Origin: a virus
Virus record (IMG/VR): IMGVR_UViG_3300034073_002739
Location: 1-54,439 of that record
Strand: one strand, 5' to 3'
DNA length: 54,439 bases
The first letter of the stretch is position 1. Each line of letters starts with the position of its first letter. Shown piece after piece: positions 1-54,439 of this stretch. The notes under the pieces were generated by a model that saw nothing but the letters and a program-made list of their open reading frames with translations, was not told where the DNA came from and made no database searches. The translations under genes were made by a program, and so were the position numbers.

Positions 1-83
1 GCCCAGGTGGTGAAATTGGTAGACACGCTGGTCTTAGAAGCCAGTGCTTCGGCGTGACGGTTCGAGTCCGTCCCAGGGCACCA
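1..83 (+). tRNA. tRNA-Leu(TAG)
   Basis: Complete class II cloverleaf with anticodon TAG in loop CTTAGAA, a long variable arm and encoded CCA at 81-83. The acceptor stem has one A-A mismatch at its fifth pair. The CCA also begins the 5' arm of a long trailer hairpin (81-99 with 161-179). The gene starts at the first base of the window, so more tRNAs may lie upstream. Confidence 0.95.
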
Positions 84-179
84 TACTAGAGCATATTGGC
101 ACAGTAATATTTTAGCTCGGTGAAAGCTTTGTGCAAAAATCCAGATGCTATAGCTTTACTCTAATATGTTCTAATATGG
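81..179 (+). ncRNA. CCA-containing trailer hairpin after tRNA-Leu
   Basis: Bases 81-99, starting with the tRNA CCA, pair with 161-179, ending in TGG, over 19 positions with one mismatch (C86/A174) and two G-T wobbles. Inside, GCACA (99-103) and TGTGC (129-133) can enclose a small AGCT hairpin. No reading frame is seen. The same layout follows tRNA-Tyr and tRNA-Lys. Function unknown; the CCA would be held double-stranded in the precursor. Confidence 0.6.
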
Positions 180-460
180 TAGATAGTCAATGTTAAAAAT
201 GGGTATTCAGAGTATCCGTTCCAAAAAGGTGCAAATCCTGATTAAGCATAGAGCTTGGTAAAAACAACATAGACTAGCCATAGTTAAGTATTTTGTTCGT
301 CCTAGGTGAAATAAACAGGACATTGCAGCCCAGAGAAATAAGGGTATCCGGCCGGTATATCCCTAAAGCGGGCTGAAGTTAATCGTAGCCGATCTTTAGC
401 GGGATCATATGGCGGGAAGATTAACTCATGCGCAAGCAGGCAGTAAGCAAAATACTTTAC
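180..460 (+). ncRNA. Chain of RNA helices, no gene
   Basis: This non-coding stretch shows consecutive helices: 184-194 with 266-276 (one mismatch), 299-303 with 317-321, 326-331 with 370-375 (CAGCCC/GGGCTG), and 378-384 with 419-425 (GTTAATC/GATTAAC) enclosing GATC 391-394 and 403-406. No ORF or canonical tRNA was found. Helices packed back to back suggest a folded RNA, possibly one unit with the elements around tRNA-Tyr. The family is not identified. Confidence 0.45.
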
Positions 461-463
461 TAT

Positions 464-550
464 GGATGCGTAGCCAAATGGTTGACGGCAGCGGGCTGTA
501 AACTCGTGACACTAGAAACGCTGGTGGTTCGAATCCATCCGCATCCACCA
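464..550 (+). tRNA. tRNA-Tyr(GTA)
   Basis: Class II tRNA: acceptor GGATGCG with CGCATCC, anticodon GTA in loop CTGTAAA, long variable arm, T arm with TTCGAAT and encoded CCA at 548-550. It sits between two structured non-coding stretches, and its CCA starts a perfect 15-bp inverted repeat (548-562 with 617-631). Confidence 0.95.
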
Positions 551-930
551 TAGTATAGCTAATTGACTAATAAGTAGGACACCCATAGGCATAGTATGGG
601 CCAACCTCACCTGCAGTTAGCTATACTATGGCTGTTGACTGGCCCGATAAGGCACTCTAAAGCCTGAAATGGGAAAACTTATTTCTAGTCAACACCCGTA
701 ACTGCGCTGCTCACGCTGAACCTATAAACTCTAGGCTGGTGACTAGGATGGGGTCGTCCCCCGTAATGATACTGTGCCGAATAACGTAACCGGCCGAGCC
801 TAGAGCAAGCAGGGATGAGCTCCTGCATAGCTCATATGCCATGTGTATAAAGAGTAACAGAACTGGCTAAGGCCAATTCTAGCAAAAGTTCCCGCAACGC
901 TTAAATAGTCGTATCCCTAGACTATACCGC
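548..930 (+). ncRNA. Ornate structured RNA candidate downstream of tRNA-Tyr
   Basis: No convincing gene. Helices seen in order: 548-562/617-631 (15 bp perfect, 5' arm starts in the tRNA CCA) enclosing CCCATA/TATGGG; 633-642/685-694 enclosing AGGC/GCCT; 729-737/797-805 (CTCTAGGCT/AGCCTAGAG) enclosing GGGG-TCGT-CCCC; a possible H-type pseudoknot at 809-835; hairpin 859-867/872-880 (one mismatch); hairpin 905-910/920-925. The density and order are far above what ordinary spacer shows. Large ornate phage RNAs near tRNAs (GOLLD, ROOL) are known families that should be tested; I cannot assign it to either. Confidence 0.55.
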
Positions 931-935
931 GCACT

Positions 936-1145
936 ATGCGAAAAAAGTTACAAGTGATGGTGGACTACGTAACTGGATATTTTAGACCTGCGGGCCGTCG
1001 CCCAAGAGTCAAAAGACACTATGAATCCACTTTAGGGAGTGGGGCCATAGTTCACCATACTGGTGTAGTTGAGGTCGTTCCTCATTTATGCGGTAACACT
1101 GCTAAAATCCAGTATGTTGAACTATGGTTTCAGGAGGTTTTATGA
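936..1145 (+). CDS. Small basic protein of unknown function
   Basis: A 69-residue basic protein, not recognised. It has a basic patch RPAGRRPRVKR near residues 17-27 and no clear domain. No good ribosome binding site precedes ATG 936, and the in-frame ATG at 957 also lacks one, so the start is uncertain. It ends four bases into the next gene's start, suggesting translational coupling. It is the first ORF after the structured RNA region. Confidence 0.6.
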   Translation: MRKKLQVMVDYVTGYFRPAGRRPRVKRHYESTLGSGAIVHHTGVVEVVPHLCGNTAKIQYVELWFQEVL

Positions 1146-1468
1146 GTCGTACATATAAAGATAAACCTGAAGATATTAAGTGGCCAGAAGAGCGACTAGA
1201 CTATAATACAGTTCGACTAGCCATAGACTTTGGTTGCCGTTTAGGTTATCGACGCATTGAAGTCGCAGGCCGGAAAACCAAAAAACCAAGAACTTATTGT
1301 CATCATCGCTGGTGGGCAAAGTCCCCGGGATGGTGGGTACGACTAACAATGACCCGGCCTCAGCGCAGAGCTGGGCGGGTGTGGGAAGCCAACATAAAAT
1401 ATGCTAAAGATTTGGATCTATTAGATCCGCCACAAGTTAGTCGTAAACCTCATGTATATTATTATTAA
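1142..1468 (+). CDS. Hypothetical protein, 108 aa
   Basis: Starts at ATG 1142 behind an excellent AGGAGG; an upstream in-frame start at 1124 is less likely because it lies before that site. The protein is basic and rich in Trp and Arg (HHRWWAKSPGWW near the middle) and ends in a run of Tyr. I do not recognise a family. It overlaps the upstream gene by four bases and is followed almost directly by tRNA-Ala. Confidence 0.75.
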   Translation: MSRTYKDKPEDIKWPEERLDYNTVRLAIDFGCRLGYRRIEVAGRKTKKPRTYCHHRWWAKSPGWWVRLTMTRPQRRAGRVWEANIKYAKDLDLLDPPQVSRKPHVYYY

Positions 1469-1469
1469 T

Positions 1470-1544
1470 GGGCTGCTAGTGATAATGGGAGCACGGTGCC
1501 TTTGCACGGCATAGGTCGGAGTTCGATCCTCCGGCGGTCCACCA
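1470..1544 (+). tRNA. tRNA-Ala(TGC)
   Basis: Anticodon TGC in loop TTTGCAC with a five-pair stem GTGCC/GGCAT. The acceptor is GGGCTGC with GCGGTCC (two G-T wobbles); CCA is encoded at 1542-1544. It begins one base after the preceding stop codon. A small hairpin TTTGGG/CCCAAA follows at 1555-1572. Confidence 0.93.
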
Positions 1545-1611
1545 TCCAATAAGATTTGGGAACCAACCCAAACGGCCCCGCAAGGGAATTTTTAAACACA
1601 CGGAGATGTGT

Positions 1612-1809
1612 ATGATGGCATATAACGGATTAGACGTTGTTTCAGTCGATGTTCCGCTAATGCTTAGACTAATGGAATTTGCTCGTGAAGATGCTACATC
1701 CGACAAGGATTTGCATTTTGTAGCAGAACACTTAGTCAGGCTAATGCAGACAAATACTCTCCTTACCATGAAACACTATGATATGATAGTTGACAGGGAG
1801 GGTTTTTAA
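1612..1809 (+). CDS. Small orphan protein, paralogue of next gene
   Basis: Start chosen at ATG 1612 because GGAG at 1602-1605 lies six bases upstream; the ATG at 1606 touches that site. The 65-residue acidic, probably helical protein aligns end to end with the next product (pattern VPLMLRLMEFAR against VSPKLLKKLLEHAK; MKHYDMI against LDEFDVI). Its stop overlaps the next start as TAATG. No known family recognised. Confidence 0.7.
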   Translation: MMAYNGLDVVSVDVPLMLRLMEFAREDATSDKDLHFVAEHLVRLMQTNTLLTMKHYDMIVDREGF

Positions 1810-2012
1810 TGGGCGATAAGTATTATAAGTTCGTAGAGATAGAGGTTAGCCCTAAACTCTTAAAAAAGCTCTTAGAACACGCAAAAGATCCTAAAGTAAC
1901 GCAAGATCATATAAACTATATGATTGAAAACATGAAATTGTTAGCACGGCATGACGAGTGCTTAACCTTAGACGAGTTTGATGTAATCACAGAAAAATCC
2001 TTAGTCATGTGA
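1809..2012 (+). CDS. Small orphan protein, tandem paralogue
   Basis: A 67-residue protein with ribosome binding site GGGAGGG just upstream. It resembles the preceding product along most of its length, so the two look like a tandem duplication that has diverged. Predicted helical, no membrane segment, no known motif. A strong terminator at 2015-2056 ends the pair, making 1612-2012 a closed two-gene unit. Confidence 0.75.
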   Translation: MGDKYYKFVEIEVSPKLLKKLLEHAKDPKVTQDHINYMIENMKLLARHDECLTLDEFDVITEKSLVM

Positions 2013-2014
2013 TT

Positions 2015-2056
2015 AAGGTCGGCAAGAAGGCGTGCCGGCCTTTCTTGTTGTTTTTA
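2015..2056 (+). terminator. Rho-independent terminator
   Basis: Nine-pair stem AAGGTCGGC (2015-2023) with GCCGGCCTT (2034-2042), followed by a T-rich tract. Confidence 0.85.
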
Positions 2057-2090
2057 AACTCCAAAATAAAAATAATAACAGGAGAACAAA

Positions 2091-2849
2091 ATGGCAGAAT
2101 CAATCACCCCTGCAGGAATGATGATGAGCGGTGGCGACAGCCTTTTCGGAGGCAGTGGTCTTATTGGCGGTCTTATCTTAGGCTCACTCTTACGCAACAA
2201 CGGCAATCTATTCGGAGGCGAAGGCGCAGCAGCTGGAGCGGTTCTTCGTAACCCGCCCGAGCAAACTCAAGCCAATATGAGCTTAATGCAATCTATTGGT
2301 GCAGTAGACAAAGCTGTAGCTGTTGGCACAGCAGCCATGGAATCATCTCAGGCAGCACAAAGCGCAGCTATTGTTGCAGAAATTGGTCGCACAACTGGTA
2401 ATGTTGTTGGTCGTATTGATGCTACAACAGCAGCAGTTAATGCTAGTACTATGGTTTTAGCACAACAGCTAAACGGTATTCAGCAACAAGTAATGGAAAA
2501 CCGTTATGAGCTCAGCAAGGACATTAGTGCTGATGGCGACAAAACTCGTGCCTTAATTACTCAACAGTATGAGGCTACCCTAAACCGTCAGCTAAGTGAT
2601 GCAAATGCAGCAGTTATCGCCTTACAAGCTAAACTAGACAATGGCGCAGTTGCTCGTGGTGTTGAGGTTACTACAACCAACAACATCAATCAAATGCAAC
2701 AGCAGGCTCAACAGCAGCAACAGTGGGGTCAGCTCTACAATGCTATTTGGGGTCTAGCACAGAACATTCGTTCAAATAATGAAGCAATTAATGTTGGAAG
2801 CGGTACACTTACTGCTAGCCCAACAAACACAAATACTAACATTAGATAA
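2091..2849 (+). CDS. Probable virion-associated protein, Gly-rich N-terminus
   Basis: A 252-residue protein preceded by AGGAG. Residues 1-50 are Gly/Met/Leu-rich (GGLILGSLL), the middle (55-130) is Ala-rich and helical, and residues about 130-200 look coiled-coil, followed by Gln-rich QQQAQQQQQW. Such composition is common in minor virion proteins, but no family is recognised. It is flanked by terminators on both sides, so it is transcribed as a unit of its own and possibly highly expressed. Confidence 0.7.
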   Translation: MAESITPAGMMMSGGDSLFGGSGLIGGLILGSLLRNNGNLFGGEGAAAGAVLRNPPEQTQANMSLMQSIGAVDKAVAVGTAAMESSQAAQSAAIVAEIGRTTGNVVGRIDATTAAVNASTMVLAQQLNGIQQQVMENRYELSKDISADGDKTRALITQQYEATLNRQLSDANAAVIALQAKLDNGAVARGVEVTTTNNINQMQQQAQQQQQWGQLYNAIWGLAQNIRSNNEAINVGSGTLTASPTNTNTNIR

Positions 2850-2866
2850 TCTCTAATTATTGGTTA

Positions 2867-2897
2867 GCCCCCTGTTCACAAGACACGGGGGCACTTT
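2867..2897 (+). terminator. Rho-independent terminator
   Basis: GCCCCC (2867-2872) pairs with GGGGGC (2887-2892), extended by TGT/ACA past a bulge, followed by ACTTTT. Confidence 0.8.
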
Positions 2898-2914
2898 TAC
2901 TAGGAGATTATTAT

Positions 2915-3385
2915 ATGTATCCGTATTATTTACCTCCTCCTTGGATATTTAATTCCTACTGTCCCCCACCTATTGGTGGACAAGGTATTAGCGATAATGA
3001 TGTTATCATAAATCATCAAGGTACTGGTATGCCGGGACCGCCCGGACCTCCAGGACCGCCCGGACCTCCAGGCCCTAGTGTTGCTTGTACAAACACTAGC
3101 CGTGTTATCTTCAAAGACTATGAGGCGGAACCAACAGACTACTACATCGGAGTTAATAGTAAGGGACCCGTTACTATTACACTACCAGAAAAATCAGATA
3201 AGTGTCAGACACTTATAATTAAGGCGGAGATGGGTCCGCCACTGGGAACTAGGAAGATTACAGTTACTACAGCAGATGGATCATTAATAGACGATAAAAC
3301 TGAAATAGTCTTACAGAATCCATATGAATCAATCATGTTAGTACGTAGTCAACATATATGGTCAATTATTTCAAACTATAAATAA
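2915..3385 (+). CDS. Collagen-like repeat protein
   Basis: A 156-residue protein. The N-terminus is Tyr/Pro-rich, residues about 40-54 are consecutive Gly-Pro-Pro triplets (collagen-like), and the C-terminal 90 residues look like a beta-sandwich (ITLPEKS, ITVTTADGS, WSIISNY). Collagen triplets trimerise and occur in phage fibre or decoration proteins. The C-terminal pattern resembles small beta domains of fibre tips. A surface fibre or decoration role is inference. It lies far from the tail genes. Confidence 0.75.
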   Translation: MYPYYLPPPWIFNSYCPPPIGGQGISDNDVIINHQGTGMPGPPGPPGPPGPPGPSVACTNTSRVIFKDYEAEPTDYYIGVNSKGPVTITLPEKSDKCQTLIIKAEMGPPLGTRKITVTTADGSLIDDKTEIVLQNPYESIMLVRSQHIWSIISNYK

Positions 3386-3392
3386 ATATATT

Positions 3393-3557
3393 ATGTTAAT
3401 CGTTACTAGAGAAACATTGACCCAAGAGCAGCAAGACATCCTAGATGCAGTAAACAATTTAATTGGTTGTAGCAAAGATGTTAGTGCCCATGGGTTTTAT
3501 CAATATTGTGAAGCTGAAAAAACCTTGGCAAATTTAATCTTGAATTTATCAAACTAA
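3393..3557 (+). CDS. Small hypothetical protein, 54 aa
   Basis: A short frame starting MLIVTRETLTQEQQ and ending NLILNLSN, predicted helical. It follows the collagen-like gene with a seven-base gap, and a promoter overlaps its 3' end. No ribosome binding site stands out; the coding case rests on the intact frame and phage-like codon use. Not recognised. Confidence 0.5.
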   Translation: MLIVTRETLTQEQQDILDAVNNLIGCSKDVSAHGFYQYCEAEKTLANLILNLSN

Positions 3558-3568
3558 TAGTGTATAAT
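3540..3568 (+). promoter_or_regulatory. Sigma-70 promoter TTGAAT-17-TATAAT
   Basis: -35 TTGAAT at 3540-3545, -10 TATAAT at 3563-3568, 17-nt spacer. It would drive the gene at 3600 and the tRNA-Lys group. Confidence 0.75.
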
Positions 3569-3599
3569 TATTACTTCGGCGTTGATTGAAAGAGAAAAA

Positions 3600-3794
3600 A
3601 TGACAAAACAAGAAGCCTTAATTATCTTACAAGCTCTACCAGACGATGCCGAAGTAACCCTTATTGTAGGCCAATGTAACTTGTGGCAAATTCCTGAATA
3701 TAATCCACACCTCTGGAAGGCTCCACAATGGCAAATGCCTCAATATGATCCAAACAATCTATATAGGATAACTTGTGAAAATAAAACCTCGTAA
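3600..3794 (+). CDS. Hypothetical protein, 64 aa
   Basis: Start set at ATG 3600, which lies at a suitable distance below the promoter at 3540-3568. The C-terminal half has three similar segments built on WQIPEYNP, WKAPQWQMP and QYDPNN, rich in Trp, Pro and Tyr. The N-terminus (TKQEALIILQALPDDAEVTL) resembles short phage proteins of unknown function. It overlaps the next small gene by 20 bases. Confidence 0.65.
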   Translation: MTKQEALIILQALPDDAEVTLIVGQCNLWQIPEYNPHLWKAPQWQMPQYDPNNLYRITCENKTS

Positions 3795-3891
3795 TCCCCT
3801 TGTGGCTCTAGCACATAAACGTCGTGCTGGATCGCACACCAAAACCCACAAGCAAATTCGTGGTAAACTAAATCGCAAACTGGATGCATAA
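3775..3891 (+). CDS. Small very basic protein, stop inside tRNA-Lys
   Basis: A GTG-started 38-residue protein beginning VKIKPRNPLVALAH, very rich in Lys/Arg/His. Short basic proteins starting KPRNPLV are, from memory, recurrent in tailed phages, function unknown; nucleic-acid binding is possible. Its last ten bases, including TAA 3889-3891, are the 5' acceptor region of tRNA-Lys (starts 3882), so processing of the tRNA would cut the mRNA before its stop codon. Confidence 0.7.
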   Translation: MKIKPRNPLVALAHKRRAGSHTKTHKQIRGKLNRKLDA

Positions 3892-3956
3892 CTCAACGGT
3901 AGAGTAACCGGCTTTTAACCGGTAAGCTGTGGGTTCGAATCCCCCTGCATCCACCA
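3882..3956 (+). tRNA. tRNA-Lys(TTT)
   Basis: Acceptor GGATGCA/TGCATCC, anticodon TTT in loop CTTTTAA, canonical T loop and encoded CCA at 3954-3956. The 5' end overlaps a CDS by ten bases, and the CCA begins a long trailer hairpin. Confidence 0.96.
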
Positions 3957-4016
3957 TATTAAAACATACTACTAAGAGTCCAGGTTCATAGCGTGGCATA
4001 GTGTGTTTCAATATGG
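3954..4016 (+). ncRNA. CCA-containing trailer hairpin after tRNA-Lys
   Basis: Bases 3954-3971 (starting with the tRNA CCA) pair with 3999-4016 (ending TGG) over 18 positions with one A/C mismatch and one T-G wobble; the loop is 27 nt. Same architecture as after tRNA-Leu(TAG) and tRNA-Tyr. It ends eight bases before tRNA-Ile(TAT). Confidence 0.65.
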
Positions 4017-4024
4017 AAAACTTT

Positions 4025-4118
4025 ACTAGCATAGTTTAATGGTAGAACTCCGAGCTTATACCTCGGCATGGCTCTAGATTGGGGCACGGTCTAGGTTCGA
4101 ATCCTAGTGCTAGTACCA
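4025..4118 (+). tRNA. tRNA-Ile(TAT) with long variable region
   Basis: Acceptor ACTAGCA/TGCTAGT, D stem GTTT/GAAC, anticodon arm CCGAG-CTTATAC-CTCGG giving TAT, T arm CTAGG-TTCGAAT-CCTAG and CCA at 4116-4118. The variable region is 24 nt instead of the usual 4-5 of tRNA-Ile and can form GCTC/GGGC. All other parts are canonical, so this is either a class II-shaped Ile tRNA or an insertion in the variable loop. Confidence 0.85.
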
Positions 4119-4122
4119 CTTA

Positions 4123-4191
4123 AGGCGAAAAGGGTAGCTCCCCTGTTAATTCTGCAAAATTAACTAGCCTATTAATACTCTTGCAGGAGTA
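4123..4191 (+). promoter_or_regulatory. Three-way junction leader and RBS hairpin before HNH gene
   Basis: AGGC (4123-4126) pairs with GCCT (4167-4170) and encloses two hairpins, GGG-TAGCT-CCC and a perfect GTTAATT/AATTAAC (4145-4151/4158-4164). Right after, TACTC (4176-4180) pairs with GAGTA (4187-4191), burying the GGAG binding site of the endonuclease gene. This suggests controlled translation. Confidence 0.5.
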
Positions 4192-4196
4192 CACAA

Positions 4197-4718
4197 ATGT
4201 ACACTAAACCTATTAAAATATTAGAAGGCCTAAAGGCCGGATACCAGCAATTTAGAGACCCTGAACATCCTCTAAGTTATTCTTCTGATGGGTCTGTTTA
4301 TTTACATAGACATATTGCTAGCCTAAAAATAGGCAGATGGTTAAAAAGTAATGAACACGTACACCACATAGATGGTAATAAATTAAATAATGATCCAGAT
4401 AATCTACAAGTATTAACTAATAAAGAACATGGATTATTACATAACTTAAGTAATACGTCTACAATATCATGCACAGTTTGTAAAACTTTATTTAAACAAA
4501 TAAATAAAACAGTAAAATACTGTAGTACAAAATGCTTTCATGAATCAACAGTAAAAAACAATGAAATAACCAAAGAATTATTAGATAGTCTTATACCTTA
4601 TAATTCTTGGGTTTCTTTAGGTAAAAAATTTAATTACTCAGATGTAGGAATAAAAAAGAGAGCAAAAGCACTTGGATGTGATTTATCTAAAATAAATTCC
4701 TACAAATATAAAATTTAG
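4197..4718 (+). CDS. HNH homing endonuclease
   Basis: A 173-residue protein. The HNH core HVHHIDGNKLNND lies at residues 54-66, followed by PDNLQVLTNKEH typical of phage HNH nucleases. A Cys pair set CTVC and CSTKC (about 92-113) could bind zinc, and the C-terminus resembles a DNA-binding helix-turn-helix (WVSLGKKFNYSDVGIKKRA). It stands free between tRNA genes, so it is probably a mobile nuclease that moved into the tRNA array. It is more AT-rich than its neighbours. Its TAG stop shares two bases with tRNA-Ser(GCT). Confidence 0.9.
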   Translation: MYTKPIKILEGLKAGYQQFRDPEHPLSYSSDGSVYLHRHIASLKIGRWLKSNEHVHHIDGNKLNNDPDNLQVLTNKEHGLLHNLSNTSTISCTVCKTLFKQINKTVKYCSTKCFHESTVKNNEITKELLDSLIPYNSWVSLGKKFNYSDVGIKKRAKALGCDLSKINSYKYKI

Positions 4719-4808
4719 TGAGTTGGATGAGAGGCTTAAATCAACGGTTTGCTAAACCGTCGTTTCAGGAAACTGGGACCGTGGGTTCGAATCCCACACT
4801 CACTGCCA
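4717..4808 (+). tRNA. tRNA-Ser(GCT)
   Basis: Class II tRNA: acceptor AGTGAGT/ACTCACT, anticodon GCT in loop TTGCTAA, long variable arm, discriminator G and CCA at 4806-4808. Its first two bases are the last two of the upstream TAG stop. The binding site of the next gene begins directly after the CCA. Confidence 0.96.
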
Positions 4809-4819
4809 CGGAGAATACT

Positions 4820-5119
4820 ATGGATCATGATAAACTAATAGCCGCTTTAGATAGCATAATTATTAAAGCTAAAAATGTTAAACGCGGAGATAGCGTTAGG
4901 TGGAACTCTAGTGGCGGTGTAGCTAGAGGCAAAGTTACCAAAGTAATTACAGACGGCGAGGAGCAAATCCCCAACTCTAGTTTTAAGATTACAGGCACAC
5001 CGGATGATCCAGGGGCTCTTATTCGTGTTTACCGTGAACAAGACGGCGAATACAAACCTACAGACACTATTGTAGGGCATAAGGTAAAAACTCTAACAAA
5101 AATTCCTGCACTGGATTAA
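4820..5119 (+). CDS. HVA1/DUF2945-like small domain protein
   Basis: Start ATG 4820 follows CGGAG placed right after the tRNA CCA; a longer upstream frame runs through the tRNA and is rejected. The 99-residue protein has the pattern of the hypervirulence-associated (DUF2945) Tudor-like domain: KRGDSVRWNSSGGVARGKVTKV, then PGALIRVYRE and VGHKVKTL. Function in phages is unknown. It forms a pair with the Cys-containing small protein that follows. Confidence 0.75.
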   Translation: MDHDKLIAALDSIIIKAKNVKRGDSVRWNSSGGVARGKVTKVITDGEEQIPNSSFKITGTPDDPGALIRVYREQDGEYKPTDTIVGHKVKTLTKIPALD

Positions 5120-5121
5120 TT

Positions 5122-5274
5122 ATGCCTTGCTATAAATGTTCAAATGGTAAGTACAAATACGGTCAAAAAGGCAATTGTCAGTTTGATACCCTAGCGGCGT
5201 GTAAGGCTGCTGAAGCAGCTATTCATGCCCGCGAAAACGAAAAGCCTAAAAAAGAAGAAAAACCTAAAAAATAA
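5122..5274 (+). CDS. Small Cys-containing protein, 50 aa
   Basis: Starts MPCYKCSNGKYKYG two bases after the preceding stop and has Cys at 3, 6, 19 and 27, suggesting a small zinc knuckle. The C-terminus is Lys/Glu/Pro-rich. The TAA stop ends exactly one base before tRNA-Glu. Short proteins of this shape are common in phages; function unknown. Confidence 0.7.
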   Translation: MPCYKCSNGKYKYGQKGNCQFDTLAACKAAEAAIHARENEKPKKEEKPKK

Positions 5275-5349
5275 GCACCCATCGACTATCGGTTAGGTCA
5301 ACACCCTTTCAAGGTGTAGAGACGGGTTCGACTCCCGTTGGGTGTACCA
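5275..5349 (+). tRNA. tRNA-Glu(TTC)
   Basis: Acceptor GCACCCA/TGGGTGT, anticodon TTC in loop CTTTCAA with stem ACACC/GGTGT, canonical T arm, CCA encoded. It abuts the preceding stop codon with no gap. Confidence 0.96.
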
Positions 5350-5354
5350 ACTAT

Positions 5355-5433
5355 CTGAGTGTAGGAAAGTCAGGCTCAATCCGTCTCGTTTGGGGCGAGA
5401 AGATCGCAGGTTCGAATCCTGCCACTCAGACCA
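5355..5433 (+). tRNA. tRNA-Pro(TGG)
   Basis: Acceptor CTGAGTG/CACTCAG, anticodon TGG in loop TTTGGGG with stem TCTCG/CGAGA, T loop TTCGAAT and CCA at 5431-5433. Confidence 0.94.
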
Positions 5434-5438
5434 ACAAA

Positions 5439-5514
5439 ACCACTGTAGTTCAATGGACAAGAATATCTTGCTACGAACGAGAAGATAAAGGTTCGATTCC
5501 TTTCAGTGGTTCCA
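5439..5514 (+). tRNA. tRNA-Arg(ACG)
   Basis: Acceptor ACCACTG/CAGTGGT, anticodon ACG in loop CTACGAA, T loop TTCGATT, discriminator T, CCA encoded. To read all CGN-type wobble codons it would need host TadA to convert A34 to inosine. Confidence 0.94.
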
Positions 5515-5527
5515 AGAACAATTAGGT

Positions 5528-5601
5528 GTGACTGAACCCAAAAAGTGAGGGAGCAGGCTGTGAACCTGTTTTGCTAGCGGGAGCGTTACCCGTCAGTCAC
5601 C
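5528..5601 (+). tRNA. tRNA-His(GTG), non-canonical D and T loops
   Basis: Stem lengths and spacings are those of a tRNA: acceptor GTGACTG/CAGTCAC, D stem CCC/GGG, anticodon arm GCAGG-CTGTGAA-CCTGT (GTG), seven-base variable loop, T stem GCGGG/CCCGT, C73. The T loop is AGCGTTA instead of TTCnAnn, and the D loop AAAAAGTGA lacks GG, so both partners of the usual D-T loop contact are missing. CCA is not encoded. The flanks CAATTAGG (5519-5526) and CCTAATTG (5602-5609) extend the acceptor by eight pairs. A G at -1, expected for His, is absent (T). Confidence 0.65.
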
Positions 5602-5608
5602 CCTAATT

Positions 5609-5684
5609 GCTGCTTTAGCTGATGTGGTCATAGCAACGGTCTGAAGAATCGTGGAACCCTGTTCGATCCGGGGAAGCAGCACCA
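5609..5684 (+). tRNA. tRNA-Phe(GAA)
   Basis: Acceptor GCTGCTT/AAGCAGC, anticodon GAA in loop CTGAAGA, T loop TTCGATC, CCA encoded at 5682-5684. Its first base is also the last base of the extended stem around tRNA-His. Confidence 0.94.
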
Positions 5685-5685
5685 C

Positions 5686-5760
5686 AGCCGATTAGCTCAG
5701 TGGTAGAGCAATGTTTTGATAAAGCAGAGGTCGCTGGTTCAATCCCAGCATCGGCTACCA
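5686..5760 (+). tRNA. tRNA-Ile(GAT)
   Basis: Acceptor AGCCGAT/ATCGGCT, D arm GCTC/GAGC, anticodon GAT in loop TTGATAA, T arm GCTGG-TTCAATC-CCAGC, CCA encoded. The 27-43 pair of the anticodon stem is mismatched. With tRNA-Ile(TAT) it covers all Ile codons. Confidence 0.93.
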
Positions 5761-5765
5761 GTTTC

Positions 5766-5870
5766 GGTTAGCTATAGAGCCTTAATACCTATAGTCGCAT
5801 TCTATACCGGCGTAAGAGTATAGCGTTAACCATAGCAGACGATAAGTGCTATGCCGGACAGGTAACCGGC
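5766..5870 (+). ncRNA. Structured intergenic RNA, three stems
   Basis: Between tRNA-Ile(GAT) and the next CDS: GGTTAGCTATA (5766-5776) pairs with TATAGC plus TAACC (5819-5831, two-base bulge) and encloses TATAG/CTATA (5790-5794/5802-5806). Then come ATAGCA/TGCTAT (5832-5837/5847-5852) and GCCGG/CCGGC (5853-5857/5866-5870). No canonical tRNA fits. It may be a leader of the gene at 5898 or a separate small RNA. Confidence 0.45.
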
Positions 5871-5897
5871 TCCTTACACACAACACACGAGGTTATA

Positions 5898-6137
5898 ATG
5901 ACAACTAAAAATCCCTATGAGATTCGTACTGAGCTTCTGCAACTTGCTCAGACTTATCTTGAAAACCAGTTTCAAGCTAACAAACAGTTTGCCGAACAAA
6001 GCTATCAACAAATGGTAGAGCTTGGCCAAGTTCAGCCAGAAGATTGGGCTAAACATATGCCCAAATTCTATGATTTCAAAGACATTTTGGAACGAGCCAA
6101 AGAACTCTACGGCTTTGTAAATAATGAAAGTCGCTGA
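5898..6137 (+). CDS. Hypothetical helical protein, 79 aa
   Basis: Start ATG 5898 follows CGAGG. The product is helical and Gln/Glu-rich (LLQLAQTYLENQF, EDWAKHMPKFY, ILERAKELYGFV). Short phage proteins with this pattern are, from memory, common and uncharacterised. Its end overlaps the next gene by 14 bases. Confidence 0.75.
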   Translation: MTTKNPYEIRTELLQLAQTYLENQFQANKQFAEQSYQQMVELGQVQPEDWAKHMPKFYDFKDILERAKELYGFVNNESR

Positions 6138-6282
6138 GCTATGGCAGCGCGTCTTGGAGTGTGTTCGTCCGTACACATTCGAGGATTATGTCAAAGAATA
6201 CGGCCCCCAAGATCACAAAGAACTAGAAGAACTTGAGCGTAAATGGTCGCAAAGTGGCGGCTGGTTTAACAAATCACAATAA
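6124..6282 (+). CDS. Small hypothetical protein, 52 aa
   Basis: ATG 6124 lies inside the end of the previous gene in another frame, suggesting translational coupling. Begins MKVAELWQRVLECVRPYTFEDYV, then acidic and helical, ending GGWFNKSQ. Not recognised. The stop is seven bases before tRNA-Met. Confidence 0.65.
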   Translation: MKVAELWQRVLECVRPYTFEDYVKEYGPQDHKELEELERKWSQSGGWFNKSQ

Positions 6283-6289
6283 CAACAGA

Positions 6290-6363
6290 CGCGCGGTAGA
6301 GAAAAGGCATCTTACCAGTCTCATAAGCTGGAGTTGAGGGTTCGAGTCCCTCCTGCGCAACCA
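6290..6363 (+). tRNA. tRNA-Met(CAT), initiator-like acceptor end
   Basis: Anticodon CAT in loop CTCATAA, T arm GAGGG-TTCGAGT-CCCTC, CCA at 6361-6363. The first acceptor pair is C6290/A6359, the C1-A72 mismatch that marks bacterial initiator tRNA and formyltransferase recognition. The anticodon stem CCAGT/GCTGG, however, lacks the three G-C pairs typical of initiators. It is thus a hybrid of initiator and elongator features. Confidence 0.85.
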
Positions 6364-6380
6364 ACACACAGGACACACAA

Positions 6381-6839
6381 ATGTCACAAACTATTAAAAA
6401 TTTGGAAGCAGCATTTGCTGGCGAGAGTCAGGCTTATGCTAAATATTTGTATTTTGGTCGTCTAGCAGATGAGCTGGGCCAATATAAAATTGCTGATCAC
6501 TTTTATCAAACCGCCGAACAAGAAATCAAACACGCCCATAGTCATCTTCAGCTCTTAATCGGCGAACCCGACATCCTAGAGTGCATTCAAATGGCCATTG
6601 ATGGTGAAACTTACGAATATACAGTAATGTATCCTGAAATGGAGCAACAAGCTATTCACGAAGGCAGAGAACTGGACGCTAAAGAAGCACACGAACAAGC
6701 ACGAGAGAGTAAGATTCATGCTGATGAATTTAGAGAACTACTTGAAATGGCAACAAAACGCTTTGGCGCACTGGCTCGAATTGAGCAAAAACATGCTGAA
6801 GGTTATCGTCGACTACAGGAGGCAGCAAATGAGGAGTGA
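6381..6839 (+). CDS. Rubrerythrin-like ferritin-domain protein
   Basis: A 152-residue four-helix protein with the di-iron ligand pattern of rubrerythrin: GESQAY near residue 15, EQEIKHAHSH near 46-55, and a second half with EMEQQAIHEGRELDAKEAHEQARE. Rubrerythrins reduce peroxide. The usual C-terminal rubredoxin domain is missing here and is encoded by the next, overlapping gene, so the pair looks like a split rubrerythrin. Expected in the cytoplasm, protecting against oxidative stress (inference). Confidence 0.88.
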   Translation: MSQTIKNLEAAFAGESQAYAKYLYFGRLADELGQYKIADHFYQTAEQEIKHAHSHLQLLIGEPDILECIQMAIDGETYEYTVMYPEMEQQAIHEGRELDAKEAHEQARESKIHADEFRELLEMATKRFGALARIEQKHAEGYRRLQEAANEE

Positions 6840-6963
6840 TATGGTTTGTGTAGTTTGTGGTCATGTTCATGACACTGATCTTGAAGGCGAATGGGGATTG
6901 CTTCCCGACGACTTTGAGTGTCCCGAGTGTGGCTGTGGTAAAGAAGATTACATGGCTATGTGA
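6829..6963 (+). CDS. Rubredoxin-like protein
   Basis: A 44-residue protein starting at ATG 6829 behind AGGAGG at 6817-6822; an internal ATG at 6841 is less well placed. It has CVVCG near residues 7-11 and CPECG at 31-35, the two iron-binding knuckles of rubredoxin, with the DFECPECG pattern typical of the domain. It overlaps the rubrerythrin gene by 11 bases, so the two are made together and probably act as electron donor and peroxidase. Confidence 0.85.
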   Translation: MRSDMVCVVCGHVHDTDLEGEWGLLPDDFECPECGCGKEDYMAM

Positions 6964-6970
6964 TCCCCTT

Positions 6971-7044
6971 CTCCTAGTGGTGTAATGGCAGCACGATAGT
7001 CTCCAAAACTATTAGTTGCGGTTCGAGTCCGTACTAGGAGGCCA
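6971..7044 (+). tRNA. tRNA-Trp(CCA)
   Basis: Acceptor CTCCTAG/CTAGGAG, anticodon CCA in loop CTCCAAA with stem ATAGT/ACTAT, discriminator G, encoded CCA. Confidence 0.95.
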
Positions 7045-7058
7045 CGAAAAATTTTGTC

Positions 7059-7087
7059 TTGACCCTAAACCTCAGCGATGCTATAAT
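7059..7087 (+). promoter_or_regulatory. Sigma-70 promoter TTGACC-17-TATAAT, extended -10
   Basis: TTGACC 7059-7064, TGC directly before TATAAT 7082-7087, 17-nt spacer. It serves the gene at 7118 and the tRNAs behind it. Confidence 0.85.
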
Positions 7088-7117
7088 ATTGTTTCTGTGA
7101 TTGATTTAGGAAACCAA

Positions 7118-7342
7118 ATGAACCACTGTACAGCCTTGCAGCAAGTTACTACTCCCTTGTTCTTGATTCCTGCCTATGGTCGCCGCTATCGCTCACGCGA
7201 AGCAGCCTTGCAAGACTGGCTAAAAGGCAAAGACTTTCAGATTCTTGGAGGGCCGTACTGTTCAATTCGTGACGTAAATCAAATGCGACAAGAATATGCT
7301 CGTATGTACATTCAGTACGAGTTTGGCACTGTTGAGGTTTAA
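7118..7342 (+). CDS. Hypothetical protein, 74 aa
   Basis: Start ATG 7118 follows TTAGGAAA and lies about 24 bases below the predicted transcription start; the longer upstream frame would run through promoter and tRNA. The product contains FLIPAYGRRYRSREAALQDW and KDFQILGGPYCSIRD, suggesting a small alpha-beta fold of a kind I have seen annotated as hypothetical in phages. No function assigned. Confidence 0.75.
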   Translation: MNHCTALQQVTTPLFLIPAYGRRYRSREAALQDWLKGKDFQILGGPYCSIRDVNQMRQEYARMYIQYEFGTVEV

Positions 7343-7349
7343 CCCATTT

Positions 7350-7433
7350 GCGACTGTGGCGTAATAGGTAGCCGCAAGGGACTTAAAATCCCTCGCCTTG
7401 TGCGTGCCGGTTCGAGTCCGGCCAGTCGCACCA
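7350..7433 (+). tRNA. tRNA-Leu(TAA)
   Basis: Class II tRNA: acceptor GCGACTG/CAGTCGC, anticodon TAA in loop CTTAAAA, long variable arm, CCA at 7431-7433. Confidence 0.96.
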
Positions 7434-7457
7434 TAACACTAGACCCGAAAGCGAAGC

Positions 7458-7552
7458 AGGCTTAGCTAGCCTGGCCTGACTATCGAGGCTAGACCTCTCC
7501 CACTACTGTTTAGCCACAGACCACTAGTAGGGATGCCCGCCACGATTGGCAT
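7458..7552 (+). promoter_or_regulatory. Structured leader with two exclusive hairpins
   Basis: CAGGCT (7458-7463) can pair with AGCCTG (7468-7473), or CTAGCCT (7466-7472) with AGGCTAG (7486-7492); both use 7468-7472, so only one can form. Downstream, TCCC-TACT (7498-7507, two-base bulge) pairs with AGTAGGGA (7526-7533), and ATGCC/GGCAT follow at 7533-7537/7548-7552. This resembles a switchable leader of the gene at 7562. Confidence 0.4.
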
Positions 7553-7561
7553 TAAACGGAT

Positions 7562-7783
7562 ATGATAGTGTCTAGTACTATGGAAACAACATATAAATAC
7601 CCACTTTACCCAACCCTTAACGCGTATTTGTTTAGTATGCTTGGGTCTCGAGAACTAGTAAATAAGTGGTACGAGTCACCTAATCGAGCATTTGATCTTA
7701 AACCGCCTATACAACTAATCGAATCAGGAGATGTTGGTAGAGCCCAAGTATACAAATATGTGTTAAATATTGCACACAGATAA
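7562..7783 (+). CDS. MbcA/ParS/Xre-type antitoxin C-terminal domain protein (DUF2384-like)
   Basis: A 73-residue protein matching the toxin-binding domain of Xre/MbcA/ParS antitoxins: LGSRELVNKWYESPNRAFDLKPP followed by IQLIESGDVGRAQVYKYVLNIAH. In complete systems this domain neutralises a RES/COG5654 toxin. No toxin gene is next to it and no helix-turn-helix precedes it, so it may be a solitary antitoxin or another adapter. ATG 7562 is weakly preceded by CGGA; ATG 7580 is an alternative. The stop abuts tRNA-Asn. Confidence 0.7.
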   Translation: MIVSSTMETTYKYPLYPTLNAYLFSMLGSRELVNKWYESPNRAFDLKPPIQLIESGDVGRAQVYKYVLNIAHR

Positions 7784-7859
7784 TGTCTAGTAGCTCAGTA
7801 GGTAGAGCAGGTGACTGTTAATCACCCTGTCGCTGGTTCGATCCCAGCCTAGACAGCCA
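7784..7859 (+). tRNA. tRNA-Asn(GTT)
   Basis: Acceptor TGTCTAG/CTAGACA, anticodon GTT in loop CTGTTAA with stem GGTGA/TCACC, discriminator G, encoded CCA. It abuts the stop of the preceding gene without a gap. Confidence 0.96.
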
Positions 7860-7861
7860 TG

Positions 7862-7936
7862 GCTGATATAACACAGAGGTAGTGTACTTTCTTGGTAAGA
7901 AAGAGGTCACAGGTTCGAATCCTGTTATCAGCACCA
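7862..7936 (+). tRNA. tRNA-Thr(GGT)
   Basis: Acceptor GCTGATA/TATCAGC, anticodon GGT in loop TTGGTAA with stem CTTTC/GAAAG, T loop TTCGAAT, CCA encoded. Two bases separate it from tRNA-Asn. Confidence 0.95.
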
Positions 7937-7942
7937 TAAATC

Positions 7943-8410
7943 ATGAAAAAATTTGACTTAGAACAAATCAAACAATTTATTCAACAGCAAAAACCAAGTA
8001 CCAAAATCTACCTTGGAGTAGATTCAGAACGTGTTTGCTCTAACAATAAATGGTACGCAGACTATCACATAGCCATTGTAGCCCATATTGAGGGCAAGCA
8101 CGGATGTAAAGTATTTGGGCAAATTGTTCGTGAGCGTGATTACGATAAGCATAAAAATAAACCTACTATGCGTTTAATGCAAGAGGTTTATAAGGCCGGA
8201 GAACTATTCTTGGCACTAGAAGATGTGCTTAAAGACAGAGATGTAGAAATTCACCTAGATATAAATCCCAGTGAAAAGTACGCAAGTAATCATGTTGTTA
8301 GTCAAGCTCTTGGATACATAAAAAGTACTTGCAATCTTCAAGCCAGAATCAAACCACAAGCCTTTGCAGCTACCGGAGCTGCTAATCGACTAAAACACTT
8401 ACTCAAATGA
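7943..8410 (+). CDS. RNase H-like YkuK/DUF458 family protein
   Basis: A 155-residue protein with the DUF458 (YkuK) pattern: IYLGVDSERV near residues 22-31, a central TMRLMQEVYKAGELFLAL, then VEIHLDINPSEKYASN and ARIKPQAFAATGAANR. The family has an RNase H-like fold with acidic residues at the expected positions (D27, D108 region). The substrate is not established. ATG 7943 lies six bases behind the tRNA-Thr CCA with no clear binding site. The gene overlaps the next by four bases. Confidence 0.8.
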   Translation: MKKFDLEQIKQFIQQQKPSTKIYLGVDSERVCSNNKWYADYHIAIVAHIEGKHGCKVFGQIVRERDYDKHKNKPTMRLMQEVYKAGELFLALEDVLKDRDVEIHLDINPSEKYASNHVVSQALGYIKSTCNLQARIKPQAFAATGAANRLKHLLK

Positions 8411-8628
8411 ACAAAGATCGTTTTGACCTTGAACAAGAAATTCTAGACTGCTGGCACATTGTTGATGACCTAGATGTTGTTATTAACAGCGAACAGCTCA
8501 ATCTTAATGACGATATGCTTAATATCTTGATAGGACTTAAGCAACTATACCAACTTAAGTTTGAGCGCACGTTTCAAACATTTGAGCAGCTTGTTTCAAA
8601 ACGTGAACTAGATAAACACATTCTATAA
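8407..8628 (+). CDS. Hypothetical helical protein, 73 aa
   Basis: Coupled to the YkuK-like gene by an ATGA overlap. The sequence (DLEQEILDCWHIVDDLDVVINSEQLNLNDDM) is acidic and helical. It resembles short phage proteins of unknown role; no domain assigned. Confidence 0.75.
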   Translation: MNKDRFDLEQEILDCWHIVDDLDVVINSEQLNLNDDMLNILIGLKQLYQLKFERTFQTFEQLVSKRELDKHIL

Positions 8629-8632
8629 TATA

Positions 8633-8706
8633 GCCCCGTTAGTTAAATGGCATAACACTTGACTTGTAATCATGAATTGTTAGTTCGATTCTAGCACGGG
8701 GCACCA
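8633..8706 (+). tRNA. tRNA-Thr(TGT)
   Basis: Acceptor GCCCCGT/ACGGGGC, anticodon TGT in loop CTTGTAA, encoded CCA at 8704-8706. The anticodon stem has a T-T mismatch at 28-42. CCATA (8704-8708) can pair weakly with TATGG (8717-8721), which contains the next start codon. Confidence 0.9.
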
Positions 8707-8717
8707 TAAGGACTTAT

Positions 8718-9113
8718 ATGGATACTCAAAAACAAGACTTAGTAGATACACTGGCTAAAGCTAGTGATGCTTGGAATGAGGCTATGGATGAGATTGAACA
8801 AGATAGTGAACAGTACTGGAATAGCTTGTCCAAAGAAGATCAACTAAAAGTGTTTTGTGCAGTATGCCGCCGCATCTATCAAGGTGATATTGTAGACAAA
8901 GGCACTTATCGCTATGTGCTCTATCAAGTATTTGGTTTTGGACCAGAAGCCTATGCCCCTGCACAACTAGCAGGGTATTTAGCCATTCATAATAGTATTT
9001 TTGACAACGAGCATGATTTTAAGCTACTAGCTGCATTTGCAAGTTTTCTAGGACAAACTACTGACGAAGTTGCTAAAAATGTCGACAGATTCTTACATAA
9101 ACAGTACCTATAA
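8718..9113 (+). CDS. Hypothetical protein, 131 aa
   Basis: AAGGA precedes ATG 8718. Acidic at the N-terminus (DEIEQDSEQYW), then a folded region with CAVCRRIYQGDIVDKGTYRYVLYQVFGFG and a helical C-terminus. It looks like a conserved phage protein, but I cannot name a function. It overlaps the DUF1289 gene by 35 bases. Confidence 0.75.
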   Translation: MDTQKQDLVDTLAKASDAWNEAMDEIEQDSEQYWNSLSKEDQLKVFCAVCRRIYQGDIVDKGTYRYVLYQVFGFGPEAYAPAQLAGYLAIHNSIFDNEHDFKLLAAFASFLGQTTDEVAKNVDRFLHKQYL

Positions 9114-9285
9114 GCCCGTAGCTAGCCCTTGCGTTTTTGTTTGCCGTTTAAATAGTGAAAATTATTGCGTAGGTTGTTTTCGACACCTAGATGAAATCAG
9201 AGATTGGTCACAAATGAACATTCAAGAACAGCGACGTATTATGCAAGACTTGGAGACTAGAAGTGACAAAATCTTCGGACCCTAA
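9079..9285 (+). CDS. DUF1289-like small Cys protein
   Basis: Start ATG 9079 within the upstream gene. The 68-residue product has the DUF1289 pattern SPCVFVCRLNSENYCVGCFRHLDEI followed by WSQMNIQEQRRIM. The family is a small Cys-rich domain of unknown function, often found fused or near redox proteins. Overlaps both neighbours. Confidence 0.8.
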   Translation: MSTDSYINSTYKPVASPCVFVCRLNSENYCVGCFRHLDEIRDWSQMNIQEQRRIMQDLETRSDKIFGP

Positions 9286-9388
9286 ATCATTAGCTTGGTC
9301 AGATCGTTTTCCTGCACTTAACCTATTCAACTACAATAGATTTTGGCATTGGCTAAAGGAATTTAATGGTGATAAAAAAGCTGGCTAG
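9263..9388 (+). CDS. Small hypothetical protein, 41 aa
   Basis: GTG 9263 is preceded by GGAG at 9252-9255. The product begins VTKSSDPKSLAWSDRFP and contains NYNRFWHWLKEF, aromatic and amphipathic. It overlaps the genes on either side. Too short to classify; accepted because of the binding site and the tight packing. Confidence 0.5.
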   Translation: MTKSSDPKSLAWSDRFPALNLFNYNRFWHWLKEFNGDKKAG

Positions 9389-9494
9389 CTATTTCATACT
9401 AGGCTTAATCCTTTTCGGATTAAGCCTAGTTATCATTCCCATTATAGGCATTGTTGTAGGCATTGTCTGGGACTATATAAAAGTGCTCTTTTAA
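9366..9494 (+). CDS. Small two-segment membrane protein, 42 aa
   Basis: Starts MVIKKLASYF and then runs almost entirely hydrophobic (LGLILFGLSLVIIPIIGIVVGIVW), one long or two short membrane segments. A holin-like or exclusion role is possible but unsupported. Its coding sequence contains a perfect 14-bp inverted repeat (9398-9411/9417-9430), and a second hairpin covers its stop. Confidence 0.45.
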   Translation: MVIKKLASYFILGLILFGLSLVIIPIIGIVVGIVWDYIKVLF

Positions 9495-9509
9495 GCCCTT
9501 TTATATAGT
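9398..9509 (+). repeat. Two perfect hairpins upstream of the tmRNA gene
   Basis: ACTAGGCTTAATCC (9398-9411) with its complement at 9417-9430, loop TTTTC; then ACTATATAAAAG (9472-9483) with CTTTTATATAGT (9498-9509). Neither has a good T tract, so they may be RNA-processing sites rather than terminators. Confidence 0.6.
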
Positions 9510-9514
9510 TGTAT

Positions 9515-9840
9515 GAAGTTAACCAAAAAGTGTCTTGGACGCGGCTATCGTATGCCGCCACCTCCACCAAAAGCATACTTCTCTGACCACAAGATGACTG
9601 GCATACCGGGCCGGACTTGGCAGAGTATAATCAACCCCAAGTATGCTTTTGATGGGGGTGACAGGATTCGACAGGGCAAAGAGTAGGGCGATGGACAACT
9701 CGACACAGAGAGTCGTAAAAAACTAAACAAAATAAACGCAAACGATGAAACGTGGGCATTAGCCGCCTAAACTCGGCTTAGGGTTTCCCCAGTTTTCCTC
9801 GTAACAGAAAAACTGGGACACAATGGCCTTTTAAGGCATT
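9515..9840 (+). ncRNA. ssrA: Permuted (two-piece) tmRNA
   Basis: The acceptor piece comes first: GGACGCGGC, a T arm GCGGC/GCCGC (9541-9558, eight-base loop), acceptor CACCTCC, A and CCA at 9567-9569. An intervening segment closes with a perfect 12-bp repeat (9569-9580/9639-9650). The coding piece starts GGGGGTG at 9654-9660, which pairs with CACCTCC, followed by ACAGGATTCGACAGGG as in tmRNA. The tag frame at 9738-9770 encodes ANDETWALAA then TAA. Hairpin 9788-9796/9809-9817 follows. Outer ends are approximate. It rescues stalled ribosomes and tags products for ClpXP-type proteases. Confidence 0.93.
9738..9770 (+). other. tmRNA tag reading frame
   Basis: Resume codon GCA at 9738, then codons for NDETWALAA and stop TAA 9768-9770, preceded by the usual A-rich stretch. 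The LAA end is the ClpX degron. It is one residue away from the tag ANDETYALAA that I recall for Neisseria-type betaproteobacteria. Confidence 0.93.
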
Positions 9841-9847
9841 TTAATTT
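9826..9847 (+). terminator. Terminator-like hairpin after tmRNA
   Basis: GCCTT (9826-9830) pairs with AAGGC (9833-9837), followed by ATTTTAATTT. Short stem; may define the 3' end of the tmRNA precursor. Confidence 0.45.
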
Positions 9848-9877
9848 AACTTTCTTGCTCTCATGAGGAGAACACCG

Positions 9878-10318
9878 ATGACACTAAAAGATATTAATAA
9901 ATACTTTCTAGGCTTTGACGAGGCTCAGGCTCGTATCAACCAGCTACACAATCACATGGTTTCTAAAGCAAATGTAAACTATCCACCTTATAATGTTCGT
10001 AAGGCCGGAGAACACCAATACTTGCTAGAACTTGCTGTTGCTGGTTTCCATGAAGATGAAATTACTGTAGAAACAACAAAAGGTGAGCTTATTATCTCTG
10101 CCAAAAAATCAGAGAGTGAAAGCGATGCAAACTACAGTACTTGGATTCATCAAGGCATTGCCTACAGAGGTTTTACACGTACCTTTTATCTAGACAATCA
10201 CTATGAGGTTCTACAGGCTGAGCTTAAAGATGGCTTGCTAAAGGTTTACCTAGGACTTCACGAAGATAAAAAGCCTAAACGCATTCCGATTGGCAATAAA
10301 CAACATATTGAGCTTTAG
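9878..10318 (+). CDS. Hsp20/alpha-crystallin small heat-shock protein
   Basis: Start ATG 9878 lies eight bases after GAGGAG; an upstream ATG at 9863 overlaps that site. The 146-residue protein has the Hsp20 pattern: YPPYNVRKAGEHQYLLELAVAGF, then ITVETTKGELIISAKK, RGFTRTFYL, and a GLLKVYL strand with the IPI tail motif (about residue 141). IbpA-like holdases bind unfolding proteins in the cytoplasm. Its TAG stop shares two bases with tRNA-Ser(TGA). Confidence 0.92.
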   Translation: MTLKDINKYFLGFDEAQARINQLHNHMVSKANVNYPPYNVRKAGEHQYLLELAVAGFHEDEITVETTKGELIISAKKSESESDANYSTWIHQGIAYRGFTRTFYLDNHYEVLQAELKDGLLKVYLGLHEDKKPKRIPIGNKQHIEL

Positions 10319-10406
10319 AAGCGTGGTCGAGTGGTTTAAGGCACCTGTCTTGAAAACAGACGATCCTTTACGGGGTCCGTGAGTTCGAATCTCACCGCTT
10401 CTGCCA
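10317..10406 (+). tRNA. tRNA-Ser(TGA)
   Basis: Class II tRNA: acceptor AGAAGCG/CGCTTCT, anticodon TGA in loop CTTGAAA, long variable arm, discriminator G, CCA encoded. The first two bases are shared with the TAG stop of the Hsp20 gene, as with tRNA-Ser(GCT). Confidence 0.95.
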
Positions 10407-10408
10407 AC

Positions 10409-10445
10409 AAAATCAGCAGCCCAAATAGGCTGCTGATTTTTACAC
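10409..10445 (+). terminator. Strong rho-independent terminator
   Basis: Perfect 13-bp stem AAAATCAGCAGCC (10409-10421) with 10428-10440, loop CAAATA, ending in a T run. It closes the tmRNA-Hsp20-tRNA-Ser unit. Confidence 0.93.
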
Positions 10446-10459
10446 TGCGCCAAACCAAC

Positions 10460-10573
10460 ATGACAAAAATTGCACCTAGTGGTTACTTGATGATTTTCTT
10501 TCCAAAACAATTTATCAAGTGGTCTATGGACGAACACGGATTCTGGGCTATAGACCTTATAACCTTAGATTAA
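10460..10573 (+). CDS. Possible small protein, 37 aa
   Basis: Frame MTKIAPSGYLMIFFPKQFI ending in FWAIDLITLD, between a terminator and tRNA-Gly. No binding site is seen before ATG 10460. Kept as a weak candidate only because it fills the gap exactly up to the tRNA. Confidence 0.3.
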   Translation: MTKIAPSGYLMIFFPKQFIKWSMDEHGFWAIDLITLD

Positions 10574-10577
10574 ACTA

Positions 10578-10654
10578 GCGGATATAGTGTTTAATGGTTA
10601 GCACGTAAGTCTTCCAAACTCAAAGTATCAGTTCGAATCTGATTATCCGCTCCA
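10578..10654 (+). tRNA. tRNA-Gly(TCC)
   Basis: Acceptor GCGGATA/TATCCGC, anticodon TCC in loop CTTCCAA, T loop TTCGAAT, CCA at 10652-10654. The final A is also the A of the next ATG. One anticodon-stem pair (28-42) is mismatched. Confidence 0.92.
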
Positions 10655-11223
10655 TGAAAAAAATTATACTCTCCTTATTTGACTATAGCGGCAATTGGCC
10701 TAAATATTATCGTGATAGTGGCAACTATGATGTATATCAAGTAGATATTAAACTTGGTTTAGATATACTTAGTATAGATCCTAGTGAATTACCACAACCC
10801 ATACATGGCATCTTAGCCGCTCCACCATGTACTGACTTTGCTAGCAGCGGAGCACAATACTGGCAGCAAAAAGACTTGGATGGGCGTACGGCGGCTAGCC
10901 TAGAGCTCGTAGATAAAACTCTAGAAATTATTGAGTATCACAAGCCCACATGGTGGGCGCTAGAAAATCCAGTAGGCAGACTATCAAAACTACGGCCCAA
11001 ACTAGGCAATCCTTGGTATTTTCAGCCACACTGGTTTGGTGATGCCTATACAAAGAAAACTGGATTGTGGGGCACATTTAACCGTGAACTACCTCAATCG
11101 CCAGTCGATCCCGATCCTAATTCGTGGATAATGAAATTAGGCGGTAAATCAGAACGAACAAAAGAATTGCGAAGCATGACTCCGCTTGGATTTGCTTTTG
11201 CATTTTACTTAGCCAATCCCTAG
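10654..11223 (+). CDS. Cytosine-C5 methyltransferase-like protein
   Basis: A 189-residue protein with a degenerate motif I (LSLFDYSGNW, residues 7-16), the catalytic PPC loop (AAPPCTDFASSG, Cys59) and ALENPVGR, resembling the ENV motif VI. It is much shorter than a typical C5 methyltransferase and shows no obvious target-recognition domain, so substrate and activity are uncertain; it could modify phage DNA or free nucleotides. ATG 10654 uses the last base of the tRNA-Gly CCA, and TAG 11221-11223 shares two bases with tRNA-Val; no binding site lies before it. Confidence 0.8.
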   Translation: MKKIILSLFDYSGNWPKYYRDSGNYDVYQVDIKLGLDILSIDPSELPQPIHGILAAPPCTDFASSGAQYWQQKDLDGRTAASLELVDKTLEIIEYHKPTWWALENPVGRLSKLRPKLGNPWYFQPHWFGDAYTKKTGLWGTFNRELPQSPVDPDPNSWIMKLGGKSERTKELRSMTPLGFAFAFYLANP

Positions 11224-11296
11224 TACCTTAGCTCAGTGGTAGAGCATTGCCTTTACACGGCAAGGGTCGTGGGTTCGAAACCCTCAGGTACTACCA
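11222..11296 (+). tRNA. tRNA-Val(TAC)
   Basis: Acceptor AGTACCT/AGGTACT, anticodon TAC in loop TTTACAC with stem TTGCC/GGCAA, T loop TTCGAAA, CCA encoded. Its first two bases belong to the stop of the methyltransferase-like gene. Confidence 0.96.
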
Positions 11297-11302
11297 AATA
11301 GT

Positions 11303-11590
11303 ATGCAACCAAAAGATACAGTACAAACTATCCATTTTAAAGGCTATACTAATAACAAGTGTGAATTCTTTCCGTGCCATACCGGTGTTAAAAAAGAATT
11401 TAATTGCTTGTTTTGTTACTGCCCCTTAGTATTCTTAAAATGCCCTGGCCCCTATAAAGTATTCCAAGATAAAAATGGTATAACTCGTAAAGATTGTTCA
11501 GACTGTATACTACCACATAACGGTATAGAACAATCGTGGCGATTTATTCAACAGTGGCTAGAAAAGCCAGAGCCTTGGGATTTAACTTAA
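11303..11590 (+). CDS. Cysteine-rich small domain protein (FPCH/CYCP type)
   Basis: A 95-residue protein with CEFFPCH, FNCLFCYCPLVF and DCSDCILPH, the signature of the cysteine-rich small domain that I recall from cobalamin-gene clusters. The Cys/His set suggests metal binding. No clear binding site; ATG 11303 lies six bases behind the tRNA-Val CCA. Function unknown. A possible link to the B12-dependent reductase encoded later is speculation. Confidence 0.78.
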   Translation: MQPKDTVQTIHFKGYTNNKCEFFPCHTGVKKEFNCLFCYCPLVFLKCPGPYKVFQDKNGITRKDCSDCILPHNGIEQSWRFIQQWLEKPEPWDLT

Positions 11591-11608
11591 AGATTAAAAA
11601 ATATTAAC

Positions 11609-11637
11609 TTGAATTGGCTTGGTATCTGTGATATAAT
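11609..11637 (+). promoter_or_regulatory. Sigma-70 promoter TTGAAT-17-TATAAT in hairpin loop
   Basis: TTGAAT 11609-11614, TGA before TATAAT 11632-11637, 17-nt spacer. The -10 lies between the arms of a 13-bp inverted repeat (11616-11628/11650-11662). It drives the phosphoesterase gene. Confidence 0.85.
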
Positions 11638-11675
11638 ATTATTTTATTGCAGATACCAAGCCTTTTCTATTTTAG
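11616..11675 (+). terminator. Terminator-like 13-bp hairpin around a promoter
   Basis: GGCTTGGTATCTG (11616-11628) pairs perfectly with 11650-11662; the 21-base loop holds TATAAT, and TTTTCTATTTT follows. It may end upstream transcription, act as an operator, or both. Confidence 0.6.
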
Positions 11676-11683
11676 GCATAAAA

Positions 11684-12238
11684 ATGAATATCTTTTTTTG
11701 TTCAGACCATCATCTCTATCATCAAAACATTCTTAAGTTTACCAGAGATGATAACACTCCGCTCAGAGTATTTCGTGATCTAGAGCATATGCACGAGCAT
11801 ATTATTGAGCAACACAATCGAGTAGTTATGCCTAAAGATAAAGTATATTTTTTAGGCGATGTTACCATGAGTCGTAATCTTAAAGGCTTAGATATTCTCA
11901 ACAGATTTAACGGCACAAAAATTTTAGTCAGAGGCAATCACGACGAATGTAAGCTATCACAGTATGCAGAATTTTTTGAAGATGTTCGAGGGGTTACTCA
12001 CAGATACGGCTTTGTAATGACTCATGTGCCTATTCATCCCGATAGCCTAGAGCGTTGGGGATTTAACTTACATGGGCATTTACACTACAGGCGAGTTTTA
12101 TTACCAAACGGACACCCAGACCCCAGATATATAAATGTAAGCATGGAGTGTTTAAACGACTATACTCCTATAAGTCTAGATGAAATTAATAAAAGGATTA
12201 AAGATGCAGAACAATGCTTGGCAGTGGCCAAAGAGTGA
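11684..12238 (+). CDS. Calcineurin-like metallophosphoesterase
   Basis: Start ATG 11684 lies downstream of the promoter; the longer frame from 11609 covers it. The 184-residue enzyme has the full set of metal motifs: SDHHLYH (7-13), FLGDV, RGNHDE, MTHVPIH and GHLH. This is the form of small phage and bacterial phosphoesterases that hydrolyse phosphodiesters or nucleotides; the substrate is unknown. The 3' end overlaps the membrane-protein gene by 35 bases. Confidence 0.9.
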   Translation: MNIFFCSDHHLYHQNILKFTRDDNTPLRVFRDLEHMHEHIIEQHNRVVMPKDKVYFLGDVTMSRNLKGLDILNRFNGTKILVRGNHDECKLSQYAEFFEDVRGVTHRYGFVMTHVPIHPDSLERWGFNLHGHLHYRRVLLPNGHPDPRYINVSMECLNDYTPISLDEINKRIKDAEQCLAVAKE

Positions 12239-12392
12239 GTATACCCTGACTAATACTAGTACTGAAAACACAGCGCAAGTGCCAACCACAAAACAAACCA
12301 TTATTACATTAAAAGATCCAAGCTGGATTATTGCTGTATTTATTGGTTTGTTACTATTTATTCCACTTATTTATGCTGCATTTTACTTATAA
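12204..12392 (+). CDS. Small C-terminally anchored membrane protein
   Basis: ATG 12204 with AGGATT upstream, nested in the end of the phosphoesterase gene. Residues 1-40 are polar; residues about 42-62 (WIIAVFIGLLLFIPLIYAAF) form one membrane segment at the C-terminus. Function unknown. Confidence 0.7.
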   Translation: MQNNAWQWPKSEYTLTNTSTENTAQVPTTKQTIITLKDPSWIIAVFIGLLLFIPLIYAAFYL

Positions 12393-12394
12393 AT

Positions 12395-12589
12395 ATGATT
12401 ACAGTAGATAATACTAATATTCTTCCATGCCCATTTTGTGGTAATGACCATATAGCTCATATTATAGTGCCACAATATGACAAGCCCGGATTTCCGCCCG
12501 ATAGTTGGATTGTATGTAATAGCTGCGGCGTAGAAGTTCGTGCAAATAATACTACTAGTGCTTTAGATTTGTGGAATAAAAGACCCTAA
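12395..12589 (+). CDS. Lar-like zinc-ribbon protein
   Basis: A 64-residue protein with LPCPFCGNDH near residue 10 and VCNSCGVEV near 41, ending ALDLWNKRP. This is the Lar (restriction alleviation) family pattern of two CxxC knuckles plus a terminal W-N-R. Rac-prophage Lar modulates EcoKI; in other phages the family often has no proven role. It directly follows the membrane protein gene. Confidence 0.8.
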   Translation: MITVDNTNILPCPFCGNDHIAHIIVPQYDKPGFPPDSWIVCNSCGVEVRANNTTSALDLWNKRP

Positions 12590-12597
12590 AGTATAGC

Positions 12598-12675
12598 GGG
12601 CCTCTAGCTCACGGTGGTTAGAGCATTCGACTCATAATCGACAGGTACTGGGTTCGACTCCCAGGGGGCCCACCA
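12598..12675 (+). tRNA. tRNA with CAT anticodon (Ile2 or elongator Met)
   Basis: Acceptor GGGCCTC/GGGGCCC, anticodon CAT in loop CTCATAA, T arm CTGGG-TTCGACT-CCCAG, CCA encoded. The CGACTCATAATCG arm resembles tRNA-Ile2, whose C34 is changed to lysidine by TilS, more than Met; the class cannot be settled by eye. Confidence 0.9.
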
Positions 12676-12695
12676 ATTTTTTACAAGGATAATCC

Positions 12696-12953
12696 TTGAG
12701 TATTTTAACACAACCAAATAAAACTATAATGACGCTAATTCAGCTAGCACAAGACTGTGAAACCGAAGACCCCATTGACTGGGGAATGCTAGCTGTTGAT
12801 GAAAACAAAAGCTATGAGCTAATTGCTCTTGGAATCGTCGAACACTTTGGCTACCCACAAACAGAACGAGAGCTGTTAATGATGGCTAGTCTAGTAAAAA
12901 CTACAGTAGAAAATTTTACCCTAAATCTCAAACTGCTTGGAGACCCTAGATGA
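12696..12953 (+). CDS. Hypothetical protein, 85 aa
   Basis: TTG 12696 is eight bases after AAGGA; the first ATG (12729) has no binding site, so TTG is preferred. The product is acidic with EDPIDWGMLAVDENKSYELIALGIVEHF, a pattern I associate with conserved phage proteins of unknown role. Coupled to the next gene by a four-base overlap. Confidence 0.7.
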   Translation: MSILTQPNKTIMTLIQLAQDCETEDPIDWGMLAVDENKSYELIALGIVEHFGYPQTERELLMMASLVKTTVENFTLNLKLLGDPR

Positions 12954-13144
12954 ATAAGTATGTGGTTGCGTGCTGCTTACACTCAGATCATGACCTAGAT
13001 CAACAAATTATAAAGGCTAAAACAGAATTTGACGCAGTTGTTGATTATTTGGGCACTAAACCTCCAGGCATACGAACCCTAGACGAACTCCTAGAGTGGG
13101 CCGAAGATCAAGATATGCTTATTAATCTAATTGAACTTAACTAA
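12950..13144 (+). CDS. Hypothetical protein, 64 aa
   Basis: ATGA overlap with the gene before. Contains VVACCLHSDHDLDQQI and an acidic helical C-terminus (LDELLEWAEDQDMLINL). Not recognised. Confidence 0.7.
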   Translation: MNKYVVACCLHSDHDLDQQIIKAKTEFDAVVDYLGTKPPGIRTLDELLEWAEDQDMLINLIELN

Positions 13145-13153
13145 GGAATAAAA

Positions 13154-13459
13154 ATGCGAATTTATTTTGGAAAAGCTGAATACGACACTAACAATGACTA
13201 CCCACTAGAGTTTGAAGGTGCTTTTAAACACCGAAACGAATACTTTTGGTTTTACCTAGAGTACGGCACAAATCCTGGTGGTTTGGATGAAGTTTCTATT
13301 ACTGATGGCTGTAATCGTATTATGCCTATTAGTATTGAACACGTTGGCGAGCTAATTGATGCACTTGAGCGAGTTAGAGAGCTAGACGGCAATATGAAAG
13401 CAGGCGCAGATAGTCAAAAACTAGCACTTAGTGATGCTTCTGAATCCCTAAGCTGGTAA
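13154..13459 (+). CDS. Hypothetical protein, 101 aa
   Basis: Preceded by AAGGAAT. Beta-rich first half (RIYFGKAEYDTN, EYFWFYLEYGTNPGG) and a helical second half (VGELIDALERVRELDG). Not recognised; part of a run of small orphan genes. Confidence 0.72.
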   Translation: MRIYFGKAEYDTNNDYPLEFEGAFKHRNEYFWFYLEYGTNPGGLDEVSITDGCNRIMPISIEHVGELIDALERVRELDGNMKAGADSQKLALSDASESLSW

Positions 13460-13464
13460 TATGA

Positions 13465-13725
13465 ATGATTGAATTATTATATGGATATTTAGCCTTTGCC
13501 CTAGCAACTGGTATTGTTAGTTGGTTATATTTGTTTCGCCCATGTTTAAAAGAGGCCCAACTGCTAGGAATTAAAAATGAGATTACAGACTCTCCTGGTT
13601 TGACTAGTATTGTGTGGATTTTAATTAATACCTTAATTGCTCCTGTAGTATTTTTAATTGTAATTGTGCCTACATTTTTTAATTCTGCTCTAGCTGGGGT
13701 TAGAAAGTCAATGTTTGAAGAATAA
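13465..13725 (+). CDS. Membrane protein, two segments
   Basis: An 86-residue protein with hydrophobic stretches at about residues 5-25 (LYGYLAFALATGIVSWLYLF) and 50-75 (IVWILINTLIAPVVFLIVIV). No binding site is strong; ATG 13465 is five bases after the previous stop. Function unknown. Confidence 0.68.
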   Translation: MIELLYGYLAFALATGIVSWLYLFRPCLKEAQLLGIKNEITDSPGLTSIVWILINTLIAPVVFLIVIVPTFFNSALAGVRKSMFEE

Positions 13726-13736
13726 AAATTTCTATA

Positions 13737-13765
13737 TTGACTTTAAAGCCTATAGTTGCTATAAT
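13737..13765 (+). promoter_or_regulatory. Sigma-70 promoter TTGACT-17-TATAAT, extended -10
   Basis: TTGACT 13737-13742, TGC before TATAAT 13760-13765, 17-nt spacer. It precedes the gene at 13793. Confidence 0.87.
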
Positions 13766-13792
13766 ATTATTTTATGGCAAAGGAAACCACAC

Positions 13793-14065
13793 ATGAAACT
13801 TGTAGAATTTAACTATACTAAAGTTAATGGTGTAAAAAGTAATCGTGCTGTTGTAGTTGTACAAGAGCCTGTTAACAATATTGCAGGCATTGATGTTACT
13901 GAACTCGATGAGCCGACTTTTGCTATGTTTTTGCAAGAGTACAGAGAAGTCAAGAATCGTCAGCACGCAGAACTCTTGGAGCTTATGCAACGTCACGATC
14001 TTAAACACAACTATCGACAGTTTAAACCAGAAAAAATGACTGATATAGAAACCACTTGGGTATGA
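13793..14065 (+). CDS. Hypothetical protein, 90 aa
   Basis: ATG 13793 follows AAAGGAAA within a short leader below the promoter; the upstream in-frame extension covers that promoter. Product starts MKLVEFNYTKVNGVKSNRAV, then helical and His-rich (LMQRHDLKHNY). Resembles conserved phage orphans. Four-base overlap with the next gene. Confidence 0.72.
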   Translation: MKLVEFNYTKVNGVKSNRAVVVVQEPVNNIAGIDVTELDEPTFAMFLQEYREVKNRQHAELLELMQRHDLKHNYRQFKPEKMTDIETTWV

Positions 14066-14319
14066 CAGAAAAAGCATTTAGACTTATAGATAGTATAACT
14101 CTACAAGAAGCTGTTAAAACTGCTTCACAAGTTTTACATACAATAAATCAAGTTTGTGAAGAAAATAAAACAATTCCAGAGCTACTACCTGATAGTCTTG
14201 TACCAACACAGCATCTTTATCTACTAGCTGCTAGTATGGTTGCTAGCTACGATAAACTAATTGAATACGAACTCGTAAAAACCGGCAATTTAAAAACTGA
14301 CAGAAATAACATACACTAA
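14062..14319 (+). CDS. Hypothetical protein, 85 aa
   Basis: ATGA overlap at 14062-14065. Mostly helical (LQEAVKTASQVLHTINQVCEEN, LYLLAASMVASYDKLIEY). No known domain. Probably made with the gene before it. Confidence 0.7.
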   Translation: MTEKAFRLIDSITLQEAVKTASQVLHTINQVCEENKTIPELLPDSLVPTQHLYLLAASMVASYDKLIEYELVKTGNLKTDRNNIH

Positions 14320-14333
14320 CTAAAGGAAACAAA

Positions 14334-14696
14334 ATGACTACTAAATGGACCGACGAACTCAAAGCTAAAGTTGTTAAAATGTATCTTGATGCTGATCCCA
14401 GCCCTGAAACTAGCACAGAAATTATTAAAGATATTGCAGAAGAAATTGAAGCCTCACCTAACGGTGTTCGTATGCAATTGGTACAAGCTAAAGTTTATGT
14501 AAAGAAAGAGCCTTCAACTGGGTCTAAAACCTCAGGCAAAACCACTGAGGGCGGAGCTAAACGAGTAAGCAAAGAGTCAGCAATTCAAGAGCTGCGTGAA
14601 GCAATTGAAAGCCGCGGCGCTCCTATTGATGATGATATTCTTGGAAAACTCACTGGTAAAGCCGCTGTTTACTTGCTGAGTGTTATCAAGGCTTAA
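14334..14696 (+). CDS. HTH-type DNA-binding protein
   Basis: Preceded by AAAGGAA. Residues 1-50 (KWTDELKAKVVKMYLDADP then EIIKDIAEEIEASPNGVRMQLVQAKVY) form a Myb-like or GcrA-like helix-turn-helix similar to the N-terminus of the product at 17500. A Lys/Ser/Thr linker is followed by a helical C-terminus (ESAIQELREAIESRG, GKAAVYLLSVIKA). Likely a transcription or DNA-binding factor. A terminator follows. Confidence 0.7.
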   Translation: MTTKWTDELKAKVVKMYLDADPSPETSTEIIKDIAEEIEASPNGVRMQLVQAKVYVKKEPSTGSKTSGKTTEGGAKRVSKESAIQELREAIESRGAPIDDDILGKLTGKAAVYLLSVIKA

Positions 14697-14703
14697 ACAA
14701 TGG

Positions 14704-14726
14704 GGCAGCATATAGCTGCCTTTTTC
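14704..14726 (+). terminator. Rho-independent terminator
   Basis: GGCAGC (14704-14709) pairs with GCTGCC (14715-14720), followed by TTTTT. Confidence 0.88.
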
Positions 14727-14755
14727 TATAAAAGTTGATAAATACCGGAGTAATA

Positions 14756-15382
14756 ATGCCTAGAATGCGAAAAACAGAGCTTGAACAAGAGCGAATGACT
14801 GATACCAATATTGAGCGAGTACTTGGTCTACTCAATCCTACTCAAGAAGGTAAAAAGCCTATCACTAAAAAAGAAGCTTGTCAAATTCTGGGTATGTCCT
14901 ACAACACTCCTAGACTCGACAGCGTATTAGAAAAGTTTCAAGAACGCAAACAACGTGATCGCGAACGCAGAGCGGCTCTCCGTGGCAAGCCAGCTACGCA
15001 AGATGAGATTGCATATGTAATCAAACAGTACATTGAGGGCGCAACTGTAGAGTCTATTTCTAAAACTACCTATCGGGGCACAGAGTTTATTAAACGTATT
15101 TTAGAGGACAATCATATTCCTCGCAGAAATACTTCTCATGACTACTTCCATCCTCAGCTTATTCCAGACGGGGCAGTTAGAGATAGGTTTGAGATTGGCG
15201 AAACTGTTTATAGTGCCCGCTATGATTCTACTGCAAAAATTTTGCTAGAACAACCACATCCCACTTATGGCTGGGTGTACAGGGTATGGCTTACTAATGA
15301 GCGGTGGTTACAATATGCCTATCAGCCTGCCTGTGAACTAGCCTCACTCAAGCACTTAGAGCCTCTAGGAGTAAAGTTTTAA
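14756..15382 (+). CDS. Probable DNA-binding protein with HTH segments
   Basis: GGAG at 14747-14750 fixes ATG 14756. The 208-residue protein has one HTH-like part (ITKKEACQILGMSYNTPRLDSVL) at about 40-65, a basic stretch (RKQRDRERRAALRGK) and a second HTH-like part (TVESISKTTYRGTEFIKRILEDN) at about 100-125. The C-terminal third is a small beta domain (GETVYSARYDSTAKIL). Probably a regulator; no family named. It ends one base into the next gene. Confidence 0.68.
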   Translation: MPRMRKTELEQERMTDTNIERVLGLLNPTQEGKKPITKKEACQILGMSYNTPRLDSVLEKFQERKQRDRERRAALRGKPATQDEIAYVIKQYIEGATVESISKTTYRGTEFIKRILEDNHIPRRNTSHDYFHPQLIPDGAVRDRFEIGETVYSARYDSTAKILLEQPHPTYGWVYRVWLTNERWLQYAYQPACELASLKHLEPLGVKF

Positions 15383-15663
15383 TGGATGATAATATTCATT
15401 TTTCCAGAGTTATCGAAGAAAACCTAGATAGAGGATTTCAAGTCAGGCTAGTAGTAAATGAATTCAGAGAGGTTTTGTACTTACAGCTTAGAAAGTATTT
15501 TTTAAGCTATGAAGGCGATTGGATCCCAAGTAGAGAAGGTGTAAGTATACCAGCTAGTTTAGAAAACATTTATCATCTCCTAGACGGCTTGCTAGAAATA
15601 TGTGCCGAGGCCGAAGGCATAGAGGTTATAGAAAAGTATCACCAGTTAGTTTCAAAAAAATAA
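15382..15663 (+). CDS. PC4/YdbC-like ssDNA-binding protein (putative)
   Basis: A 93-residue protein whose core VLYLQLRKYFLSYEGDWIPSREGVSIP resembles the transcriptional coactivator p15/PC4 fold, which binds single-stranded DNA as a dimer. The flanks are helical and acidic. It starts on the last base of the previous gene. In T5-like phages small coactivator-like factors occur near the ligase genes, which fits this position. Assignment by pattern only. Confidence 0.55.
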   Translation: MDDNIHFSRVIEENLDRGFQVRLVVNEFREVLYLQLRKYFLSYEGDWIPSREGVSIPASLENIYHLLDGLLEICAEAEGIEVIEKYHQLVSKK

Positions 15664-15665
15664 AC

Positions 15666-15694
15666 TTGCCAACCCGACCCTAAACTGCTATAAT
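15666..15694 (+). promoter_or_regulatory. Sigma-70 promoter TTGCCA-17-TATAAT (leaderless ligase mRNA)
   Basis: TTGCCA 15666-15671, TGC before TATAAT 15689-15694, 17-nt spacer. The ligase ATG is at 15702, seven bases after the -10, which is where transcription should begin. Confidence 0.87.
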
Positions 15695-15701
15695 ATTAGT
15701 T

Positions 15702-16655
15702 ATGAATAAATTAAAAACTTTTCTTGATGTGGCAAGCAAATACTACTATGACGGCAATCCCGTTATTAGTGATGAGCAGTTTGATCGACTTGCAGAACTT
15801 ATTGGCTATAACCAAGTAGGAGCAGTTAGTGATGGTAACAAAGCTAAACACTATCAGCAAATGTTTAGTTTGCAAAAGTTCTATGTAAATGAAGGCATGA
15901 CTAATCCCCTAGAGGGAATTACTGAAATTAGCATGAGTGTCAAACTAGACGGCGCAGCAATCTCTATTTTGTATGTTGACGGCGAATTAGTACAAGCACT
16001 TACTCGAGGTGATGGGATTGAGGGTCAACTGATTACTGACAAAATTCTGGCTACTAGTCTAGTGCCGCACAGAATTAACTACCAAGGCACTATTCAGATT
16101 ACTGGCGAGATTGTGGCCCCAATGCATATCCCAAATGCTCGTAATTATGCAGCGGGTGCTCTTAATCTCAAAGACATTGACGACTTCAAGACTAGAGCAA
16201 TTAGTTTCTTTGCATATGGTGTGTATCCTTACCTTACGGAAACATACGACGGCGATATGCAAAAGCTCAAGCGCATGGGCTTTGGCACAGTCAAAGAGGC
16301 CGAACTAGAAAAAATTTATCCTAATGACGGTGTTGTGTTTCGTGCCAATGTCAACAAACTGTTTGACCAGATGGGGTATACTAGCAAACATCCTCGCGGA
16401 GCTTATGCTAGAAAAGAACGGGCTGATCATGTGGAGACTAAACTCATTGATGTAGAGTGGCAGGTAGGCAAGACCGGTAAAGTAACACCAGTAGCAATCC
16501 TAGAGCCGGTTATGATTGGCGATGCACAAGTTAGCAGAGCCACTCTTAACAATCCAGGCTTTATTGAAGCCTTGGGACTTGAAATTGGAGATACTGTAGC
16601 TATTATCCGTGCAGGTGAAATCATTCCTTGTGTGCTGCACAAAGTTGATGCTTAA
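15702..16655 (+). CDS. ligA: NAD-dependent DNA ligase, adenylation/OB subunit
   Basis: A 317-residue protein with an N-terminal Ia-like domain, the nucleotidyl-lysine motif KLDG at 81-84, ALTRGDG and GEIVAP further on, and an OB domain with VEWQVGKTGKVTPVAILEPV. It lacks the zinc, HhH and BRCT domains, which are encoded separately at 16743. T5 also splits its ligase in two subunits. It seals nicks during replication. The predicted mRNA has almost no leader and no ribosome binding site. Confidence 0.94.
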   Translation: MNKLKTFLDVASKYYYDGNPVISDEQFDRLAELIGYNQVGAVSDGNKAKHYQQMFSLQKFYVNEGMTNPLEGITEISMSVKLDGAAISILYVDGELVQALTRGDGIEGQLITDKILATSLVPHRINYQGTIQITGEIVAPMHIPNARNYAAGALNLKDIDDFKTRAISFFAYGVYPYLTETYDGDMQKLKRMGFGTVKEAELEKIYPNDGVVFRANVNKLFDQMGYTSKHPRGAYARKERADHVETKLIDVEWQVGKTGKVTPVAILEPVMIGDAQVSRATLNNPGFIEALGLEIGDTVAIIRAGEIIPCVLHKVDA

Positions 16656-16687
16656 TTTTTGCCGGGTTAGGCATCTAAAATTTTGAC

Positions 16688-16716
16688 TTGCCAAGAGCTT
16701 GGATTTCCGGTATAAT
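16688..16716 (+). promoter_or_regulatory. Sigma-70 promoter TTGCCA-17-TATAAT
   Basis: TTGCCA 16688-16693 and TATAAT 16711-16716 with a 17-nt spacer; the spacer contains the palindrome CCAAG-AG-CTTGG (16691-16702). A second TTGACT at 16683 is at the wrong spacing. It drives the second ligase subunit. Confidence 0.8.
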
Positions 16717-16742
16717 ACATATATTGTTTTTGAAAAAGCCCT

Positions 16743-17507
16743 ATGAAAATCAAAATTCCCACTAACTGCCCATGTTGTGACTATAGACTTGAGTTGGTTA
16801 ACGATCAACTTTTTTGTAGAAATCAGGCGTGTAGTGCTCAGCTCGGCAAAAAGTTAGAGCACTTTTGTAAAACTTTAGGAATTAAAGGATTAGGTGCAAA
16901 GACAATTGAGAAACTAGAGCTGGCAGATATTACAGAACTCTACTATCTTGAAGAATCAGAAATTGCAGAAGCCTTGGGCAGTGAGCGTATAGCTGAAAAA
17001 CTAATTCAAGAGATTGAACGCAGCAAACAGGCCTCACTTGCTCAAGTCTTGGCAAGTTTTAGTATTCCACTAATTGGTAACACAGCATCACAAAAGATAT
17101 GTAGGGTAGTTAACAACATAGACGAAATCACTAAGGATACGTGTAAACAAGCAGGTCTTGGTGATAAGGCAACACAAAATCTACTCTCTTGGCTAGAGAC
17201 TGATTTTCAAGAAATGAAACCATTTTTGCCGTTTTCATTTCAATCCAATAAAGCCACAGAAGCAGGCAACTCAACACAAAAAACTGTTTGCATAACTGGA
17301 AAACTAACTAGTTTTAAAACTAAACAACAAGCGTACGATCATCTAGAAGCAGCAGGATATAAAATACTAGAATCCGTTACAAAATCTCTTGACTACTTGA
17401 TTGATGAGTCCGATCGCTCTAGTTCTAAGCGCAAAAAAGCAGAAGAACTTAACATAAAAATCATAGATAATCTTTTACAATTCTTGAAAGAAACCACAAA
17501 TGACTGA
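16743..17507 (+). CDS. ligB: NAD-dependent DNA ligase, Zn/HhH/BRCT subunit
   Basis: A 254-residue protein: four-Cys zinc finger (CPCC near residues 9-12 and CRNQAC near 25-30), helix-hairpin-helix DNA-binding repeats (LGIKGLGAKTIEKL; IPLIGNTASQKI) and a C-terminal BRCT domain (VCITGKLTSFKTKQQAYDHLEAAG). These are exactly the domains missing from the 15702 product. It has its own promoter but no clear binding site, and overlaps the next gene by eight bases. Confidence 0.93.
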   Translation: MKIKIPTNCPCCDYRLELVNDQLFCRNQACSAQLGKKLEHFCKTLGIKGLGAKTIEKLELADITELYYLEESEIAEALGSERIAEKLIQEIERSKQASLAQVLASFSIPLIGNTASQKICRVVNNIDEITKDTCKQAGLGDKATQNLLSWLETDFQEMKPFLPFSFQSNKATEAGNSTQKTVCITGKLTSFKTKQQAYDHLEAAGYKILESVTKSLDYLIDESDRSSSKRKKAEELNIKIIDNLLQFLKETTND

Positions 17508-18246
17508 AAAAACTAAAAAATGGAATGACGACGCAGTAGCCAGCCTTCTTAATATTGTTGGTGACGAAAGCCCTGTTAGCGTAAGTGCAGTTGAAGAGGC
17601 CGCAGAAACTCTTGGATTTACTACTCGGAGCGTTGCCGCAAAACTTCGACAGCTTGATCGCGACGTTGCATCAATGGCCAAAGAAAAAACCACTGCTTTT
17701 AGCGAAGACGAAACCGATCAGTTGGCTGATTTTGTTGAAAACAATGTTGGTCGTTATACCTATAAAGAAATTGCAGAAAACTTTGCTGGTGGCAAGTTTA
17801 CTGCAAAACAAATTCAGGGTAAGTTGCTTGCCCTTGAATTGACAGCAGCTGTTAAGCCTGCTGAAAAAGTTGAAGTTGCTCGTACTTACACTGAATCTGA
17901 AGAAAACAAGTTTGTTCAGATGGCAAATAGCGGAGCATACATCGAGGATATTGCTAGTGCCTTGAATAAGACTGTTGCCTCAGTCCGTGGTAAAGCTCTT
18001 AGCTTGACCCGTAAAGGCCAAATTGAGCGTATTCCTGCTCAGCGCGAATCTCATGCTCGCGATCAAGTTGATCCTATCGTTGCTCTTGGCGATAGTATTA
18101 CTAGCATGACCGTTGCTGAAATTGCTAAAGCTGTTGACAAAACCGAGCGCGGTCTGCGTACACTTCTTACCCGTCGTGGAATCAACGTTGCTGATTACAA
18201 AGGTGCAGACAAAAAAGCTAAAGCTGAGGCAAAAGCTGCGGCTTAA
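17500..18246 (+). CDS. Multi-HTH DNA-binding protein
   Basis: A 248-residue protein built of at least three Myb/HTH-like units (KKWNDDAVASLLNIVG with TTRSVAAKLRQL; AFSEDETDQLADFV with TAKQIQGKLLAL; TYTESEENKFVQMA with TVASVRGKALSL) and a fourth near the C-terminus (MTVAEIAKAVDKTERGLRTLL), then an Ala/Lys tail. Likely a transcription or replication accessory factor that binds DNA along several repeats. In T5 this position carries DNA-binding early proteins. A double hairpin terminator follows. Confidence 0.75.
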   Translation: MTEKTKKWNDDAVASLLNIVGDESPVSVSAVEEAAETLGFTTRSVAAKLRQLDRDVASMAKEKTTAFSEDETDQLADFVENNVGRYTYKEIAENFAGGKFTAKQIQGKLLALELTAAVKPAEKVEVARTYTESEENKFVQMANSGAYIEDIASALNKTVASVRGKALSLTRKGQIERIPAQRESHARDQVDPIVALGDSITSMTVAEIAKAVDKTERGLRTLLTRRGINVADYKGADKKAKAEAKAAA

Positions 18247-18249
18247 TCT

Positions 18250-18305
18250 AAGATACTATTAAAAGTATCTTATAGGCCGGGAGTTCAAAAAGCTCCCGGC
18301 TTTTT
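18250..18305 (+). terminator. Tandem hairpins with rho-independent terminator
   Basis: AAGATAC/GTATCTT (18250-18256/18265-18271), then GCCGGGAG/CTCCCGGC (18276-18283/18293-18300) followed by TTTTT. Confidence 0.92.
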
Positions 18306-18321
18306 ACTTTGGAAACTGTAA

Positions 18322-18621
18322 ATGAAAGTTACAATTACATATCACGACACAGACTCGTTTACTGTCGAAGAAGTAGTAAAGCAAGCAGTCCACAATTACG
18401 GCCGCCAAGCACAAGTAGAAGTAATGCCAGAATCTACAATGGCTTATGATCACATATACTTTGGACTTCAGCAGCTGATAACCCACGAACAATTAAGTAT
18501 TTTGTTTGATAAGGGAACAAGCTATCAATCAGATATTAAAAAACTGAGAGATAGGGTAGTATATAAAATTACAGAAATTATAGATCAAGTTATAGTAGAC
18601 AACGAATCTAAGGTAGGATAA
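18322..18621 (+). CDS. Hypothetical protein, 99 aa
   Basis: Starts MKVTITYHDTDSFTVEEVV sixteen bases after the terminator T run. Alternating strands and helices; no motif. It lies directly upstream of the helicase in what looks like the replication operon, so a replication accessory role is possible. Confidence 0.7.
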   Translation: MKVTITYHDTDSFTVEEVVKQAVHNYGRQAQVEVMPESTMAYDHIYFGLQQLITHEQLSILFDKGTSYQSDIKKLRDRVVYKITEIIDQVIVDNESKVG

Positions 18622-18623
18622 AT

Positions 18624-20000
18624 GTGGATGTATCAGCCGTAGTCTTAAACAAACTGCTCTCAGAGCAAAGCCTAGATATATGGGCTAAGCTTAAGCTGGT
18701 GTTTTTAGATCCGGCATACTCCTCTTTGTATAGTGTCATCAATAAACACTACGAACGATATAATCGTTTGCCAAAATTTGATGATCTAGAACTTACCATT
18801 AGAGAAGGCCCGGCAGCTAAGACTCTAGCGACCCTAAAGCTTACCGAAGTACCAGATGTTTCAGCTGAAGTAGCTCTAGATGCACTTATAGATCAATATA
18901 CTCAAAATGAAACTGTTAAACTACTAGACAAATTTGTAGATAAACTGCCGCTTTACGATTCTAACGAAATAAAAGAGAATTTATCTAATATAGCCTTAAC
19001 TATTGAGGAAAAGACACACACTAGTGAAAAAGTATACACAATGAGTGATATACTTTTATTTCGTAATCCAGAAATGTTGGAAAAAGAACGTGTATATCTT
19101 GGACTTAATAATACTTTTGATGCTGTGCTTGGGGGTGTGGCTAGACAAGAACTCGTACTCATTGGTGGTAAAAGAGGTAGTGGTAAAAGTATTACTAGTA
19201 GTAATATTTTTATCAATCAGTACGAGGCCGGAAATAGTTGCCTCTATTTCTCAATAGAGATGACCGCAATGGAAGTCATGGAGCGGAATCTAGCTATTCT
19301 AGCAGGCGTAAACCATCAAAACTTAAAACAAAATAAACTAACTGACGAAGAAGTATTAAAAGTCGTAAAAGCTAGAGCTGGTATGTTTCAAGAAGCTGAT
19401 GAAACAGTCTTAGAGTTTTTACGACACAGAGACAGATTTAAATTTGAAGAAACTCTAGTTAGAAACTACAGACTCAAACCAGACAATCAAATGATTATCG
19501 TAGATGATCGTGAGCTTACTGTTGGAGCAATTGATCTTCATGTTGGTAAAATGAAAGCCAAATTTGGAGATAAACTTGCAGTTGTAGTAGTAGATTATGT
19601 CAATCAGATTGTTATGGAAGGAACTGATCAGTATGATTGGAAGCCTCAAATTGAGATTTCTAAAAAGCTAAAAAACTTGGCTAGAAAATATGAAATTGTA
19701 TTAGTCAGCCCATATCAAATTGATGCCAGTGGTGAGGCTAGATTTGCTAAAGGTATTCTTGATGCCGCAGATATTGCTCTAGTAATGGAAGCCCACGATA
19801 AAGAAAAACAAGCAATTAGTTTTGAAACTACTAAAATTCGTGGCGGCAAAGAAATGCGATTTACTTGTCCTATTGATTGGGATACTCTTAAAATTAGCCC
19901 ACAAAGTATAGATACACCAGAAACGCCAGAAAAAGTTAAAAAAGCCGGAAAACCAAAGAAACAGCAAGAACCAGTTGACGACTTGCCTTGGGATACATAA
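18624..20000 (+). CDS. Replicative DNA helicase, DnaB-like
   Basis: GTG 18624 follows AGGTAGGA. The 458-residue protein has an N-terminal helical domain and a RecA-like core: Walker A GGKRGSGKS at 181-189, SIEMTAMEVMERNLAI, and Walker B VVVVDYVNQ. This matches the SF4 replicative helicase of T5-like phages (D6 position). It would unwind DNA at the fork as a hexamer with the primase encoded next. Its end overlaps the primase start by one base. Confidence 0.9.
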   Translation: MDVSAVVLNKLLSEQSLDIWAKLKLVFLDPAYSSLYSVINKHYERYNRLPKFDDLELTIREGPAAKTLATLKLTEVPDVSAEVALDALIDQYTQNETVKLLDKFVDKLPLYDSNEIKENLSNIALTIEEKTHTSEKVYTMSDILLFRNPEMLEKERVYLGLNNTFDAVLGGVARQELVLIGGKRGSGKSITSSNIFINQYEAGNSCLYFSIEMTAMEVMERNLAILAGVNHQNLKQNKLTDEEVLKVVKARAGMFQEADETVLEFLRHRDRFKFEETLVRNYRLKPDNQMIIVDDRELTVGAIDLHVGKMKAKFGDKLAVVVVDYVNQIVMEGTDQYDWKPQIEISKKLKNLARKYEIVLVSPYQIDASGEARFAKGILDAADIALVMEAHDKEKQAISFETTKIRGGKEMRFTCPIDWDTLKISPQSIDTPETPEKVKKAGKPKKQQEPVDDLPWDT

Positions 20001-20875
20001 TGAGCGATCCAGTACTTGAACTATTACAAAAACACAACTTGGTTTATAAGCTAAGCGGCCGAGATTATGTTGTTAAGTGCCTAAATCCAGAACATGACGA
20101 CTCAAATCCGAGTTTTCGTATAGACAGAGTAACTGGAGTCGCCCATTGTTTTAGCTGTGGGTTTAAAACAAATGTATTTAAACACTTTGGTATTTTTACA
20201 AACCCAGTACCAATAAAAATAGCTAAACTAAAACAAAAACTGCGAGAACTATCAGCTAATATAAATGGTGTTGACTTGCCTCCTGGAATTGTGCCTTATA
20301 CAAAACCTTTTAGAGGTATTAGTCCTAAAACTTTAAAACACTTTGAAGCTTTTTATACTCATCAAGTTGAAGCACTTCAGGATAGAATTGCATTTCCTAT
20401 TAAAGATGTTACAGGGAAAATACAAGTTTTTGTGGCCAGACATACTTTAAGTAGTGGCAACCCTAGATACATTAATTATCCTGCAGGAGTACAGCTTCCT
20501 CTATTCCCAGCAAAAGTACCAGAAACAACAAGTATAATTTTAGTCGAAGGCATATTTGATTTATTAAATCTTTATGATAAAGGACTTCATCCTGTAGTTT
20601 GTACTTTTGGAACTAATACGCTTCAAAATGATACAAAACTAAAAATGCTGCCATATAAAGCTCAGGGAATTACCAAAGTATATATTATGTTTGACGGCGA
20701 CGATGCAGGACAAAAAGCAGCAAAAGTCTTAGAGCCATTAATTCAGGATTCTGGGTTTTTAACAGAAATTATTGATTTACCTGACGGTACTGACCCTGGC
20801 GAGCTAAATCAAGAAATGGTAACTAGCATACAAAACTATATCGGATACAAAGATGAAACACGTAGCCTTAATTGA
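20000..20875 (+). CDS. DNA primase, zinc finger plus TOPRIM
   Basis: Start ATG 20000 overlaps the helicase stop. The 291-residue protein has a zinc finger (CLNPEH and CFSCG, about residues 26-60) and a TOPRIM domain (ILVEGIFDLLNL; YIMFDGDDAGQKAA). It makes RNA primers for lagging-strand synthesis. Gene order helicase-primase-polymerase matches T5. It overlaps the polymerase start by 23 bases. Confidence 0.9.
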   Translation: MSDPVLELLQKHNLVYKLSGRDYVVKCLNPEHDDSNPSFRIDRVTGVAHCFSCGFKTNVFKHFGIFTNPVPIKIAKLKQKLRELSANINGVDLPPGIVPYTKPFRGISPKTLKHFEAFYTHQVEALQDRIAFPIKDVTGKIQVFVARHTLSSGNPRYINYPAGVQLPLFPAKVPETTSIILVEGIFDLLNLYDKGLHPVVCTFGTNTLQNDTKLKMLPYKAQGITKVYIMFDGDDAGQKAAKVLEPLIQDSGFLTEIIDLPDGTDPGELNQEMVTSIQNYIGYKDETRSLN

Positions 20876-22567
20876 TAAAGCACCTAATAGAACAAGATAC
20901 TCAGACTATTTTCCGTTTGAGTTTGAGCATTTTCATATGAGTAGTAAACCTATTACAAAATTACTCAAAAAAGACGTAGATTTAGATATTGATTTAGATA
21001 TTTACGACTTGGTAATTCTAGTAGGTGCAGAGGCTGCTAAAGAATATGCTAAAGTTACTTCAGTAACTAACATGGCTGGTCAGCTTATAAACGATAAGTT
21101 TGTTTGCATTACTAATCCAGCAATGTTAGCCTTTAAACCCGAAGGAAAACCAGATTTTGAACGTGCCCTAGACAAGATTCTTAAAATCTATAATGGACAG
21201 ACTAAGCCTGTTACTCAAGGCGACTATAAGGGCATTGACGATACACAAGAAGCCAAAGAGTTTTTACAAGAAGTTTTAGCTAATGCTCAAGGCGTAGTAT
21301 GCTTAGATACAGAGACTACTTCATTGTATCCTAGAGATGGTTATGTATTGGGTGTTAGTATTAGTTATAAGTCGAAACACGGCAGATACATTCTTACAGA
21401 CTGCCTAGACGAAGAATGTATTAATTTACTACAAGAAATCGCTAATACTTTTGATATAGTATTTCATAATCTTAAATTTGACTTCAAGATGATTCGTTAT
21501 CATCTTGCTGTTGATTTTAGACCTGAGCACGTACATGATACAATGGTCATGCACTATGTTTTAGATGAAACAGATAGTCATGGCTTAAAAGAATTGGCCC
21601 TAAAATATACTGATTTTGGGGACTATGATTCTGCTTTGGATACTTTCAAAAAAGAGTATTGTGCTCAAAAAGGTATTCTACAAGAAAATTTTACTTATGA
21701 CTTAATTCCATTTGATATTATTTCTGAATATGCCAGTATTGATACGGCTGTGACTTATGAGCTTTATCAAAAATTTTGGCATATTATTCAGAAAAACGAT
21801 AAGTTCTTGTGGGTATATAAAAATCTACTTATTCAAGGCACCGTATTCTTGATGAACATGGAAGAAGTAGGTATTCCTATTGATCGCAATCGCATGGAAC
21901 GAGCCAATCTTTATTTGGATACTGAAATTCAGAATGCCAAAGAAAAGATATTTTTCTTTGATGAGATTAAACAGTTTGAGCAAGCTAGCGGAAAGATTTT
22001 TAATCCAAACTCAGTATTTCATCTGCGAGAAGTACTGTTTGATTATCTAGGATTAACTCCTACTGGTAAGAAAACTGCTACAGGTGCAGTATCAACAGAT
22101 GCTGAAGTACTAGAGAAACTCAGCGAAGAACACCCACTACCAGGTGCAATTTTAAAAGTCAGACAGCTAACTAAGATTCAAAACACCTATATTCAAAAAA
22201 TCTTGCCGGAGTTAGACAGAGATGGCAGAATCCGTACTAATTTTAATCTTATTTTTACAACATCTGGGCGTCTTAGTTCTAGTGGTAAATTCAATGCTCA
22301 ACAAATACCTAGGGATGATCCAATCATTAAAGGATGTATTCGAGCTCCCACTGGATATAAGATAGTATCTCAAGACTTAACTACTGCTGAGATGTATTAT
22401 GCTGCCGTACTTAGTAATGATACTAATCTTCAAAAGGTGTTTTCTAGTGGCGGAGACTTTCACTCAACTATTGCAAAAATGGTATTTAATTTGCCTTGTC
22501 CGGTTGAGGAAGTTAAAAAGCTATATCCTGAAATGCGACAAAGTGCTAAAGCAATTTCATTTGGGAT
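20853..22567 (+). CDS. DNA polymerase family A, exon 1
   Basis: Encodes residues 1-571 and part of codon 572: a 3'-5' exonuclease domain (LDTETT at 151-156, FHNLKFDFKM, YASIDTAVTYEL) and the start of the polymerase domain, including motif A VSQDLTTAEMYYA and the first half of the O helix (RQSAKAISFG). Read on, the frame stops at 22575-22577 inside the intron. Joined with 23678-24245 it gives a 760-residue T5-type polymerase and restores FGILYG. Confidence 0.93.
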
Positions 22568-22746
22568 TAACTTATAAGGTCCCACTAGCTAGTGATAGCT
22601 AGAATAATAATTCGCTCAATTGCTGGAACCCTTCCCACGTAATGGTGCAGGCAATCAGCAGCCAGAGTTAGCAGGAATGCTTTCAAATGGTTCAGAGACT
22701 CACAGCAAAACCAGAACGGTTTTGGACTGGGATACCAAAAATACTC

Positions 22747-22775
22747 TTGTAAAATTTTTATTTATAGTGTATAAT
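22747..22775 (+). promoter_or_regulatory. Intronic promoter TTGTAA-17-TATAAT
   Basis: TTGTAA 22747-22752 and TATAAT 22770-22775, 17-nt spacer, flanked by the inverted repeat GTAAAATTT/AAATTTTAC (22749-22757/22790-22798). It lies inside the intron, about 75 bases before the endonuclease. Confidence 0.6.
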
Positions 22776-22826
22776 AAAGCCTATACCATAAATTTTACGG
22801 GAGAGGTATAACACGGCGAATATCTC

Positions 22827-22846
22827 TCCACTCACTGAGGGGTGGA
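22827..22846 (+). promoter_or_regulatory. Hairpin sequestering the endonuclease RBS
   Basis: TCCACTC (22827-22833) pairs with GGGTGGA (22840-22846); the GAGGGG binding site lies in loop and stem, four bases before GTG 22850. Translation from the unspliced transcript would be held down. Confidence 0.6.
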
Positions 22847-22849
22847 TAA

Positions 22850-23638
22850 GTGGAATTAAATTTTGAAAACTACAGTGCATTAAAACAACAAAAATTATCT
22901 AGAGCAGATATAGCTGATATATTTAATATTCCTGAATGGAAATTAAAACGACATATTTCAGCTAATAACTGGGCGTCAAAAGCTCCAATATTATTAAATA
23001 TTAAAGCTTTTGATGAGTATACAGAAGAATCTTGTTATTGGGCAGGATTTTTAGCAGCCGATGGAAATGTAGATAGTAAGGGTCGTATTAGATTAATGTT
23101 AAAATACGATGATTTACTTCATTTAGAAAAATTCAAAAGTTATTTAAAATCAACACATACAATTTCTAGTAATACTACAAAATATAATAGATGTAGTTTT
23201 GAGTTTACTAATAAAGATATGTGCGAAGTTTTAGATATTAATTTTAATATAGTACCAAATAAAACTGAAACAATAGAATTTCCAAAGTGTATTCCTGAAA
23301 ATATGCTTAGACATTTTATTAGAGGATATTTTGACGGTGATGGTTCTATATGTGAAAGTTTTTCTAATATAAATTCTATAACTGCTACTTTATATACTAC
23401 TTTTTGTTCTGGTAGTTATACTTTTATAAAGTATTTATATGATATTTTAGCGCAGACTATTAATGTAGGCGGCCACTTACAGAATTTTAATACTGGTAAA
23501 AAATGGCAAATAAAATATAATACTTTAGATTCTATAAAACTACTTAATTTTATATATAAAGATTCAAAAGTATATCTAGATAGAAAATATAATTTATTCC
23601 ATAAAACTGTTGTAGAAAATAACAGATTAAAGAGATAA
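22850..23638 (+). CDS. LAGLIDADG homing endonuclease (intron-encoded)
   Basis: A 262-residue protein from GTG 22850. Two LAGLIDADG motifs are visible: CYWAGFLAADGNV (about 62-74) and FIRGYFDGDGSI (about 157-168). The N-terminus has a helix-turn-helix (ADIADIFNIPEWKLKRHI). It would cut intronless polymerase genes and spread the intron. It is markedly more AT-rich than the polymerase exons, and its end reaches the intron S element. Confidence 0.92.
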   Translation: MELNFENYSALKQQKLSRADIADIFNIPEWKLKRHISANNWASKAPILLNIKAFDEYTEESCYWAGFLAADGNVDSKGRIRLMLKYDDLLHLEKFKSYLKSTHTISSNTTKYNRCSFEFTNKDMCEVLDINFNIVPNKTETIEFPKCIPENMLRHFIRGYFDGDGSICESFSNINSITATLYTTFCSGSYTFIKYLYDILAQTINVGGHLQNFNTGKKWQIKYNTLDSIKLLNFIYKDSKVYLDRKYNLFHKTVVENNRLKR

Positions 23639-23677
23639 AGGTATAGTCCATACCACTAGAAATAGTGGAGTAATATG

Positions 23678-24245
23678 TTTATACGGTTCAGGAGCACAAA
23701 AGGTATCGCAAACAGTTAGTAAAGCTACTGGCAAGCACTATCCTGTGCAACAGGCACAAGATGATATTGACGCTTACTTTACAAAATTCAATAAACTAAA
23801 AAAGTGGCTAAAATCACGCAAAGAGTTTATTGAACAAAATGGCTTTACTTATTCATTTTTTGGACGCAAACGCAGATTGCCTAATGTGTTCTCTACAGAT
23901 AAGGGGATTGCAGCACACGAAGTTCGTAGCGGAATTAATAGTGAAGTACAAAGTCTAGCAAGCGATATTAATTTGCTAGCAGCAATGGAAACACAACAAG
24001 AAATTAATCGTCTAGGACTAGATGCTAAAATCTTTATGCTAGTACATGACTCTATTGTTGCTCTAGTAAAAGAGCAAGATGTAGATACTTATTGCAAAAT
24101 CCTCAAAACGCAAACACAAACAAATCGTGGTTGTAGTATTCCAGGATCGCCTATTGGTGTAGATCAAGATATTGGGGATGATTATAGTTTTGGAGATTTT
24201 GAGGCAACCTATGAACCTAGCGGAGATAGCTTGGCCCGTATTTAG
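23678..24245 (+). CDS. DNA polymerase family A, exon 2
   Basis: Encodes the end of the O helix (LYGSGAQKVSQTV), FTYSFFGRKRRLPN, and motif C FMLVHDSIVALV with the catalytic His-Asp. Exon 2 must start at 23678 so that exon 1 plus exon 2 (1715 + 568 bases) is a multiple of three. The first ATG-like ORF start inside it is an artefact. The 3' end overlaps the next gene by 35 bases. Confidence 0.92.
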
Positions 24246-24747
24246 GCTAGGAGAACATAAGCCTACTATAGAAAGTGGTGTAATATTCTATAGTAAAGAA
24301 TACTTAGATGTTGAGTCACAAGAATTGCGATTAGGCTTAAGAGTTGTAGATGATAAAAACATTAATAAACCAACTCTTGGCCTTCGTAGACTAGAGCTTA
24401 GAAAAGATCGGAAAGTAAATATGTTTGTAATTAAACGTGCAATATATTTCTTATCCGATCTTATTAAACTAGCCAAACAAACAACATGGTTTATTGATAA
24501 CCATGGACACATATTTCAGTATAAAAAAATAACACGCGCCAAACTTGTTTGCCGACGGATTAAAAAAGTTTTTCCTGCTAGAGACATAGGGTGTATTATT
24601 CAAGTTGAGGGTCTAGATACCAGATTTAAACTACTCAGGCATCCTAATAATGGGGAACAGTATGCCGGAATACTTCAGTGGGGTTTAGGTTATATATTAT
24701 ATGGCCTATATTTAGATCCTTTTAAACCTACGTACAGGCTAATATGA
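24211..24747 (+). CDS. Hypothetical protein, 178 aa (replication block)
   Basis: ATG 24211 follows GAGG. Beta-rich N-terminal half (FRLGEHKPTIESGVIFYS, LGLRVVDDKN) and a C-terminal half with VNMFVIKRAIYFLSDLIKLAK and a basic KITRAKLVCRRIKKVF, suggesting nucleic-acid contact. It lies between polymerase and SF2 helicase, where T5 also has an unassigned gene. Four-base overlap with the helicase. Confidence 0.72.
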   Translation: MNLAEIAWPVFRLGEHKPTIESGVIFYSKEYLDVESQELRLGLRVVDDKNINKPTLGLRRLELRKDRKVNMFVIKRAIYFLSDLIKLAKQTTWFIDNHGHIFQYKKITRAKLVCRRIKKVFPARDIGCIIQVEGLDTRFKLLRHPNNGEQYAGILQWGLGYILYGLYLDPFKPTYRLI

Positions 24748-26036
24748 AAGCAGTCATAAGCAATAGAATATATCTTAGCGATCCAGGTAAAGAATTAGCA
24801 AAATCTATCATTGATAAACTTACTTATAAGTTTAAAAAAGAAACAGGTAGTAAAAGGTTTGAAGTAGTAGAAACTATAAAAAGCTATAAAATATTGCCAA
24901 AAGGTATTTTAGCTATTCCTCAAGGACGTCAAGAACTTATTCCTGATAACTGGGAAATTGTTGATAAAAGAGTACTAGTGCCTGCTCCTTTTCCCGACCC
25001 TAAATTTCAGCTAAGACCAGAACAACAGGTAGTTATAGATGAAATTACGGATACTTGTTTTATTAATGCCTTGGTAGGTTGGGGTAAAACATTTACCGCA
25101 CTGCATCTTGCCAGAAAACTAGGTCAAAAAACACTAGTAGTTACTCACACAACTGCGTTGCGAGATCAGTGGCGTGAAGAAGTAGAAACTCTATTTGGTA
25201 TGGAAGCTGGCGTAATTGGTGGTGGTCGACTAGATTGGGAAGACCATGCAATTACTATAGCTAATGTGCAAACACTGGTAAAACACTGCGACCAATTAAA
25301 TAAAGAGTTTGGAACAATTATCCTAGACGAAGCACATCACTGTCCAGCCTCAACGTTTACACAAATTATTGACACTTTCTACAGCAGGTTTCGGATTGCC
25401 CTGTCTGGAACAATGCAGCGCAAAGATGGAAAACATGTATTATTTCAAGACTATTTTGGAAATCATGTTATTAAACCACCACAAAGTAATACGCTTGCCC
25501 CAACTATTAGATTAGTTAAACCAGGACTTGTACTAAAACCTGGAGCTACTTGGGTTGAAAAAGTAAATGATTTAGCTAATAATCAAGACTATCAAGAGTT
25601 TATTGCCGCGGTGGCCAAGCATGAAATTAGAGAAGGCCATCAAGTACTTATCATTGCAGACAGAGTGGAGTTTTTACGAAATGTCAAAGAATACATCGGA
25701 GAAAACTGTGTGTTGGTTACTGGCGAAACCGGGTTCGATGAACGCCAACAAGTCAAAGAACAACTTCTCCGCCGAGAAAAAATGTCGATTGCTGGTAGCA
25801 GACAAATATTTTCAGAAGGAATCTCAATCAATTCCCTCTCGTGTGTTATCTTAGCAATACCTATGAATAATGATAGCTTACTAGAGCAAGTTATTGGCAG
25901 GATTCAACGACAACATCCGGGCAAATTAAATCCTCTAGTTATTGATATGCAATTTTCGGGCTGGGCGGATAAGAAACAAAATACTAGTCGCCTAGGGTTT
26001 TATATGCGAAAAGGCTGGAATATAGAGACGGTTTAA
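24744..26036 (+). CDS. SF2 DNA helicase, T5 D10-like
   Basis: A 430-residue DEAD/DEAH helicase: NALVGWGKTFTAL (Walker A variant near 111-123), LVVTHTTALRDQW (motif Ia), ILDEAHHCPAS (motif II), ALSGTMQRKDG (motif III), and motifs V-VI FSEGISIN and VIGRIQRQHPGK. Family resemblance to T5 D10 and T4 UvsW, branch-migration and annealing helicases in recombination and fork repair. Walker A reads GWGKT where GxGKT/S is usual, which is acceptable. Confidence 0.9.
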   Translation: MKAVISNRIYLSDPGKELAKSIIDKLTYKFKKETGSKRFEVVETIKSYKILPKGILAIPQGRQELIPDNWEIVDKRVLVPAPFPDPKFQLRPEQQVVIDEITDTCFINALVGWGKTFTALHLARKLGQKTLVVTHTTALRDQWREEVETLFGMEAGVIGGGRLDWEDHAITIANVQTLVKHCDQLNKEFGTIILDEAHHCPASTFTQIIDTFYSRFRIALSGTMQRKDGKHVLFQDYFGNHVIKPPQSNTLAPTIRLVKPGLVLKPGATWVEKVNDLANNQDYQEFIAAVAKHEIREGHQVLIIADRVEFLRNVKEYIGENCVLVTGETGFDERQQVKEQLLRREKMSIAGSRQIFSEGISINSLSCVILAIPMNNDSLLEQVIGRIQRQHPGKLNPLVIDMQFSGWADKKQNTSRLGFYMRKGWNIETV

Positions 26037-26046
26037 AATTTTTGAC

Positions 26047-26075
26047 TTGAAAAATATTCTTAGCTATGATATAAT
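26047..26075 (+). promoter_or_regulatory. Sigma-70 promoter TTGAAA-17-TATAAT, extended -10
   Basis: TTGAAA 26047-26052, TGA before TATAAT 26070-26075, 17-nt spacer. TAGTTTGAG (26077-26085) pairs with CTCAAACTA (26127-26135), so the 5' end of the transcript may fold over the start codon at 26093. Confidence 0.82.
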
Positions 26076-26092
26076 ATAGTTTGAGTTTGAAA

Positions 26093-26503
26093 ATGATATT
26101 TTTCTTTAATCTAAACATACTGGAGTCTCAAACTAACAATGACCCAAAACATTTAGTTGAAGTACTTAAAAAAGCGTGGCAGGGAAGAACAATTCCTAAA
26201 AATATCAAAGAAAAGTACAAACCAATACCTCAAGTAATTCCTGGGACTAGTTTTTTAGTAAATCCTAAAGCACTGTTCTTAGATCGTACAACTCAAATAG
26301 TACATAAAGCTCAATATATAAGATTAGCTGGACGCAGAAACTATTTACTGTATAAACTAAAACTGCAAACCTATCTTGACTTAACGCTATACCCAGACCT
26401 AAACTTAGAGATTATAAAACACAATCCGCTTTTAACAATACAAAAAAACAATTTACGATTTAAATACGAGGAAAACAATGGCACTCTCATTCAAGCAAAC
26501 TAA
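26093..26503 (+). CDS. Hypothetical basic protein, 136 aa
   Basis: Start set at ATG 26093, about 11 bases below the predicted transcription start and without a binding site; TTG 26081 is at the transcription start. The N-terminus MIFFFNLNILESQTNNDPKH is followed by a basic helical body (VEVLKKAWQGRTIPKNIKEKYKP; KAQYIRLAGRRNYLLYKLKLQ). Position matches T5 D11, unassigned. The start is uncertain. It overlaps the ssDNA-binding gene by 26 bases. Confidence 0.65.
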   Translation: MIFFFNLNILESQTNNDPKHLVEVLKKAWQGRTIPKNIKEKYKPIPQVIPGTSFLVNPKALFLDRTTQIVHKAQYIRLAGRRNYLLYKLKLQTYLDLTLYPDLNLEIIKHNPLLTIQKNNLRFKYEENNGTLIQAN

Positions 26504-27122
26504 AGGCAAAGCCCAAAAATCTAGCGTAGAATCCTATGAGTACAAAGATGGCGAAAATACAGTAAGGTTAATTGGCGGAGTTTTGCCTCGATATGTTTAC
26601 TGGGTAAAAGGCACTAATAACAAAGATATTCCTATCGAATGCTTGGCATTTAGTCGAGATAAAGAAAAATTTGACAATCTTGAAAAAGATTGGGTTCCTG
26701 AATTTTATCCTGATCTTAAGTGCTCGTGGAGTTATGCAGTTAATTGCATTGATTCCAGAGACGGAAAAGTTAAAGTACTCAATCTTAAAAAGAAACTATT
26801 TGAACAAATCTTGACAGCAGCAGAAGATTTAGGTGATCCTACTGATTACGATACTGGTTGGGATGTAGTATTCAAGCGTAATAAAACTGGCCCACTACCT
26901 TTTAATGTTGAATACACTCTGCAAGTCTTGCGATGCAAAGTTCGCAAACTCACAGATCAAGAGCGAGAACTGGCTGATAAAGCACAAAGTATTGATGACA
27001 AATATGCTCGTCCTACACCAGACGAAGTTAAAGCTCTTCTAGATAAGCTCCAACAAGGTCTAGATGAAGAAAATTCTGATCAAACAGAAGCTGAACGCGA
27101 AGCAGTTAAAGACCTAGCATAA
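26478..27122 (+). CDS. Probable single-stranded DNA-binding protein
   Basis: AGGAAAACA precedes ATG 26478. The 214-residue protein has a basic N-terminus, an OB-like middle (NTVRLIGGVLPRYVYWV, CSWSYAVNCIDSRDGKVKVLNLKKKLFEQI, DVVFKRNKTGPLPFNVEYTL) and a strongly acidic tail (DEENSDQTEAEREAVKDLA), the layout of gp32-type phage SSBs. A strong terminator follows, as expected for an abundant protein. Confidence 0.72.
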   Translation: MALSFKQTKGKAQKSSVESYEYKDGENTVRLIGGVLPRYVYWVKGTNNKDIPIECLAFSRDKEKFDNLEKDWVPEFYPDLKCSWSYAVNCIDSRDGKVKVLNLKKKLFEQILTAAEDLGDPTDYDTGWDVVFKRNKTGPLPFNVEYTLQVLRCKVRKLTDQERELADKAQSIDDKYARPTPDEVKALLDKLQQGLDEENSDQTEAEREAVKDLA

Positions 27123-27128
27123 CAAAAT

Positions 27129-27163
27129 GCCTGCTAAATCTTAGGATTTAGCAGGCTATTTTA
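27129..27163 (+). terminator. Strong rho-independent terminator
   Basis: Perfect 12-bp stem GCCTGCTAAATC (27129-27140) with 27145-27156, followed by TATTTTA. Confidence 0.92.
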
Positions 27164-27173
27164 TCAGGACATT

Positions 27174-28142
27174 ATGAAATTATTATTTACAGCTGATATA
27201 CACATTAAGCTAGGTCAGAAAAATGTTCCTGTAGACTGGGCTACAAATAGGTTTCAACTATTTATAACTCAGTTTCAAGAAATGCAAAAACAAGCAGATA
27301 TAATTATTATAGGCGGCGATGTTTTTGACAGGCTACCAAGTATGGATGAGCTTGAGCTATACTTTGATTTTGTAGCTAGTTTGACTAAACCTAGTATTAT
27401 TTATAGTGGTAATCATGAAATGTTAAAAAAGGATACAACCTTTTTAACATATCTTAAACGAGCCACTCACAGACAGAATCCCTTAGTTAGTATTCATGAC
27501 GACTATTTTAGTCAACTACTAGGTGGTCTTGTAGATATTATTCCCTACAATAAACTAAAAGATTTTCAGGATACATACACTCAACAACAATTTAAGGGAC
27601 GGATACTCTGTACTCATATTAGAGGAGATATTCCTCCTCATGTTAAAGCAGAAATTGATTTAAATTTACTTAATCGCTGGGATGTAGTTTTAGCAGGAGA
27701 TTTACATAGCTATGAGAATTCACAACGTAATATACTTTATCCTGGGAGTCCTTATACTACTAGCTTTCATCGTTCTAGCGTTAGAACAGGATGTATCCTA
27801 CTGGACGTATCCACTTTGGAGCATAAGTGGCTAGAGTTTGACCTACCGCAACTTATTAAGCGAACTGTAGGCGTTAATGACCCTAAACCGCAGACCTACC
27901 CTGATCACACAATTTATGAGATTGAGGGTAACCTACACGAACTAGGGCAACTAGAAGATTCGGAACTTATTGACAAAAAAGTTGTTAAACGAGCTCAAGA
28001 TACTCAACTTATCTTAGACCCTAATATGACTATAGCTGAAGAAGTCCGAGAGTATTTAACTTATATATTAAATCTTCCTGATGAAACCATTCAGCTAGTA
28101 TTAAAGGAATTATATGACAATACAGAAAAACTTGGACTTTAA
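27174..28142 (+). CDS. sbcD: SbcD/Mre11-like nuclease subunit (T5 D12-like)
   Basis: A 322-residue metallophosphoesterase nuclease: FTADIH (D8, H10), IIGGDVFDRL, SGNHEM, CTHIRGD, VLAGDLHSYE and PGSPYTTSF. With the SbcC-like partner it forms the Mre11/Rad50-type complex of T5 D12/D13 and T4 gp47/gp46, which processes DNA ends for recombination. The partner gene is separated only by a nested glutaredoxin gene that overlaps both. Confidence 0.92.
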   Translation: MKLLFTADIHIKLGQKNVPVDWATNRFQLFITQFQEMQKQADIIIIGGDVFDRLPSMDELELYFDFVASLTKPSIIYSGNHEMLKKDTTFLTYLKRATHRQNPLVSIHDDYFSQLLGGLVDIIPYNKLKDFQDTYTQQQFKGRILCTHIRGDIPPHVKAEIDLNLLNRWDVVLAGDLHSYENSQRNILYPGSPYTTSFHRSSVRTGCILLDVSTLEHKWLEFDLPQLIKRTVGVNDPKPQTYPDHTIYEIEGNLHELGQLEDSELIDKKVVKRAQDTQLILDPNMTIAEEVREYLTYILNLPDETIQLVLKELYDNTEKLGL

Positions 28143-28389
28143 AAATGTTGTAGTATGGTCTCAAGCTAATTGTTCTGCGTGCGAAACTGCTAAAAAGTTG
28201 CTTAGTCAATTAAACATTGCTTATACTGTTAAAATGCTGGATAGCGTAGAGACTAAACAAGTATTTTTTCATATTTTTCCAGGCGCTCGTAGCGTACCAC
28301 AAATTACTATTGATGGTAAATGGATTGGTGGCCTTCAAGAACTAAAGACATATTTAAATGATAATTCTAAAGCACTTAAAGTGGTCTAA
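28114..28389 (+). CDS. Glutaredoxin
   Basis: A 91-residue thioredoxin-fold protein with active site CSAC (residues 21-24), the cis-Pro segment SVPQITI and WIGGLQELKTYL. It could reduce the ribonucleotide reductase encoded downstream. It overlaps the SbcD-like gene by 29 bases and the SbcC-like gene by 32, an unusual insertion between two subunit genes. Confidence 0.88.
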   Translation: MTIQKNLDFKNVVVWSQANCSACETAKKLLSQLNIAYTVKMLDSVETKQVFFHIFPGARSVPQITIDGKWIGGLQELKTYLNDNSKALKVV

Positions 28390-30154
28390 CTGTTTTAGCT
28401 ATGGCCCAAATAATCAAATAGATTTTACGCGAGCTCCACTTACTCAGCTTGTGGGTAAAAATGGTCATGGTAAAAGCTCTATAGCACTTATTCTTGAGGA
28501 AGTTCTCTACAACAAGAACTCTAAGGGTATCAAAAAAGCTGATATTTTAAATCGCTATATCAAAGACAACTGGTACTCAATAGAGCTAGAGTTTGAAAAG
28601 AATTCAGAATCCTATAAAATTGAGACTCGTCGTAGTAGTACTCAAACAGTTAAATTCTCAAAGAACTCTCAAGATATTAGTGCACATACAGCAACAGCTA
28701 CTTATAAAATGATTGAGTCTGTTATTGGCATTGATCATAAAACATTTGCACAAATTGTTTATCAGTCAAATGCTAATAGCCTAGAGTTTTTAACCAGTGC
28801 GGATACTGCTAGAAAAAAGTTCTTGATTGAATTACTCAATCTGGGGACTTATACCAGGACTGGTGAAGAATTTAAAAAACTCTATCATGAGCTTGAGGTC
28901 TTAGCTAGTGGGGCCGAATCTAAGGTTAAAACAATTGAAACTTGGATACAAAAGTATCAAAATCAAAACCTAGACGAAAAATTTACAGAACTTGTTCCAC
29001 AATTAGATGAATCTTTGATTGTTCAACTAGACAGAACACAACAAGATTTGTTAACAATTGCACAACAAAATAAACGTATTAATCAAAATAATACTTATAA
29101 AGAACTACAATCAAAACTTAAAGTATTTCCTAAAGTAGATAAGCCAGAAGATAATTCATCTGAGTTAGTAGCTAAAAAAGCAGAATATACTAAAGCTATA
29201 CAAGACGCTAATAAGTTTATTAAAAAACTTCAAGGACTGGGGCATAGTTGTCCTACTTGCGAACAACCTATTAATCAAACAAAAACACAAGAACTCTTAG
29301 ACGAACAACGATCAATAGTTACGACTAGTACTGAATTTTTAAATAGTGTTCAAGCGTCTATTGACACACTAAATACGGCAATTTCTACTTGGCAACAAGC
29401 AGTAAAGTCTCAAGAAGAATGGGAAAAATATTATCAACTTATTGATACAGAACTACCCACAGAACTGTTAAATCAAGAGGATCTTAAATCCCAAGTACTA
29501 GACTTAGAAAAAGAAATCACTAAACAACGAAAAGCAATTCAAGAAGCAGAAAAGCATAATAGTTTAGTCATAGATCATAACAATCGAGTTAAGCTAATTA
29601 AGTCGCAACTAGAAGAAATGAACCAAGAACTCAATACTTGGCAAACAAATCTCAAAGACTTGCAAACCAGATTAAATACAGTAGGTATTTTAGTAAAAAC
29701 CTTTAGCACAACTGGTTTAGTAGCTTATAAGATTGAAAACTTAGTCAAAGACTTAGAGCAAATAGCAAATGAGTATCTTGAAGAACTAAGCAGTGGTAGA
29801 TTTCAACTTACGTTTGAGATTTCAGGAAATGATAAATTAAATGTAATTATTGTTGATAACGGTAGAAATATTGATATTCAAGCACTAAGCGGTGGAGAGC
29901 GTGCTAGAGTTAATGTTGCTGCACTCCTAGCTATTCGTAGACTAATGCAAAGTTTATCCCAAAACAGGGTAAATTTACTAGTCTTAGACGAAACTATTGA
30001 AACCCTAGATGTCGAAGGCAAAGAAAAACTAGTAGAAGTCTTGTTAAAAGAAGTGGACTTAAATACTCTATTAGTATCTCACGGCTTTACCCATCCCCTA
30101 GTAGAAAAAGTTCAGGTAGTAAAACGAAAAAACATTTCCACAGTTGAGGACTAA
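28358..30154 (+). CDS. sbcC: SbcC/Rad50-like ATPase (T5 D13-like)
   Basis: A 598-residue SMC-type ATPase: Walker A GKNGHGKSS (about 33-41), coiled coils with a CPTC zinc hook near residue 298, signature LSGGERARV near 512, Walker B NLLVLDETIETLD and H-loop LLVSHGF. It gates and powers the SbcD-like nuclease. Shorter than bacterial SbcC, as usual for phage forms. Confidence 0.92.
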   Translation: MIILKHLKWSNCFSYGPNNQIDFTRAPLTQLVGKNGHGKSSIALILEEVLYNKNSKGIKKADILNRYIKDNWYSIELEFEKNSESYKIETRRSSTQTVKFSKNSQDISAHTATATYKMIESVIGIDHKTFAQIVYQSNANSLEFLTSADTARKKFLIELLNLGTYTRTGEEFKKLYHELEVLASGAESKVKTIETWIQKYQNQNLDEKFTELVPQLDESLIVQLDRTQQDLLTIAQQNKRINQNNTYKELQSKLKVFPKVDKPEDNSSELVAKKAEYTKAIQDANKFIKKLQGLGHSCPTCEQPINQTKTQELLDEQRSIVTTSTEFLNSVQASIDTLNTAISTWQQAVKSQEEWEKYYQLIDTELPTELLNQEDLKSQVLDLEKEITKQRKAIQEAEKHNSLVIDHNNRVKLIKSQLEEMNQELNTWQTNLKDLQTRLNTVGILVKTFSTTGLVAYKIENLVKDLEQIANEYLEELSSGRFQLTFEISGNDKLNVIIVDNGRNIDIQALSGGERARVNVAALLAIRRLMQSLSQNRVNLLVLDETIETLDVEGKEKLVEVLLKEVDLNTLLVSHGFTHPLVEKVQVVKRKNISTVED

Positions 30155-30805
30155 ATGTTAGAAACTATATGCGAAATATTTAAAGAAGCCTATACCAGAG
30201 GCTGGGTAACTGCCAGAGATGGAAATGCTAGTGTTAGGTATCGAGAACAAAAACACTTTTATGTAACCCCTAAAGGTTTACGAAAACAAACACTTCAACC
30301 AGATCAGTTTAAAAAGCTAGAAATTGTAACTGGAATAAGAAGTGGCAATTTAGGGCCGGATATGTTTTGGTATGATTATCAAGACATGGAGTATACCAAA
30401 CTAAGTAAAAACTTAGAGCCAACTGGTGAAATTCCTATGCACTTTCAGTTACAACGAGAAATTGATACTGATGTTAGAGTAGTCTTACATCTACACCCTA
30501 CTTATACAAATGCTGCAATGTATCGTGGAATCAATCTACAAAACCTCGTAGATGAATTTCCTGAGTTAAGTAGGTATACCAGTGTTGGACCTACTGTACC
30601 AGCTTGGATGCCTCTTACACAAGAACTAGCAGATGGCTGTGTAAAAAACCTTGGTTTAGAACAAGATGGAAGTTTAGGGTATAATATTGTTGGTATGGAT
30701 CGTCATGGTGTAGTTGCAGTAGATACTAGTCCTTGGCGCGCTTTTGAGCATATTGAACGTCTTGAACATATCTGTAAAATAGTTATCTTAGGCGGAGGTA
30801 CTTAG
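30155..30805 (+). CDS. Class II aldolase/adducin family protein
   Basis: A 216-residue protein with RDGNASVR (19-28 region), VTPKGLRKQTL, the zinc site HLHP (near 110-113) and a C-terminal MDRHGVVAV with FEHIERLEHICKI. This is the AraD/FucA-like aldolase fold that cleaves sugar phosphates. Its place directly after SbcC, one base away, is odd for a metabolic enzyme; sugar-phosphate or nucleotide salvage is possible. Substrate unknown. Confidence 0.82.
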   Translation: MLETICEIFKEAYTRGWVTARDGNASVRYREQKHFYVTPKGLRKQTLQPDQFKKLEIVTGIRSGNLGPDMFWYDYQDMEYTKLSKNLEPTGEIPMHFQLQREIDTDVRVVLHLHPTYTNAAMYRGINLQNLVDEFPELSRYTSVGPTVPAWMPLTQELADGCVKNLGLEQDGSLGYNIVGMDRHGVVAVDTSPWRAFEHIERLEHICKIVILGGGT

Positions 30806-30984
30806 TGAAAAGAAAACCCCGACCCAAAATCGTTAAAGGCCGTCACACTACATTTGTACATAATCCTGATGGAACTGTAGAGATGATAACAGATTGGGAT
30901 CTTTTAGCTAAAGAAGTTAAGGATGCCATAAAAATGTCGGAAAAGTCTAATAAGCCCGTAAAGACTAAATCCACTAAACTCTAG
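30805..30984 (+). CDS. Small basic protein, 59 aa
   Basis: GTG 30805 overlaps the previous TAG and is preceded by GGAGG. The product is Lys/Arg-rich (VKRKPRPKIVKGRHTTFVHN; PVKTKSTKL) with a short acidic middle. It ends on the first base of the next gene. Function unknown; probably coupled to the resolvase-like gene. Confidence 0.65.
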   Translation: MKRKPRPKIVKGRHTTFVHNPDGTVEMITDWDLLAKEVKDAIKMSEKSNKPVKTKSTKL

Positions 30985-31436
30985 TGGTAGATAGTAGACA
31001 AAAAGGCGCAAGAACCGAGCTAAAAGTCAGGGACTTACTTAGAGAGTGTACTGATTTAATGTGGGAACGAGTGCCAGCAAGTGGTGCCTTAGATGAAAAA
31101 CATGGGCTAAAAGGTGATTTATATGTTCCGGGCGAAAAGAACTTGTTCTGCGTAGAAGTAAAAGGTTACGCAGAAGATCACCTTACTAGCCACATACTAA
31201 CAAGTAAAAGTCCTACGCTACTAGACTGGTGGCAACAAACTTTACGACAAGCTAAACAAATTAATAAACTGCCACTATTGTTTTTTAAATTTGATCGTAG
31301 TAAAATATTTGTAGCATTTAGCAATATGCCTAATGATTCGTATCCTTACGTATTTGTAAACAGAGACGGATATGAGTTTTATGTTAGCTTAGCTGAAGAT
31401 TGGTTACAAAATGAAAGCATAGAATTTATAACTTGA
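30984..31436 (+). CDS. PD-(D/E)XK nuclease, Holliday-junction resolvase-like
   Basis: GTG 30984 shares its G with the previous TAG. The 150-residue protein has RQKGARTELKVRDLL (conserved Glu), then GDLYVPGEKNLFCVEVKGY (D and E-x-K of the PD-(D/E)XK core). This matches Hjc-like and T5 D14-type resolvase candidates in the recombination block. Activity inferred from motif and position. Confidence 0.75.
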   Translation: MVDSRQKGARTELKVRDLLRECTDLMWERVPASGALDEKHGLKGDLYVPGEKNLFCVEVKGYAEDHLTSHILTSKSPTLLDWWQQTLRQAKQINKLPLLFFKFDRSKIFVAFSNMPNDSYPYVFVNRDGYEFYVSLAEDWLQNESIEFIT

Positions 31437-31461
31437 CAATTATAGCGATTTAGGGTATAAT
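31433..31461 (+). promoter_or_regulatory. Consensus sigma-70 promoter TTGACA-17-TATAAT
   Basis: Perfect TTGACA at 31433-31438 and TATAAT at 31456-31461, 17-nt spacer. The strongest-looking plus-strand promoter; drives flap endonuclease, dUTPase and reductase. Confidence 0.93.
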
Positions 31462-31489
31462 ATATTATCCTGACTAAATAAATGAAATT

Positions 31490-32332
31490 ATGAGTAAAAC
31501 ATTTCAACAAGTTCAAGAGCAAGAAAACGTATTAATGATTGTAGATGCCTTGAACTTAGCTTTTCGTTGGAAGCATTCAGGCAGTACAGATTTCTACGAA
31601 GATTATTTAAATACTATTAATAGTCTCAAGAAAAGCTATAAAGCTCGCTGGGTTGTGGTAGCAGCAGATCAAGGCAGCTCAAGCTACAGAAAAGAAATTT
31701 TTCCTGAGTACAAACAAAACAGAAAAGATAAGTTTGCTGAACAAACTGAACTAGAACAAGCAGCATTTGAAAAATTCTTTGAAGATTATCAAGCTAGTCT
31801 AGATTGGATTCGTACTAAAACCGACTATCCAGTTATTCAATTTAAACAAACAGAAGCAGACGATATTGCTGCATATATTGCTAGTACGGCTCAAAAATAT
31901 TTTATTGACCATACTTGGCTAATTAGTAGTGATAAAGACTGGGATCTTTTAGTTGATAAAAATACTAGTAGATTCAGCTACGTTACCCGTAAAGAAGTTA
32001 CAGCTAACAACTGGCATACACACTATGAGTTTCCTCAGGAAAGCTATATCAGCATTAAGTGCTTAATGGGAGATAGTGGTGACGGTATTCCTGGTGTTGA
32101 GGGTATTGGGCCTAAACGAGCCACCCTGCTTGTTGAAGAATACGGCACAGCTTTAGATATAGTTGCAAACCTACCTATTCAAAGTAAACTAAAGTATATT
32201 AAAACCTTGAATGAACAAGGTGATAGAATTATGCTAAACTATCAACTTATGGATTTAGTTACTTTTTGCAGAGACGCACTAGGCGAAAATACTAAACAAA
32301 TTGACGAAACCTTAAATAACTATATTGTATAA
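31490..32332 (+). CDS. 5'-3' flap endonuclease (T5 D15-like)
   Basis: A 280-residue FEN: MIVDALNLAFRW, VVAADQGSSSYRKEIFPEYKQNR, TEADDIAAYIAST, ISSDKDWDLLV and the H3TH motif GDSGDGIPGVEGIGPKRATLLV carry the metal-binding acidic residues. It removes RNA primers and 5' flaps. It lies at the end of the T5-like block. The leader from the strong promoter has no clear binding site. Confidence 0.93.
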   Translation: MSKTFQQVQEQENVLMIVDALNLAFRWKHSGSTDFYEDYLNTINSLKKSYKARWVVVAADQGSSSYRKEIFPEYKQNRKDKFAEQTELEQAAFEKFFEDYQASLDWIRTKTDYPVIQFKQTEADDIAAYIASTAQKYFIDHTWLISSDKDWDLLVDKNTSRFSYVTRKEVTANNWHTHYEFPQESYISIKCLMGDSGDGIPGVEGIGPKRATLLVEEYGTALDIVANLPIQSKLKYIKTLNEQGDRIMLNYQLMDLVTFCRDALGENTKQIDETLNNYIV

Positions 32333-32334
32333 TT

Positions 32335-32805
32335 ATGTTTATTAATATTAATCGCGATTACGACCACAATACCGATCAAAAAATCAAACAAGTTATTAAC
32401 TGCCGGGTAGACGATCCGGCATTTTTACCTGTTCGCGCACATCCTAGAGACGCCGGAGCTGATCTCAAAAGTACCGAAACTATTGACTTGTATCCCAACG
32501 AACAAAAATTGATTGATACTGGTGTAGCGGTAAAAATTCCGGAGGGCTATGCCGGGTTCGTATTTAACAGATCCAGTCAAGGAAAATTGGGAATTATTCT
32601 GCCCCATTCAGTTGGAGTTATAGATAGTGATTATCGTGGCAATATCAAAGTGCCACTAAAAAATATCAGCGACAGCCCTTATAAAATTCAGCGTGGCGAT
32701 AGAATTGCTCAACTAGTAATTGTTCCAGTTCTGTTAGCCGAATTTGTAGATGCTTGGAATGATACAGAACGTGGAACAGGCGGGTTTGGAAGCACAGGAC
32801 GATGA
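32335..32805 (+). CDS. dut: dUTPase, trimeric type
   Basis: A 156-residue protein with the five dUTPase motifs: RDAGADLKS, FNRSSQGKLGI, GVIDSDYRGNIKV, GDRIAQLVIVP and the C-terminal RGTGGFGSTGR. Converts dUTP to dUMP, limiting uracil in phage DNA and feeding thymidylate synthesis. It starts two bases behind the flap endonuclease. Confidence 0.95.
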   Translation: MFININRDYDHNTDQKIKQVINCRVDDPAFLPVRAHPRDAGADLKSTETIDLYPNEQKLIDTGVAVKIPEGYAGFVFNRSSQGKLGIILPHSVGVIDSDYRGNIKVPLKNISDSPYKIQRGDRIAQLVIVPVLLAEFVDAWNDTERGTGGFGSTGR

Positions 32806-32836
32806 AAATAGGATTTAAAATTAAACAAGGAGTATC

Positions 32837-33187
32837 ATGACAAGTACAAGAGCACAAGTAATTACTAGACGAACTTATAATCGACCCATCTCAGACGATG
32901 GAAAACAATTTGAAACTTGGCAGGATACTGTTAGCCGAGTTATTAGTCATCAGGCCTGGCTTTGGCAACGTGCCTTAGGCAGAGATTTAGGTGTAAAACA
33001 ATATTTAGAACTTGAACAGCTTGAACAGCTAATGTTAGAGCGTAAAGTATCTATGAGTGGTCGTACACTCTGGCTAGGTGGTACTCAAGTAGCTAAAACC
33101 AGAGAAGCCTCTCAATTTAACTGCTCATTTACAGAAGTAGAAACTGTTTATGATATAGTTGATGTGCTTTGGCTTCTACTGCAGGGT
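32837..33187 (+). CDS. nrdJ: Class II ribonucleotide reductase, exon 1
   Basis: AAGGAG precedes ATG 32837. Encodes residues 1-117, including SGRTLWLGGTQVAKTREASQFNCSF (first redox Cys) and ending in WLLLQG. The frame would stop at 33211 inside the intron. Joined to 34159-35769 it gives a 653-residue B12-dependent reductase and restores the motif LLLQGCGVGF. Confidence 0.93.
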
Positions 33188-34158
33188 AAACCGGCTGCTG
33201 CCCTGCATTAAAATAAAGAGTATTAATTGCTGGAAACTCCTTAGAGCTTACTTACTACAACGCAGCCTGGAAAGGCATACGTGAAAGTTTAAAAAAAGTA
33301 AGATTGGACAATCAGCAGCCTTAGACTAGTAGGTCAAAAGGTTCAACGACTAAACATATACAGAATAGAGGAAGGTTATGTACAACCAGTCCCGAAATCA
33401 AGCAGAAGTTAAGGGTGCACTATACGGAACACTATTGGGAGATAGTACCGTAACTAATAGAAATGAGTTTTCCTGTGAACAAATATCAGAAAACTTAATA
33501 AAATATAAAGGAGCAATTTTAGAAAATATTGCTCCAGATATGAAAGTTTATTATCATACTAGAGATAGAGGTAGTAAACAAACAATAAATAATAAAGAAT
33601 ATAATAGAAATATATCTTATGTTGTACAAACAAATCAACATAAGTATTTTGAAAATTATAGACAGGCATTATATAATACAGGAACAAAACAAGTAACTAA
33701 AGATATTTTAAAATATCTAACTCCAGAAGGCCTAGCTCTATGGTTCATGGATGACGGTTACTTAGATTATAAACCTTCTAATAATACAAGAAATCTAAGA
33801 ATTTGTACCGATTCTTTTGATGAGCTTAGTATTAAAAATATAATGCAATATTTTAATGATACTTGGCATATACAAACTAAACTGTATATGCATAATGCAG
33901 GGTACGGTCGTCAACCAAAACCCAGAGTATCATTTAATCCAGAAAATGCACAAAAATTTATAGTATTAGTACATAAGTACTTTCTCCCAGAATTTTACTA
34001 TAAAATAAATCTTCACTATAGCGAAAAAACATTAAATAGTAAACGCTGTAGTAAGCCTTATATTACTGCTGTAGAGTATATGTTACAACGTACTCCTTCT
34101 TTAAATAAAGAAGATGATATAGTCTGATCTATATGGAAACATATAGTTAACATAAATG
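33188..34158 (+). mobile_element. Group I intron in the reductase gene
   Basis: P1: exon CAGGGT (33182-33187) pairs with GCCCTG (33200-33205) with T-G at the splice site; intron ends in G34158. Core elements: P 33225 on (AATTGCTGGAAA), Q 33310-33320 (AATCAGCAGCC), R 33340-33352 (GGTTCAACGACTA), S near 34118 (ATATAGTCTGATC). The endonuclease frame ends inside S. Insertion lies in the conserved LLQGCGVGF loop. Similar core sequences to the polymerase intron suggest related elements. Confidence 0.93.
33378..34127 (+). CDS. LAGLIDADG homing endonuclease (intron-encoded)
   Basis: A 249-residue protein behind GAGGAAGG. Motifs ALYGTLLGDSTV (about 14-25) and LALWFMDDGYLDY (about 117-129) are LAGLIDADG helices of the type with WFMDDG seen in intron and chloroplast nucleases; it is not closely similar to the enzyme of the polymerase intron. 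AT-rich. Its TGA stop lies in the intron core. Confidence 0.92.
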   Translation: MYNQSRNQAEVKGALYGTLLGDSTVTNRNEFSCEQISENLIKYKGAILENIAPDMKVYYHTRDRGSKQTINNKEYNRNISYVVQTNQHKYFENYRQALYNTGTKQVTKDILKYLTPEGLALWFMDDGYLDYKPSNNTRNLRICTDSFDELSIKNIMQYFNDTWHIQTKLYMHNAGYGRQPKPRVSFNPENAQKFIVLVHKYFLPEFYYKINLHYSEKTLNSKRCSKPYITAVEYMLQRTPSLNKEDDIV

Positions 34159-35769
34159 TGTGGTGTGGGCTTCAAACCTATTATTGGTACTCTAAATGGT
34201 TTCTCAAAGCCTATTAGAAATATCGAAGTTGTTCGTTCTCAACGTACTGAGAAAGGCGGAGATGAACAAAATAAAGAGTTTTGGAATCCAGAAACTAAAA
34301 CTTGGCGTATTCAAGTCGGTGACTCAGCAGAAGCTTGGGCAAAGTCTATCGGCAAACTACTAGCAGGTAAATACCCAGCAGACACTCTTATCCTAGACTT
34401 TAGTCAACTACGTCCTGCTGGAGAAAGACTAAAAGGTTATGGCTGGATTAGTTCAGGTGATAGTGCTATTTCTACTGCTTATGTTGCTATCGCCCGTATC
34501 CTTAATGGACGGGCCGATTCACTACTCACCAGAATGGACATTCTGGATATTGTTAATTGGCTTGGCACCATCCTGTCTAGCCGCCGAAGTGCTGAGATTG
34601 CGTTATTTGACTACGGCCAACCCGAATGGCAAGAGTTTGCAGTAGCTAAAAAAGATTGGTGGCTATATAATAATGCGCATCGTCAGCAGTCAAACAACAG
34701 TTTAGTGTTTAATGAAAAACCTGCACGAGATCAACTTGAGCACCTGTTCAATCTAATGCAAGAAGCCGGCGGATCAGAACCTGGGTTTATTAATGCTCAA
34801 GAAGCACGTCGTCGTGCACCTTGGTATAAAGGAGCAAATCCTTGTGTTGAAATTTTGCTTGGAAACAAATCATTCTGTAATCTTACAGAAACAGATATTG
34901 GAAAGTTTAAAGGCGATACCGCAGGACTTCACGAAGCTATACGGCTTGCCGCCAGAGCTAATTATCGTCAAACCTGTGTTAACCTCAAAGACGGTATCCT
35001 ACAAGAAGCATGGCACCTCAACAATTACTTCTTGCGACTTTGTGGTGTAGGTTTAACTGGCATTGCTAAACGCCCTGATATGACTGGCTATGATTATGAA
35101 TATCTTAAGCGTACTGCAACTGCAGCAGCTATTGGAATGGCAGACGAGCTTGGTTTGCCCAGACCAAAGAACGTGACTTGTATTAAACCAAGTGGGACGC
35201 TTTCTAAGATCATGGACTGTACTGAAGGAGTTCATAAGCCTTTAGGTAAGTACATTTTCAATAATGTACAATTTAGTAAATATGATCCAGTAGTAGAAAA
35301 GCTACGCGAAGCAAATTACAAAGTATTTAATCATCCTACCGATGATACTGGTGTTCTGGTAACATTTCCAGTTGAATGGAATGATGTTCCGTTCCATAAA
35401 CAAAATGGAAAAGAAGTTAATTTAGAAACAGCCATTGATCAGCTAGAGCGTTATAAGCTAATTCAGACTAGTTGGACTCAGCAAAATACGTCAGTAACTA
35501 TTAGTTACGATCCAAGCGAAGTTCCAGATATTATTGATTGGCTAATGAATAACTGGGATTGCTATGTTGGCGTAAGTTTTATTTATAGAACTGACCCTAC
35601 AAAAACAGCAAAAGACTTAGGTTATCTTTATTTACCACAAGAAGTTGTAGATGAGTATACTTTCCGAACCTATGTACAAGATCTAAAACCCGTCGTACTA
35701 GACGACGCCAATAGTTTTGATGCAATTCTAGACGATGAATGTTTAACGGGCGCTTGCCCAGTAAAATAA
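34159..35769 (+). CDS. nrdJ: Class II ribonucleotide reductase, exon 2
   Basis: Encodes residues 118-653. Conserved parts: CGVGFKP at the junction, WISSGDSAIS, NPCVEILLGNKSFCNLTE (thiyl Cys, Glu two residues on, second redox Cys), KPSGTLSKIMDCTEGVH and the C-terminal Cys pair CLTGACPVK that shuttles electrons. The monomeric adenosylcobalamin-dependent type needs no oxygen and no second subunit; B12 must come from the host. The ATG at 34156 is intron sequence, not a start. Confidence 0.93.
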   Translation, partial: CGVGFKPIIGTLNGFSKPIRNIEVVRSQRTEKGGDEQNKEFWNPETKTWRIQVGDSAEAWAKSIGKLLAGKYPADTLILDFSQLRPAGERLKGYGWISSGDSAISTAYVAIARILNGRADSLLTRMDILDIVNWLGTILSSRRSAEIALFDYGQPEWQEFAVAKKDWWLYNNAHRQQSNNSLVFNEKPARDQLEHLFNLMQEAGGSEPGFINAQEARRRAPWYKGANPCVEILLGNKSFCNLTETDIGKFKGDTAGLHEAIRLAARANYRQTCVNLKDGILQEAWHLNNYFLRLCGVGLTGIAKRPDMTGYDYEYLKRTATAAAIGMADELGLPRPKNVTCIKPSGTLSKIMDCTEGVHKPLGKYIFNNVQFSKYDPVVEKLREANYKVFNHPTDDTGVLVTFPVEWNDVPFHKQNGKEVNLETAIDQLERYKLIQTSWTQQNTSVTISYDPSEVPDIIDWLMNNWDCYVGVSFIYRTDPTKTAKDLGYLYLPQEVVDEYTFRTYVQDLKPVVLDDANSFDAILDDECLTGACPVK

Positions 35770-35778
35770 AGATAAAAT

Positions 35779-35946
35779 ATGAATCCAACCTTTACTATCA
35801 CAGACCTTAGTGTAGATGAAGTTAACCTAATCCTAGCAGGCCTACAGGAGATTCCTGTAGCCGCTAAAATTACAAATCCACTAACTCAAAAAGTTAAAAC
35901 TCAAGCTGAACAACAGTTAAAAACCTACCAAGAATCTCAGCAGTAG
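35779..35946 (+). CDS. Small hypothetical protein, 55 aa
   Basis: Starts MNPTFTITDLSVDEVNLILAG and is helical and Gln-rich at the end (TQAEQQLKTYQESQQ). Short proteins of this shape often follow phage metabolic genes; no function. It is the last plus-strand gene before the convergent terminator. Confidence 0.68.
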   Translation: MNPTFTITDLSVDEVNLILAGLQEIPVAAKITNPLTQKVKTQAEQQLKTYQESQQ

Positions 35947-35963
35947 CTAGCCGTTAAGAAATA

Positions 35964-36000
35964 AAAAATCCCGGTATACTTTATGTATACCGGGATTTTT
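35964..36000. terminator. Bidirectional terminator at strand switch
   Basis: Perfect 16-bp inverted repeat AAAAATCCCGGTATAC (35964-35979) and its complement (35985-36000), loop TTTAT. A and T tracts on both sides let it stop transcription from either direction. Confidence 0.95.
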
Positions 36001-36003
36001 TTA

Positions 36004-36651
36004 TTAACGCTGATCTGGCGTATCGTCATCACTATCTGAATCGTCTACTGAGTCATCGTCGTCATCATTATCATAAAGAGTGCTTACTATTTCTACTAAA
36101 ATATCTCTATAAGGTTGTTCGACTTGGGGCAAGTCTACTAGATAAATATCTACATGACCATTTCTGAGTAGTTCTGCATGATACATAAACTGACCAAAAG
36201 CATTTACCGTTTCAGGAATATTATCATTTGCATAATCCTCAACAGCTTGAGCTACTATATCTAAATAACCTTGTTCAATCATGCTTTTTGTAGAAATAAA
36301 ACTTAGCAGTTTTTGTGCTTTTCTAGTTCGTTCGCGTACTATTTGATCACGTTTTTGACGTGCCCAAGTCTGTCCACCATCGCCACCCCAGAGATCCCAA
36401 GCTACTCGACCTTTACTTGGAAAGCCTTCTTCACCACTATAAAACCCTTCTGCTTGTTTGTCTACTTCATGTCTGGAGAAAAAGCTGTGCATGCGCATTA
36501 CAGTTGATGCTGATAGAGGCTCTCTATCTTTGAGTTGATTTGCCCTGGCTAAGCCCACTAGGGTGCCGCCAGGCTTTCCTTCATCTTTCCACTTTAGGGC
36601 ACGACGGGCCGCAGAAGCCATGCCACTAGTTGGTTTATATGTTTTTGCCAT
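36004..36651 (-). CDS. Phage protein with conserved RMHSFFSRHEVDK domain
   Basis: A 215-residue protein. The N-terminal 110 residues (ASAARRALKWKDEGKPGGTLVGLARA, RMHSFFSRHEVDK, GRVAWDLWGGDGGQTWARQKRDQ) form a domain that I recall from many phage proteins, often attached to head-maturation or other enzymes; its function is not clear to me. The C-terminus is an Asp/Ser tail (DNDDDDDSVDDSDSDDD). It overlaps phoH by 17 bases and is the promoter-distal gene of the minus-strand unit. Confidence 0.75.
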   Translation of the reverse strand: MAKTYKPTSGMASAARRALKWKDEGKPGGTLVGLARANQLKDREPLSASTVMRMHSFFSRHEVDKQAEGFYSGEEGFPSKGRVAWDLWGGDGGQTWARQKRDQIVRERTRKAQKLLSFISTKSMIEQGYLDIVAQAVEDYANDNIPETVNAFGQFMYHAELLRNGHVDIYLVDLPQVEQPYRDILVEIVSTLYDNDDDDDSVDDSDSDDDTPDQR

Positions 36652-37339
36652 GTTGATCCTTGTAGGCTAAAATAATTTGTTTACACATTTTTGATCTAAC
36701 AATATCTTCATCCAAGAATCTAACTATTTCAATTCCTGGTAATCCTTCTAGTCTTTTAACAGCATCGTCTAATCCAGAATTATTAATATCACGTTGTTCT
36801 GGATCTCCACTTAAGATTACTTTGCAGTTTTTACCAATCCTACTCAGCATCATTTTTAATTCAGTTTTAGTTAAGTTTTGTGCTTCATCTACTAAAACTA
36901 TTGCATTATCAAATGTTGCTCCTCGCATAAATCCAATAGGTCTTGGTTCAATATCTTTATGTTTAAGTGCATACTCATAAAAACCTTTGCCTAAACATCG
37001 CTGAAATATATGTTCAAAAGGTTCTAGATATGGAGCATATTTTTCATCTAGTTCTCCAGGCAAAAACCCTAAACCGCGGCCAGTTTCTATGTTTGGTCTG
37101 GTTAGGATAATTTTATGAATACGTCTGTGAAATAACTCTCCAGCAGCGTAGCTAGCAGCTATAAAAGTTTTGCCTGTGCCTGCGCTACCTATACCAAAAA
37201 TAACTTCTGCATGTTTAATTGCTTGTAGATATTGATCCTGAATGTAATTAAGTGGTTTAACATCTTTGAACCCATACTCAATAGGATTCATAGGGTTGGA
37301 TTGCTGTTTGCGAGCTTTTTTGCTAGATGATTGAGACAT
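36635..37339 (-). CDS. phoH: PhoH-like ATPase
   Basis: A 234-residue protein with Walker A GSAGTGKTF (about 52-60), TRPNIETGRGLGFLPG, Walker B IVLVDEAQN and ILSGDPEQRD. PhoH proteins are P-loop, RNA-helicase-like ATPases, widespread in phages, role not settled. Basic Ser/Lys-rich N-terminus. Confidence 0.93.
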   Translation of the reverse strand: MSQSSSKKARKQQSNPMNPIEYGFKDVKPLNYIQDQYLQAIKHAEVIFGIGSAGTGKTFIAASYAAGELFHRRIHKIILTRPNIETGRGLGFLPGELDEKYAPYLEPFEHIFQRCLGKGFYEYALKHKDIEPRPIGFMRGATFDNAIVLVDEAQNLTKTELKMMLSRIGKNCKVILSGDPEQRDINNSGLDDAVKRLEGLPGIEIVRFLDEDIVRSKMCKQIILAYKDQHGKNI

Positions 37340-37348
37340 AGGATACCT

Positions 37349-37528
37349 TTACTGCTTTGTTTGGGATTCTAGTTTTTTATGTATTTTAATTGTTTTACAT
37401 ACTTCTCTAGTTTTACCATCTGCTTGTTTTTGCATTGTGCAAACACGTTTAGTTTTAGCAGGTTCTTGACTAGAGTCTGCCCAAGCAGTGCTCATAAAGA
37501 GCGAAAAAGCAATAATTAAATATTTCAT
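37349..37528 (-). CDS. Small secreted protein, 59 aa
   Basis: Begins MKYLIIAFSLFMSTAWADSS, a clear signal peptide with an AWA cleavage site. The mature part is short, basic and has two Cys (RVCTMQKQADGKTREVCKTI), which may form a disulfide. Exported to the periplasm; function unknown. It lies at the edge of the lysis cassette. Confidence 0.7.
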   Translation of the reverse strand: MKYLIIAFSLFMSTAWADSSQEPAKTKRVCTMQKQADGKTREVCKTIKIHKKLESQTKQ

Positions 37529-37529
37529 A

Positions 37530-37748
37530 TTAGTCCTTGTTACGGGAAAATTTTTCGGCTATAACAAAACCTAATCCGGCCATGGTTAAATAAACCATAT
37601 TTTCATACATAAACTCGCTTACTGTAAGAGACCAAAATAAGTCAGCTATAAAAGCTATAGCACATAATAAAAAGGATAAAAAAGTAATAATTCTACGACT
37701 ACTTATAGAATGGTTTACACCATCTTCAAATATACTTTTAATCCACAC
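37530..37748 (-). CDS. Two-segment membrane protein, holin candidate
   Basis: A 72-residue protein with membrane segments at about 22-40 (ITFLSFLLCAIAFIADLFW) and 48-65 (MVYLTMAGLGFVIAEKF) and a charged C-terminus. Size, topology and position near endolysin and spanins suit a class II holin, but the neighbour at 37750 is an equal candidate. One base separates it from that gene. Confidence 0.6.
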   Translation of the reverse strand: MWIKSIFEDGVNHSISSRRIITFLSFLLCAIAFIADLFWSLTVSEFMYENMVYLTMAGLGFVIAEKFSRNKD

Positions 37749-37749
37749 A

Positions 37750-38178
37750 TTATAGCTCCGGTTGAGGGGCGGGTTCAGGAGCAGCTTTACCTTTATAACC
37801 TGTATGTACTAAACTTGGCGTAAGCGTAGGTTCTTTTCGTACTGGTTCTTTGGGTTTTGTTGCTTCCATTGTTTTAACAAAACTTTGTTCAGCCTGTTTA
37901 TGGGCCTGCAACATTGCTTCTTTATCTTCTTTGCTGTGGCCTGCTAACATAATTCCACTAAGCGTACCAGTTAAAAATGTAGCTATAGGAACTATAAGTT
38001 CAAAGAATTTTTGATCTATTGGCGACATAGCATCTAGTGGCTGTGTAACAAATATGATTGAGTAGAGAACAACAAATACAATACCTGTTAAAGTAAGTGC
38101 TAAACATACACCTACAAAAAACTTAAGACGAGCCATTAGCTGATCGTCAGTATAAACAAAAGGAGGCTTATTTTCCAC
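37750..38178 (-). CDS. Membrane protein, two segments, Pro-rich tail
   Basis: A 142-residue protein with membrane segments at about 18-45 (FFVGVCLALTLTGIVFVVLYSIIFV) and 62-85 (ELIVPIATFLTGTLSGIMLAG), then a cytoplasmic-like tail rich in Lys, Glu and Pro. Possible holin or lysis regulator. Overlaps the next upstream gene (38168) by 11 bases. Confidence 0.6.
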   Translation of the reverse strand: MENKPPFVYTDDQLMARLKFFVGVCLALTLTGIVFVVLYSIIFVTQPLDAMSPIDQKFFELIVPIATFLTGTLSGIMLAGHSKEDKEAMLQAHKQAEQSFVKTMEATKPKEPVRKEPTLTPSLVHTGYKGKAAPEPAPQPEL

Positions 38179-38428
38179 TCTTTACTCCTGGCTGGCACTG
38201 TTGACATTGTTGAGCTGGTTTTATGTTTTCAACTGCCAATTTATTTTTAAATATATTTTCTGGACAAGTTCTAGTAACTTCGCATTGAGGTTTTTTACAC
38301 TGTGCAGTTTCCCAATTTTTAGGATTTTGACAAGGGTACCTAAACCTATCTTCAGCAAATACAGCCAAGGTTAGAGGTATGAATAAGATAACTAACAAAC
38401 TCCAGAACAGCTTTTTATCGCTAATCAT
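38168..38428 (-). CDS. Cys-rich secreted or anchored protein, 86 aa
   Basis: N-terminal hydrophobic stretch (LFWSLLVILFIPLTLAVFAED) suggests a signal or anchor. The rest has seven Cys in a short region (PCQNPKNWETAQCKKPQCEVTRTC and QQCQQCQ is split over two lines of pattern), which implies disulfides in the periplasm. One base from the endolysin gene; lysis-related role is inference. Confidence 0.62.
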   Translation of the reverse strand: MISDKKLFWSLLVILFIPLTLAVFAEDRFRYPCQNPKNWETAQCKKPQCEVTRTCPENIFKNKLAVENIKPAQQCQQCQPGVKSGK

Positions 38429-38429
38429 A

Positions 38430-39053
38430 TTAAGCTCCTAGAACTTGTTTAGCATGCTCGTAGTGTTTTTTGCGATCCTCTATACCTATTGTACCACCAT
38501 TAATTCGTTTTGTCAAGGTTAAAATATCGTCTGCATCTGCCCAACGATTTAAATTATTGGTTTCCCAAAACCAACATGCTCCTTGTGCTGCTCCCTCAAA
38601 AGTTTCTAAGAATTCGGCAGCTTCTTCTGGCTCAATTTCTATGCTATGAGCAAACCAAGTATAATTATCTCTGCCAGTTAGTTGAATTAAGCCTCGGCCA
38701 CGAAATCTCCAGCCATCTCCACTTGCTTCATCGCCATTACCCATACGACTAGCATAAATACGATTGGCTATAGCTTCTTGTTTGTTGGATTTACTGGCAT
38801 ACTGTTGTGCGAGTTCGTCATTGGGGAAGTATTTTGGAAATACCCTGCGTAAACTTTGCCAACGATAATTTAAATTTTCTTGTAGAACAGTAAACTCTAG
38901 TGATTCGTGTGCACATTGAGCTATAAACGCTGCTTGTCGTTTTGGAGTTGTAATATCATACTCTGGAAATAACTGATTTAAAACCTCTAGCCAATAATTA
39001 ATATGTTTATTTCTAGGTATTAAACTTTTTAATTGTTCATGGGTTAGTTGCAT
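38430..39053 (-). CDS. Endolysin, GH19 chitinase-like
   Basis: A 207-residue enzyme with the GH19 pattern: QAAFIAQCAHESLEF (catalytic Glu near residue 50) and NLNYRW, later GDGWRFRGRGLIQLTGRDNY and LTKRINGGTIGIEDR. GH19 proteins in phages cleave peptidoglycan glycan strands. No signal peptide, so it needs a holin. Overlaps the spanin-like lipoprotein gene by one base. Confidence 0.92.
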   Translation of the reverse strand: MQLTHEQLKSLIPRNKHINYWLEVLNQLFPEYDITTPKRQAAFIAQCAHESLEFTVLQENLNYRWQSLRRVFPKYFPNDELAQQYASKSNKQEAIANRIYASRMGNGDEASGDGWRFRGRGLIQLTGRDNYTWFAHSIEIEPEEAAEFLETFEGAAQGACWFWETNNLNRWADADDILTLTKRINGGTIGIEDRKKHYEHAKQVLGA

Positions 39054-39319
39054 TACTTAACTTCCTCAAAAATTCTTTTTTGTGCCTGATACCAGCCAAT
39101 CCAGGCTTTGACTTTAACACCACATTCGTGATACTGAGAGTAGTTTTCTGTAACTACTTTAGCTACATCACTTAATTGAACACCTTTATCTAAAGTTTTT
39201 AACTGTTCGGGGCAAGGTGTTAGTAGAACCTGTGGAGCTTCAGGAAATACGCGTTTAACAGGTACTGCAGTAGTACATCCTGTTAGTACTAGTAAGCCCA
39301 AAATTAGTAATATTTTCAT
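39053..39319 (-). CDS. Outer-membrane spanin-like lipoprotein
   Basis: An 88-residue protein with signal peptide and lipobox LTGC (Cys15), then Pro-containing VKRVFPEAPQVLLTPCPEQL and ENYSQYHECGVKVKAWIGWYQAQ. In phages this pattern is typical of o-spanin (Rz1-like) partners encoded beside an i-spanin, here at 39316 with a four-base overlap. It would link outer membrane and inner spanin for the last lysis step. Confidence 0.8.
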   Translation of the reverse strand: MKILLILGLLVLTGCTTAVPVKRVFPEAPQVLLTPCPEQLKTLDKGVQLSDVAKVVTENYSQYHECGVKVKAWIGWYQAQKRIFEEVK

Positions 39320-39750
39320 TCCTGAACTCCAGCCGCTCTATTATGTGCATCAACAAAAGGTTCTGGTATTTCGCATATGTTATTGTACTTGACAATTTCA
39401 CGATCAACATACTTGACAATTTCTTCACCACGTTGTTTGATTATGTTATTTTTTACCACAACTTTTTCTACAATCTCTTTAGTTACTTGCTGACTTTTTG
39501 CCTCTGCTTCAGCAACTTTGGCTTCTAAAGCTTTTACTCTTTCTTGCCATTTAGTTTCATTTGCTCTAGCACCTAAAAGATATATACAAATAGCGGCTAT
39601 AATAACTGTTACAATCTGTATAGGTATTTTATAAAGATAGAGTGCCGGTAGGGGAATAAATCGTAAAAAATAAGTTAGGGTAAATACCACTAAACTTATA
39701 AGTAATAAACCTAAAAATAACCAACTAGGTAACCATTCTACAATCCACAT
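39316..39750 (-). CDS. Inner-membrane spanin-like protein
   Basis: A 144-residue protein with membrane segments at about 10-30 and 40-60 (WLFLGLLLISLVVFTLTYF; VTVIIAAICIYLLGA), then a long periplasmic coiled coil (ERVKALEAKVAEAEAKSQQV) and a conserved-looking end (VKYVDREIVKYNNICEIPEPFVDAHNRAAG). Overlaps the lipoprotein gene as spanin pairs do. Confidence 0.8.
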   Translation of the reverse strand: MWIVEWLPSWLFLGLLLISLVVFTLTYFLRFIPLPALYLYKIPIQIVTVIIAAICIYLLGARANETKWQERVKALEAKVAEAEAKSQQVTKEIVEKVVVKNNIIKQRGEEIVKYVDREIVKYNNICEIPEPFVDAHNRAAGVQE

Positions 39751-39758
39751 AGTATCTC

Positions 39759-40376
39759 CTAGTTTGCAAGTGGGTTATCAAGGGCTTTTTTAATCTTTTC
39801 TTCAACCTCGCGGCGAATTGCTCTTAGTTCCTGATTAGTTTCCCTGTCAATACGATTTACTCTTTCGTTAACATTTTGTACTGTTGTATCAACTTGTTTT
39901 TGCATTTCACGAACATTTTGGTCTACACTTCTGCGAACATCTTTTGTTTCCAAGTCAACTTGTTGTCTGATTGCGTTTATGTCTTTTTCTACTTCACGCT
40001 GGCTAGTTTTAGCAGTTCTTTCAACTTGATCAACAACTTGTTCAATACGTCTAATATCACCTTTTAAATTGGTGTTTATTTCTCTGGTATACTCTAAGCC
40101 TTTTTCTGAATTTTGCTCTAAGACAATAATACGTTTTTCATATTCTGAAAAGTCCGGAGCAGTATAGTTTTGTATGGCTTGTTTCATGTCCATGTAGTCT
40201 TTGTAGACTTCAAAAGCCCCATATAAACCACCAATAACAGAACTAATAATTCCGCCAGCAACAATTAATTTTGCTGGAGTAAAGTTAACTCCAGCTACAC
40301 TAATAACAGTATTACCTTCAGCAAGTGTTTCTAGTTTTTCAACTTGTTGGTCTAAGTCTTTATTTGTATTGCTCAT
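39759..40376 (-). CDS. Coiled-coil membrane protein, 205 aa
   Basis: A membrane segment near residues 35-55 (LIVAGGIISSVIGGLYGAF) is followed by about 130 residues of coiled coil with repeating REV/RRI/VDQ patterns (QREVEKDINAIRQQVDLETK). Might be a virion or lysis-timing protein; not recognised. Overlaps the secreted-protein gene by 17 bases. Confidence 0.65.
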   Translation of the reverse strand: MSNTNKDLDQQVEKLETLAEGNTVISVAGVNFTPAKLIVAGGIISSVIGGLYGAFEVYKDYMDMKQAIQNYTAPDFSEYEKRIIVLEQNSEKGLEYTREINTNLKGDIRRIEQVVDQVERTAKTSQREVEKDINAIRQQVDLETKDVRRSVDQNVREMQKQVDTTVQNVNERVNRIDRETNQELRAIRREVEEKIKKALDNPLAN

Positions 40377-41358
40377 CGACCATCCCCTTATGGGTTATGT
40401 TAGACCCTCTAGTTAGACCACGTAGTAGTCTTTGATTGTCTATGGGCTTAACATTTTTATAAATATCTTTAACTACATAAAAAGTACTATCTGGTAATGT
40501 AGCTTGTTGATATGCTTGTAAACTAGGAGCTTGTTCTATAATTGTAGATATAGTTACAGTTTCTCGGGTAGATTCTTGGTTAGCTTGAGGTTGTCTAGTA
40601 CTAATTCTCAAACTTGTGGTTTGAGGCTTTGGTTTTTCTGGTTCTGCGGGCTTGAGCAAACTGCCGCGATTTAGGGTGGTGGGAGTATATGTTTGTAGCG
40701 GCTCTGGTGTTTCTAAAACCTGAGCCGCTATAGGATTTTCTACTAATCGTGGTAAACTGTCTTTGACAGGGTCAATATATACAGATTCTGGTAAAAGCTC
40801 ATAGGTTTCTTTTGGAAGTATAACTGGTTTTTCTGTTACTATGGGCTCGTATGCTAATTTATAGTATGGATTGTTTATTGTGGGACCAGTCCAAGGTTTA
40901 GTATTTGAAGTCTGCTGCCCAGAAAAACTTAAACTAAACCTGTCTAAATCTTTAGCCAATAATTCTTGAAAACTTACTTTTTCTTGTACAATACCAGAAC
41001 CTGTTAACATATAGTTTTTAATATAAACAGTATCTGTTTTACTAGTTAAAATAACTTTAGCTGATAAATAATTTATACACTCAGAACATCCTAAACTGTA
41101 CTCCCAGCCATATTCTAAACCAGAAATCTTAACAGGAATATTTGTAGCACGAAACAGTTTTTCATTAAATACACTAGAGTAGTAGACACTGCCGCCGGCT
41201 TTACCAAAAATAATAGGGTCTCCAGGAGAAACTTTTACGTTTCCCTGGACGGTTAAACTACTAAAAGGTATTAAATTAACAGTAGTTTCACTATAAGAGT
41301 AACAAGAGTAAGATAGCACTGCCCAAGCCAAAGCTAAACTTTTTCCAAAACGATTCAT
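40360..41358 (-). CDS. Secreted protein of unknown function, 332 aa
   Basis: Signal peptide MNRFGKSLALAWAVLSYSCYS, a beta-rich domain to about residue 150 (TVNLIPFSSLTVQGNVKVSPG, KISGLEYGWEYSLGCSECIN), then a long low-complexity Pro/Thr linker and a short C-terminal part. Probably periplasmic or virion-surface. Unrecognised. Overlaps the gene at 41291 by 68 bases. Confidence 0.62.
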   Translation of the reverse strand: MNRFGKSLALAWAVLSYSCYSYSETTVNLIPFSSLTVQGNVKVSPGDPIIFGKAGGSVYYSSVFNEKLFRATNIPVKISGLEYGWEYSLGCSECINYLSAKVILTSKTDTVYIKNYMLTGSGIVQEKVSFQELLAKDLDRFSLSFSGQQTSNTKPWTGPTINNPYYKLAYEPIVTEKPVILPKETYELLPESVYIDPVKDSLPRLVENPIAAQVLETPEPLQTYTPTTLNRGSLLKPAEPEKPKPQTTSLRISTRQPQANQESTRETVTISTIIEQAPSLQAYQQATLPDSTFYVVKDIYKNVKPIDNQRLLRGLTRGSNITHKGMVDEQYK

Positions 41359-41836
41359 TTGTTGTAGCCTCTAGTGGTTTAGGTTTCTTATCTGGATTTT
41401 GTTCCCATAACTGTCGGGCTTGTTCTCCAATCTTTCCCTCAATAGGACAAGGAGTACCAGCATCCATCATGGCTGAAAATACTCTGGGATCTTGACATAG
41501 GGTACTAACCGCAGCTACCTTCATGCCCATATCATATAAATTTTTAGCTAATTTTAGTCTTTCACAGTTTAGGTCACGAACAGTACTACCTCCACTAACT
41601 CCTAAGATTTGAGTTTGTACTGCTCCCGATACACCTACAGTACACAAGTCATTACTAATAATAGTTATAGGAGGACTTGTAGCTGTAGGTGGAGGAGAGT
41701 TTACAGTAGTTTCGTTTATACTAGTAGTCGTTGAATTAACTTGACTACTACTGGTTGATTCTGTTACAATCTTGTCCGTGGTTTGAGAAAAAGAAAGGGT
41801 TGAAACTAACAATAGTAACCAAGTTAAATAACGCAT
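41291..41836 (-). CDS. Secreted or anchored protein with Ser/Thr linker, 181 aa
   Basis: Start moved to the ATG at 41836 because GAGG lies seven bases before it; the 41848 start is a TTG on top of that site. Signal peptide (MRYLTWLLLLVSTLSFSQT), Ser/Thr-rich linker, a Cys-containing middle (LCTVGVSGAVQ, NCERLKLAKNLYDMGMKVAA, TLCQDPRVF, PCPIEGKIGEQA) and a C-terminal Leu-rich membrane segment. Unrecognised; cell-envelope location likely. Confidence 0.62.
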   Translation of the reverse strand: MRYLTWLLLLVSTLSFSQTTDKIVTESTSSSQVNSTTTSINETTVNSPPPTATSPPITIISNDLCTVGVSGAVQTQILGVSGGSTVRDLNCERLKLAKNLYDMGMKVAAVSTLCQDPRVFSAMMDAGTPCPIEGKIGEQARQLWEQNPDKKPKPLEATTNESFWKKFSFGLGSAILLLLLL

Positions 41837-41848
41837 ATGCTGCCTCAA

Positions 41849-42613
41849 TTATTTACGAACTATATCAGACTCTATACATTTTTCACCATATTGTATTTCT
41901 ATAATCTCTAGTGGTTCAGTACCTGTATTAGTAACTCTATGCCAACTTCCTACAGGTACTTCAAATAAGCTATGTGTGTTTATGTTTTTAATTGGCTTTT
42001 CAGTTTCGCCAACTAGAGTACTTACAGTACCCTTACCACTTTCTACAAACCACAATTCAGACCTATGGTTGTGATACTGCATTGATATTTGCTTATCAGG
42101 ATCAATAATTAATCTTTTAATCTTTGCAGAATTAGAGTTGTAGTAAGTTATAAATCTACCCCAAATTCTTTGTTCTTGAGAGTATTTCCAGTTTTCTAAA
42201 ATCCAACTTGAACTATTCTTTTTATTTTTACCGCCAATTTCAAACAAGAACTCTACTTTAGGATCGTTTTTAAATTTGTCCATCTCAGGGATATTCGATT
42301 TAGTACGGTCTCCTCCATTGGCAAATATAATTTTTTGATTCGGAAACATTTGCTTAACCATATATATAGCATCGCACGCAGATCCATCAGTGTCATCAAA
42401 GCCTATTGCTGTCATAACATTTTTTATATTACTTATGATCGAAATACGCTCAGTAAAGGGCATGAATGCTTGACCTTTTTTACTAATAAGCCATGCATCA
42501 CTATTTACACCAACTACTACTCTACCATATTTATGTGCATCTTGAATATATGCAATATGACCTGAATGTATGGGATCAAATCCGCCAGTTACAACAATAA
42601 TATTGTCAGTCAT
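41849..42613 (-). CDS. Nucleotidyltransferase-cupin fusion protein
   Basis: A 254-residue protein. Residues 1-140: cytidylyltransferase-like fold with GGFDPIHSGH (10-19) and VVVGVNSDAW, as in RfaE C-terminal and glycerol-phosphate cytidylyltransferases. Residues about 165-250: a cupin resembling type II phosphomannose isomerase (MQYHNHRSELWFV, VPVGSWHRVTNTG, EIIEIQYGE). It may make an activated sugar for the glycosyltransferase encoded next to it. Substrate unknown. Confidence 0.85.
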   Translation of the reverse strand: MTDNIIVVTGGFDPIHSGHIAYIQDAHKYGRVVVGVNSDAWLISKKGQAFMPFTERISIISNIKNVMTAIGFDDTDGSACDAIYMVKQMFPNQKIIFANGGDRTKSNIPEMDKFKNDPKVEFLFEIGGKNKKNSSSWILENWKYSQEQRIWGRFITYYNSNSAKIKRLIIDPDKQISMQYHNHRSELWFVESGKGTVSTLVGETEKPIKNINTHSLFEVPVGSWHRVTNTGTEPLEIIEIQYGEKCIESDIVRK

Positions 42614-42664
42614 CTATAATTCCACTGTAATTTATTTTAGAGATATTTATACAGATAAATATTT

Positions 42665-44209
42665 TTATCTACTAAAACTCGTTCTTTTTTGTAATAAATT
42701 ATTTAGTTTTTTCCTAGAGTTATCTCTATTATGGGTGGCAATTTCTTCTGCGTTTCCAAATAAAAATACTTTTACTTTTTTGTAGATTTCATCTTTATTG
42801 AAAACTTCTTGCCAGTTATCATACTGATGTTTACCAGTCCAACCAATATTATGAATAAATTTAGATTTAATTTCAGGATGTTGAAAAGTACAGTTTGGAT
42901 CAGACTGAATTCCTCCTAGACCATAACGAGCATTTAAATTAATATAATTAAGTTTGCTCATTGCTAGCGATTTAAACACAACAAATCCATCATACGGCTC
43001 TCCCATTGGAAGTAGCTCTTCAAAAGTATAATTTTTAATGAATTTTTCGTTGAACTTTTTAGTGTCAGGATGTTTGCCATTGAATATTAGAATACCACTT
43101 TCAACATGATTAAGATCGTGATTTTCTTCTACTTGACACGCTAAAAACTTATCTTCTAATAAGTTCTTTGGAAAGTTGCTATAATCTGCTGCTTTAAATA
43201 CACAATCACCATCAAGCCAGATTAAATAATCATCATCATGTTTGTTTAATACATCCTGAATTACAAATGCTTTGTAACTAAATCTTTCAATCATTGTTTT
43301 AACATAATCATGATGTTTTGACTTTTTGTGTAGTTGATCTTTCCACACTTTATGCTGAGGAATCTCCTTGGCAAAATTTACATATGTAATATTGGAATGA
43401 TAGATTGGAGGCTGCTTTCCTTCATAATAAATTTTAGCTTTTATAGAAGGATAGTAATTAGCTAATTGAATAAAGGTTTCAATCCATGTTTTTCCATATA
43501 AATTATAACCATTTTCATTAAAAGTAGTAAAAAACAATATATCGCAGGTATTAGTTCTTTTTTCTTGCATGATTTTGTCTAGTGTACGCCATGAAACATA
43601 ATCAGAAGATGTATTATTGATACTAGCAACATTATGAACTAATATGTTATTAGCTTTTAGTTCTTCAGTACTTAATACTTGAACTTCTTTATTATTAGGA
43701 TAATTTGTTCCTATAACAGAATAATATTCGCACATAGATCTATGAAGATTATGCATACCGTATGATTGAGTATTTTTGTCTATTATTGTTTTAGCCTCTT
43801 CAATCATATAATTCAAAGCTAGTTTTAAAACTGGATGTTTTGGTTCAGCAGCAAAGAAAAAGTTTGCAATATTATTATGCTCTTTTATAAATACGGCTTT
43901 AGCATCTGTATCCATAAAAGTTGCTAGTAGTCTATTGCAGGTAATATCTAAATCAGCGTAGTAGCCACCATTTATATAAATGATGGCTACACGCCAAAAA
44001 TCAGCACGCATAATTGGTTGAGGAAGTGCTAAGTATAGCCTATGCACTTCCTCACCAAAATGTTCTAGTATAAAATGGGAACATTCCGTATCATCACACA
44101 ACTTCATATGTAGTTGTGGATTACTAGTGTGCCATGAACGCAATTGATCTACTAAAAATTTTGGAATATTTTTAGTTTTCCAAGTCTGCCATAGTATATT
44201 TGGAATCAT
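42665..44209 (-). CDS. Two-domain glycosyltransferase
   Basis: A 514-residue protein. Residues 1-200 show the DXD sugar-binding (GT32-like) domain: PNILWQTWKTKNIPKFL, RADFWRVAIIYINGGYYADLDIT. Residues 225-480 form a second transferase-like domain (CDILFFTTFNENGYNLYGKTWIETF; YLIWLDGDCVFK with a DxD motif). Likely glycosylates a virion protein, DNA or host glycan; the target is unknown. It overlaps the gene upstream by four bases. Confidence 0.82.
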   Translation of the reverse strand: MIPNILWQTWKTKNIPKFLVDQLRSWHTSNPQLHMKLCDDTECSHFILEHFGEEVHRLYLALPQPIMRADFWRVAIIYINGGYYADLDITCNRLLATFMDTDAKAVFIKEHNNIANFFFAAEPKHPVLKLALNYMIEEAKTIIDKNTQSYGMHNLHRSMCEYYSVIGTNYPNNKEVQVLSTEELKANNILVHNVASINNTSSDYVSWRTLDKIMQEKRTNTCDILFFTTFNENGYNLYGKTWIETFIQLANYYPSIKAKIYYEGKQPPIYHSNITYVNFAKEIPQHKVWKDQLHKKSKHHDYVKTMIERFSYKAFVIQDVLNKHDDDYLIWLDGDCVFKAADYSNFPKNLLEDKFLACQVEENHDLNHVESGILIFNGKHPDTKKFNEKFIKNYTFEELLPMGEPYDGFVVFKSLAMSKLNYINLNARYGLGGIQSDPNCTFQHPEIKSKFIHNIGWTGKHQYDNWQEVFNKDEIYKKVKVFLFGNAEEIATHNRDNSRKKLNNLLQKRTSFSR

Positions 44210-44931
44210 TTTTCAATAGATTGTTTACTCTTATTTAAATCTGAAAGAAAATTACCACTAAATGTCTGTGATGTTTCTGCGGTTAACAGATTTTGTTGTG
44301 GGTTTTCTTTAGCCAATCTTTGTGCAGTTTTTAGAGGCCCTATAATGTTCATAACTTCAGCAGGTCCAGCACCTGGACTTATCATTTTTGCTCGGTTTTC
44401 TAAGGCAAGCATTAATGATTCTTTTTGATGAGTGTTAACGTTTTGTGTATCAAAAGACCCGTCATCGAGTTCCGCTTTTAATTTAGACCACAAATCTAAT
44501 TCGCGAATTCTATCCTTGGCAACCAACTCCATATTTGATCGGCCATATAGTTTTTGTTCTAGTTCGATTTGAAGTAGTTCTTTTTCAAGTTCATCTATTT
44601 CTTGGTCAATTGCACGCTCAAGTTTTTTGATTTCTACTTCATTTTTGCGATACTCAAACGATAGCTGCATTGTTGTTTCAAAGAATGCGTTTTGTTCGCG
44701 AATACATTGCCAGTATTTTGCTGCTCTAGTAGGAAACTTAGCATCATTCAAAACAGAGACCCGCATTTCGGTCTCTGTTCTAAAGATTTGCTTTTTAGTC
44801 CAAGTATCTTTTAATTCATCCTTTAGTTCTACTAGCTTATCAAAATCATTAGCATCAAGAATATTACTAAGATAATTTTTTTGATTAGCAAAAGTTGGTA
44901 CAATATCACGCAAGTTAGAGGTATTTTTCAT
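44206..44931 (-). CDS. Coiled-coil hypothetical protein, 241 aa
   Basis: Helical throughout with a Glu/Lys/Leu-rich coiled coil at about 95-150 (VEIKKLERAIDQEIDELEKEL). Proteins of this shape are frequent beside phage structural genes; from memory similar ones occur in cyanophages. Function unknown. Confidence 0.68.
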   Translation of the reverse strand: MKNTSNLRDIVPTFANQKNYLSNILDANDFDKLVELKDELKDTWTKKQIFRTETEMRVSVLNDAKFPTRAAKYWQCIREQNAFFETTMQLSFEYRKNEVEIKKLERAIDQEIDELEKELLQIELEQKLYGRSNMELVAKDRIRELDLWSKLKAELDDGSFDTQNVNTHQKESLMLALENRAKMISPGAGPAEVMNIIGPLKTAQRLAKENPQQNLLTAETSQTFSGNFLSDLNKSKQSIEK

Positions 44932-44943
44932 TTATTTAAAATT

Positions 44944-45231
44944 TTAAGTTGGTAGTGTTACAGAGGTAGGTCTTTCACCAAGTCTAGCAATTTTTTGTTC
45001 GGCGGTTTCGCCTTCTCGAGTGTTACTATCCCAAGCTTGTTGTGCTTGTGATAGTACAATGGCTTGAGCTTCAGCAAGAGTTTTCTCTACTCCGCCAACT
45101 CTGGCAATCCAAGCAGTCATATTATCTGCTACTGCATAAATATCTGCTCCGTGACCGCTCATGTGGCCTAATTCTCTGTCGGCATGAGTAATAAAGCCCT
45201 TGCCTGTGTTTGTTGCTTGTACATATTTCAT
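44944..45231 (-). CDS. Hypothetical protein, 95 aa (tail-fibre neighbour)
   Basis: Preceded by AAGGAAAT. MKYVQATNTGKGFITHADRE, then GHGADIYAVADNMTAWIARVG and a helical segment with QAQQAWDSN. Small proteins after fibre genes are often assembly factors, but no evidence here. Not recognised. Confidence 0.68.
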   Translation of the reverse strand: MKYVQATNTGKGFITHADRELGHMSGHGADIYAVADNMTAWIARVGGVEKTLAEAQAIVLSQAQQAWDSNTREGETAEQKIARLGERPTSVTLPT

Positions 45232-45262
45232 GTTATTTCCTTTTGTTTAAAAAACGTAATTA

Positions 45263-48022
45263 TTACGCGGTAAATATAATCTCTTTCCATGAAGTACCAT
45301 CGTGTGCCTCAAATTTTAGAGTATCTTTATTAAAGCGAATATAGCCTTGGGATCCTGTTGTAGTTGGATAGTCAAATGTTTGTAATAACGTATCAGCGTA
45401 TTCTAGAGTTGATCGAGCTACATATTCTTGATTTGACTCCCCTCCGAATATCAAACCCTCTGCAAGAGTTCCGGCTGCTGCAAAGTCACGTCTTTCTTGA
45501 GGTAGGCTACTACGACTAGACCAAGTGGTACCATTGTATGCCTCAACTGAAGCTGTCGAAACAAAGGCAAATCCAATACCACTTACTGCTAGCGCAGCAG
45601 TTTGAGCACCTAGTCCTGCACCACTTGACCTACCTGCAATTAAATTACCACCACTAGACCAAGTGGCACCGTCGTATTCTTCAGTTGTATTAACAGAAAA
45701 ATAGCCACCACCACCAAATGCTAATGCAGCAGTTTGAGTACCTGCTCCTGCAAGATAGCTTCTAGTTTCAATTAAATTACCACCACTAGCCCAAGTGGTA
45801 CCATCGTATTCTTCGGTAAGAACGGTTGCGAATTCAAGAGAAGTAATACCGCCAATTGCTAATGCAGCAGTTTGGGTACCTGCCCCCGCATGTCTTGATC
45901 TACCCGACAATAAATTGCCGCCATAAGTCCAAGTGGTACCGTCGTACTCTTCGGTTGTACCAGAAGGGGGCGAAGTATGTGCGCCACCAAACACTAATCC
46001 GGCAGTTTGGGTACCCGCAGCGGCCGTGTAGTATCTAAATTCATTTAGCAAACCACCCGTAGACCAAGTTGTACCATCATATCCTTCAGAAATAGACGTC
46101 GCCCCACCACCTATTGCTAGTGCAGCGGTTTGAGAGCCTATGCCTGCATGCCCATATCGAGAATAACTTAAACTACCACCAGTAGTCCAGACTCCATAAA
46201 CTTCTGACAAGAGTACTGTTTCAACTGTGGGTACTTTTATCCAGCCGCTAGTGGGAGAGGTATTATCTACTTGTAAATTTCCAGCTAAAACTACAGAACC
46301 ACTAGTAATTAATGGTTTAATACTATTTGTATTTACATCCCCTAGAGCAGTTATATTTTGCTGTACTGTTAGTGATTGATTTGCATTCAGAGCTCCAGCA
46401 ACTGTAAAACTACCAGCAATAGAACCAGAGCCCAATGAGCTTAAAGTGCCGCTAGTAAGGGCACCACTAACAGTCGAATTACCTGTAACAGTTGAATTAC
46501 CTGTAATGGTCGAATTACCTGTAATAGTTGAATTACCTGTAATAGTTGAATTACCTGTAACGGTCGAATTACCTTCTGTTTTTAAATTACCAGCAATAAT
46601 GATAGGAGGTATGTTTCCGTATAAAGAATTGTTTAGTGGTGTTATAGTATTATCAACTATAGCAATGCCATCTAGTAGTAGTGAAGAGCCAAAAATATCA
46701 CTTGCACTTAAATCAGAAGTTAAAACAAGTCTGGGTGTTGTAGTAATTATTTCATCTGTTACCGTGGTAGTTCTAAGAACAGTGCCTAGACTGTATTCTT
46801 CAGTTGATAAATTAAGGCTAGCCCAAGTGGTAGGATTTAAACCACCAAATGCTAATGCATCGGTTTGAGCGCCTGCCCCGCAATGCTGCGCTCTAGCAGC
46901 AAGCATATTATTGCCACTAGACCACAAATTACCATCATACTTTTCCGTTGTGTTGCCGCTCAAGAAGTGACCATAACCACCAAACGCTAATGCGGCGGTT
47001 TGAGTACCTGCTCCTGCATGAGAGTATCTACTTTTAATTAAATTACCACCACTTGACCAAGTGGTACCGTCATATTCTTCGGTTAAGTTTGCACTTAACT
47101 CTCCACCAAAAGATAGTGCAGCGGTTTGAGTGCCTGCTCCTGCGTTAAGCCTAGTAGCTATAATTAAATTACCACCACTTGACCAAGTGGTACCGTCATA
47201 TTCTTCAGTTGTGTTGTACGGCGGCCAATTGTTAGTGCCACCAAACGCTAATGCGGCAGTTTGAGTACCTGCTCCTGCATGGGTCGCTCTAGCTTGAAGT
47301 AAATTACCACCAGTAGACCAAGTAGTACCGTCGTACTCCTCGGTTGAGGTTGTGACCTCAACAACAGGAACAAAAGTCTCCCCACCAAACACTAATGCAG
47401 CAGTTTGAGTACCTGCTGCTGCAGGGATGTATCTAGAATAAATTAAACTACCACCACTTGACCAAGTGGTACCATCATAGTGTTCGCTTGAGCCCCTAGC
47501 ACTAGCCTCACCACCACCTATTGCTAGTGCAGCGGTTTGAGAGCCTGTGCCTGCATGATTAATTCTAGGATTAATCAGATTACCACCAGTAGACCAAATA
47601 TTCTCTAGACTCTCTGTAACAACATCACGATCTAGATAGTTGGTAATGATTGTTTCGCCAGCGGTAAGTGGAATGTCTTCACCAAGATAAAGACCGTTTG
47701 TAAAGTATCCATTATACCAAGGACTATTAACAGAACCTATATCATATATACTTGGTACGCTAGGTATAACATCGCTAGATATTTGTGTAAGGTCTGGAAC
47801 TGCTTGTTCAATATTACCACTACCAAGTATGCTTTCGCCATTAATTGTTTTAATAGTTTGACCACTAATTAATTCTGGCTGTAGTGGTTGACCACCCTGT
47901 GTTACGCCATCCATAACCACAAGGGTATCTTTAGTTAAATCAACAAAGAGTTCACCTTCAGCTCCTGTAGTGGCTAATATTTCAGCAGTAGTGCCTCTTC
48001 TAAATTGTAGAGTTTTTGGCAT
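45263..48022 (-). CDS. Tail-fibre protein with two Kelch-like repeat domains
   Basis: A 919-residue protein. N-terminus (MPKTLQFRRGTTAEILA, ELFVDLTKDTLVVMDG) is a common phage fibre attachment pattern. Two blocks (about 140-410 and 600-890) each hold six repeats of about 45 residues, consensus TEEYDGTTWSSGGNL then AGTQTAALAFGG, as in Kelch beta-propellers. Between them lies a hexapeptide stretch (GNSTIT repeated) and a GSIAGSFTVAGALNANQ beta region. The C-terminus has GYIRFNKDTLKFEAHDGTSWKE. Probably a receptor-binding fibre. Confidence 0.85.
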   Translation of the reverse strand: MPKTLQFRRGTTAEILATTGAEGELFVDLTKDTLVVMDGVTQGGQPLQPELISGQTIKTINGESILGSGNIEQAVPDLTQISSDVIPSVPSIYDIGSVNSPWYNGYFTNGLYLGEDIPLTAGETIITNYLDRDVVTESLENIWSTGGNLINPRINHAGTGSQTAALAIGGGEASARGSSEHYDGTTWSSGGSLIYSRYIPAAAGTQTAALVFGGETFVPVVEVTTSTEEYDGTTWSTGGNLLQARATHAGAGTQTAALAFGGTNNWPPYNTTEEYDGTTWSSGGNLIIATRLNAGAGTQTAALSFGGELSANLTEEYDGTTWSSGGNLIKSRYSHAGAGTQTAALAFGGYGHFLSGNTTEKYDGNLWSSGNNMLAARAQHCGAGAQTDALAFGGLNPTTWASLNLSTEEYSLGTVLRTTTVTDEIITTTPRLVLTSDLSASDIFGSSLLLDGIAIVDNTITPLNNSLYGNIPPIIIAGNLKTEGNSTVTGNSTITGNSTITGNSTITGNSTVTGNSTVSGALTSGTLSSLGSGSIAGSFTVAGALNANQSLTVQQNITALGDVNTNSIKPLITSGSVVLAGNLQVDNTSPTSGWIKVPTVETVLLSEVYGVWTTGGSLSYSRYGHAGIGSQTAALAIGGGATSISEGYDGTTWSTGGLLNEFRYYTAAAGTQTAGLVFGGAHTSPPSGTTEEYDGTTWTYGGNLLSGRSRHAGAGTQTAALAIGGITSLEFATVLTEEYDGTTWASGGNLIETRSYLAGAGTQTAALAFGGGGYFSVNTTEEYDGATWSSGGNLIAGRSSGAGLGAQTAALAVSGIGFAFVSTASVEAYNGTTWSSRSSLPQERRDFAAAGTLAEGLIFGGESNQEYVARSTLEYADTLLQTFDYPTTTGSQGYIRFNKDTLKFEAHDGTSWKEIIFTA
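46473..46570 (-). repeat. 18-bp tandem repeats coding GNSTxT
   Basis: About six near-identical 18-bp units encode GNSTVT/GNSTIT hexapeptides in the fibre gene. A likely site for copy-number change by slippage. Confidence 0.88.
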
Positions 48023-48064
48023 TTCAGTATTTCCTAATTGGGTTTATCTATTACTTATAATTTG

Positions 48065-48682
48065 TTAATTCATTAGATCAACGATTCCAGTACCCGATAT
48101 TAAATCTTCAGTATCTGATTGACTCATTAAATCACCAGACAAATCACTAATAGTTGTATTGCCAGTGTTAGCTAGGAGTGTTCGGGTAAATACTAAGCTG
48201 CTAGTTTCGTGAGCTTGTGCAGGAGTAAATTTTAATCTAACTTGACCAGACACAATATCTGCGGTGAAAACTCCAGAAGATTCTGAAACAGTTATGTCAT
48301 TTGTTTTTAATACATATGCAGTAGTCCCATTATGCAATACGGAAATTTCACATATGTGATAAGTAATTGATGTAGTTACTTGTACTTGATAGCGACAGCT
48401 TCTGTATTGAGAAGCTAAAAATTCATCAACTACGGCAGTACTAGTGCCAATATGATTATATGTTTTAGAGTCTATTCTGTAATTAGAATTAGATAAATAA
48501 TCTGTAGAAGCTTGGCTACTGTTGCCAGATATTTGTTGTATTTGATTATTACTAGACTTATAGTAGAGTATACCAGCTGCATAATTTAAGGCAAGTTCAC
48601 CATATTCTAAATCTTGGGGTTGGGGTGCTTTAGGCACGCCATCTTCAATAACCGAAGATTTTTTAAGTATTATCTTGGACAT
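48065..48682 (-). CDS. Tail-fibre-like protein, 205 aa
   Basis: N-terminus KIILKKSSVIEDGVPKAPQPQDLEYGELALNYAAGILYYKS is the fibre attachment pattern also seen in the two neighbouring fibre proteins. The C-terminal part is beta-rich (VQVTTSITYHICEISVLHNG, SGQVRLKFTPAQAHETSSLVF). Probably a minor fibre or baseplate-attached protein. Confidence 0.78.
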   Translation of the reverse strand: MSKIILKKSSVIEDGVPKAPQPQDLEYGELALNYAAGILYYKSSNNQIQQISGNSSQASTDYLSNSNYRIDSKTYNHIGTSTAVVDEFLASQYRSCRYQVQVTTSITYHICEISVLHNGTTAYVLKTNDITVSESSGVFTADIVSGQVRLKFTPAQAHETSSLVFTRTLLANTGNTTISDLSGDLMSQSDTEDLISGTGIVDLMN

Positions 48683-48742
48683 TTTTAATAGACCCTAAAA
48701 AGGAGTTTTAATAACAAGTAAAAACTTGTTAATTTTTATAGC

Positions 48743-50119
48743 TTAATAAGTTCCGCCATCTACAGTAGCTATACTTACCCAACCAGCATCTACTATAAAG
48801 TTTGCACTATCAAACTTTGCTAAGCCTAATGTAGCCGCTCCACTAGTTGCGGCTGCAGTTGCAATTGAAATTGGTGTTGTACTTACTGCAGTTACTAAAC
48901 CTTTGGCATTAACAGTTACTGTGGGTACATTATAGCCATCACCAAATGCACCAGGATTTGCATTAACAGTAGCTAGAGTAATTGCGGCATCTACTGCAGC
49001 ACTACCATTAACTCCAGTAAACGTAGCTGTTGCATCTCCACTAATAGTAAGATCACGGGCAGTCTGCCAAGTAGTTGCTGTTGTAGCATTGCCATTTAGT
49101 GCGGCTGTAATAATACCAGCACTAAAATCTCCACTAGCATCTCTAGCAACTATTTTGCTAGCTGTATTAGCAGAAGTTGCATCTACTGACCAAGTACGTG
49201 CTGTAGTTCCGTCAAAAGCATCGCCTATTAAATATGTTCCAGCACTATGGCTATTAGAAACATTAGTAGCAGTTCCATATACTCTGGCAACATTTAAATC
49301 TTTATTTAAATTCCAGCGATTATCGGCACTAGTATAAGTAAGTGTTGCGGGAATCTCAGGACCAGTTACTGTTATACCAGCTCCATTTGCTTCGGCAGCT
49401 GTCGTGGCATCTTTAGCTAATTCAAGATTAAGATCAGTAATTGCAACTGTTGTACTATTTACTGTAGTAGTAGTTCCACTAACAGTAAGATTACCGGTAA
49501 TTGTAGCATTACCAGTAACACTAATATTAGTAGATGTAATATCATCACTGTTTAGTGTGCCGTTTACTGTAACATTATTAAATGTTACGTTACTTGTAGT
49601 ACTTACATCTTGACCAATACTAATTGTAGTAGTATTACCTTCATCATTATTAGTAACTGTAACACCAGTTCCTGCTATAACAGCACCACCTACTATATCA
49701 TATATAAATTCAGCAAGACTAGTATCAGTATCCGGCCAAATATTACTAATAATAGTTTTACCACTACCATTTGGCGTAATTAAAATATTGCCGTTTTCAT
49801 CTGTGCTGGTAAGTGCGTTACCGTCTAGACGAAGATTATCTACATTAAATTGATTAATTTTTGAATCGGCATCTACTATTAGTGCCGAACTAGCAGTCAA
49901 TGTACCACGTGCGTGGTCTAACATATCTGTAAAGTACTTACCACCAATTACTACGTGATTTACAGCATTGCCATTAGTTTCGGTACCCGTACCGATATAT
50001 AAACGATCACCGCCATTTGAACCATTGTCCAATAATCCAGAGTAGGCTAATTCGCCTGCAGCTAGAACAGTTGGATTTCCAGCTACCTCTGAACGTTTAA
50101 TTCTAATAATAGAAGCCAT
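48743..50119 (-). CDS. Tail-fibre-like protein, 458 aa
   Basis: N-terminus MASIIRIKRSEVAGNPTVLAAGELAY with RLYIGTGTE and NHVVIGGKYFTDMLDH is a fibre attachment pattern. The middle has GNITVSG-type beta-helix repeats (NVTVNGTLNSDDITSTNISV), the end is Ala/Thr-rich (TVTVNAKGLVTAVST; FIVDAGWVSIATVDGG). Likely a structural fibre, AT-rich and low in complexity. Confidence 0.82.
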   Translation of the reverse strand: MASIIRIKRSEVAGNPTVLAAGELAYSGLLDNGSNGGDRLYIGTGTETNGNAVNHVVIGGKYFTDMLDHARGTLTASSALIVDADSKINQFNVDNLRLDGNALTSTDENGNILITPNGSGKTIISNIWPDTDTSLAEFIYDIVGGAVIAGTGVTVTNNDEGNTTTISIGQDVSTTSNVTFNNVTVNGTLNSDDITSTNISVTGNATITGNLTVSGTTTTVNSTTVAITDLNLELAKDATTAAEANGAGITVTGPEIPATLTYTSADNRWNLNKDLNVARVYGTATNVSNSHSAGTYLIGDAFDGTTARTWSVDATSANTASKIVARDASGDFSAGIITAALNGNATTATTWQTARDLTISGDATATFTGVNGSAAVDAAITLATVNANPGAFGDGYNVPTVTVNAKGLVTAVSTTPISIATAAATSGAATLGLAKFDSANFIVDAGWVSIATVDGGTY

Positions 50120-50130
50120 TTTTGTCCCTT

Positions 50131-50367
50131 TTAATATTGTCCGGAATCAATTATTTGTTGATTCATTAAGGTAGTTGAAATCCATTTTTGAGTTTGTGCA
50201 TTGTATACCAAGATACTTCCTGCATTTAAAGATGTTACGTCAACATCTTCTAGTGCATTTATAGTGCTTTTTCCAGGAGGTCCCATAATGCCGGTAACAA
50301 TAGTTTTTGGCATTTGTGTATTTATTACTACTGTATTATTTTTTTCTGTTACTATGGCTTGTGTCAT
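50131..50367 (-). CDS. Small structural protein, 78 aa
   Basis: TQAIVTEKNNTVVINTQMP, then VTGIMGPPGKSTINALEDVDV and SILVYNAQTQKWISTTLM, a pattern repeated at the ends of phage fibre proteins. Four-base overlap with the gene upstream. Probably a fibre or baseplate component. Confidence 0.72.
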   Translation of the reverse strand: MTQAIVTEKNNTVVINTQMPKTIVTGIMGPPGKSTINALEDVDVTSLNAGSILVYNAQTQKWISTTLMNQQIIDSGQY

Positions 50368-50963
50368 CTGGTAATCTCCTTGACAAGAACAAGATTACCT
50401 TGTAAAAACGGTACTACTACTCCTGCATTTGTAAATAGTTCCATTGAATACACTGCAGTTTCAAATGTAAACAATTCAGTAGCTGAAGCAGGTATAGTTA
50501 ATTCAATGGTTTTATATGTTTGATCTAGTACAATTTGACCATTCTGTGTGGTTGCTTCATGTAAAACCTGTGTACTATCTACTGATTCACGAATTTGCAT
50601 ACGTGCTGAATAGCCTGTTAAGTCTACCCAGTCGTTATATTCTACAACTCCGCCACTGGTATATTGTGTATAACCTAAACTATTTACTTGATTTATTGTG
50701 ATTTGGGTGTTGTTAACTAAAGTAGCTAAATAGTAGCTATCTTCGCTTTGAGAATTAATTTCTTTCATTCCGCCAGCACCTACTACACGAAATCTCCAAC
50801 TACTTGGCATTTGTAGAGCAGTTTGAGTAGTTATTATACAAGGAGCACTTTTAGAAATATTTGCGATAGGTACGTAAACTTTTGTTTCCGATTCCCACCT
50901 GTAGGTTTCTTTAAATGTAGCACCTTGATATACTTTATAATTAATTTTAGCTGGTTGTTGCAT
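50364..50963 (-). CDS. Hypothetical structural protein, 199 aa
   Basis: MQQPAKINYKVYQGATFKETYRWES, beta-rich middle (GVVEYNDWVDLTGYSARMQIRES) and end (LFTFETAVYSMELFTN, LQGNLVLVKEIT). The pattern of a small baseplate or upper-fibre protein that I recall as common in myo- and siphophages. Overlaps the upstream gene by 17 bases. Confidence 0.75.
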   Translation of the reverse strand: MQQPAKINYKVYQGATFKETYRWESETKVYVPIANISKSAPCIITTQTALQMPSSWRFRVVGAGGMKEINSQSEDSYYLATLVNNTQITINQVNSLGYTQYTSGGVVEYNDWVDLTGYSARMQIRESVDSTQVLHEATTQNGQIVLDQTYKTIELTIPASATELFTFETAVYSMELFTNAGVVVPFLQGNLVLVKEITR

Positions 50964-51300
50964 CTGGTGGCACTCCTTGTTTAGCTATGCGTTTAAATAT
51001 GCCAACTTCATTTGTTAGTGCAACTACCTCTACCTGTAGTCGTTGATTTTCTACAGTAAGTTTTTCTAGTTCGCGATTAAGAGCTATAATTTGATCGTGT
51101 AACCTACCAAGTTCTTGACTTAGTTTTGTATTCTGCTCACTCATGCGCTCTATTTCTCTGTGCATGATTTGAATAATCCCAGACTCAGCTTGGGTTGCCT
51201 TCCAACCTTTCATTAGCTGCTGGATGCCAAAAAATGCGGCTACAACGGCTAGTGCTATCATTCCCAAGACTTGAATTAAGGGGTCTATATTTTCTGGCAT
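50947..51300 (-). CDS. Membrane-anchored coiled-coil protein, 117 aa
   Basis: Start set at ATG 51300 behind GGAGG; the longer frame to 51408 runs across the promoter. One membrane segment (about 9-30, VLGMIALAVVAAFFGIQQL), then a coiled coil (IIALNRELEKLTVENQRLQVEVVALTNEV). A second lysis or virion protein is possible. It is the first gene of a new transcription unit from the promoter at 51380-51408. Confidence 0.7.
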   Translation of the reverse strand: MPENIDPLIQVLGMIALAVVAAFFGIQQLMKGWKATQAESGIIQIMHREIERMSEQNTKLSQELGRLHDQIIALNRELEKLTVENQRLQVEVVALTNEVGIFKRIAKQGVPPDATTS

Positions 51301-51379
51301 TGTTTCCTCCAAAATTTGGCTAGCAGCCCGTACTATGTATAACGAAAAAATTAGGGCTTTAAAACTATTATTTTCAACT

Positions 51380-51408
51380 ATTGTAACATAAAGGCAAGAA
51401 TTTGTCAA
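51380..51408 (-). promoter_or_regulatory. Minus-strand sigma-70 promoter TTGACA-17-TACAAT
   Basis: On the minus strand TTGACA lies at 51408-51403 and TACAAT at 51385-51380 with a 17-nt spacer and TG upstream of the -10. Transcription would start near 51373 and read the gene at 50947-51300 and those below. Confidence 0.88.
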
Positions 51409-51413
51409 TGTAA

Positions 51414-51447
51414 AAAATAACCGCCCCTAAACTGGGGCGGTTATTTT
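51414..51447 (-). terminator. Terminator between tail genes
   Basis: Perfect 14-bp inverted repeat AAAATAACCGCCCC (51414-51427) and 51434-51447, loop TAAACT, T tract on both strands. It ends the tail-tip unit and lies just upstream of the next promoter. Confidence 0.93.
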
Positions 51448-51869
51448 TAATTAGGAGTAACAGGCCAAGTTATGTTAAATGGATCAGCTTGATTAGTTAC
51501 ATCGCGTAACTGTTGTCTGTATGTAGCCCATAATTCTTTTGTTTGTATGGGTACATCAGGAAGCTGGGTCCAATCTGATTGTTGTAGTAATTGATTTCTT
51601 TGCTTTCTTATTTGATGCCATTTTTCACTTAATATTTGTTCTTGAGTTCTAGGATCTACCCATTGCTCAAGTTGAGGGTCAAAACTATGAAATTCTGTAG
51701 GAGGCTCTGGCCTAGAAGTTATTTGTCCGTTTTTTACCCAGTTGGTAATATCATTATACTTACCTTGTAAGTAAGCTTCGTTTGTTTGTAATTGAAGCTC
51801 TATATCTTGAACAGTTTCAATAATCCTTAAAATTTCACCGGATTGTGTATTATAAATAGTATACGTCAT
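51447..51869 (-). CDS. Tail-fibre assembly chaperone-like protein
   Basis: A 140-residue protein ending [25 protein letters not shown], then [24 protein letters not shown], the hallmark of phage tail assembly chaperones (Phage_tail_APC/DUF4376 type). The N-terminal half ([17 protein letters not shown]) is the usual beta part. The stop codon lies inside the terminator stem. Four-base overlap with the tail protein gene upstream. Confidence 0.82.
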
Positions 51870-54439
51870 TTTTTAGTCTCAATAACAAACATAGAACGAA
51901 TAGAAACTCCAGGTTGATTACTACCATAGTTTACATTATTAGCAGACCTTCCTTGTAATTTATAAGTATATGTTCCAGCACTAGGCGTTTCAGAATAAGA
52001 ACCAATAGGGGTTGTACTTAAATTTACTAATTCTGTTGTATCTCGTATAAGCCTAAATAAAGGAGGATCAATAATATCTTGATCACCTGAAGAATATTGT
52101 CCTGTTTTTGGAAGGGCTGAAAATGCAATATATACTCGCTGACCTGTAGTAGTAAATGTAATTGTTTGTACATCTTGCCAAGCTGTATTATTGCTAGGAA
52201 AAGATTGTAATCCGCTAGTATATGCACTTGCAGATACTGTAACTGCATTATTTGCTATTTTAATAGTATTAACTTCTAAGTCTCCAATCTTTGCTGAAGT
52301 AATAGCTGCAGTACCAATTTTAGCAGCTGTAATAGCTGCATCTGCAATTTTTGCTGAAGTAATAGCGGCGGATGCAATTTTTGCATCTGTAATAGCGGCG
52401 GATGCAATTTTTGCAGTTGTTATAGCTGCATCTTCAATTTTTGCGCTGGTAATACTGGCGGATTCTATAGCAGCAGAATTAATATACACTATACCATTAT
52501 TAACAATAAAGGGTACAGTTGTTTTACCTACTTTAATTGTTCCTGATCCAGGAGTAGTCAAACTACTAGAAACTGTAAAAGTAAACTGTGTTGTATTAAT
52601 AACTGTTGCAACAGTATATGAACCGTTCCAATTAGTATCATTAGTAACACCACGTATAGTAAAAGTATCACCAGCAACTAATCCATGTGAAGTAGCTGTT
52701 ATTATTGTTGCAGTTGTACTACTACGTGTTAGCTGTGTAACAGAAACTAAATTTACTCCTGGATTAACTATACTAAATTTATCTGCACGAATATCAAAAC
52801 TGGATGAGGTGGTGCCATTTACAGTTTCACTAGCTAATCCAAACCCACTAGTAAATCCATTTGTATCTACTTTTACAGTATACTGTGCAAAAAGATCTCC
52901 GGTTTCACTTACTCTAGTATTTATTTCTTGTTGTACTGTGGCCGATAAATCTTCAACTGTGGCCGATAACTCTTCAACCTCTGATACATCATATATAGTA
53001 AAATCTTGAATAAGCCAACCTCTACTATACCCGTTACCTGAAGTTGCTGGATATAGTGCTTGATCTAAAAATTCTGGTTTAAAATATTTGCTTGTAGTAT
53101 TATAAACATAAGGTTCTGTAACTGCCCAAATATCAAAATTAGAACCACTTGAATTAGATTGAATAAATCTTAATAGTACACCATTTAGTGTTTTTGCATT
53201 TGTAGGTACTGCAAAGATTTTTTCAGTCCATATATTACTAGTAGTATCTTCTGTGCTTACACTAGTCATATTAATCCAAGTACTTCCATTATTGGTTGAA
53301 TACTGTAATAGTAAATCTTCACCCAAATCTGGTGACTCTCCCCACCCGCCTCCTCCTTTATTAAAATTAAAAGCTAAAAAATTAACTGCATTTAAGTAAA
53401 TATATCTAGGTATATAGATACTTCTAGTAGAGGGAAATGAATTAGCGGTAATCCAAATTGGCGTATTACTAGATACTAAACCATTAGTACTCATTCCAAC
53501 TACACTTTGTGGAGTAGTTACTAATGTACCGGTGCTTATATTAACATTTGGTTCGGAAAATTTAAAAACTTTAAATGTAGAAGTTAACCAATCTTCTTCT
53601 TCCCATATATAGCTATATTCTCCCCAAGTTGAGGCTCCATACGTATTTATATGTTCTTGTTGTGTTACAAGTGGTTTAAAATTACCACTAGGTAAACCTG
53701 CAGTAGTTAAAGTATCAGTATATTGTCTAAGATTAAAATATAAAGGCATCGTAAAAGTAGTTGTTCCAGCGTCATCTGGTTTTGCCCAAAATTTTACTTT
53801 ATATTTCTTTTTTGAATTTAAAGGTATAAAATTATCTTGAGTAGCATTTGGTGCAGTACCAAATAATTTTAAAGCCGTTTGCCCTGATATTCCGTTAGAA
53901 ATAGTAACTATTTGATTAGATATATTTGACCATTGATCAACTGGCAAACCTAATGATGTGTTTCTAATAATTGATTGAACTTGTGTTAAACTAGTAGCAG
54001 ACGATGTAGCCGAACCGCTAGCAGCAGTAGCTGAAGCTGCTGCATTAGTAGCTGAAACGCTGGCTGAAGTAGCTGAGGTTTCTGCAGCTACTTTAGAAGT
54101 TTCGCTTGCTGTAGCTGACTCTCCTGCAGCAGTAGCTGAAGCTGCTGCATTAGTAGCTGAAGTACTAGCAGCTGTAGCTGAAGCACCTGCTGCATTAGCA
54201 GCTGTAACAGCTGTGGTAGCTGAAGTACTAGCTTGTGTAGCTGAACCGCTAGCATTAGTAGCTGAGGTAGCTGCTTGAGTAGCTGAAACACTAGCTTCAC
54301 CTGCTGCAGTTACTGCAGCTACTTTAGAAGTTTCGCTTGCTGTAGCTGACTCTCCTGCAGCAGTAGCTGAAGCTGCTGCATTAGTAGCTGAAGTACTAGC
54401 AGCTGTAGCTGAAGCACCTGCTGCATTAGCAGCTGTAAC
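51866..54439 (-). CDS. Large tail-tip or fibre protein, 5' end outside window
   Basis: The frame is open to the right edge, so the start is missing; a TTG at 53947 is not a real start. C-terminal part (51866-53947): beta-sandwich regions, DUF1983-like [15 protein letters not shown] and repeated [22 protein letters not shown] motifs, as in the J-type tail-tip protein, ending in a small domain. The upstream part is Ala/Ser/Thr-rich coiled repeats ([17 protein letters not shown]) with a 231-bp period. Confidence 0.85.
52283..52480 (-). repeat. 30-bp repeats coding AAITxAKIxxA
   Basis: Six to seven degenerate units encode [10 protein letters not shown]-like decapeptides in the tail-tip protein. 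Short tandem units of this kind occur in many tail proteins. Confidence 0.75.
54082..54439 (-). repeat. 231-bp tandem repeat in the tail gene
   Basis: 54082-54208 and 54313-54439 appear identical over 127 bases, offset 231 bp (77 codons). They encode Ala/Ser/Thr-rich helix repeats and continue beyond the right edge. Confidence 0.88.

Follow-up and report, generated by a model that had tools for sequence, protein, structure and literature searches.

Hairpins anchored at tRNA CCA ends in a viral tRNA array: one locus and a wider family of junction hairpins

Why should a long inverted repeat begin inside the CCA end of a phage tRNA gene? The hairpin that raises this question, here called H3, follows tRNA-Tyr(GUA) in a 54,439-base viral contig (the window, meaning the whole stretch of DNA analysed), which carries 21 tRNAs within its first 12.7 kb. 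A previous reading of the sequence alone had described a perfect 15-bp hairpin starting in the tRNA CCA, with a smaller hairpin in its loop, and each element is confirmed: CCATAGTATAGCTAA (548-562) is the exact reverse complement of 617-631, the 5' arm begins at C74 of tRNA-Tyr (464-550), and the loop holds the six pairs CCCATA 582-587 / TATGGG 595-600. The full stem is 18 bp (548-565/614-631), with T563.G616 (U.G in RNA) at bp 16. Folding of 546-633 gives -35.9 kcal/mol (z -5.1; 0/200 shuffles as good), and when tRNA-Tyr and H3 are folded together they are predicted to form side by side, with the tRNA acceptor stem intact.

The array and its tRNA-Tyr hairpin

H3 is one of four CCATA...TATGG hairpins (H1-H4) between tRNA-Leu and the gene at 1142, and at positions 1-1127 tRNAs and conserved structured RNAs follow one another without spacers. 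The features discussed below are the following.

1-83, + strand: tRNA-Leu(UAG) (ARAGORN)
81-179, + strand: H1, junction hairpin starting at the tRNA-Leu CCA (score 13.5)
180-277, + strand: module C, noncoding; a similar stretch precedes the core RNA in locus L101 (by eye)
278-465, + strand: H2, or module A, a conserved RNA domain of ~188 nt with an end stem of 18-20 bp (9-sequence alignment)
464-550, + strand: tRNA-Tyr(GUA), encoded CCA at 548-550 (ARAGORN; Rfam tRNA 55.1 bits)
548-565, + strand: H3 5' arm, from C74 of tRNA-Tyr (stem pairing, fold)
566-613, + strand: H3 head, including the inner hairpin 582-587/595-600 (sequence)
614-631, + strand: H3 3' arm, whose final 7 nt, ACTATGG, repeat 459-465 (stem pairing)
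630-887, + strand: noncoding stretch, part of it like the region 3' of the core RNA in locus L098 (by eye)
891-1053, + strand: core RNA, conserved and structured, without Rfam match (22-sequence alignment)
1045-1127, + strand: H4, junction hairpin after the core RNA (stem scan)
3954-4016, + strand: tRNA-Lys(UUU) CCA junction hairpin, CCATATTAAAACATACTA/TAGTGTGTTTCAATATGG (z -3.5 including the tRNA; score 13.5)
9507-9770 (region 9440-9844): permuted tmRNA (two Rfam models, 107 bits each)

Six stems in the window reach a score of at least 16, as against none in order-1 Markov shuffles of the whole window (n=5), and CCATAGT stands at or near the start of the 5' arm in three of the six (278, 548, and 1045). 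The description of H3 as the second of three CCA-containing trailers holds if those of tRNA-Leu (81-179), tRNA-Tyr, and tRNA-Lys (3954-4016) are meant, all of which score at least 12; a fourth candidate, at tRNA-Leu(UAA) (7350), is borderline with a score of 10. The tRNA-Tyr trailer is indeed the cleanest, scoring 15.5 compared to 13.5 and 13.5. Three features are absent from the sequence-only reading: 3' arms that run into G1-G2 of the next tRNA, the conserved domain at 278-465, and a separate RNA at ~891-1053.

Between tRNA-Leu and the gene at 1142, only tRNA reaches the Rfam gathering cut-off. Wider Rfam searches (the whole window at gathering score; 1-1700 and ten related loci at E<=1) returned, beyond tRNA and permuted tmRNA, weak sub-cut-off matches (ycf2, YrlA, tRNA-Sec), many of which fall on tRNAs. 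BLAST against phage DNA returned 112 records, the best 20 of which match at tRNAs only.

To compare the locus among close relatives, we collected related loci via two neighbouring proteins and a core-RNA pattern (31 stretches, 21 distinct). All four distinct relatives with tRNA-Tyr (loci L091, L093, L104, and L107, with their copies) carry a hairpin that begins at the tRNA-Tyr CCA and has the same right-hand boundary; in L104 it is of the window type, and the other three have a different stem (CCATATTGAAGCACATT / ARTGTGTTTCAATATGG) and a different head. The sequence-only reading had named loss of the repeat from relatives that keep the tRNA as evidence against it; the two distinct hairpin-less relatives, L110 and L119, also lack tRNA-Tyr, and their flanks are joined at ACTATGG. 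tRNA and hairpin can vanish together, precisely at tRNA-Tyr, and with a tRNA stub left at tRNA-Lys, where a loss stops exactly at the hairpin's right end. The array varies further upstream as well: module C is missing from locus L005, where tRNA-Leu is directly joined to H2.

Junction hairpins across phage tRNA arrays

Judged by sequence, H3 belongs to a widespread family, the "junction hairpins", in the tRNA arrays of mostly uncultured phages. The CCA-trailer anatomy given in the sequence-only reading stands, and is far more general than one window, extending to many phage tRNAs and isotypes. Their common stem form is CCATATWNRAACACATTA...TAGTGTGTTYNWATATGG. A stem of ~18 bp (in the window and most listed relatives) starts from C74 of the upstream tRNA, or else within the final helix of the core RNA; an exchangeable head closes it, and the 3' arm frequently terminates in G1-G2 of the downstream tRNA. 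The layout of the junction hairpins gives the impression of a device for concealing tRNA ends or passing them on. A literature search, whose reach mostly excluded subscription papers, turned up no account of hairpins anchored at the CCA within phage tRNA arrays.

Scanning 73 nonredundant loci (748 kb) for stems yielded 185 that score at least 14: the start lies at a tRNA 3' end in 38, the end lies at a tRNA 5' end in 17, and both hold for 10. Measured from the tRNA side in the same 73 loci, a C74-anchored 16-nt pairing with a score of at least 12 is present at 37 of 374 nonredundant tRNAs with encoded CCA, compared to 0 with shuffled downstream DNA and 1 with the arm shifted by 20 nt. Among six cultured tRNA-rich phages of our choosing (XacN1, BUCT-ZZ01, Moby, T5, RHph_TM30, and Hades), 0 of 133 tRNAs have such a stem; phage DC31, outside this control count, has one testable tRNA, without a stem. 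Consensus-like hairpin queries against cultured phages gave weak matches only, and in genome_contigs both the core-RNA pattern and a strict hairpin pattern allowing 4-30 nt in the head gave 0.

The 3' arm pattern occurs in at least 120 IMG/VR stretches. Our analysis of pattern matches covers the 80 loci listed (L120-L199), further loci having been used only in profile search. In these 80 loci, 95 of the 113 matches (68 contigs) lie within a long hairpin; of these, 54 begin at the 3' end of a tRNA and 36 stop close to the 5' end of the next tRNA. After removal of repeats and tRNA-less strands, 51 of 78 hairpins begin at a tRNA CCA, the upstream isotypes being Lys (26), Glu (9), Leu (6), Gln (4), Ile (3), and others (3). 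Heads in the listed loci range from 3 to 288 nt (median 50), and among single offsets of the 3' arm end the most frequent is +1, which corresponds to G2 of the downstream tRNA. Junction hairpins span dozens of contigs, up to 364 kb, and in the wider set most adjoin single tRNAs, far from any core RNA.

The favoured carriers are tRNA-Lys(UUU), Glu(UUC), Gln(UUG), Tyr, and Asp: tRNAs for Lys, Glu, Gln, Tyr, and Asp carry the stem in 26 of 68 cases, compared to 11 of 306 for the others (Fisher p 1e-13, for a grouping made post hoc and with shared descent ignored). Several of these isotypes are targets of anticodon nucleases.

Two further observations concern heads and insertions. By eye, a T-arm-like GGTTCGAATCC appears in many heads (e.g. 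L181, L124, L146, L197, and L198), as if these contained built-in tRNA fragments or T-loop domains. In L105 (8174-8355) and L106 (5739-5835), tRNA matches with long inserts lie immediately 3' of a junction hairpin; each insert is a possible intron or nested element.

Proposed processing role and its alternatives

Over bp 6-18 of 38 hairpins, which were selected for pairing and include related, non-independent sequences, 87% of positions are Watson-Crick paired, compared to 50% when arms are randomly re-paired. When hairpins are picked in a G.U-neutral manner, G.U outnumbers A.C by 45:17, or by 31:17 without bp 16 (one-sided p 0.03). Covariation and G.U excess together modestly favour RNA of the tRNA sense as the molecule that folds; single-stranded DNA with the same sense may fold likewise. 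From position, conservation, pairing, and association with tRNA ends, all of which can be read from the DNA, we infer a function at the RNA level: the stems would keep the CCA, and often the 5' end of the next RNA, in duplex until cleaved. We give this reading about even weight.

In such a scheme, the stem would hold the upstream CCA, and often the 5' end of the downstream RNA, double-stranded in the primary transcript. The duplexed CCA would hinder RNase P, for which the 3' RCCA is a recognition element, as well as 3' exonucleases, until a host enzyme (most likely RNase III or RNase E) cut the stem or head, or strand exchange took place, and the RNAs were released. If the next tRNA contributes its G1-G2 to the end of the 3' arm, formation of its acceptor stem would free C74-C75 of the previous tRNA, so that the maturation of neighbours would be coupled. 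If the stems do set the timing of free tRNA ends, they would add a new layer of control to phage tRNA arrays. Only about one tenth of the tRNAs bear a stem, so tRNA maturation in itself does not depend on it.

RNase III substrates have stems of ~11-20 bp, a range that includes the ~18-bp junction stems. Phage-encoded RNase III, CCA-adding enzyme, and RtcB were each found in 0 of 23 records, and since RNase III was not found there, we assume the processing enzyme to be the host's. Further points against processing are that the stem sequence is conserved beyond the needs of plain RNase III cleavage, and that heads and tRNAs are acquired, dropped, and swapped, which fits a DNA-level role too. Matches to the RNA_ligase family occur in 8 of 23 records, 4 of them above cut-off (DC31 and three other records give the clear matches), and the window has one of 23 bits, below cut-off, at 15924-16226 in a 323-aa frame; this family is too common in large phages for its occurrence to give any argument.

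That DNA-level role, in which the hairpins would be attC-like or terminal-inverted-repeat recombination sites shuffling tRNA and ncRNA cassettes, strikes us as unlikely. It would account for the attC-like build (conserved stem, hypervariable head, asymmetric mismatches), for the joint loss of tRNA-Tyr and hairpin in L119 and L110 with flanks meeting at ACTATGG, and for the tRNA-Lys loss that stops at the right end of its hairpin. Some related heads also sit after different tRNAs, although this is true of only some of the 13 multi-member clusters found among 129 heads. However, the first part of the lost tRNA-Lys remains, which resembles slippage rather than precise excision. Similar arms provide homology for ordinary recombination, so no dedicated enzyme is required. 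Phage_integrase (PF00589) was found in 0 of 22 records, which are possibly fragments, and Y1_Tnp (PF01797) in 0 of 23, where in either case a host enzyme is possible. The excess of G.U over A.C among non-Watson-Crick pairs and the exact anchoring of stems at C74 speak against recombination sites. Still harder to credit is a retention scaffold, in which the stems would tether tRNAs to a multi-domain RNA (module A and core RNA) from which they would not be meant to be released, a role already suggested for tRNAs in the GOLLD linker: the spacer-free chain at 1-1127 fits it, as does the occasional presence of tRNAs in GOLLD linkers (PMC12286853), but most junction hairpins flank single tRNAs distant from a core RNA, and compact core RNAs exist without an embedded tRNA.

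About as doubtful as the scaffold is a shielding role, by which the stem would guard the tails of phage tRNAs: a duplexed CCA would form a precursor reserve, safe from tail-cutting nucleases (e.g. Cas12a3) or host quality control and released on need. CCA-cutting immunity is known, Cas12a3 being described as cleaving tRNA CCA tails upon infection (PMC12851939); PARIS AriB cleaves tRNA-Lys(UUU), for which phage T5 brings replacements (PMC12409363). These precedents and the isotype enrichment (26/68 vs 11/306) make tail shielding possible, although that isotype grouping is post hoc and ignores descent, and release would still be required, a sequestered CCA being unable to be charged. Overlap with isotypes attacked by defence nucleases makes such shielding directly testable. 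An ordinary terminator or a chance palindrome is very improbable. Hairpins 3' of RNA genes are common, but the H3 stem is A+T-rich, no T run follows 631 (CTGTTGACTGG), and conserved RNAs lie directly downstream; chance is opposed by conservation across dozens of contigs, and by shuffles and other phages that yield none at the same threshold.

Known systems and neighbouring structured RNAs

In rRNA operons, long double-stranded RNase III stems flank or link stable RNAs; those stems enclose an RNA, whereas junction stems lie between RNAs and overlap their ends. Phage T5 has, per annotation, stable RNAs (RNAI to RNAX) without an assigned function among its tRNAs; in the T5 stretch, no CCA stem scoring at least 12 was found at the 22 tested tRNAs, and the core RNA and module A profiles gave no match at E<=1. 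Integron attC sites lie between cassettes, combine a hypervariable head with a conserved stem, and have RYYYAAC/GTTRRRY boxes. By inspection, the junction stems end in CCATA/TATGG instead, and they begin in the tRNA CCA. We lowered the standing of both the integron-like and the REP-like (Y1-transposase) readings, Phage_integrase having been found in 0 of 22 records and Y1 transposase in 0 of 23, with a host enzyme possible in either case.

A parallel can be drawn to the precursor of permuted (two-piece) tmRNA, in which a segment runs from CCA to G1, a stem includes the CCA, and tRNA-processing enzymes make the cuts (PMC11915505). The window has its own example, where the intervening segment of the tmRNA is closed by a stem (9559-9660) that includes the CCA. 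The ends joined by a junction hairpin, in contrast, belong to different RNAs rather than to one acceptor stem, and junction hairpins repeat along the array and share stem sequence; H3 itself links tRNA-Tyr to the 630-1053 stretch, separate from the tmRNA at 9507-9770. ARAGORN called tmRNA genes with the tag ANDEVFALAA in several related loci. Another resemblance is to GOLLD and ROOL, large structured RNAs near phage tRNA islands, the GOLLD linker sometimes holding tRNAs (PMC12286853). Junction hairpins differ in being short and in occurring without the core RNA, and the GOLLD and ROOL Rfam models gave no match at E<=1 in the window stretch or ten related loci.

In addition to junction hairpins, the arrays hold two structured RNAs without Rfam match, the core RNA and module A. 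The core RNA alignment (22 sequences) shows compensatory changes at 24 of 37 predicted pairs, and its profile matches 53 of the loci searched, many of these overlapping copies. It also occurs in the cultured Limnohabitans phage DC31 (PQ492658; L240:8957-9141), where it lies behind a sequence resembling tRNA-Arg and the record carries no annotation under the match, so its function is approachable in the laboratory. Compact core RNAs are also found without an embedded tRNA. The last helix of the core RNA (ACTATG 1020-1025 / CATAGT 1047-1052) and H4 are mutually exclusive, since both use the same CATAGT strand, and by eye an H4-like hairpin follows the core RNA in the distinct core-pattern loci. 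For module A (9 sequences, leaving out L072 and L053 as too divergent), compensatory changes occur at 26 of 43 pairs, and the profile matches 38 of the loci searched, overlapping copies included; a module A query against cultured phages found none. Its 3' arm reaches G1-G2 of tRNA-Tyr.

Three smaller observations, all by eye, touch the core RNA. A head resembling that of H3 (ACTAATAAG.AGGA...CCTCACCTG) follows it in locus L105. Its loops CCCTA and TAGGG (~914-919 and ~1033-1037) hardly vary, complement each other, and may form a kissing loop. In L096, L102, and L109, a type-I hammerhead-like motif (CTGATGA, stem II, GAAA) lies just upstream of the core RNA; its pairing, fully formed in L109, requires a bulge in L102 and a wobble in L096, and the Rfam hammerhead search scored only L096, below cut-off. 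The predicted cleavage site in L109 lies ~14 nt before CCCG, and cleavage there would release the core RNA on its 5' side, making the motif another apparent processing element in these arrays.

Follow-up and report, generated by a model that had tools for sequence, protein, structure and literature searches.

A circularly permuted, betaproteobacterial-type tmRNA gene in the tRNA cluster of a putative T5-like phage

The window analyzed here, the whole 54,439-nucleotide stretch of IMG/VR virus record IMGVR_UViG_3300034073_002739, carries a tmRNA gene of circularly permuted, two-piece form and betaproteobacterial type at positions 9507–9844. A whole-window Rfam scan returned two full-length matches: RF01850 (beta_tmRNA) at 9440–9844 with 107.4 bits (E = 8.8e-32, gathering cut-off 84), and RF04321 (tmRNA_permuted), a model built from three bacterial permuted groups (PMC11915505), at 9507–9770 with 107.1 bits (E = 5.6e-20, gathering cut-off 47). 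Full-length matches with E-values of this order exclude chance. Judging from the sequence comparisons described below, we consider it very probable that this is a working phage tmRNA set within the 21-tRNA translation cluster of a T5-like phage.

The first-pass annotation of this DNA had proposed a two-piece permuted tmRNA on a phage, and the two model matches together with the individual parts (Table 1) bear this out. The acceptor end with its CCA does precede the 5′ end, GGGGGTG at 9654–9660, and the tag frame ANDETWALAA runs from resume codon GCA at 9738 to the TAA stop at 9768–9770. The acceptor stem GGGGGUG/CACCUCC is fully paired over its 7 bp (9654–9660 with 9559–9565), including the alanine-identity pair G3-U70. 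The lack of any covariance-model hit to the permuted form, which the annotation had named as evidence against itself, is contradicted by both models scoring above cut-off. A one-piece tmRNA, the other counter-evidence named there, was rejected, as the sequence downstream of 9770 contains neither a T arm nor a CCA, and the standard tmRNA model RF00023 gave no reported match. The perfect 12-bp repeat said to close the segment joining the two halves is present (9569–9580 with 9639–9650) but is inverted, and only 11 bp of it lie in the intervening spacer (IVS) proper because the repeat starts on the A of CCA. The 84-nt IVS is predicted to be removed in the mature RNA, and in the modeled fold of the precursor its stem is stacked on the acceptor stem. 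On inspection of the sequence, no promoter or terminator pattern stood out at the gene.

Table 1. Features of the permuted tmRNA gene and its surroundings, in window coordinates.
Feature	Coordinates	Strand	Basis or remark
Joining helix, 5′ strand AGUUGU	9507–9512	+	Pairs with 9695–9700; Rfam alignment, perfect 6-bp complement
57-codon ORF through T arm, CCA and IVS (MKLTKKCLGRGYRMPPPPPKAYFSDHKMTGIPGRTWQSIINPKYAFDGGDRIRQGKE)	9513–9686	+	Weak match (E 0.01) to Aeromonas phage D6 protein QDJ97340
T arm, stem GCGGC/GCCGC, 8-nt loop TATCGTAT at 9546–9553	9541–9558	+	Sequence, Rfam
3′ acceptor strand CACCUCC (9559–9565), discriminator A 9566 (A73), encoded CCA (9567–9569)	9559–9569	+	
IVS, 84 nt	9570–9653	+	Closing stem 9569–9580/9639–9650, then GAT before the 5′ end
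5′ end of mRNA-like piece: acceptor strand GGGGGUG and D-loop ACAGGAUUCGAC	9654–9672	+	D-loop 9661–9672
Joining helix, 3′ strand ACAACU	9695–9700	+	Rfam alignment, complement of 9507–9512
Tag reading frame: GCA resume codon, ANDETWALAA, TAA	9738–9770	+	Aligned to tag region of RF01850 and RF04321
3′ part: hairpin CCCAGTTTT/AAAAACTGGG and last hairpin ATGGCC-TTTT-AAGGCAT	9788–9844	+	Aligned to 3′ stems of RF01850
Hsp20-type small heat shock protein gene, downstream neighbor	9863–10318	+	PHROG 432, E 2.4e-33

From its gene set we infer that the window belongs to a T5-like phage: it encodes a DnaB-type helicase, primase, DNA polymerase, NAD ligase and D5-like regulator, along with SbcC, SbcD, an exonuclease, ribonucleotide reductase, PhoH and tail proteins. 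Bacterial contamination was rejected, as the contig bears these phage genes and its syntenic relatives lie on large phage contigs. Positions 1–12675 hold one cluster of 21 tRNA genes (ARAGORN calls) with small ORFs between them, among which are an HNH endonuclease (4197–4718), a rubrerythrin-like protein (6381–6839) and an RNase H-like protein (7943–8410). The tmRNA gene sits inside this cluster, immediately upstream of hsp20. A short ORF directly upstream of the tmRNA (9366–9494) encodes a 42-residue membrane peptide, MVIKKLASYFILGLILFGLSLVIIPIIGIVVGIVWDYIKVLF.

We used the window helicase to fetch 80 related viral loci. RF04321 was matched above cut-off in 25 of 48 related contigs, including five of about 97–99 kb; other large contigs had no match. 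In sister T5-like phages (L059, L019 and others), the tmRNA occupies an equivalent position ahead of the same hsp20, the downstream gene beginning with the same ATGACACTAAAAGAT as in the window, and 3′ hairpins like those of the window occur in sister phages as well. These closest relatives carry the tag ANDETFALAA and the T-loop TTCGACT. No smpB was detected in the window (possibly a fragment) or in 21 related phage contigs, in a search whose controls were detected in 10 of 14 known genomes, suggesting that the SmpB partner would be that of the host.

The annotation had read the tag, which has Trp where a betaproteobacterial tag has Tyr, as a hint at the host. An exact degenerate scan of viral contigs for ANDET-x-ALAA yielded 53 loci, all with Phe or Tyr, and the exact ANDETWALAA pattern matched no other IMG/VR contig searched and nothing in the GTDB species genome collection searched. 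The Trp form of the tag is new here, in no bacterial genome searched by exact scan; it consequently points to no sequenced host, and we rejected host identification from it. A tag unlike all of the Phe and Tyr tags found could also belong to a modified tmRNA whose benefit to the phage lies not in supporting rescue but in competition with, or redirection of, host trans-translation, as would be the case if host proteases read the tag differently. A tmRNA-like RNA of phage DS6A that has no tag frame is reported to inhibit host tmRNA when expressed in E. coli (PMC11915505). The window tag, however, has ordinary length and the usual ALAA end, and sister phages retain ordinary Phe tags, so that we regard such redirection as unlikely.

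Comparison with relatives showed how the stems of the tmRNA have changed. Relative to its closest relative, L059, the window gene differs on both sides at acceptor pairs 4, 5 and 6 and at T-stem pair 5, while G3-U70 is kept; in the sister-phage T arm (GCGGG TTCGACT CCCGC), the innermost stem pair is changed on both sides compared to the window. The joining helix is likewise altered on both sides in relatives, to GATCGT/ACGATC in L030 and TGCTGT/ACAGCA in L204. In a wider census of phage copies, acceptor pairing, T-stem pairing and G3-U70 were among the search criteria, so the conservation of the acceptor and T stems in that set is partly circular. The IVS closing stem was not among these criteria, and in 89 distinct stem-class phage copies, which are related sequences and not independent events, it was paired in 90.8% of cells at its own register vs. 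37–54% when one arm was slid by 1–3 bases. As an observation in its own right, two copies (L027 and L030) share the spacer and the tag half and differ between the 5′ end and the tag, as if recombined within the gene.

The usual T-loop carries UUCRA, a motif whose exact form is typical of, and not defining for, docking with the D-loop. The window T-loop TATCGTAT has 8 nt and is not UUCRA. It reads U-A-(U55 C56)-G-U-A-U on an intact T stem, and U55 and C56 are kept, as are G18 and the GG of the D-loop, which is itself 1 nt shorter than in sister phages. The same combination, a T-loop one base longer and a D-loop one base shorter, recurs in the otherwise different L192, where this loop type is accompanied by another stem and another tag in a gene scoring 124.5 bits against RF01850. 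This 8-nt T-loop with a shortened D-loop is a new elbow variation, common to the window and this one other phage. Among the matches listed, 148 distinct but related (hence not independent) phage copies showed covariation of positions 55 and 18 without exception, with U55-G18 in 95/95 and G55-A18 in 53/53, under a search pattern that permitted A or G in the D-loop and left the T-loop free except in length. The odd T-loop of the window conforms to this covariation and is explained by it, since the tertiary 18/55 rule is still obeyed.

ARAGORN's permuted model, which had been suggested as a check, did not recover the gene: the program called the 21 tRNA genes in the window and missed the tmRNA. 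It also misses L192 and L014, which have odd T-loops too, and L292, which has a very long IVS, and it finds the canonical relatives; surveys based on ARAGORN therefore undercount phage permuted tmRNAs. Together with an 8-nt T-loop that lacks UUCRA and a Trp tag for which an exact tag scan found no second instance, this failure might suggest a decaying tmRNA, formerly functional, whose elbow and tag are eroding in this phage and which has become inactive. Several features run counter to decay: the changes in the acceptor stem, T stem and IVS stem are compensatory, the D-loop has shortened along with the longer T-loop as in L192 with the 18/55 rule obeyed, the tag frame is intact up to its ALAA end, and the RF04321 score is more than twice the permuted-family cut-off. 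Decay thus appears very unlikely to us.

For a working tmRNA, the steps of processing, charging and tagging, and the benefit to the phage, can be drawn from known tmRNA biology. A single transcript would fold with the acceptor stem stacked on the IVS stem, cleavage by host RNase P would fall just 5′ of G9654, and trimming back to the CCA at 9569 would be left to a second host nuclease, so that the IVS is lost. The two pieces would be held together by the acceptor stem and the 9507–9512/9695–9700 helix. Host alanyl-tRNA synthetase would then charge the tmRNA through G3-U70, host SmpB would deliver it to ribosomes that have stalled on broken mRNA in the infected cell, and the appended ANDETWALAA would mark the product for destruction by host proteases. 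The window tmRNA would most likely borrow both SmpB and the processing enzymes of the host. The window gene indicates that T5-like phages maintain a ribosome-rescue RNA of their own along with tRNAs.

The window gene is also crossed by a 57-codon ORF (Table 1). An ATG lies within the odd T-loop, and the spacer peptide encoded from there (9552–9686) resembles 25 residues of QDJ97340 from Aeromonas phage D6 (E 0.01). If the precursor were also an mRNA, this ORF, or the part of it beginning at ATG 9552, would encode a phage peptide. The 25-residue stretch is 56% identical to the Aeromonas jumbo-phage protein (tblastn against a phage collection, E 0.01), and a conserved IVS ORF is present in 28 other phage permuted tmRNAs. 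On the other side, the window has an 11–12 bp closing stem and no EW motif (see below), which places it in the stem-closed class and outside the ORF class; a frame of this length is expected by chance in about one third of such spacers (estimated from 3/64 stops per codon); the frame is not conserved among the sister phages; and some of the similarity (YF, YAF) is encoded by the palindromic stem arms themselves. An alignment-based search with the IVS peptide gave no confirmed viral relative, and the only two matches from a motif scan of viral contigs were in unrelated frames. Because the stem is present, such frames are common, the frame is not kept in sisters and no further relative was found, we judge that the ORF is probably due to chance and that a coding role for the precursor is improbable. 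The window IVS was rejected as a coding region.

In other phages, the spacer does appear to be coding. In six loci (L007, L008, L051, L017, L139 and L140), an ORF with an ATG start extends across the joining helix, T arm, CCA and spacer into the 5′ half, and its spacer part is conserved as PRNLFYTEREWSRLVGWG. We defined an EW-ORF class by the absence of an IVS closing stem and by a conserved ORF that spans the T arm, CCA and IVS and encodes the motif [WYF]YT..EWSR..GWG..P. A motif search of viral contigs yielded 52 loci, and the motif lay inside a permuted tmRNA in nearly all of the 46 examined. RF04321 matched all 26 of the EW records tested, 25 of them above cut-off. Loci of this class are L007, L008, L017, L051, L139, L140, L168, L220, L271, L272 and L283–L308, and they span both beta-type and alpha-type tmRNAs.

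Across 28 distinct EW sequences, an upstream ATG, 33 nt ahead of the T-arm GAC, or GTG, 39 nt ahead of it, began an uninterrupted frame, and spacer lengths, which ranged from 79 to 277 nt, shared one residue modulo 3 within each 5′-half frame group. Nine of the 28 had no ATG, GTG or TTG between the CCA and the motif, implying that translation would have to begin further upstream and cross the tRNA-like domain. In 11 disjoint pairs, nonsynonymous change in the spacer was 0.42 times synonymous change per site (pS 0.31, pN 0.13), with one low-change pair opposite. EW spacers showed effectively no closing stem (mean 3.4 bp vs. 3.7 bp when shuffled), in contrast to the other class, which includes the window (9.7 bp vs. 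4.3 bp). Searches of Pfam and PHROG with the EW protein gave no match, its AlphaFold model was unusable (pLDDT 46), no isolate phage was found to carry the motif protein, and the sole hit in a bacterial genome spanned 12 residues and was not convincing. A literature search of titles and abstracts for ORFs in tmRNA spacers found nothing pertinent.

Together, these patterns make it probable that the EW-class primary transcript is dual-coding, being either cut into a two-piece tmRNA or translated from the upstream ATG or GTG through the tRNA-like domain, CCA and spacer into a conserved small protein. A given transcript most likely serves as tmRNA precursor or as mRNA, not as both at once. If dual use is true, tmRNA processing and translation of the same molecule would be mutually exclusive, suggesting an inherent switch coupled to the state of ribosome rescue in the infected cell. 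The conserved spacer-ORF class, comprising 28 distinct phage permuted tmRNAs outside the window, appears to be new here.

Three further ORFs were observed. On L142, a free-standing small ORF at 875–1024 (MSDGRWWYTESEWSRLVGWGKLPEK...) is homologous to the EW spacer peptide; the contig has no tmRNA, and the ORF lies downstream of a gene that, in our reading, resembles an M15-type peptidase. At L141 (3076–3192), a hydrophobic peptide of 39 residues (MKYIKLFFRCVWVFVLLLAASIILIPLFAITFGVVKGLF) is encoded by a complete ORF within the spacer of a stem-closed permuted tmRNA; a likeness of the membrane peptide at 9366–9494 of the window to this peptide was unsupported by tblastn. On the minus strand of L021 (9216–9374), an open frame (MTNITEKEIERLKKVEKWFHENSHFFNLEQCLGLDIQCSLYNLVKE...) in a 161-nt spacer extends into the 5′ half.

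The window tmRNA is not new in kind, as two-piece phage tmRNAs are already known (PMC9004378), and the earlier suggestion that the permuted arrangement may be new or rare in phages was mistaken or overstated. In a survey of 18,146 phage genomes, 402 carried a tmRNA, and the 133 unique structures included 53 of the two-piece form, 50 of these aquatic (Buchholz et al., 2022, PMC9004378); the tmRNA database holds 79 phage sequences of all forms (PMC11915505). Our census adds at least about 140 further distinct phage permuted copies, a set that makes testable both the 18/55 elbow covariation and the possibility of tmRNA precursors doubling as mRNA for a conserved small phage protein. Permuted tmRNA genes are also unannotated in the records of three isolate phages, Alcaligenes phage vB_Af_QDWS595 (L002, OK149171), Synechococcus phage BUCT-ZZ01 (L003, ON615601) and Xanthomonas phage X1 (L004, OQ427096), which score 111, 112 and 77 bits against RF04321, respectively. 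Like the window, all three match this model; unlike the window, they are called as permuted tmRNAs by ARAGORN and have other tags, and only 17–29% of the window gene aligns with theirs, at 72–78% identity.

Compared with bacterial beta-type permuted tmRNA (RF01850/RF04321), the window gene has the same order of parts, G3-U70 acceptor stem, IVS, joining helix, resume codon and tag frame, and a full-length match to the models; it differs in its 8-nt T-loop, shortened D-loop, 84-nt IVS and Trp in the tag, and in being borne by a phage. With the two-piece tmRNAs of aquatic phages, such as that carried by the methylophage Melnitz and the 53 cases of the survey (Buchholz et al., 2022, PMC9004378), it shares a complete permuted ssrA and a proposed role in the upkeep of hijacked translation. 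While the Melnitz gene is of the alphaproteobacterial (SAR11) type and is linked to a glutamine riboswitch, that of the window is of the beta type and resides in the tRNA cluster of a putative T5-like phage.
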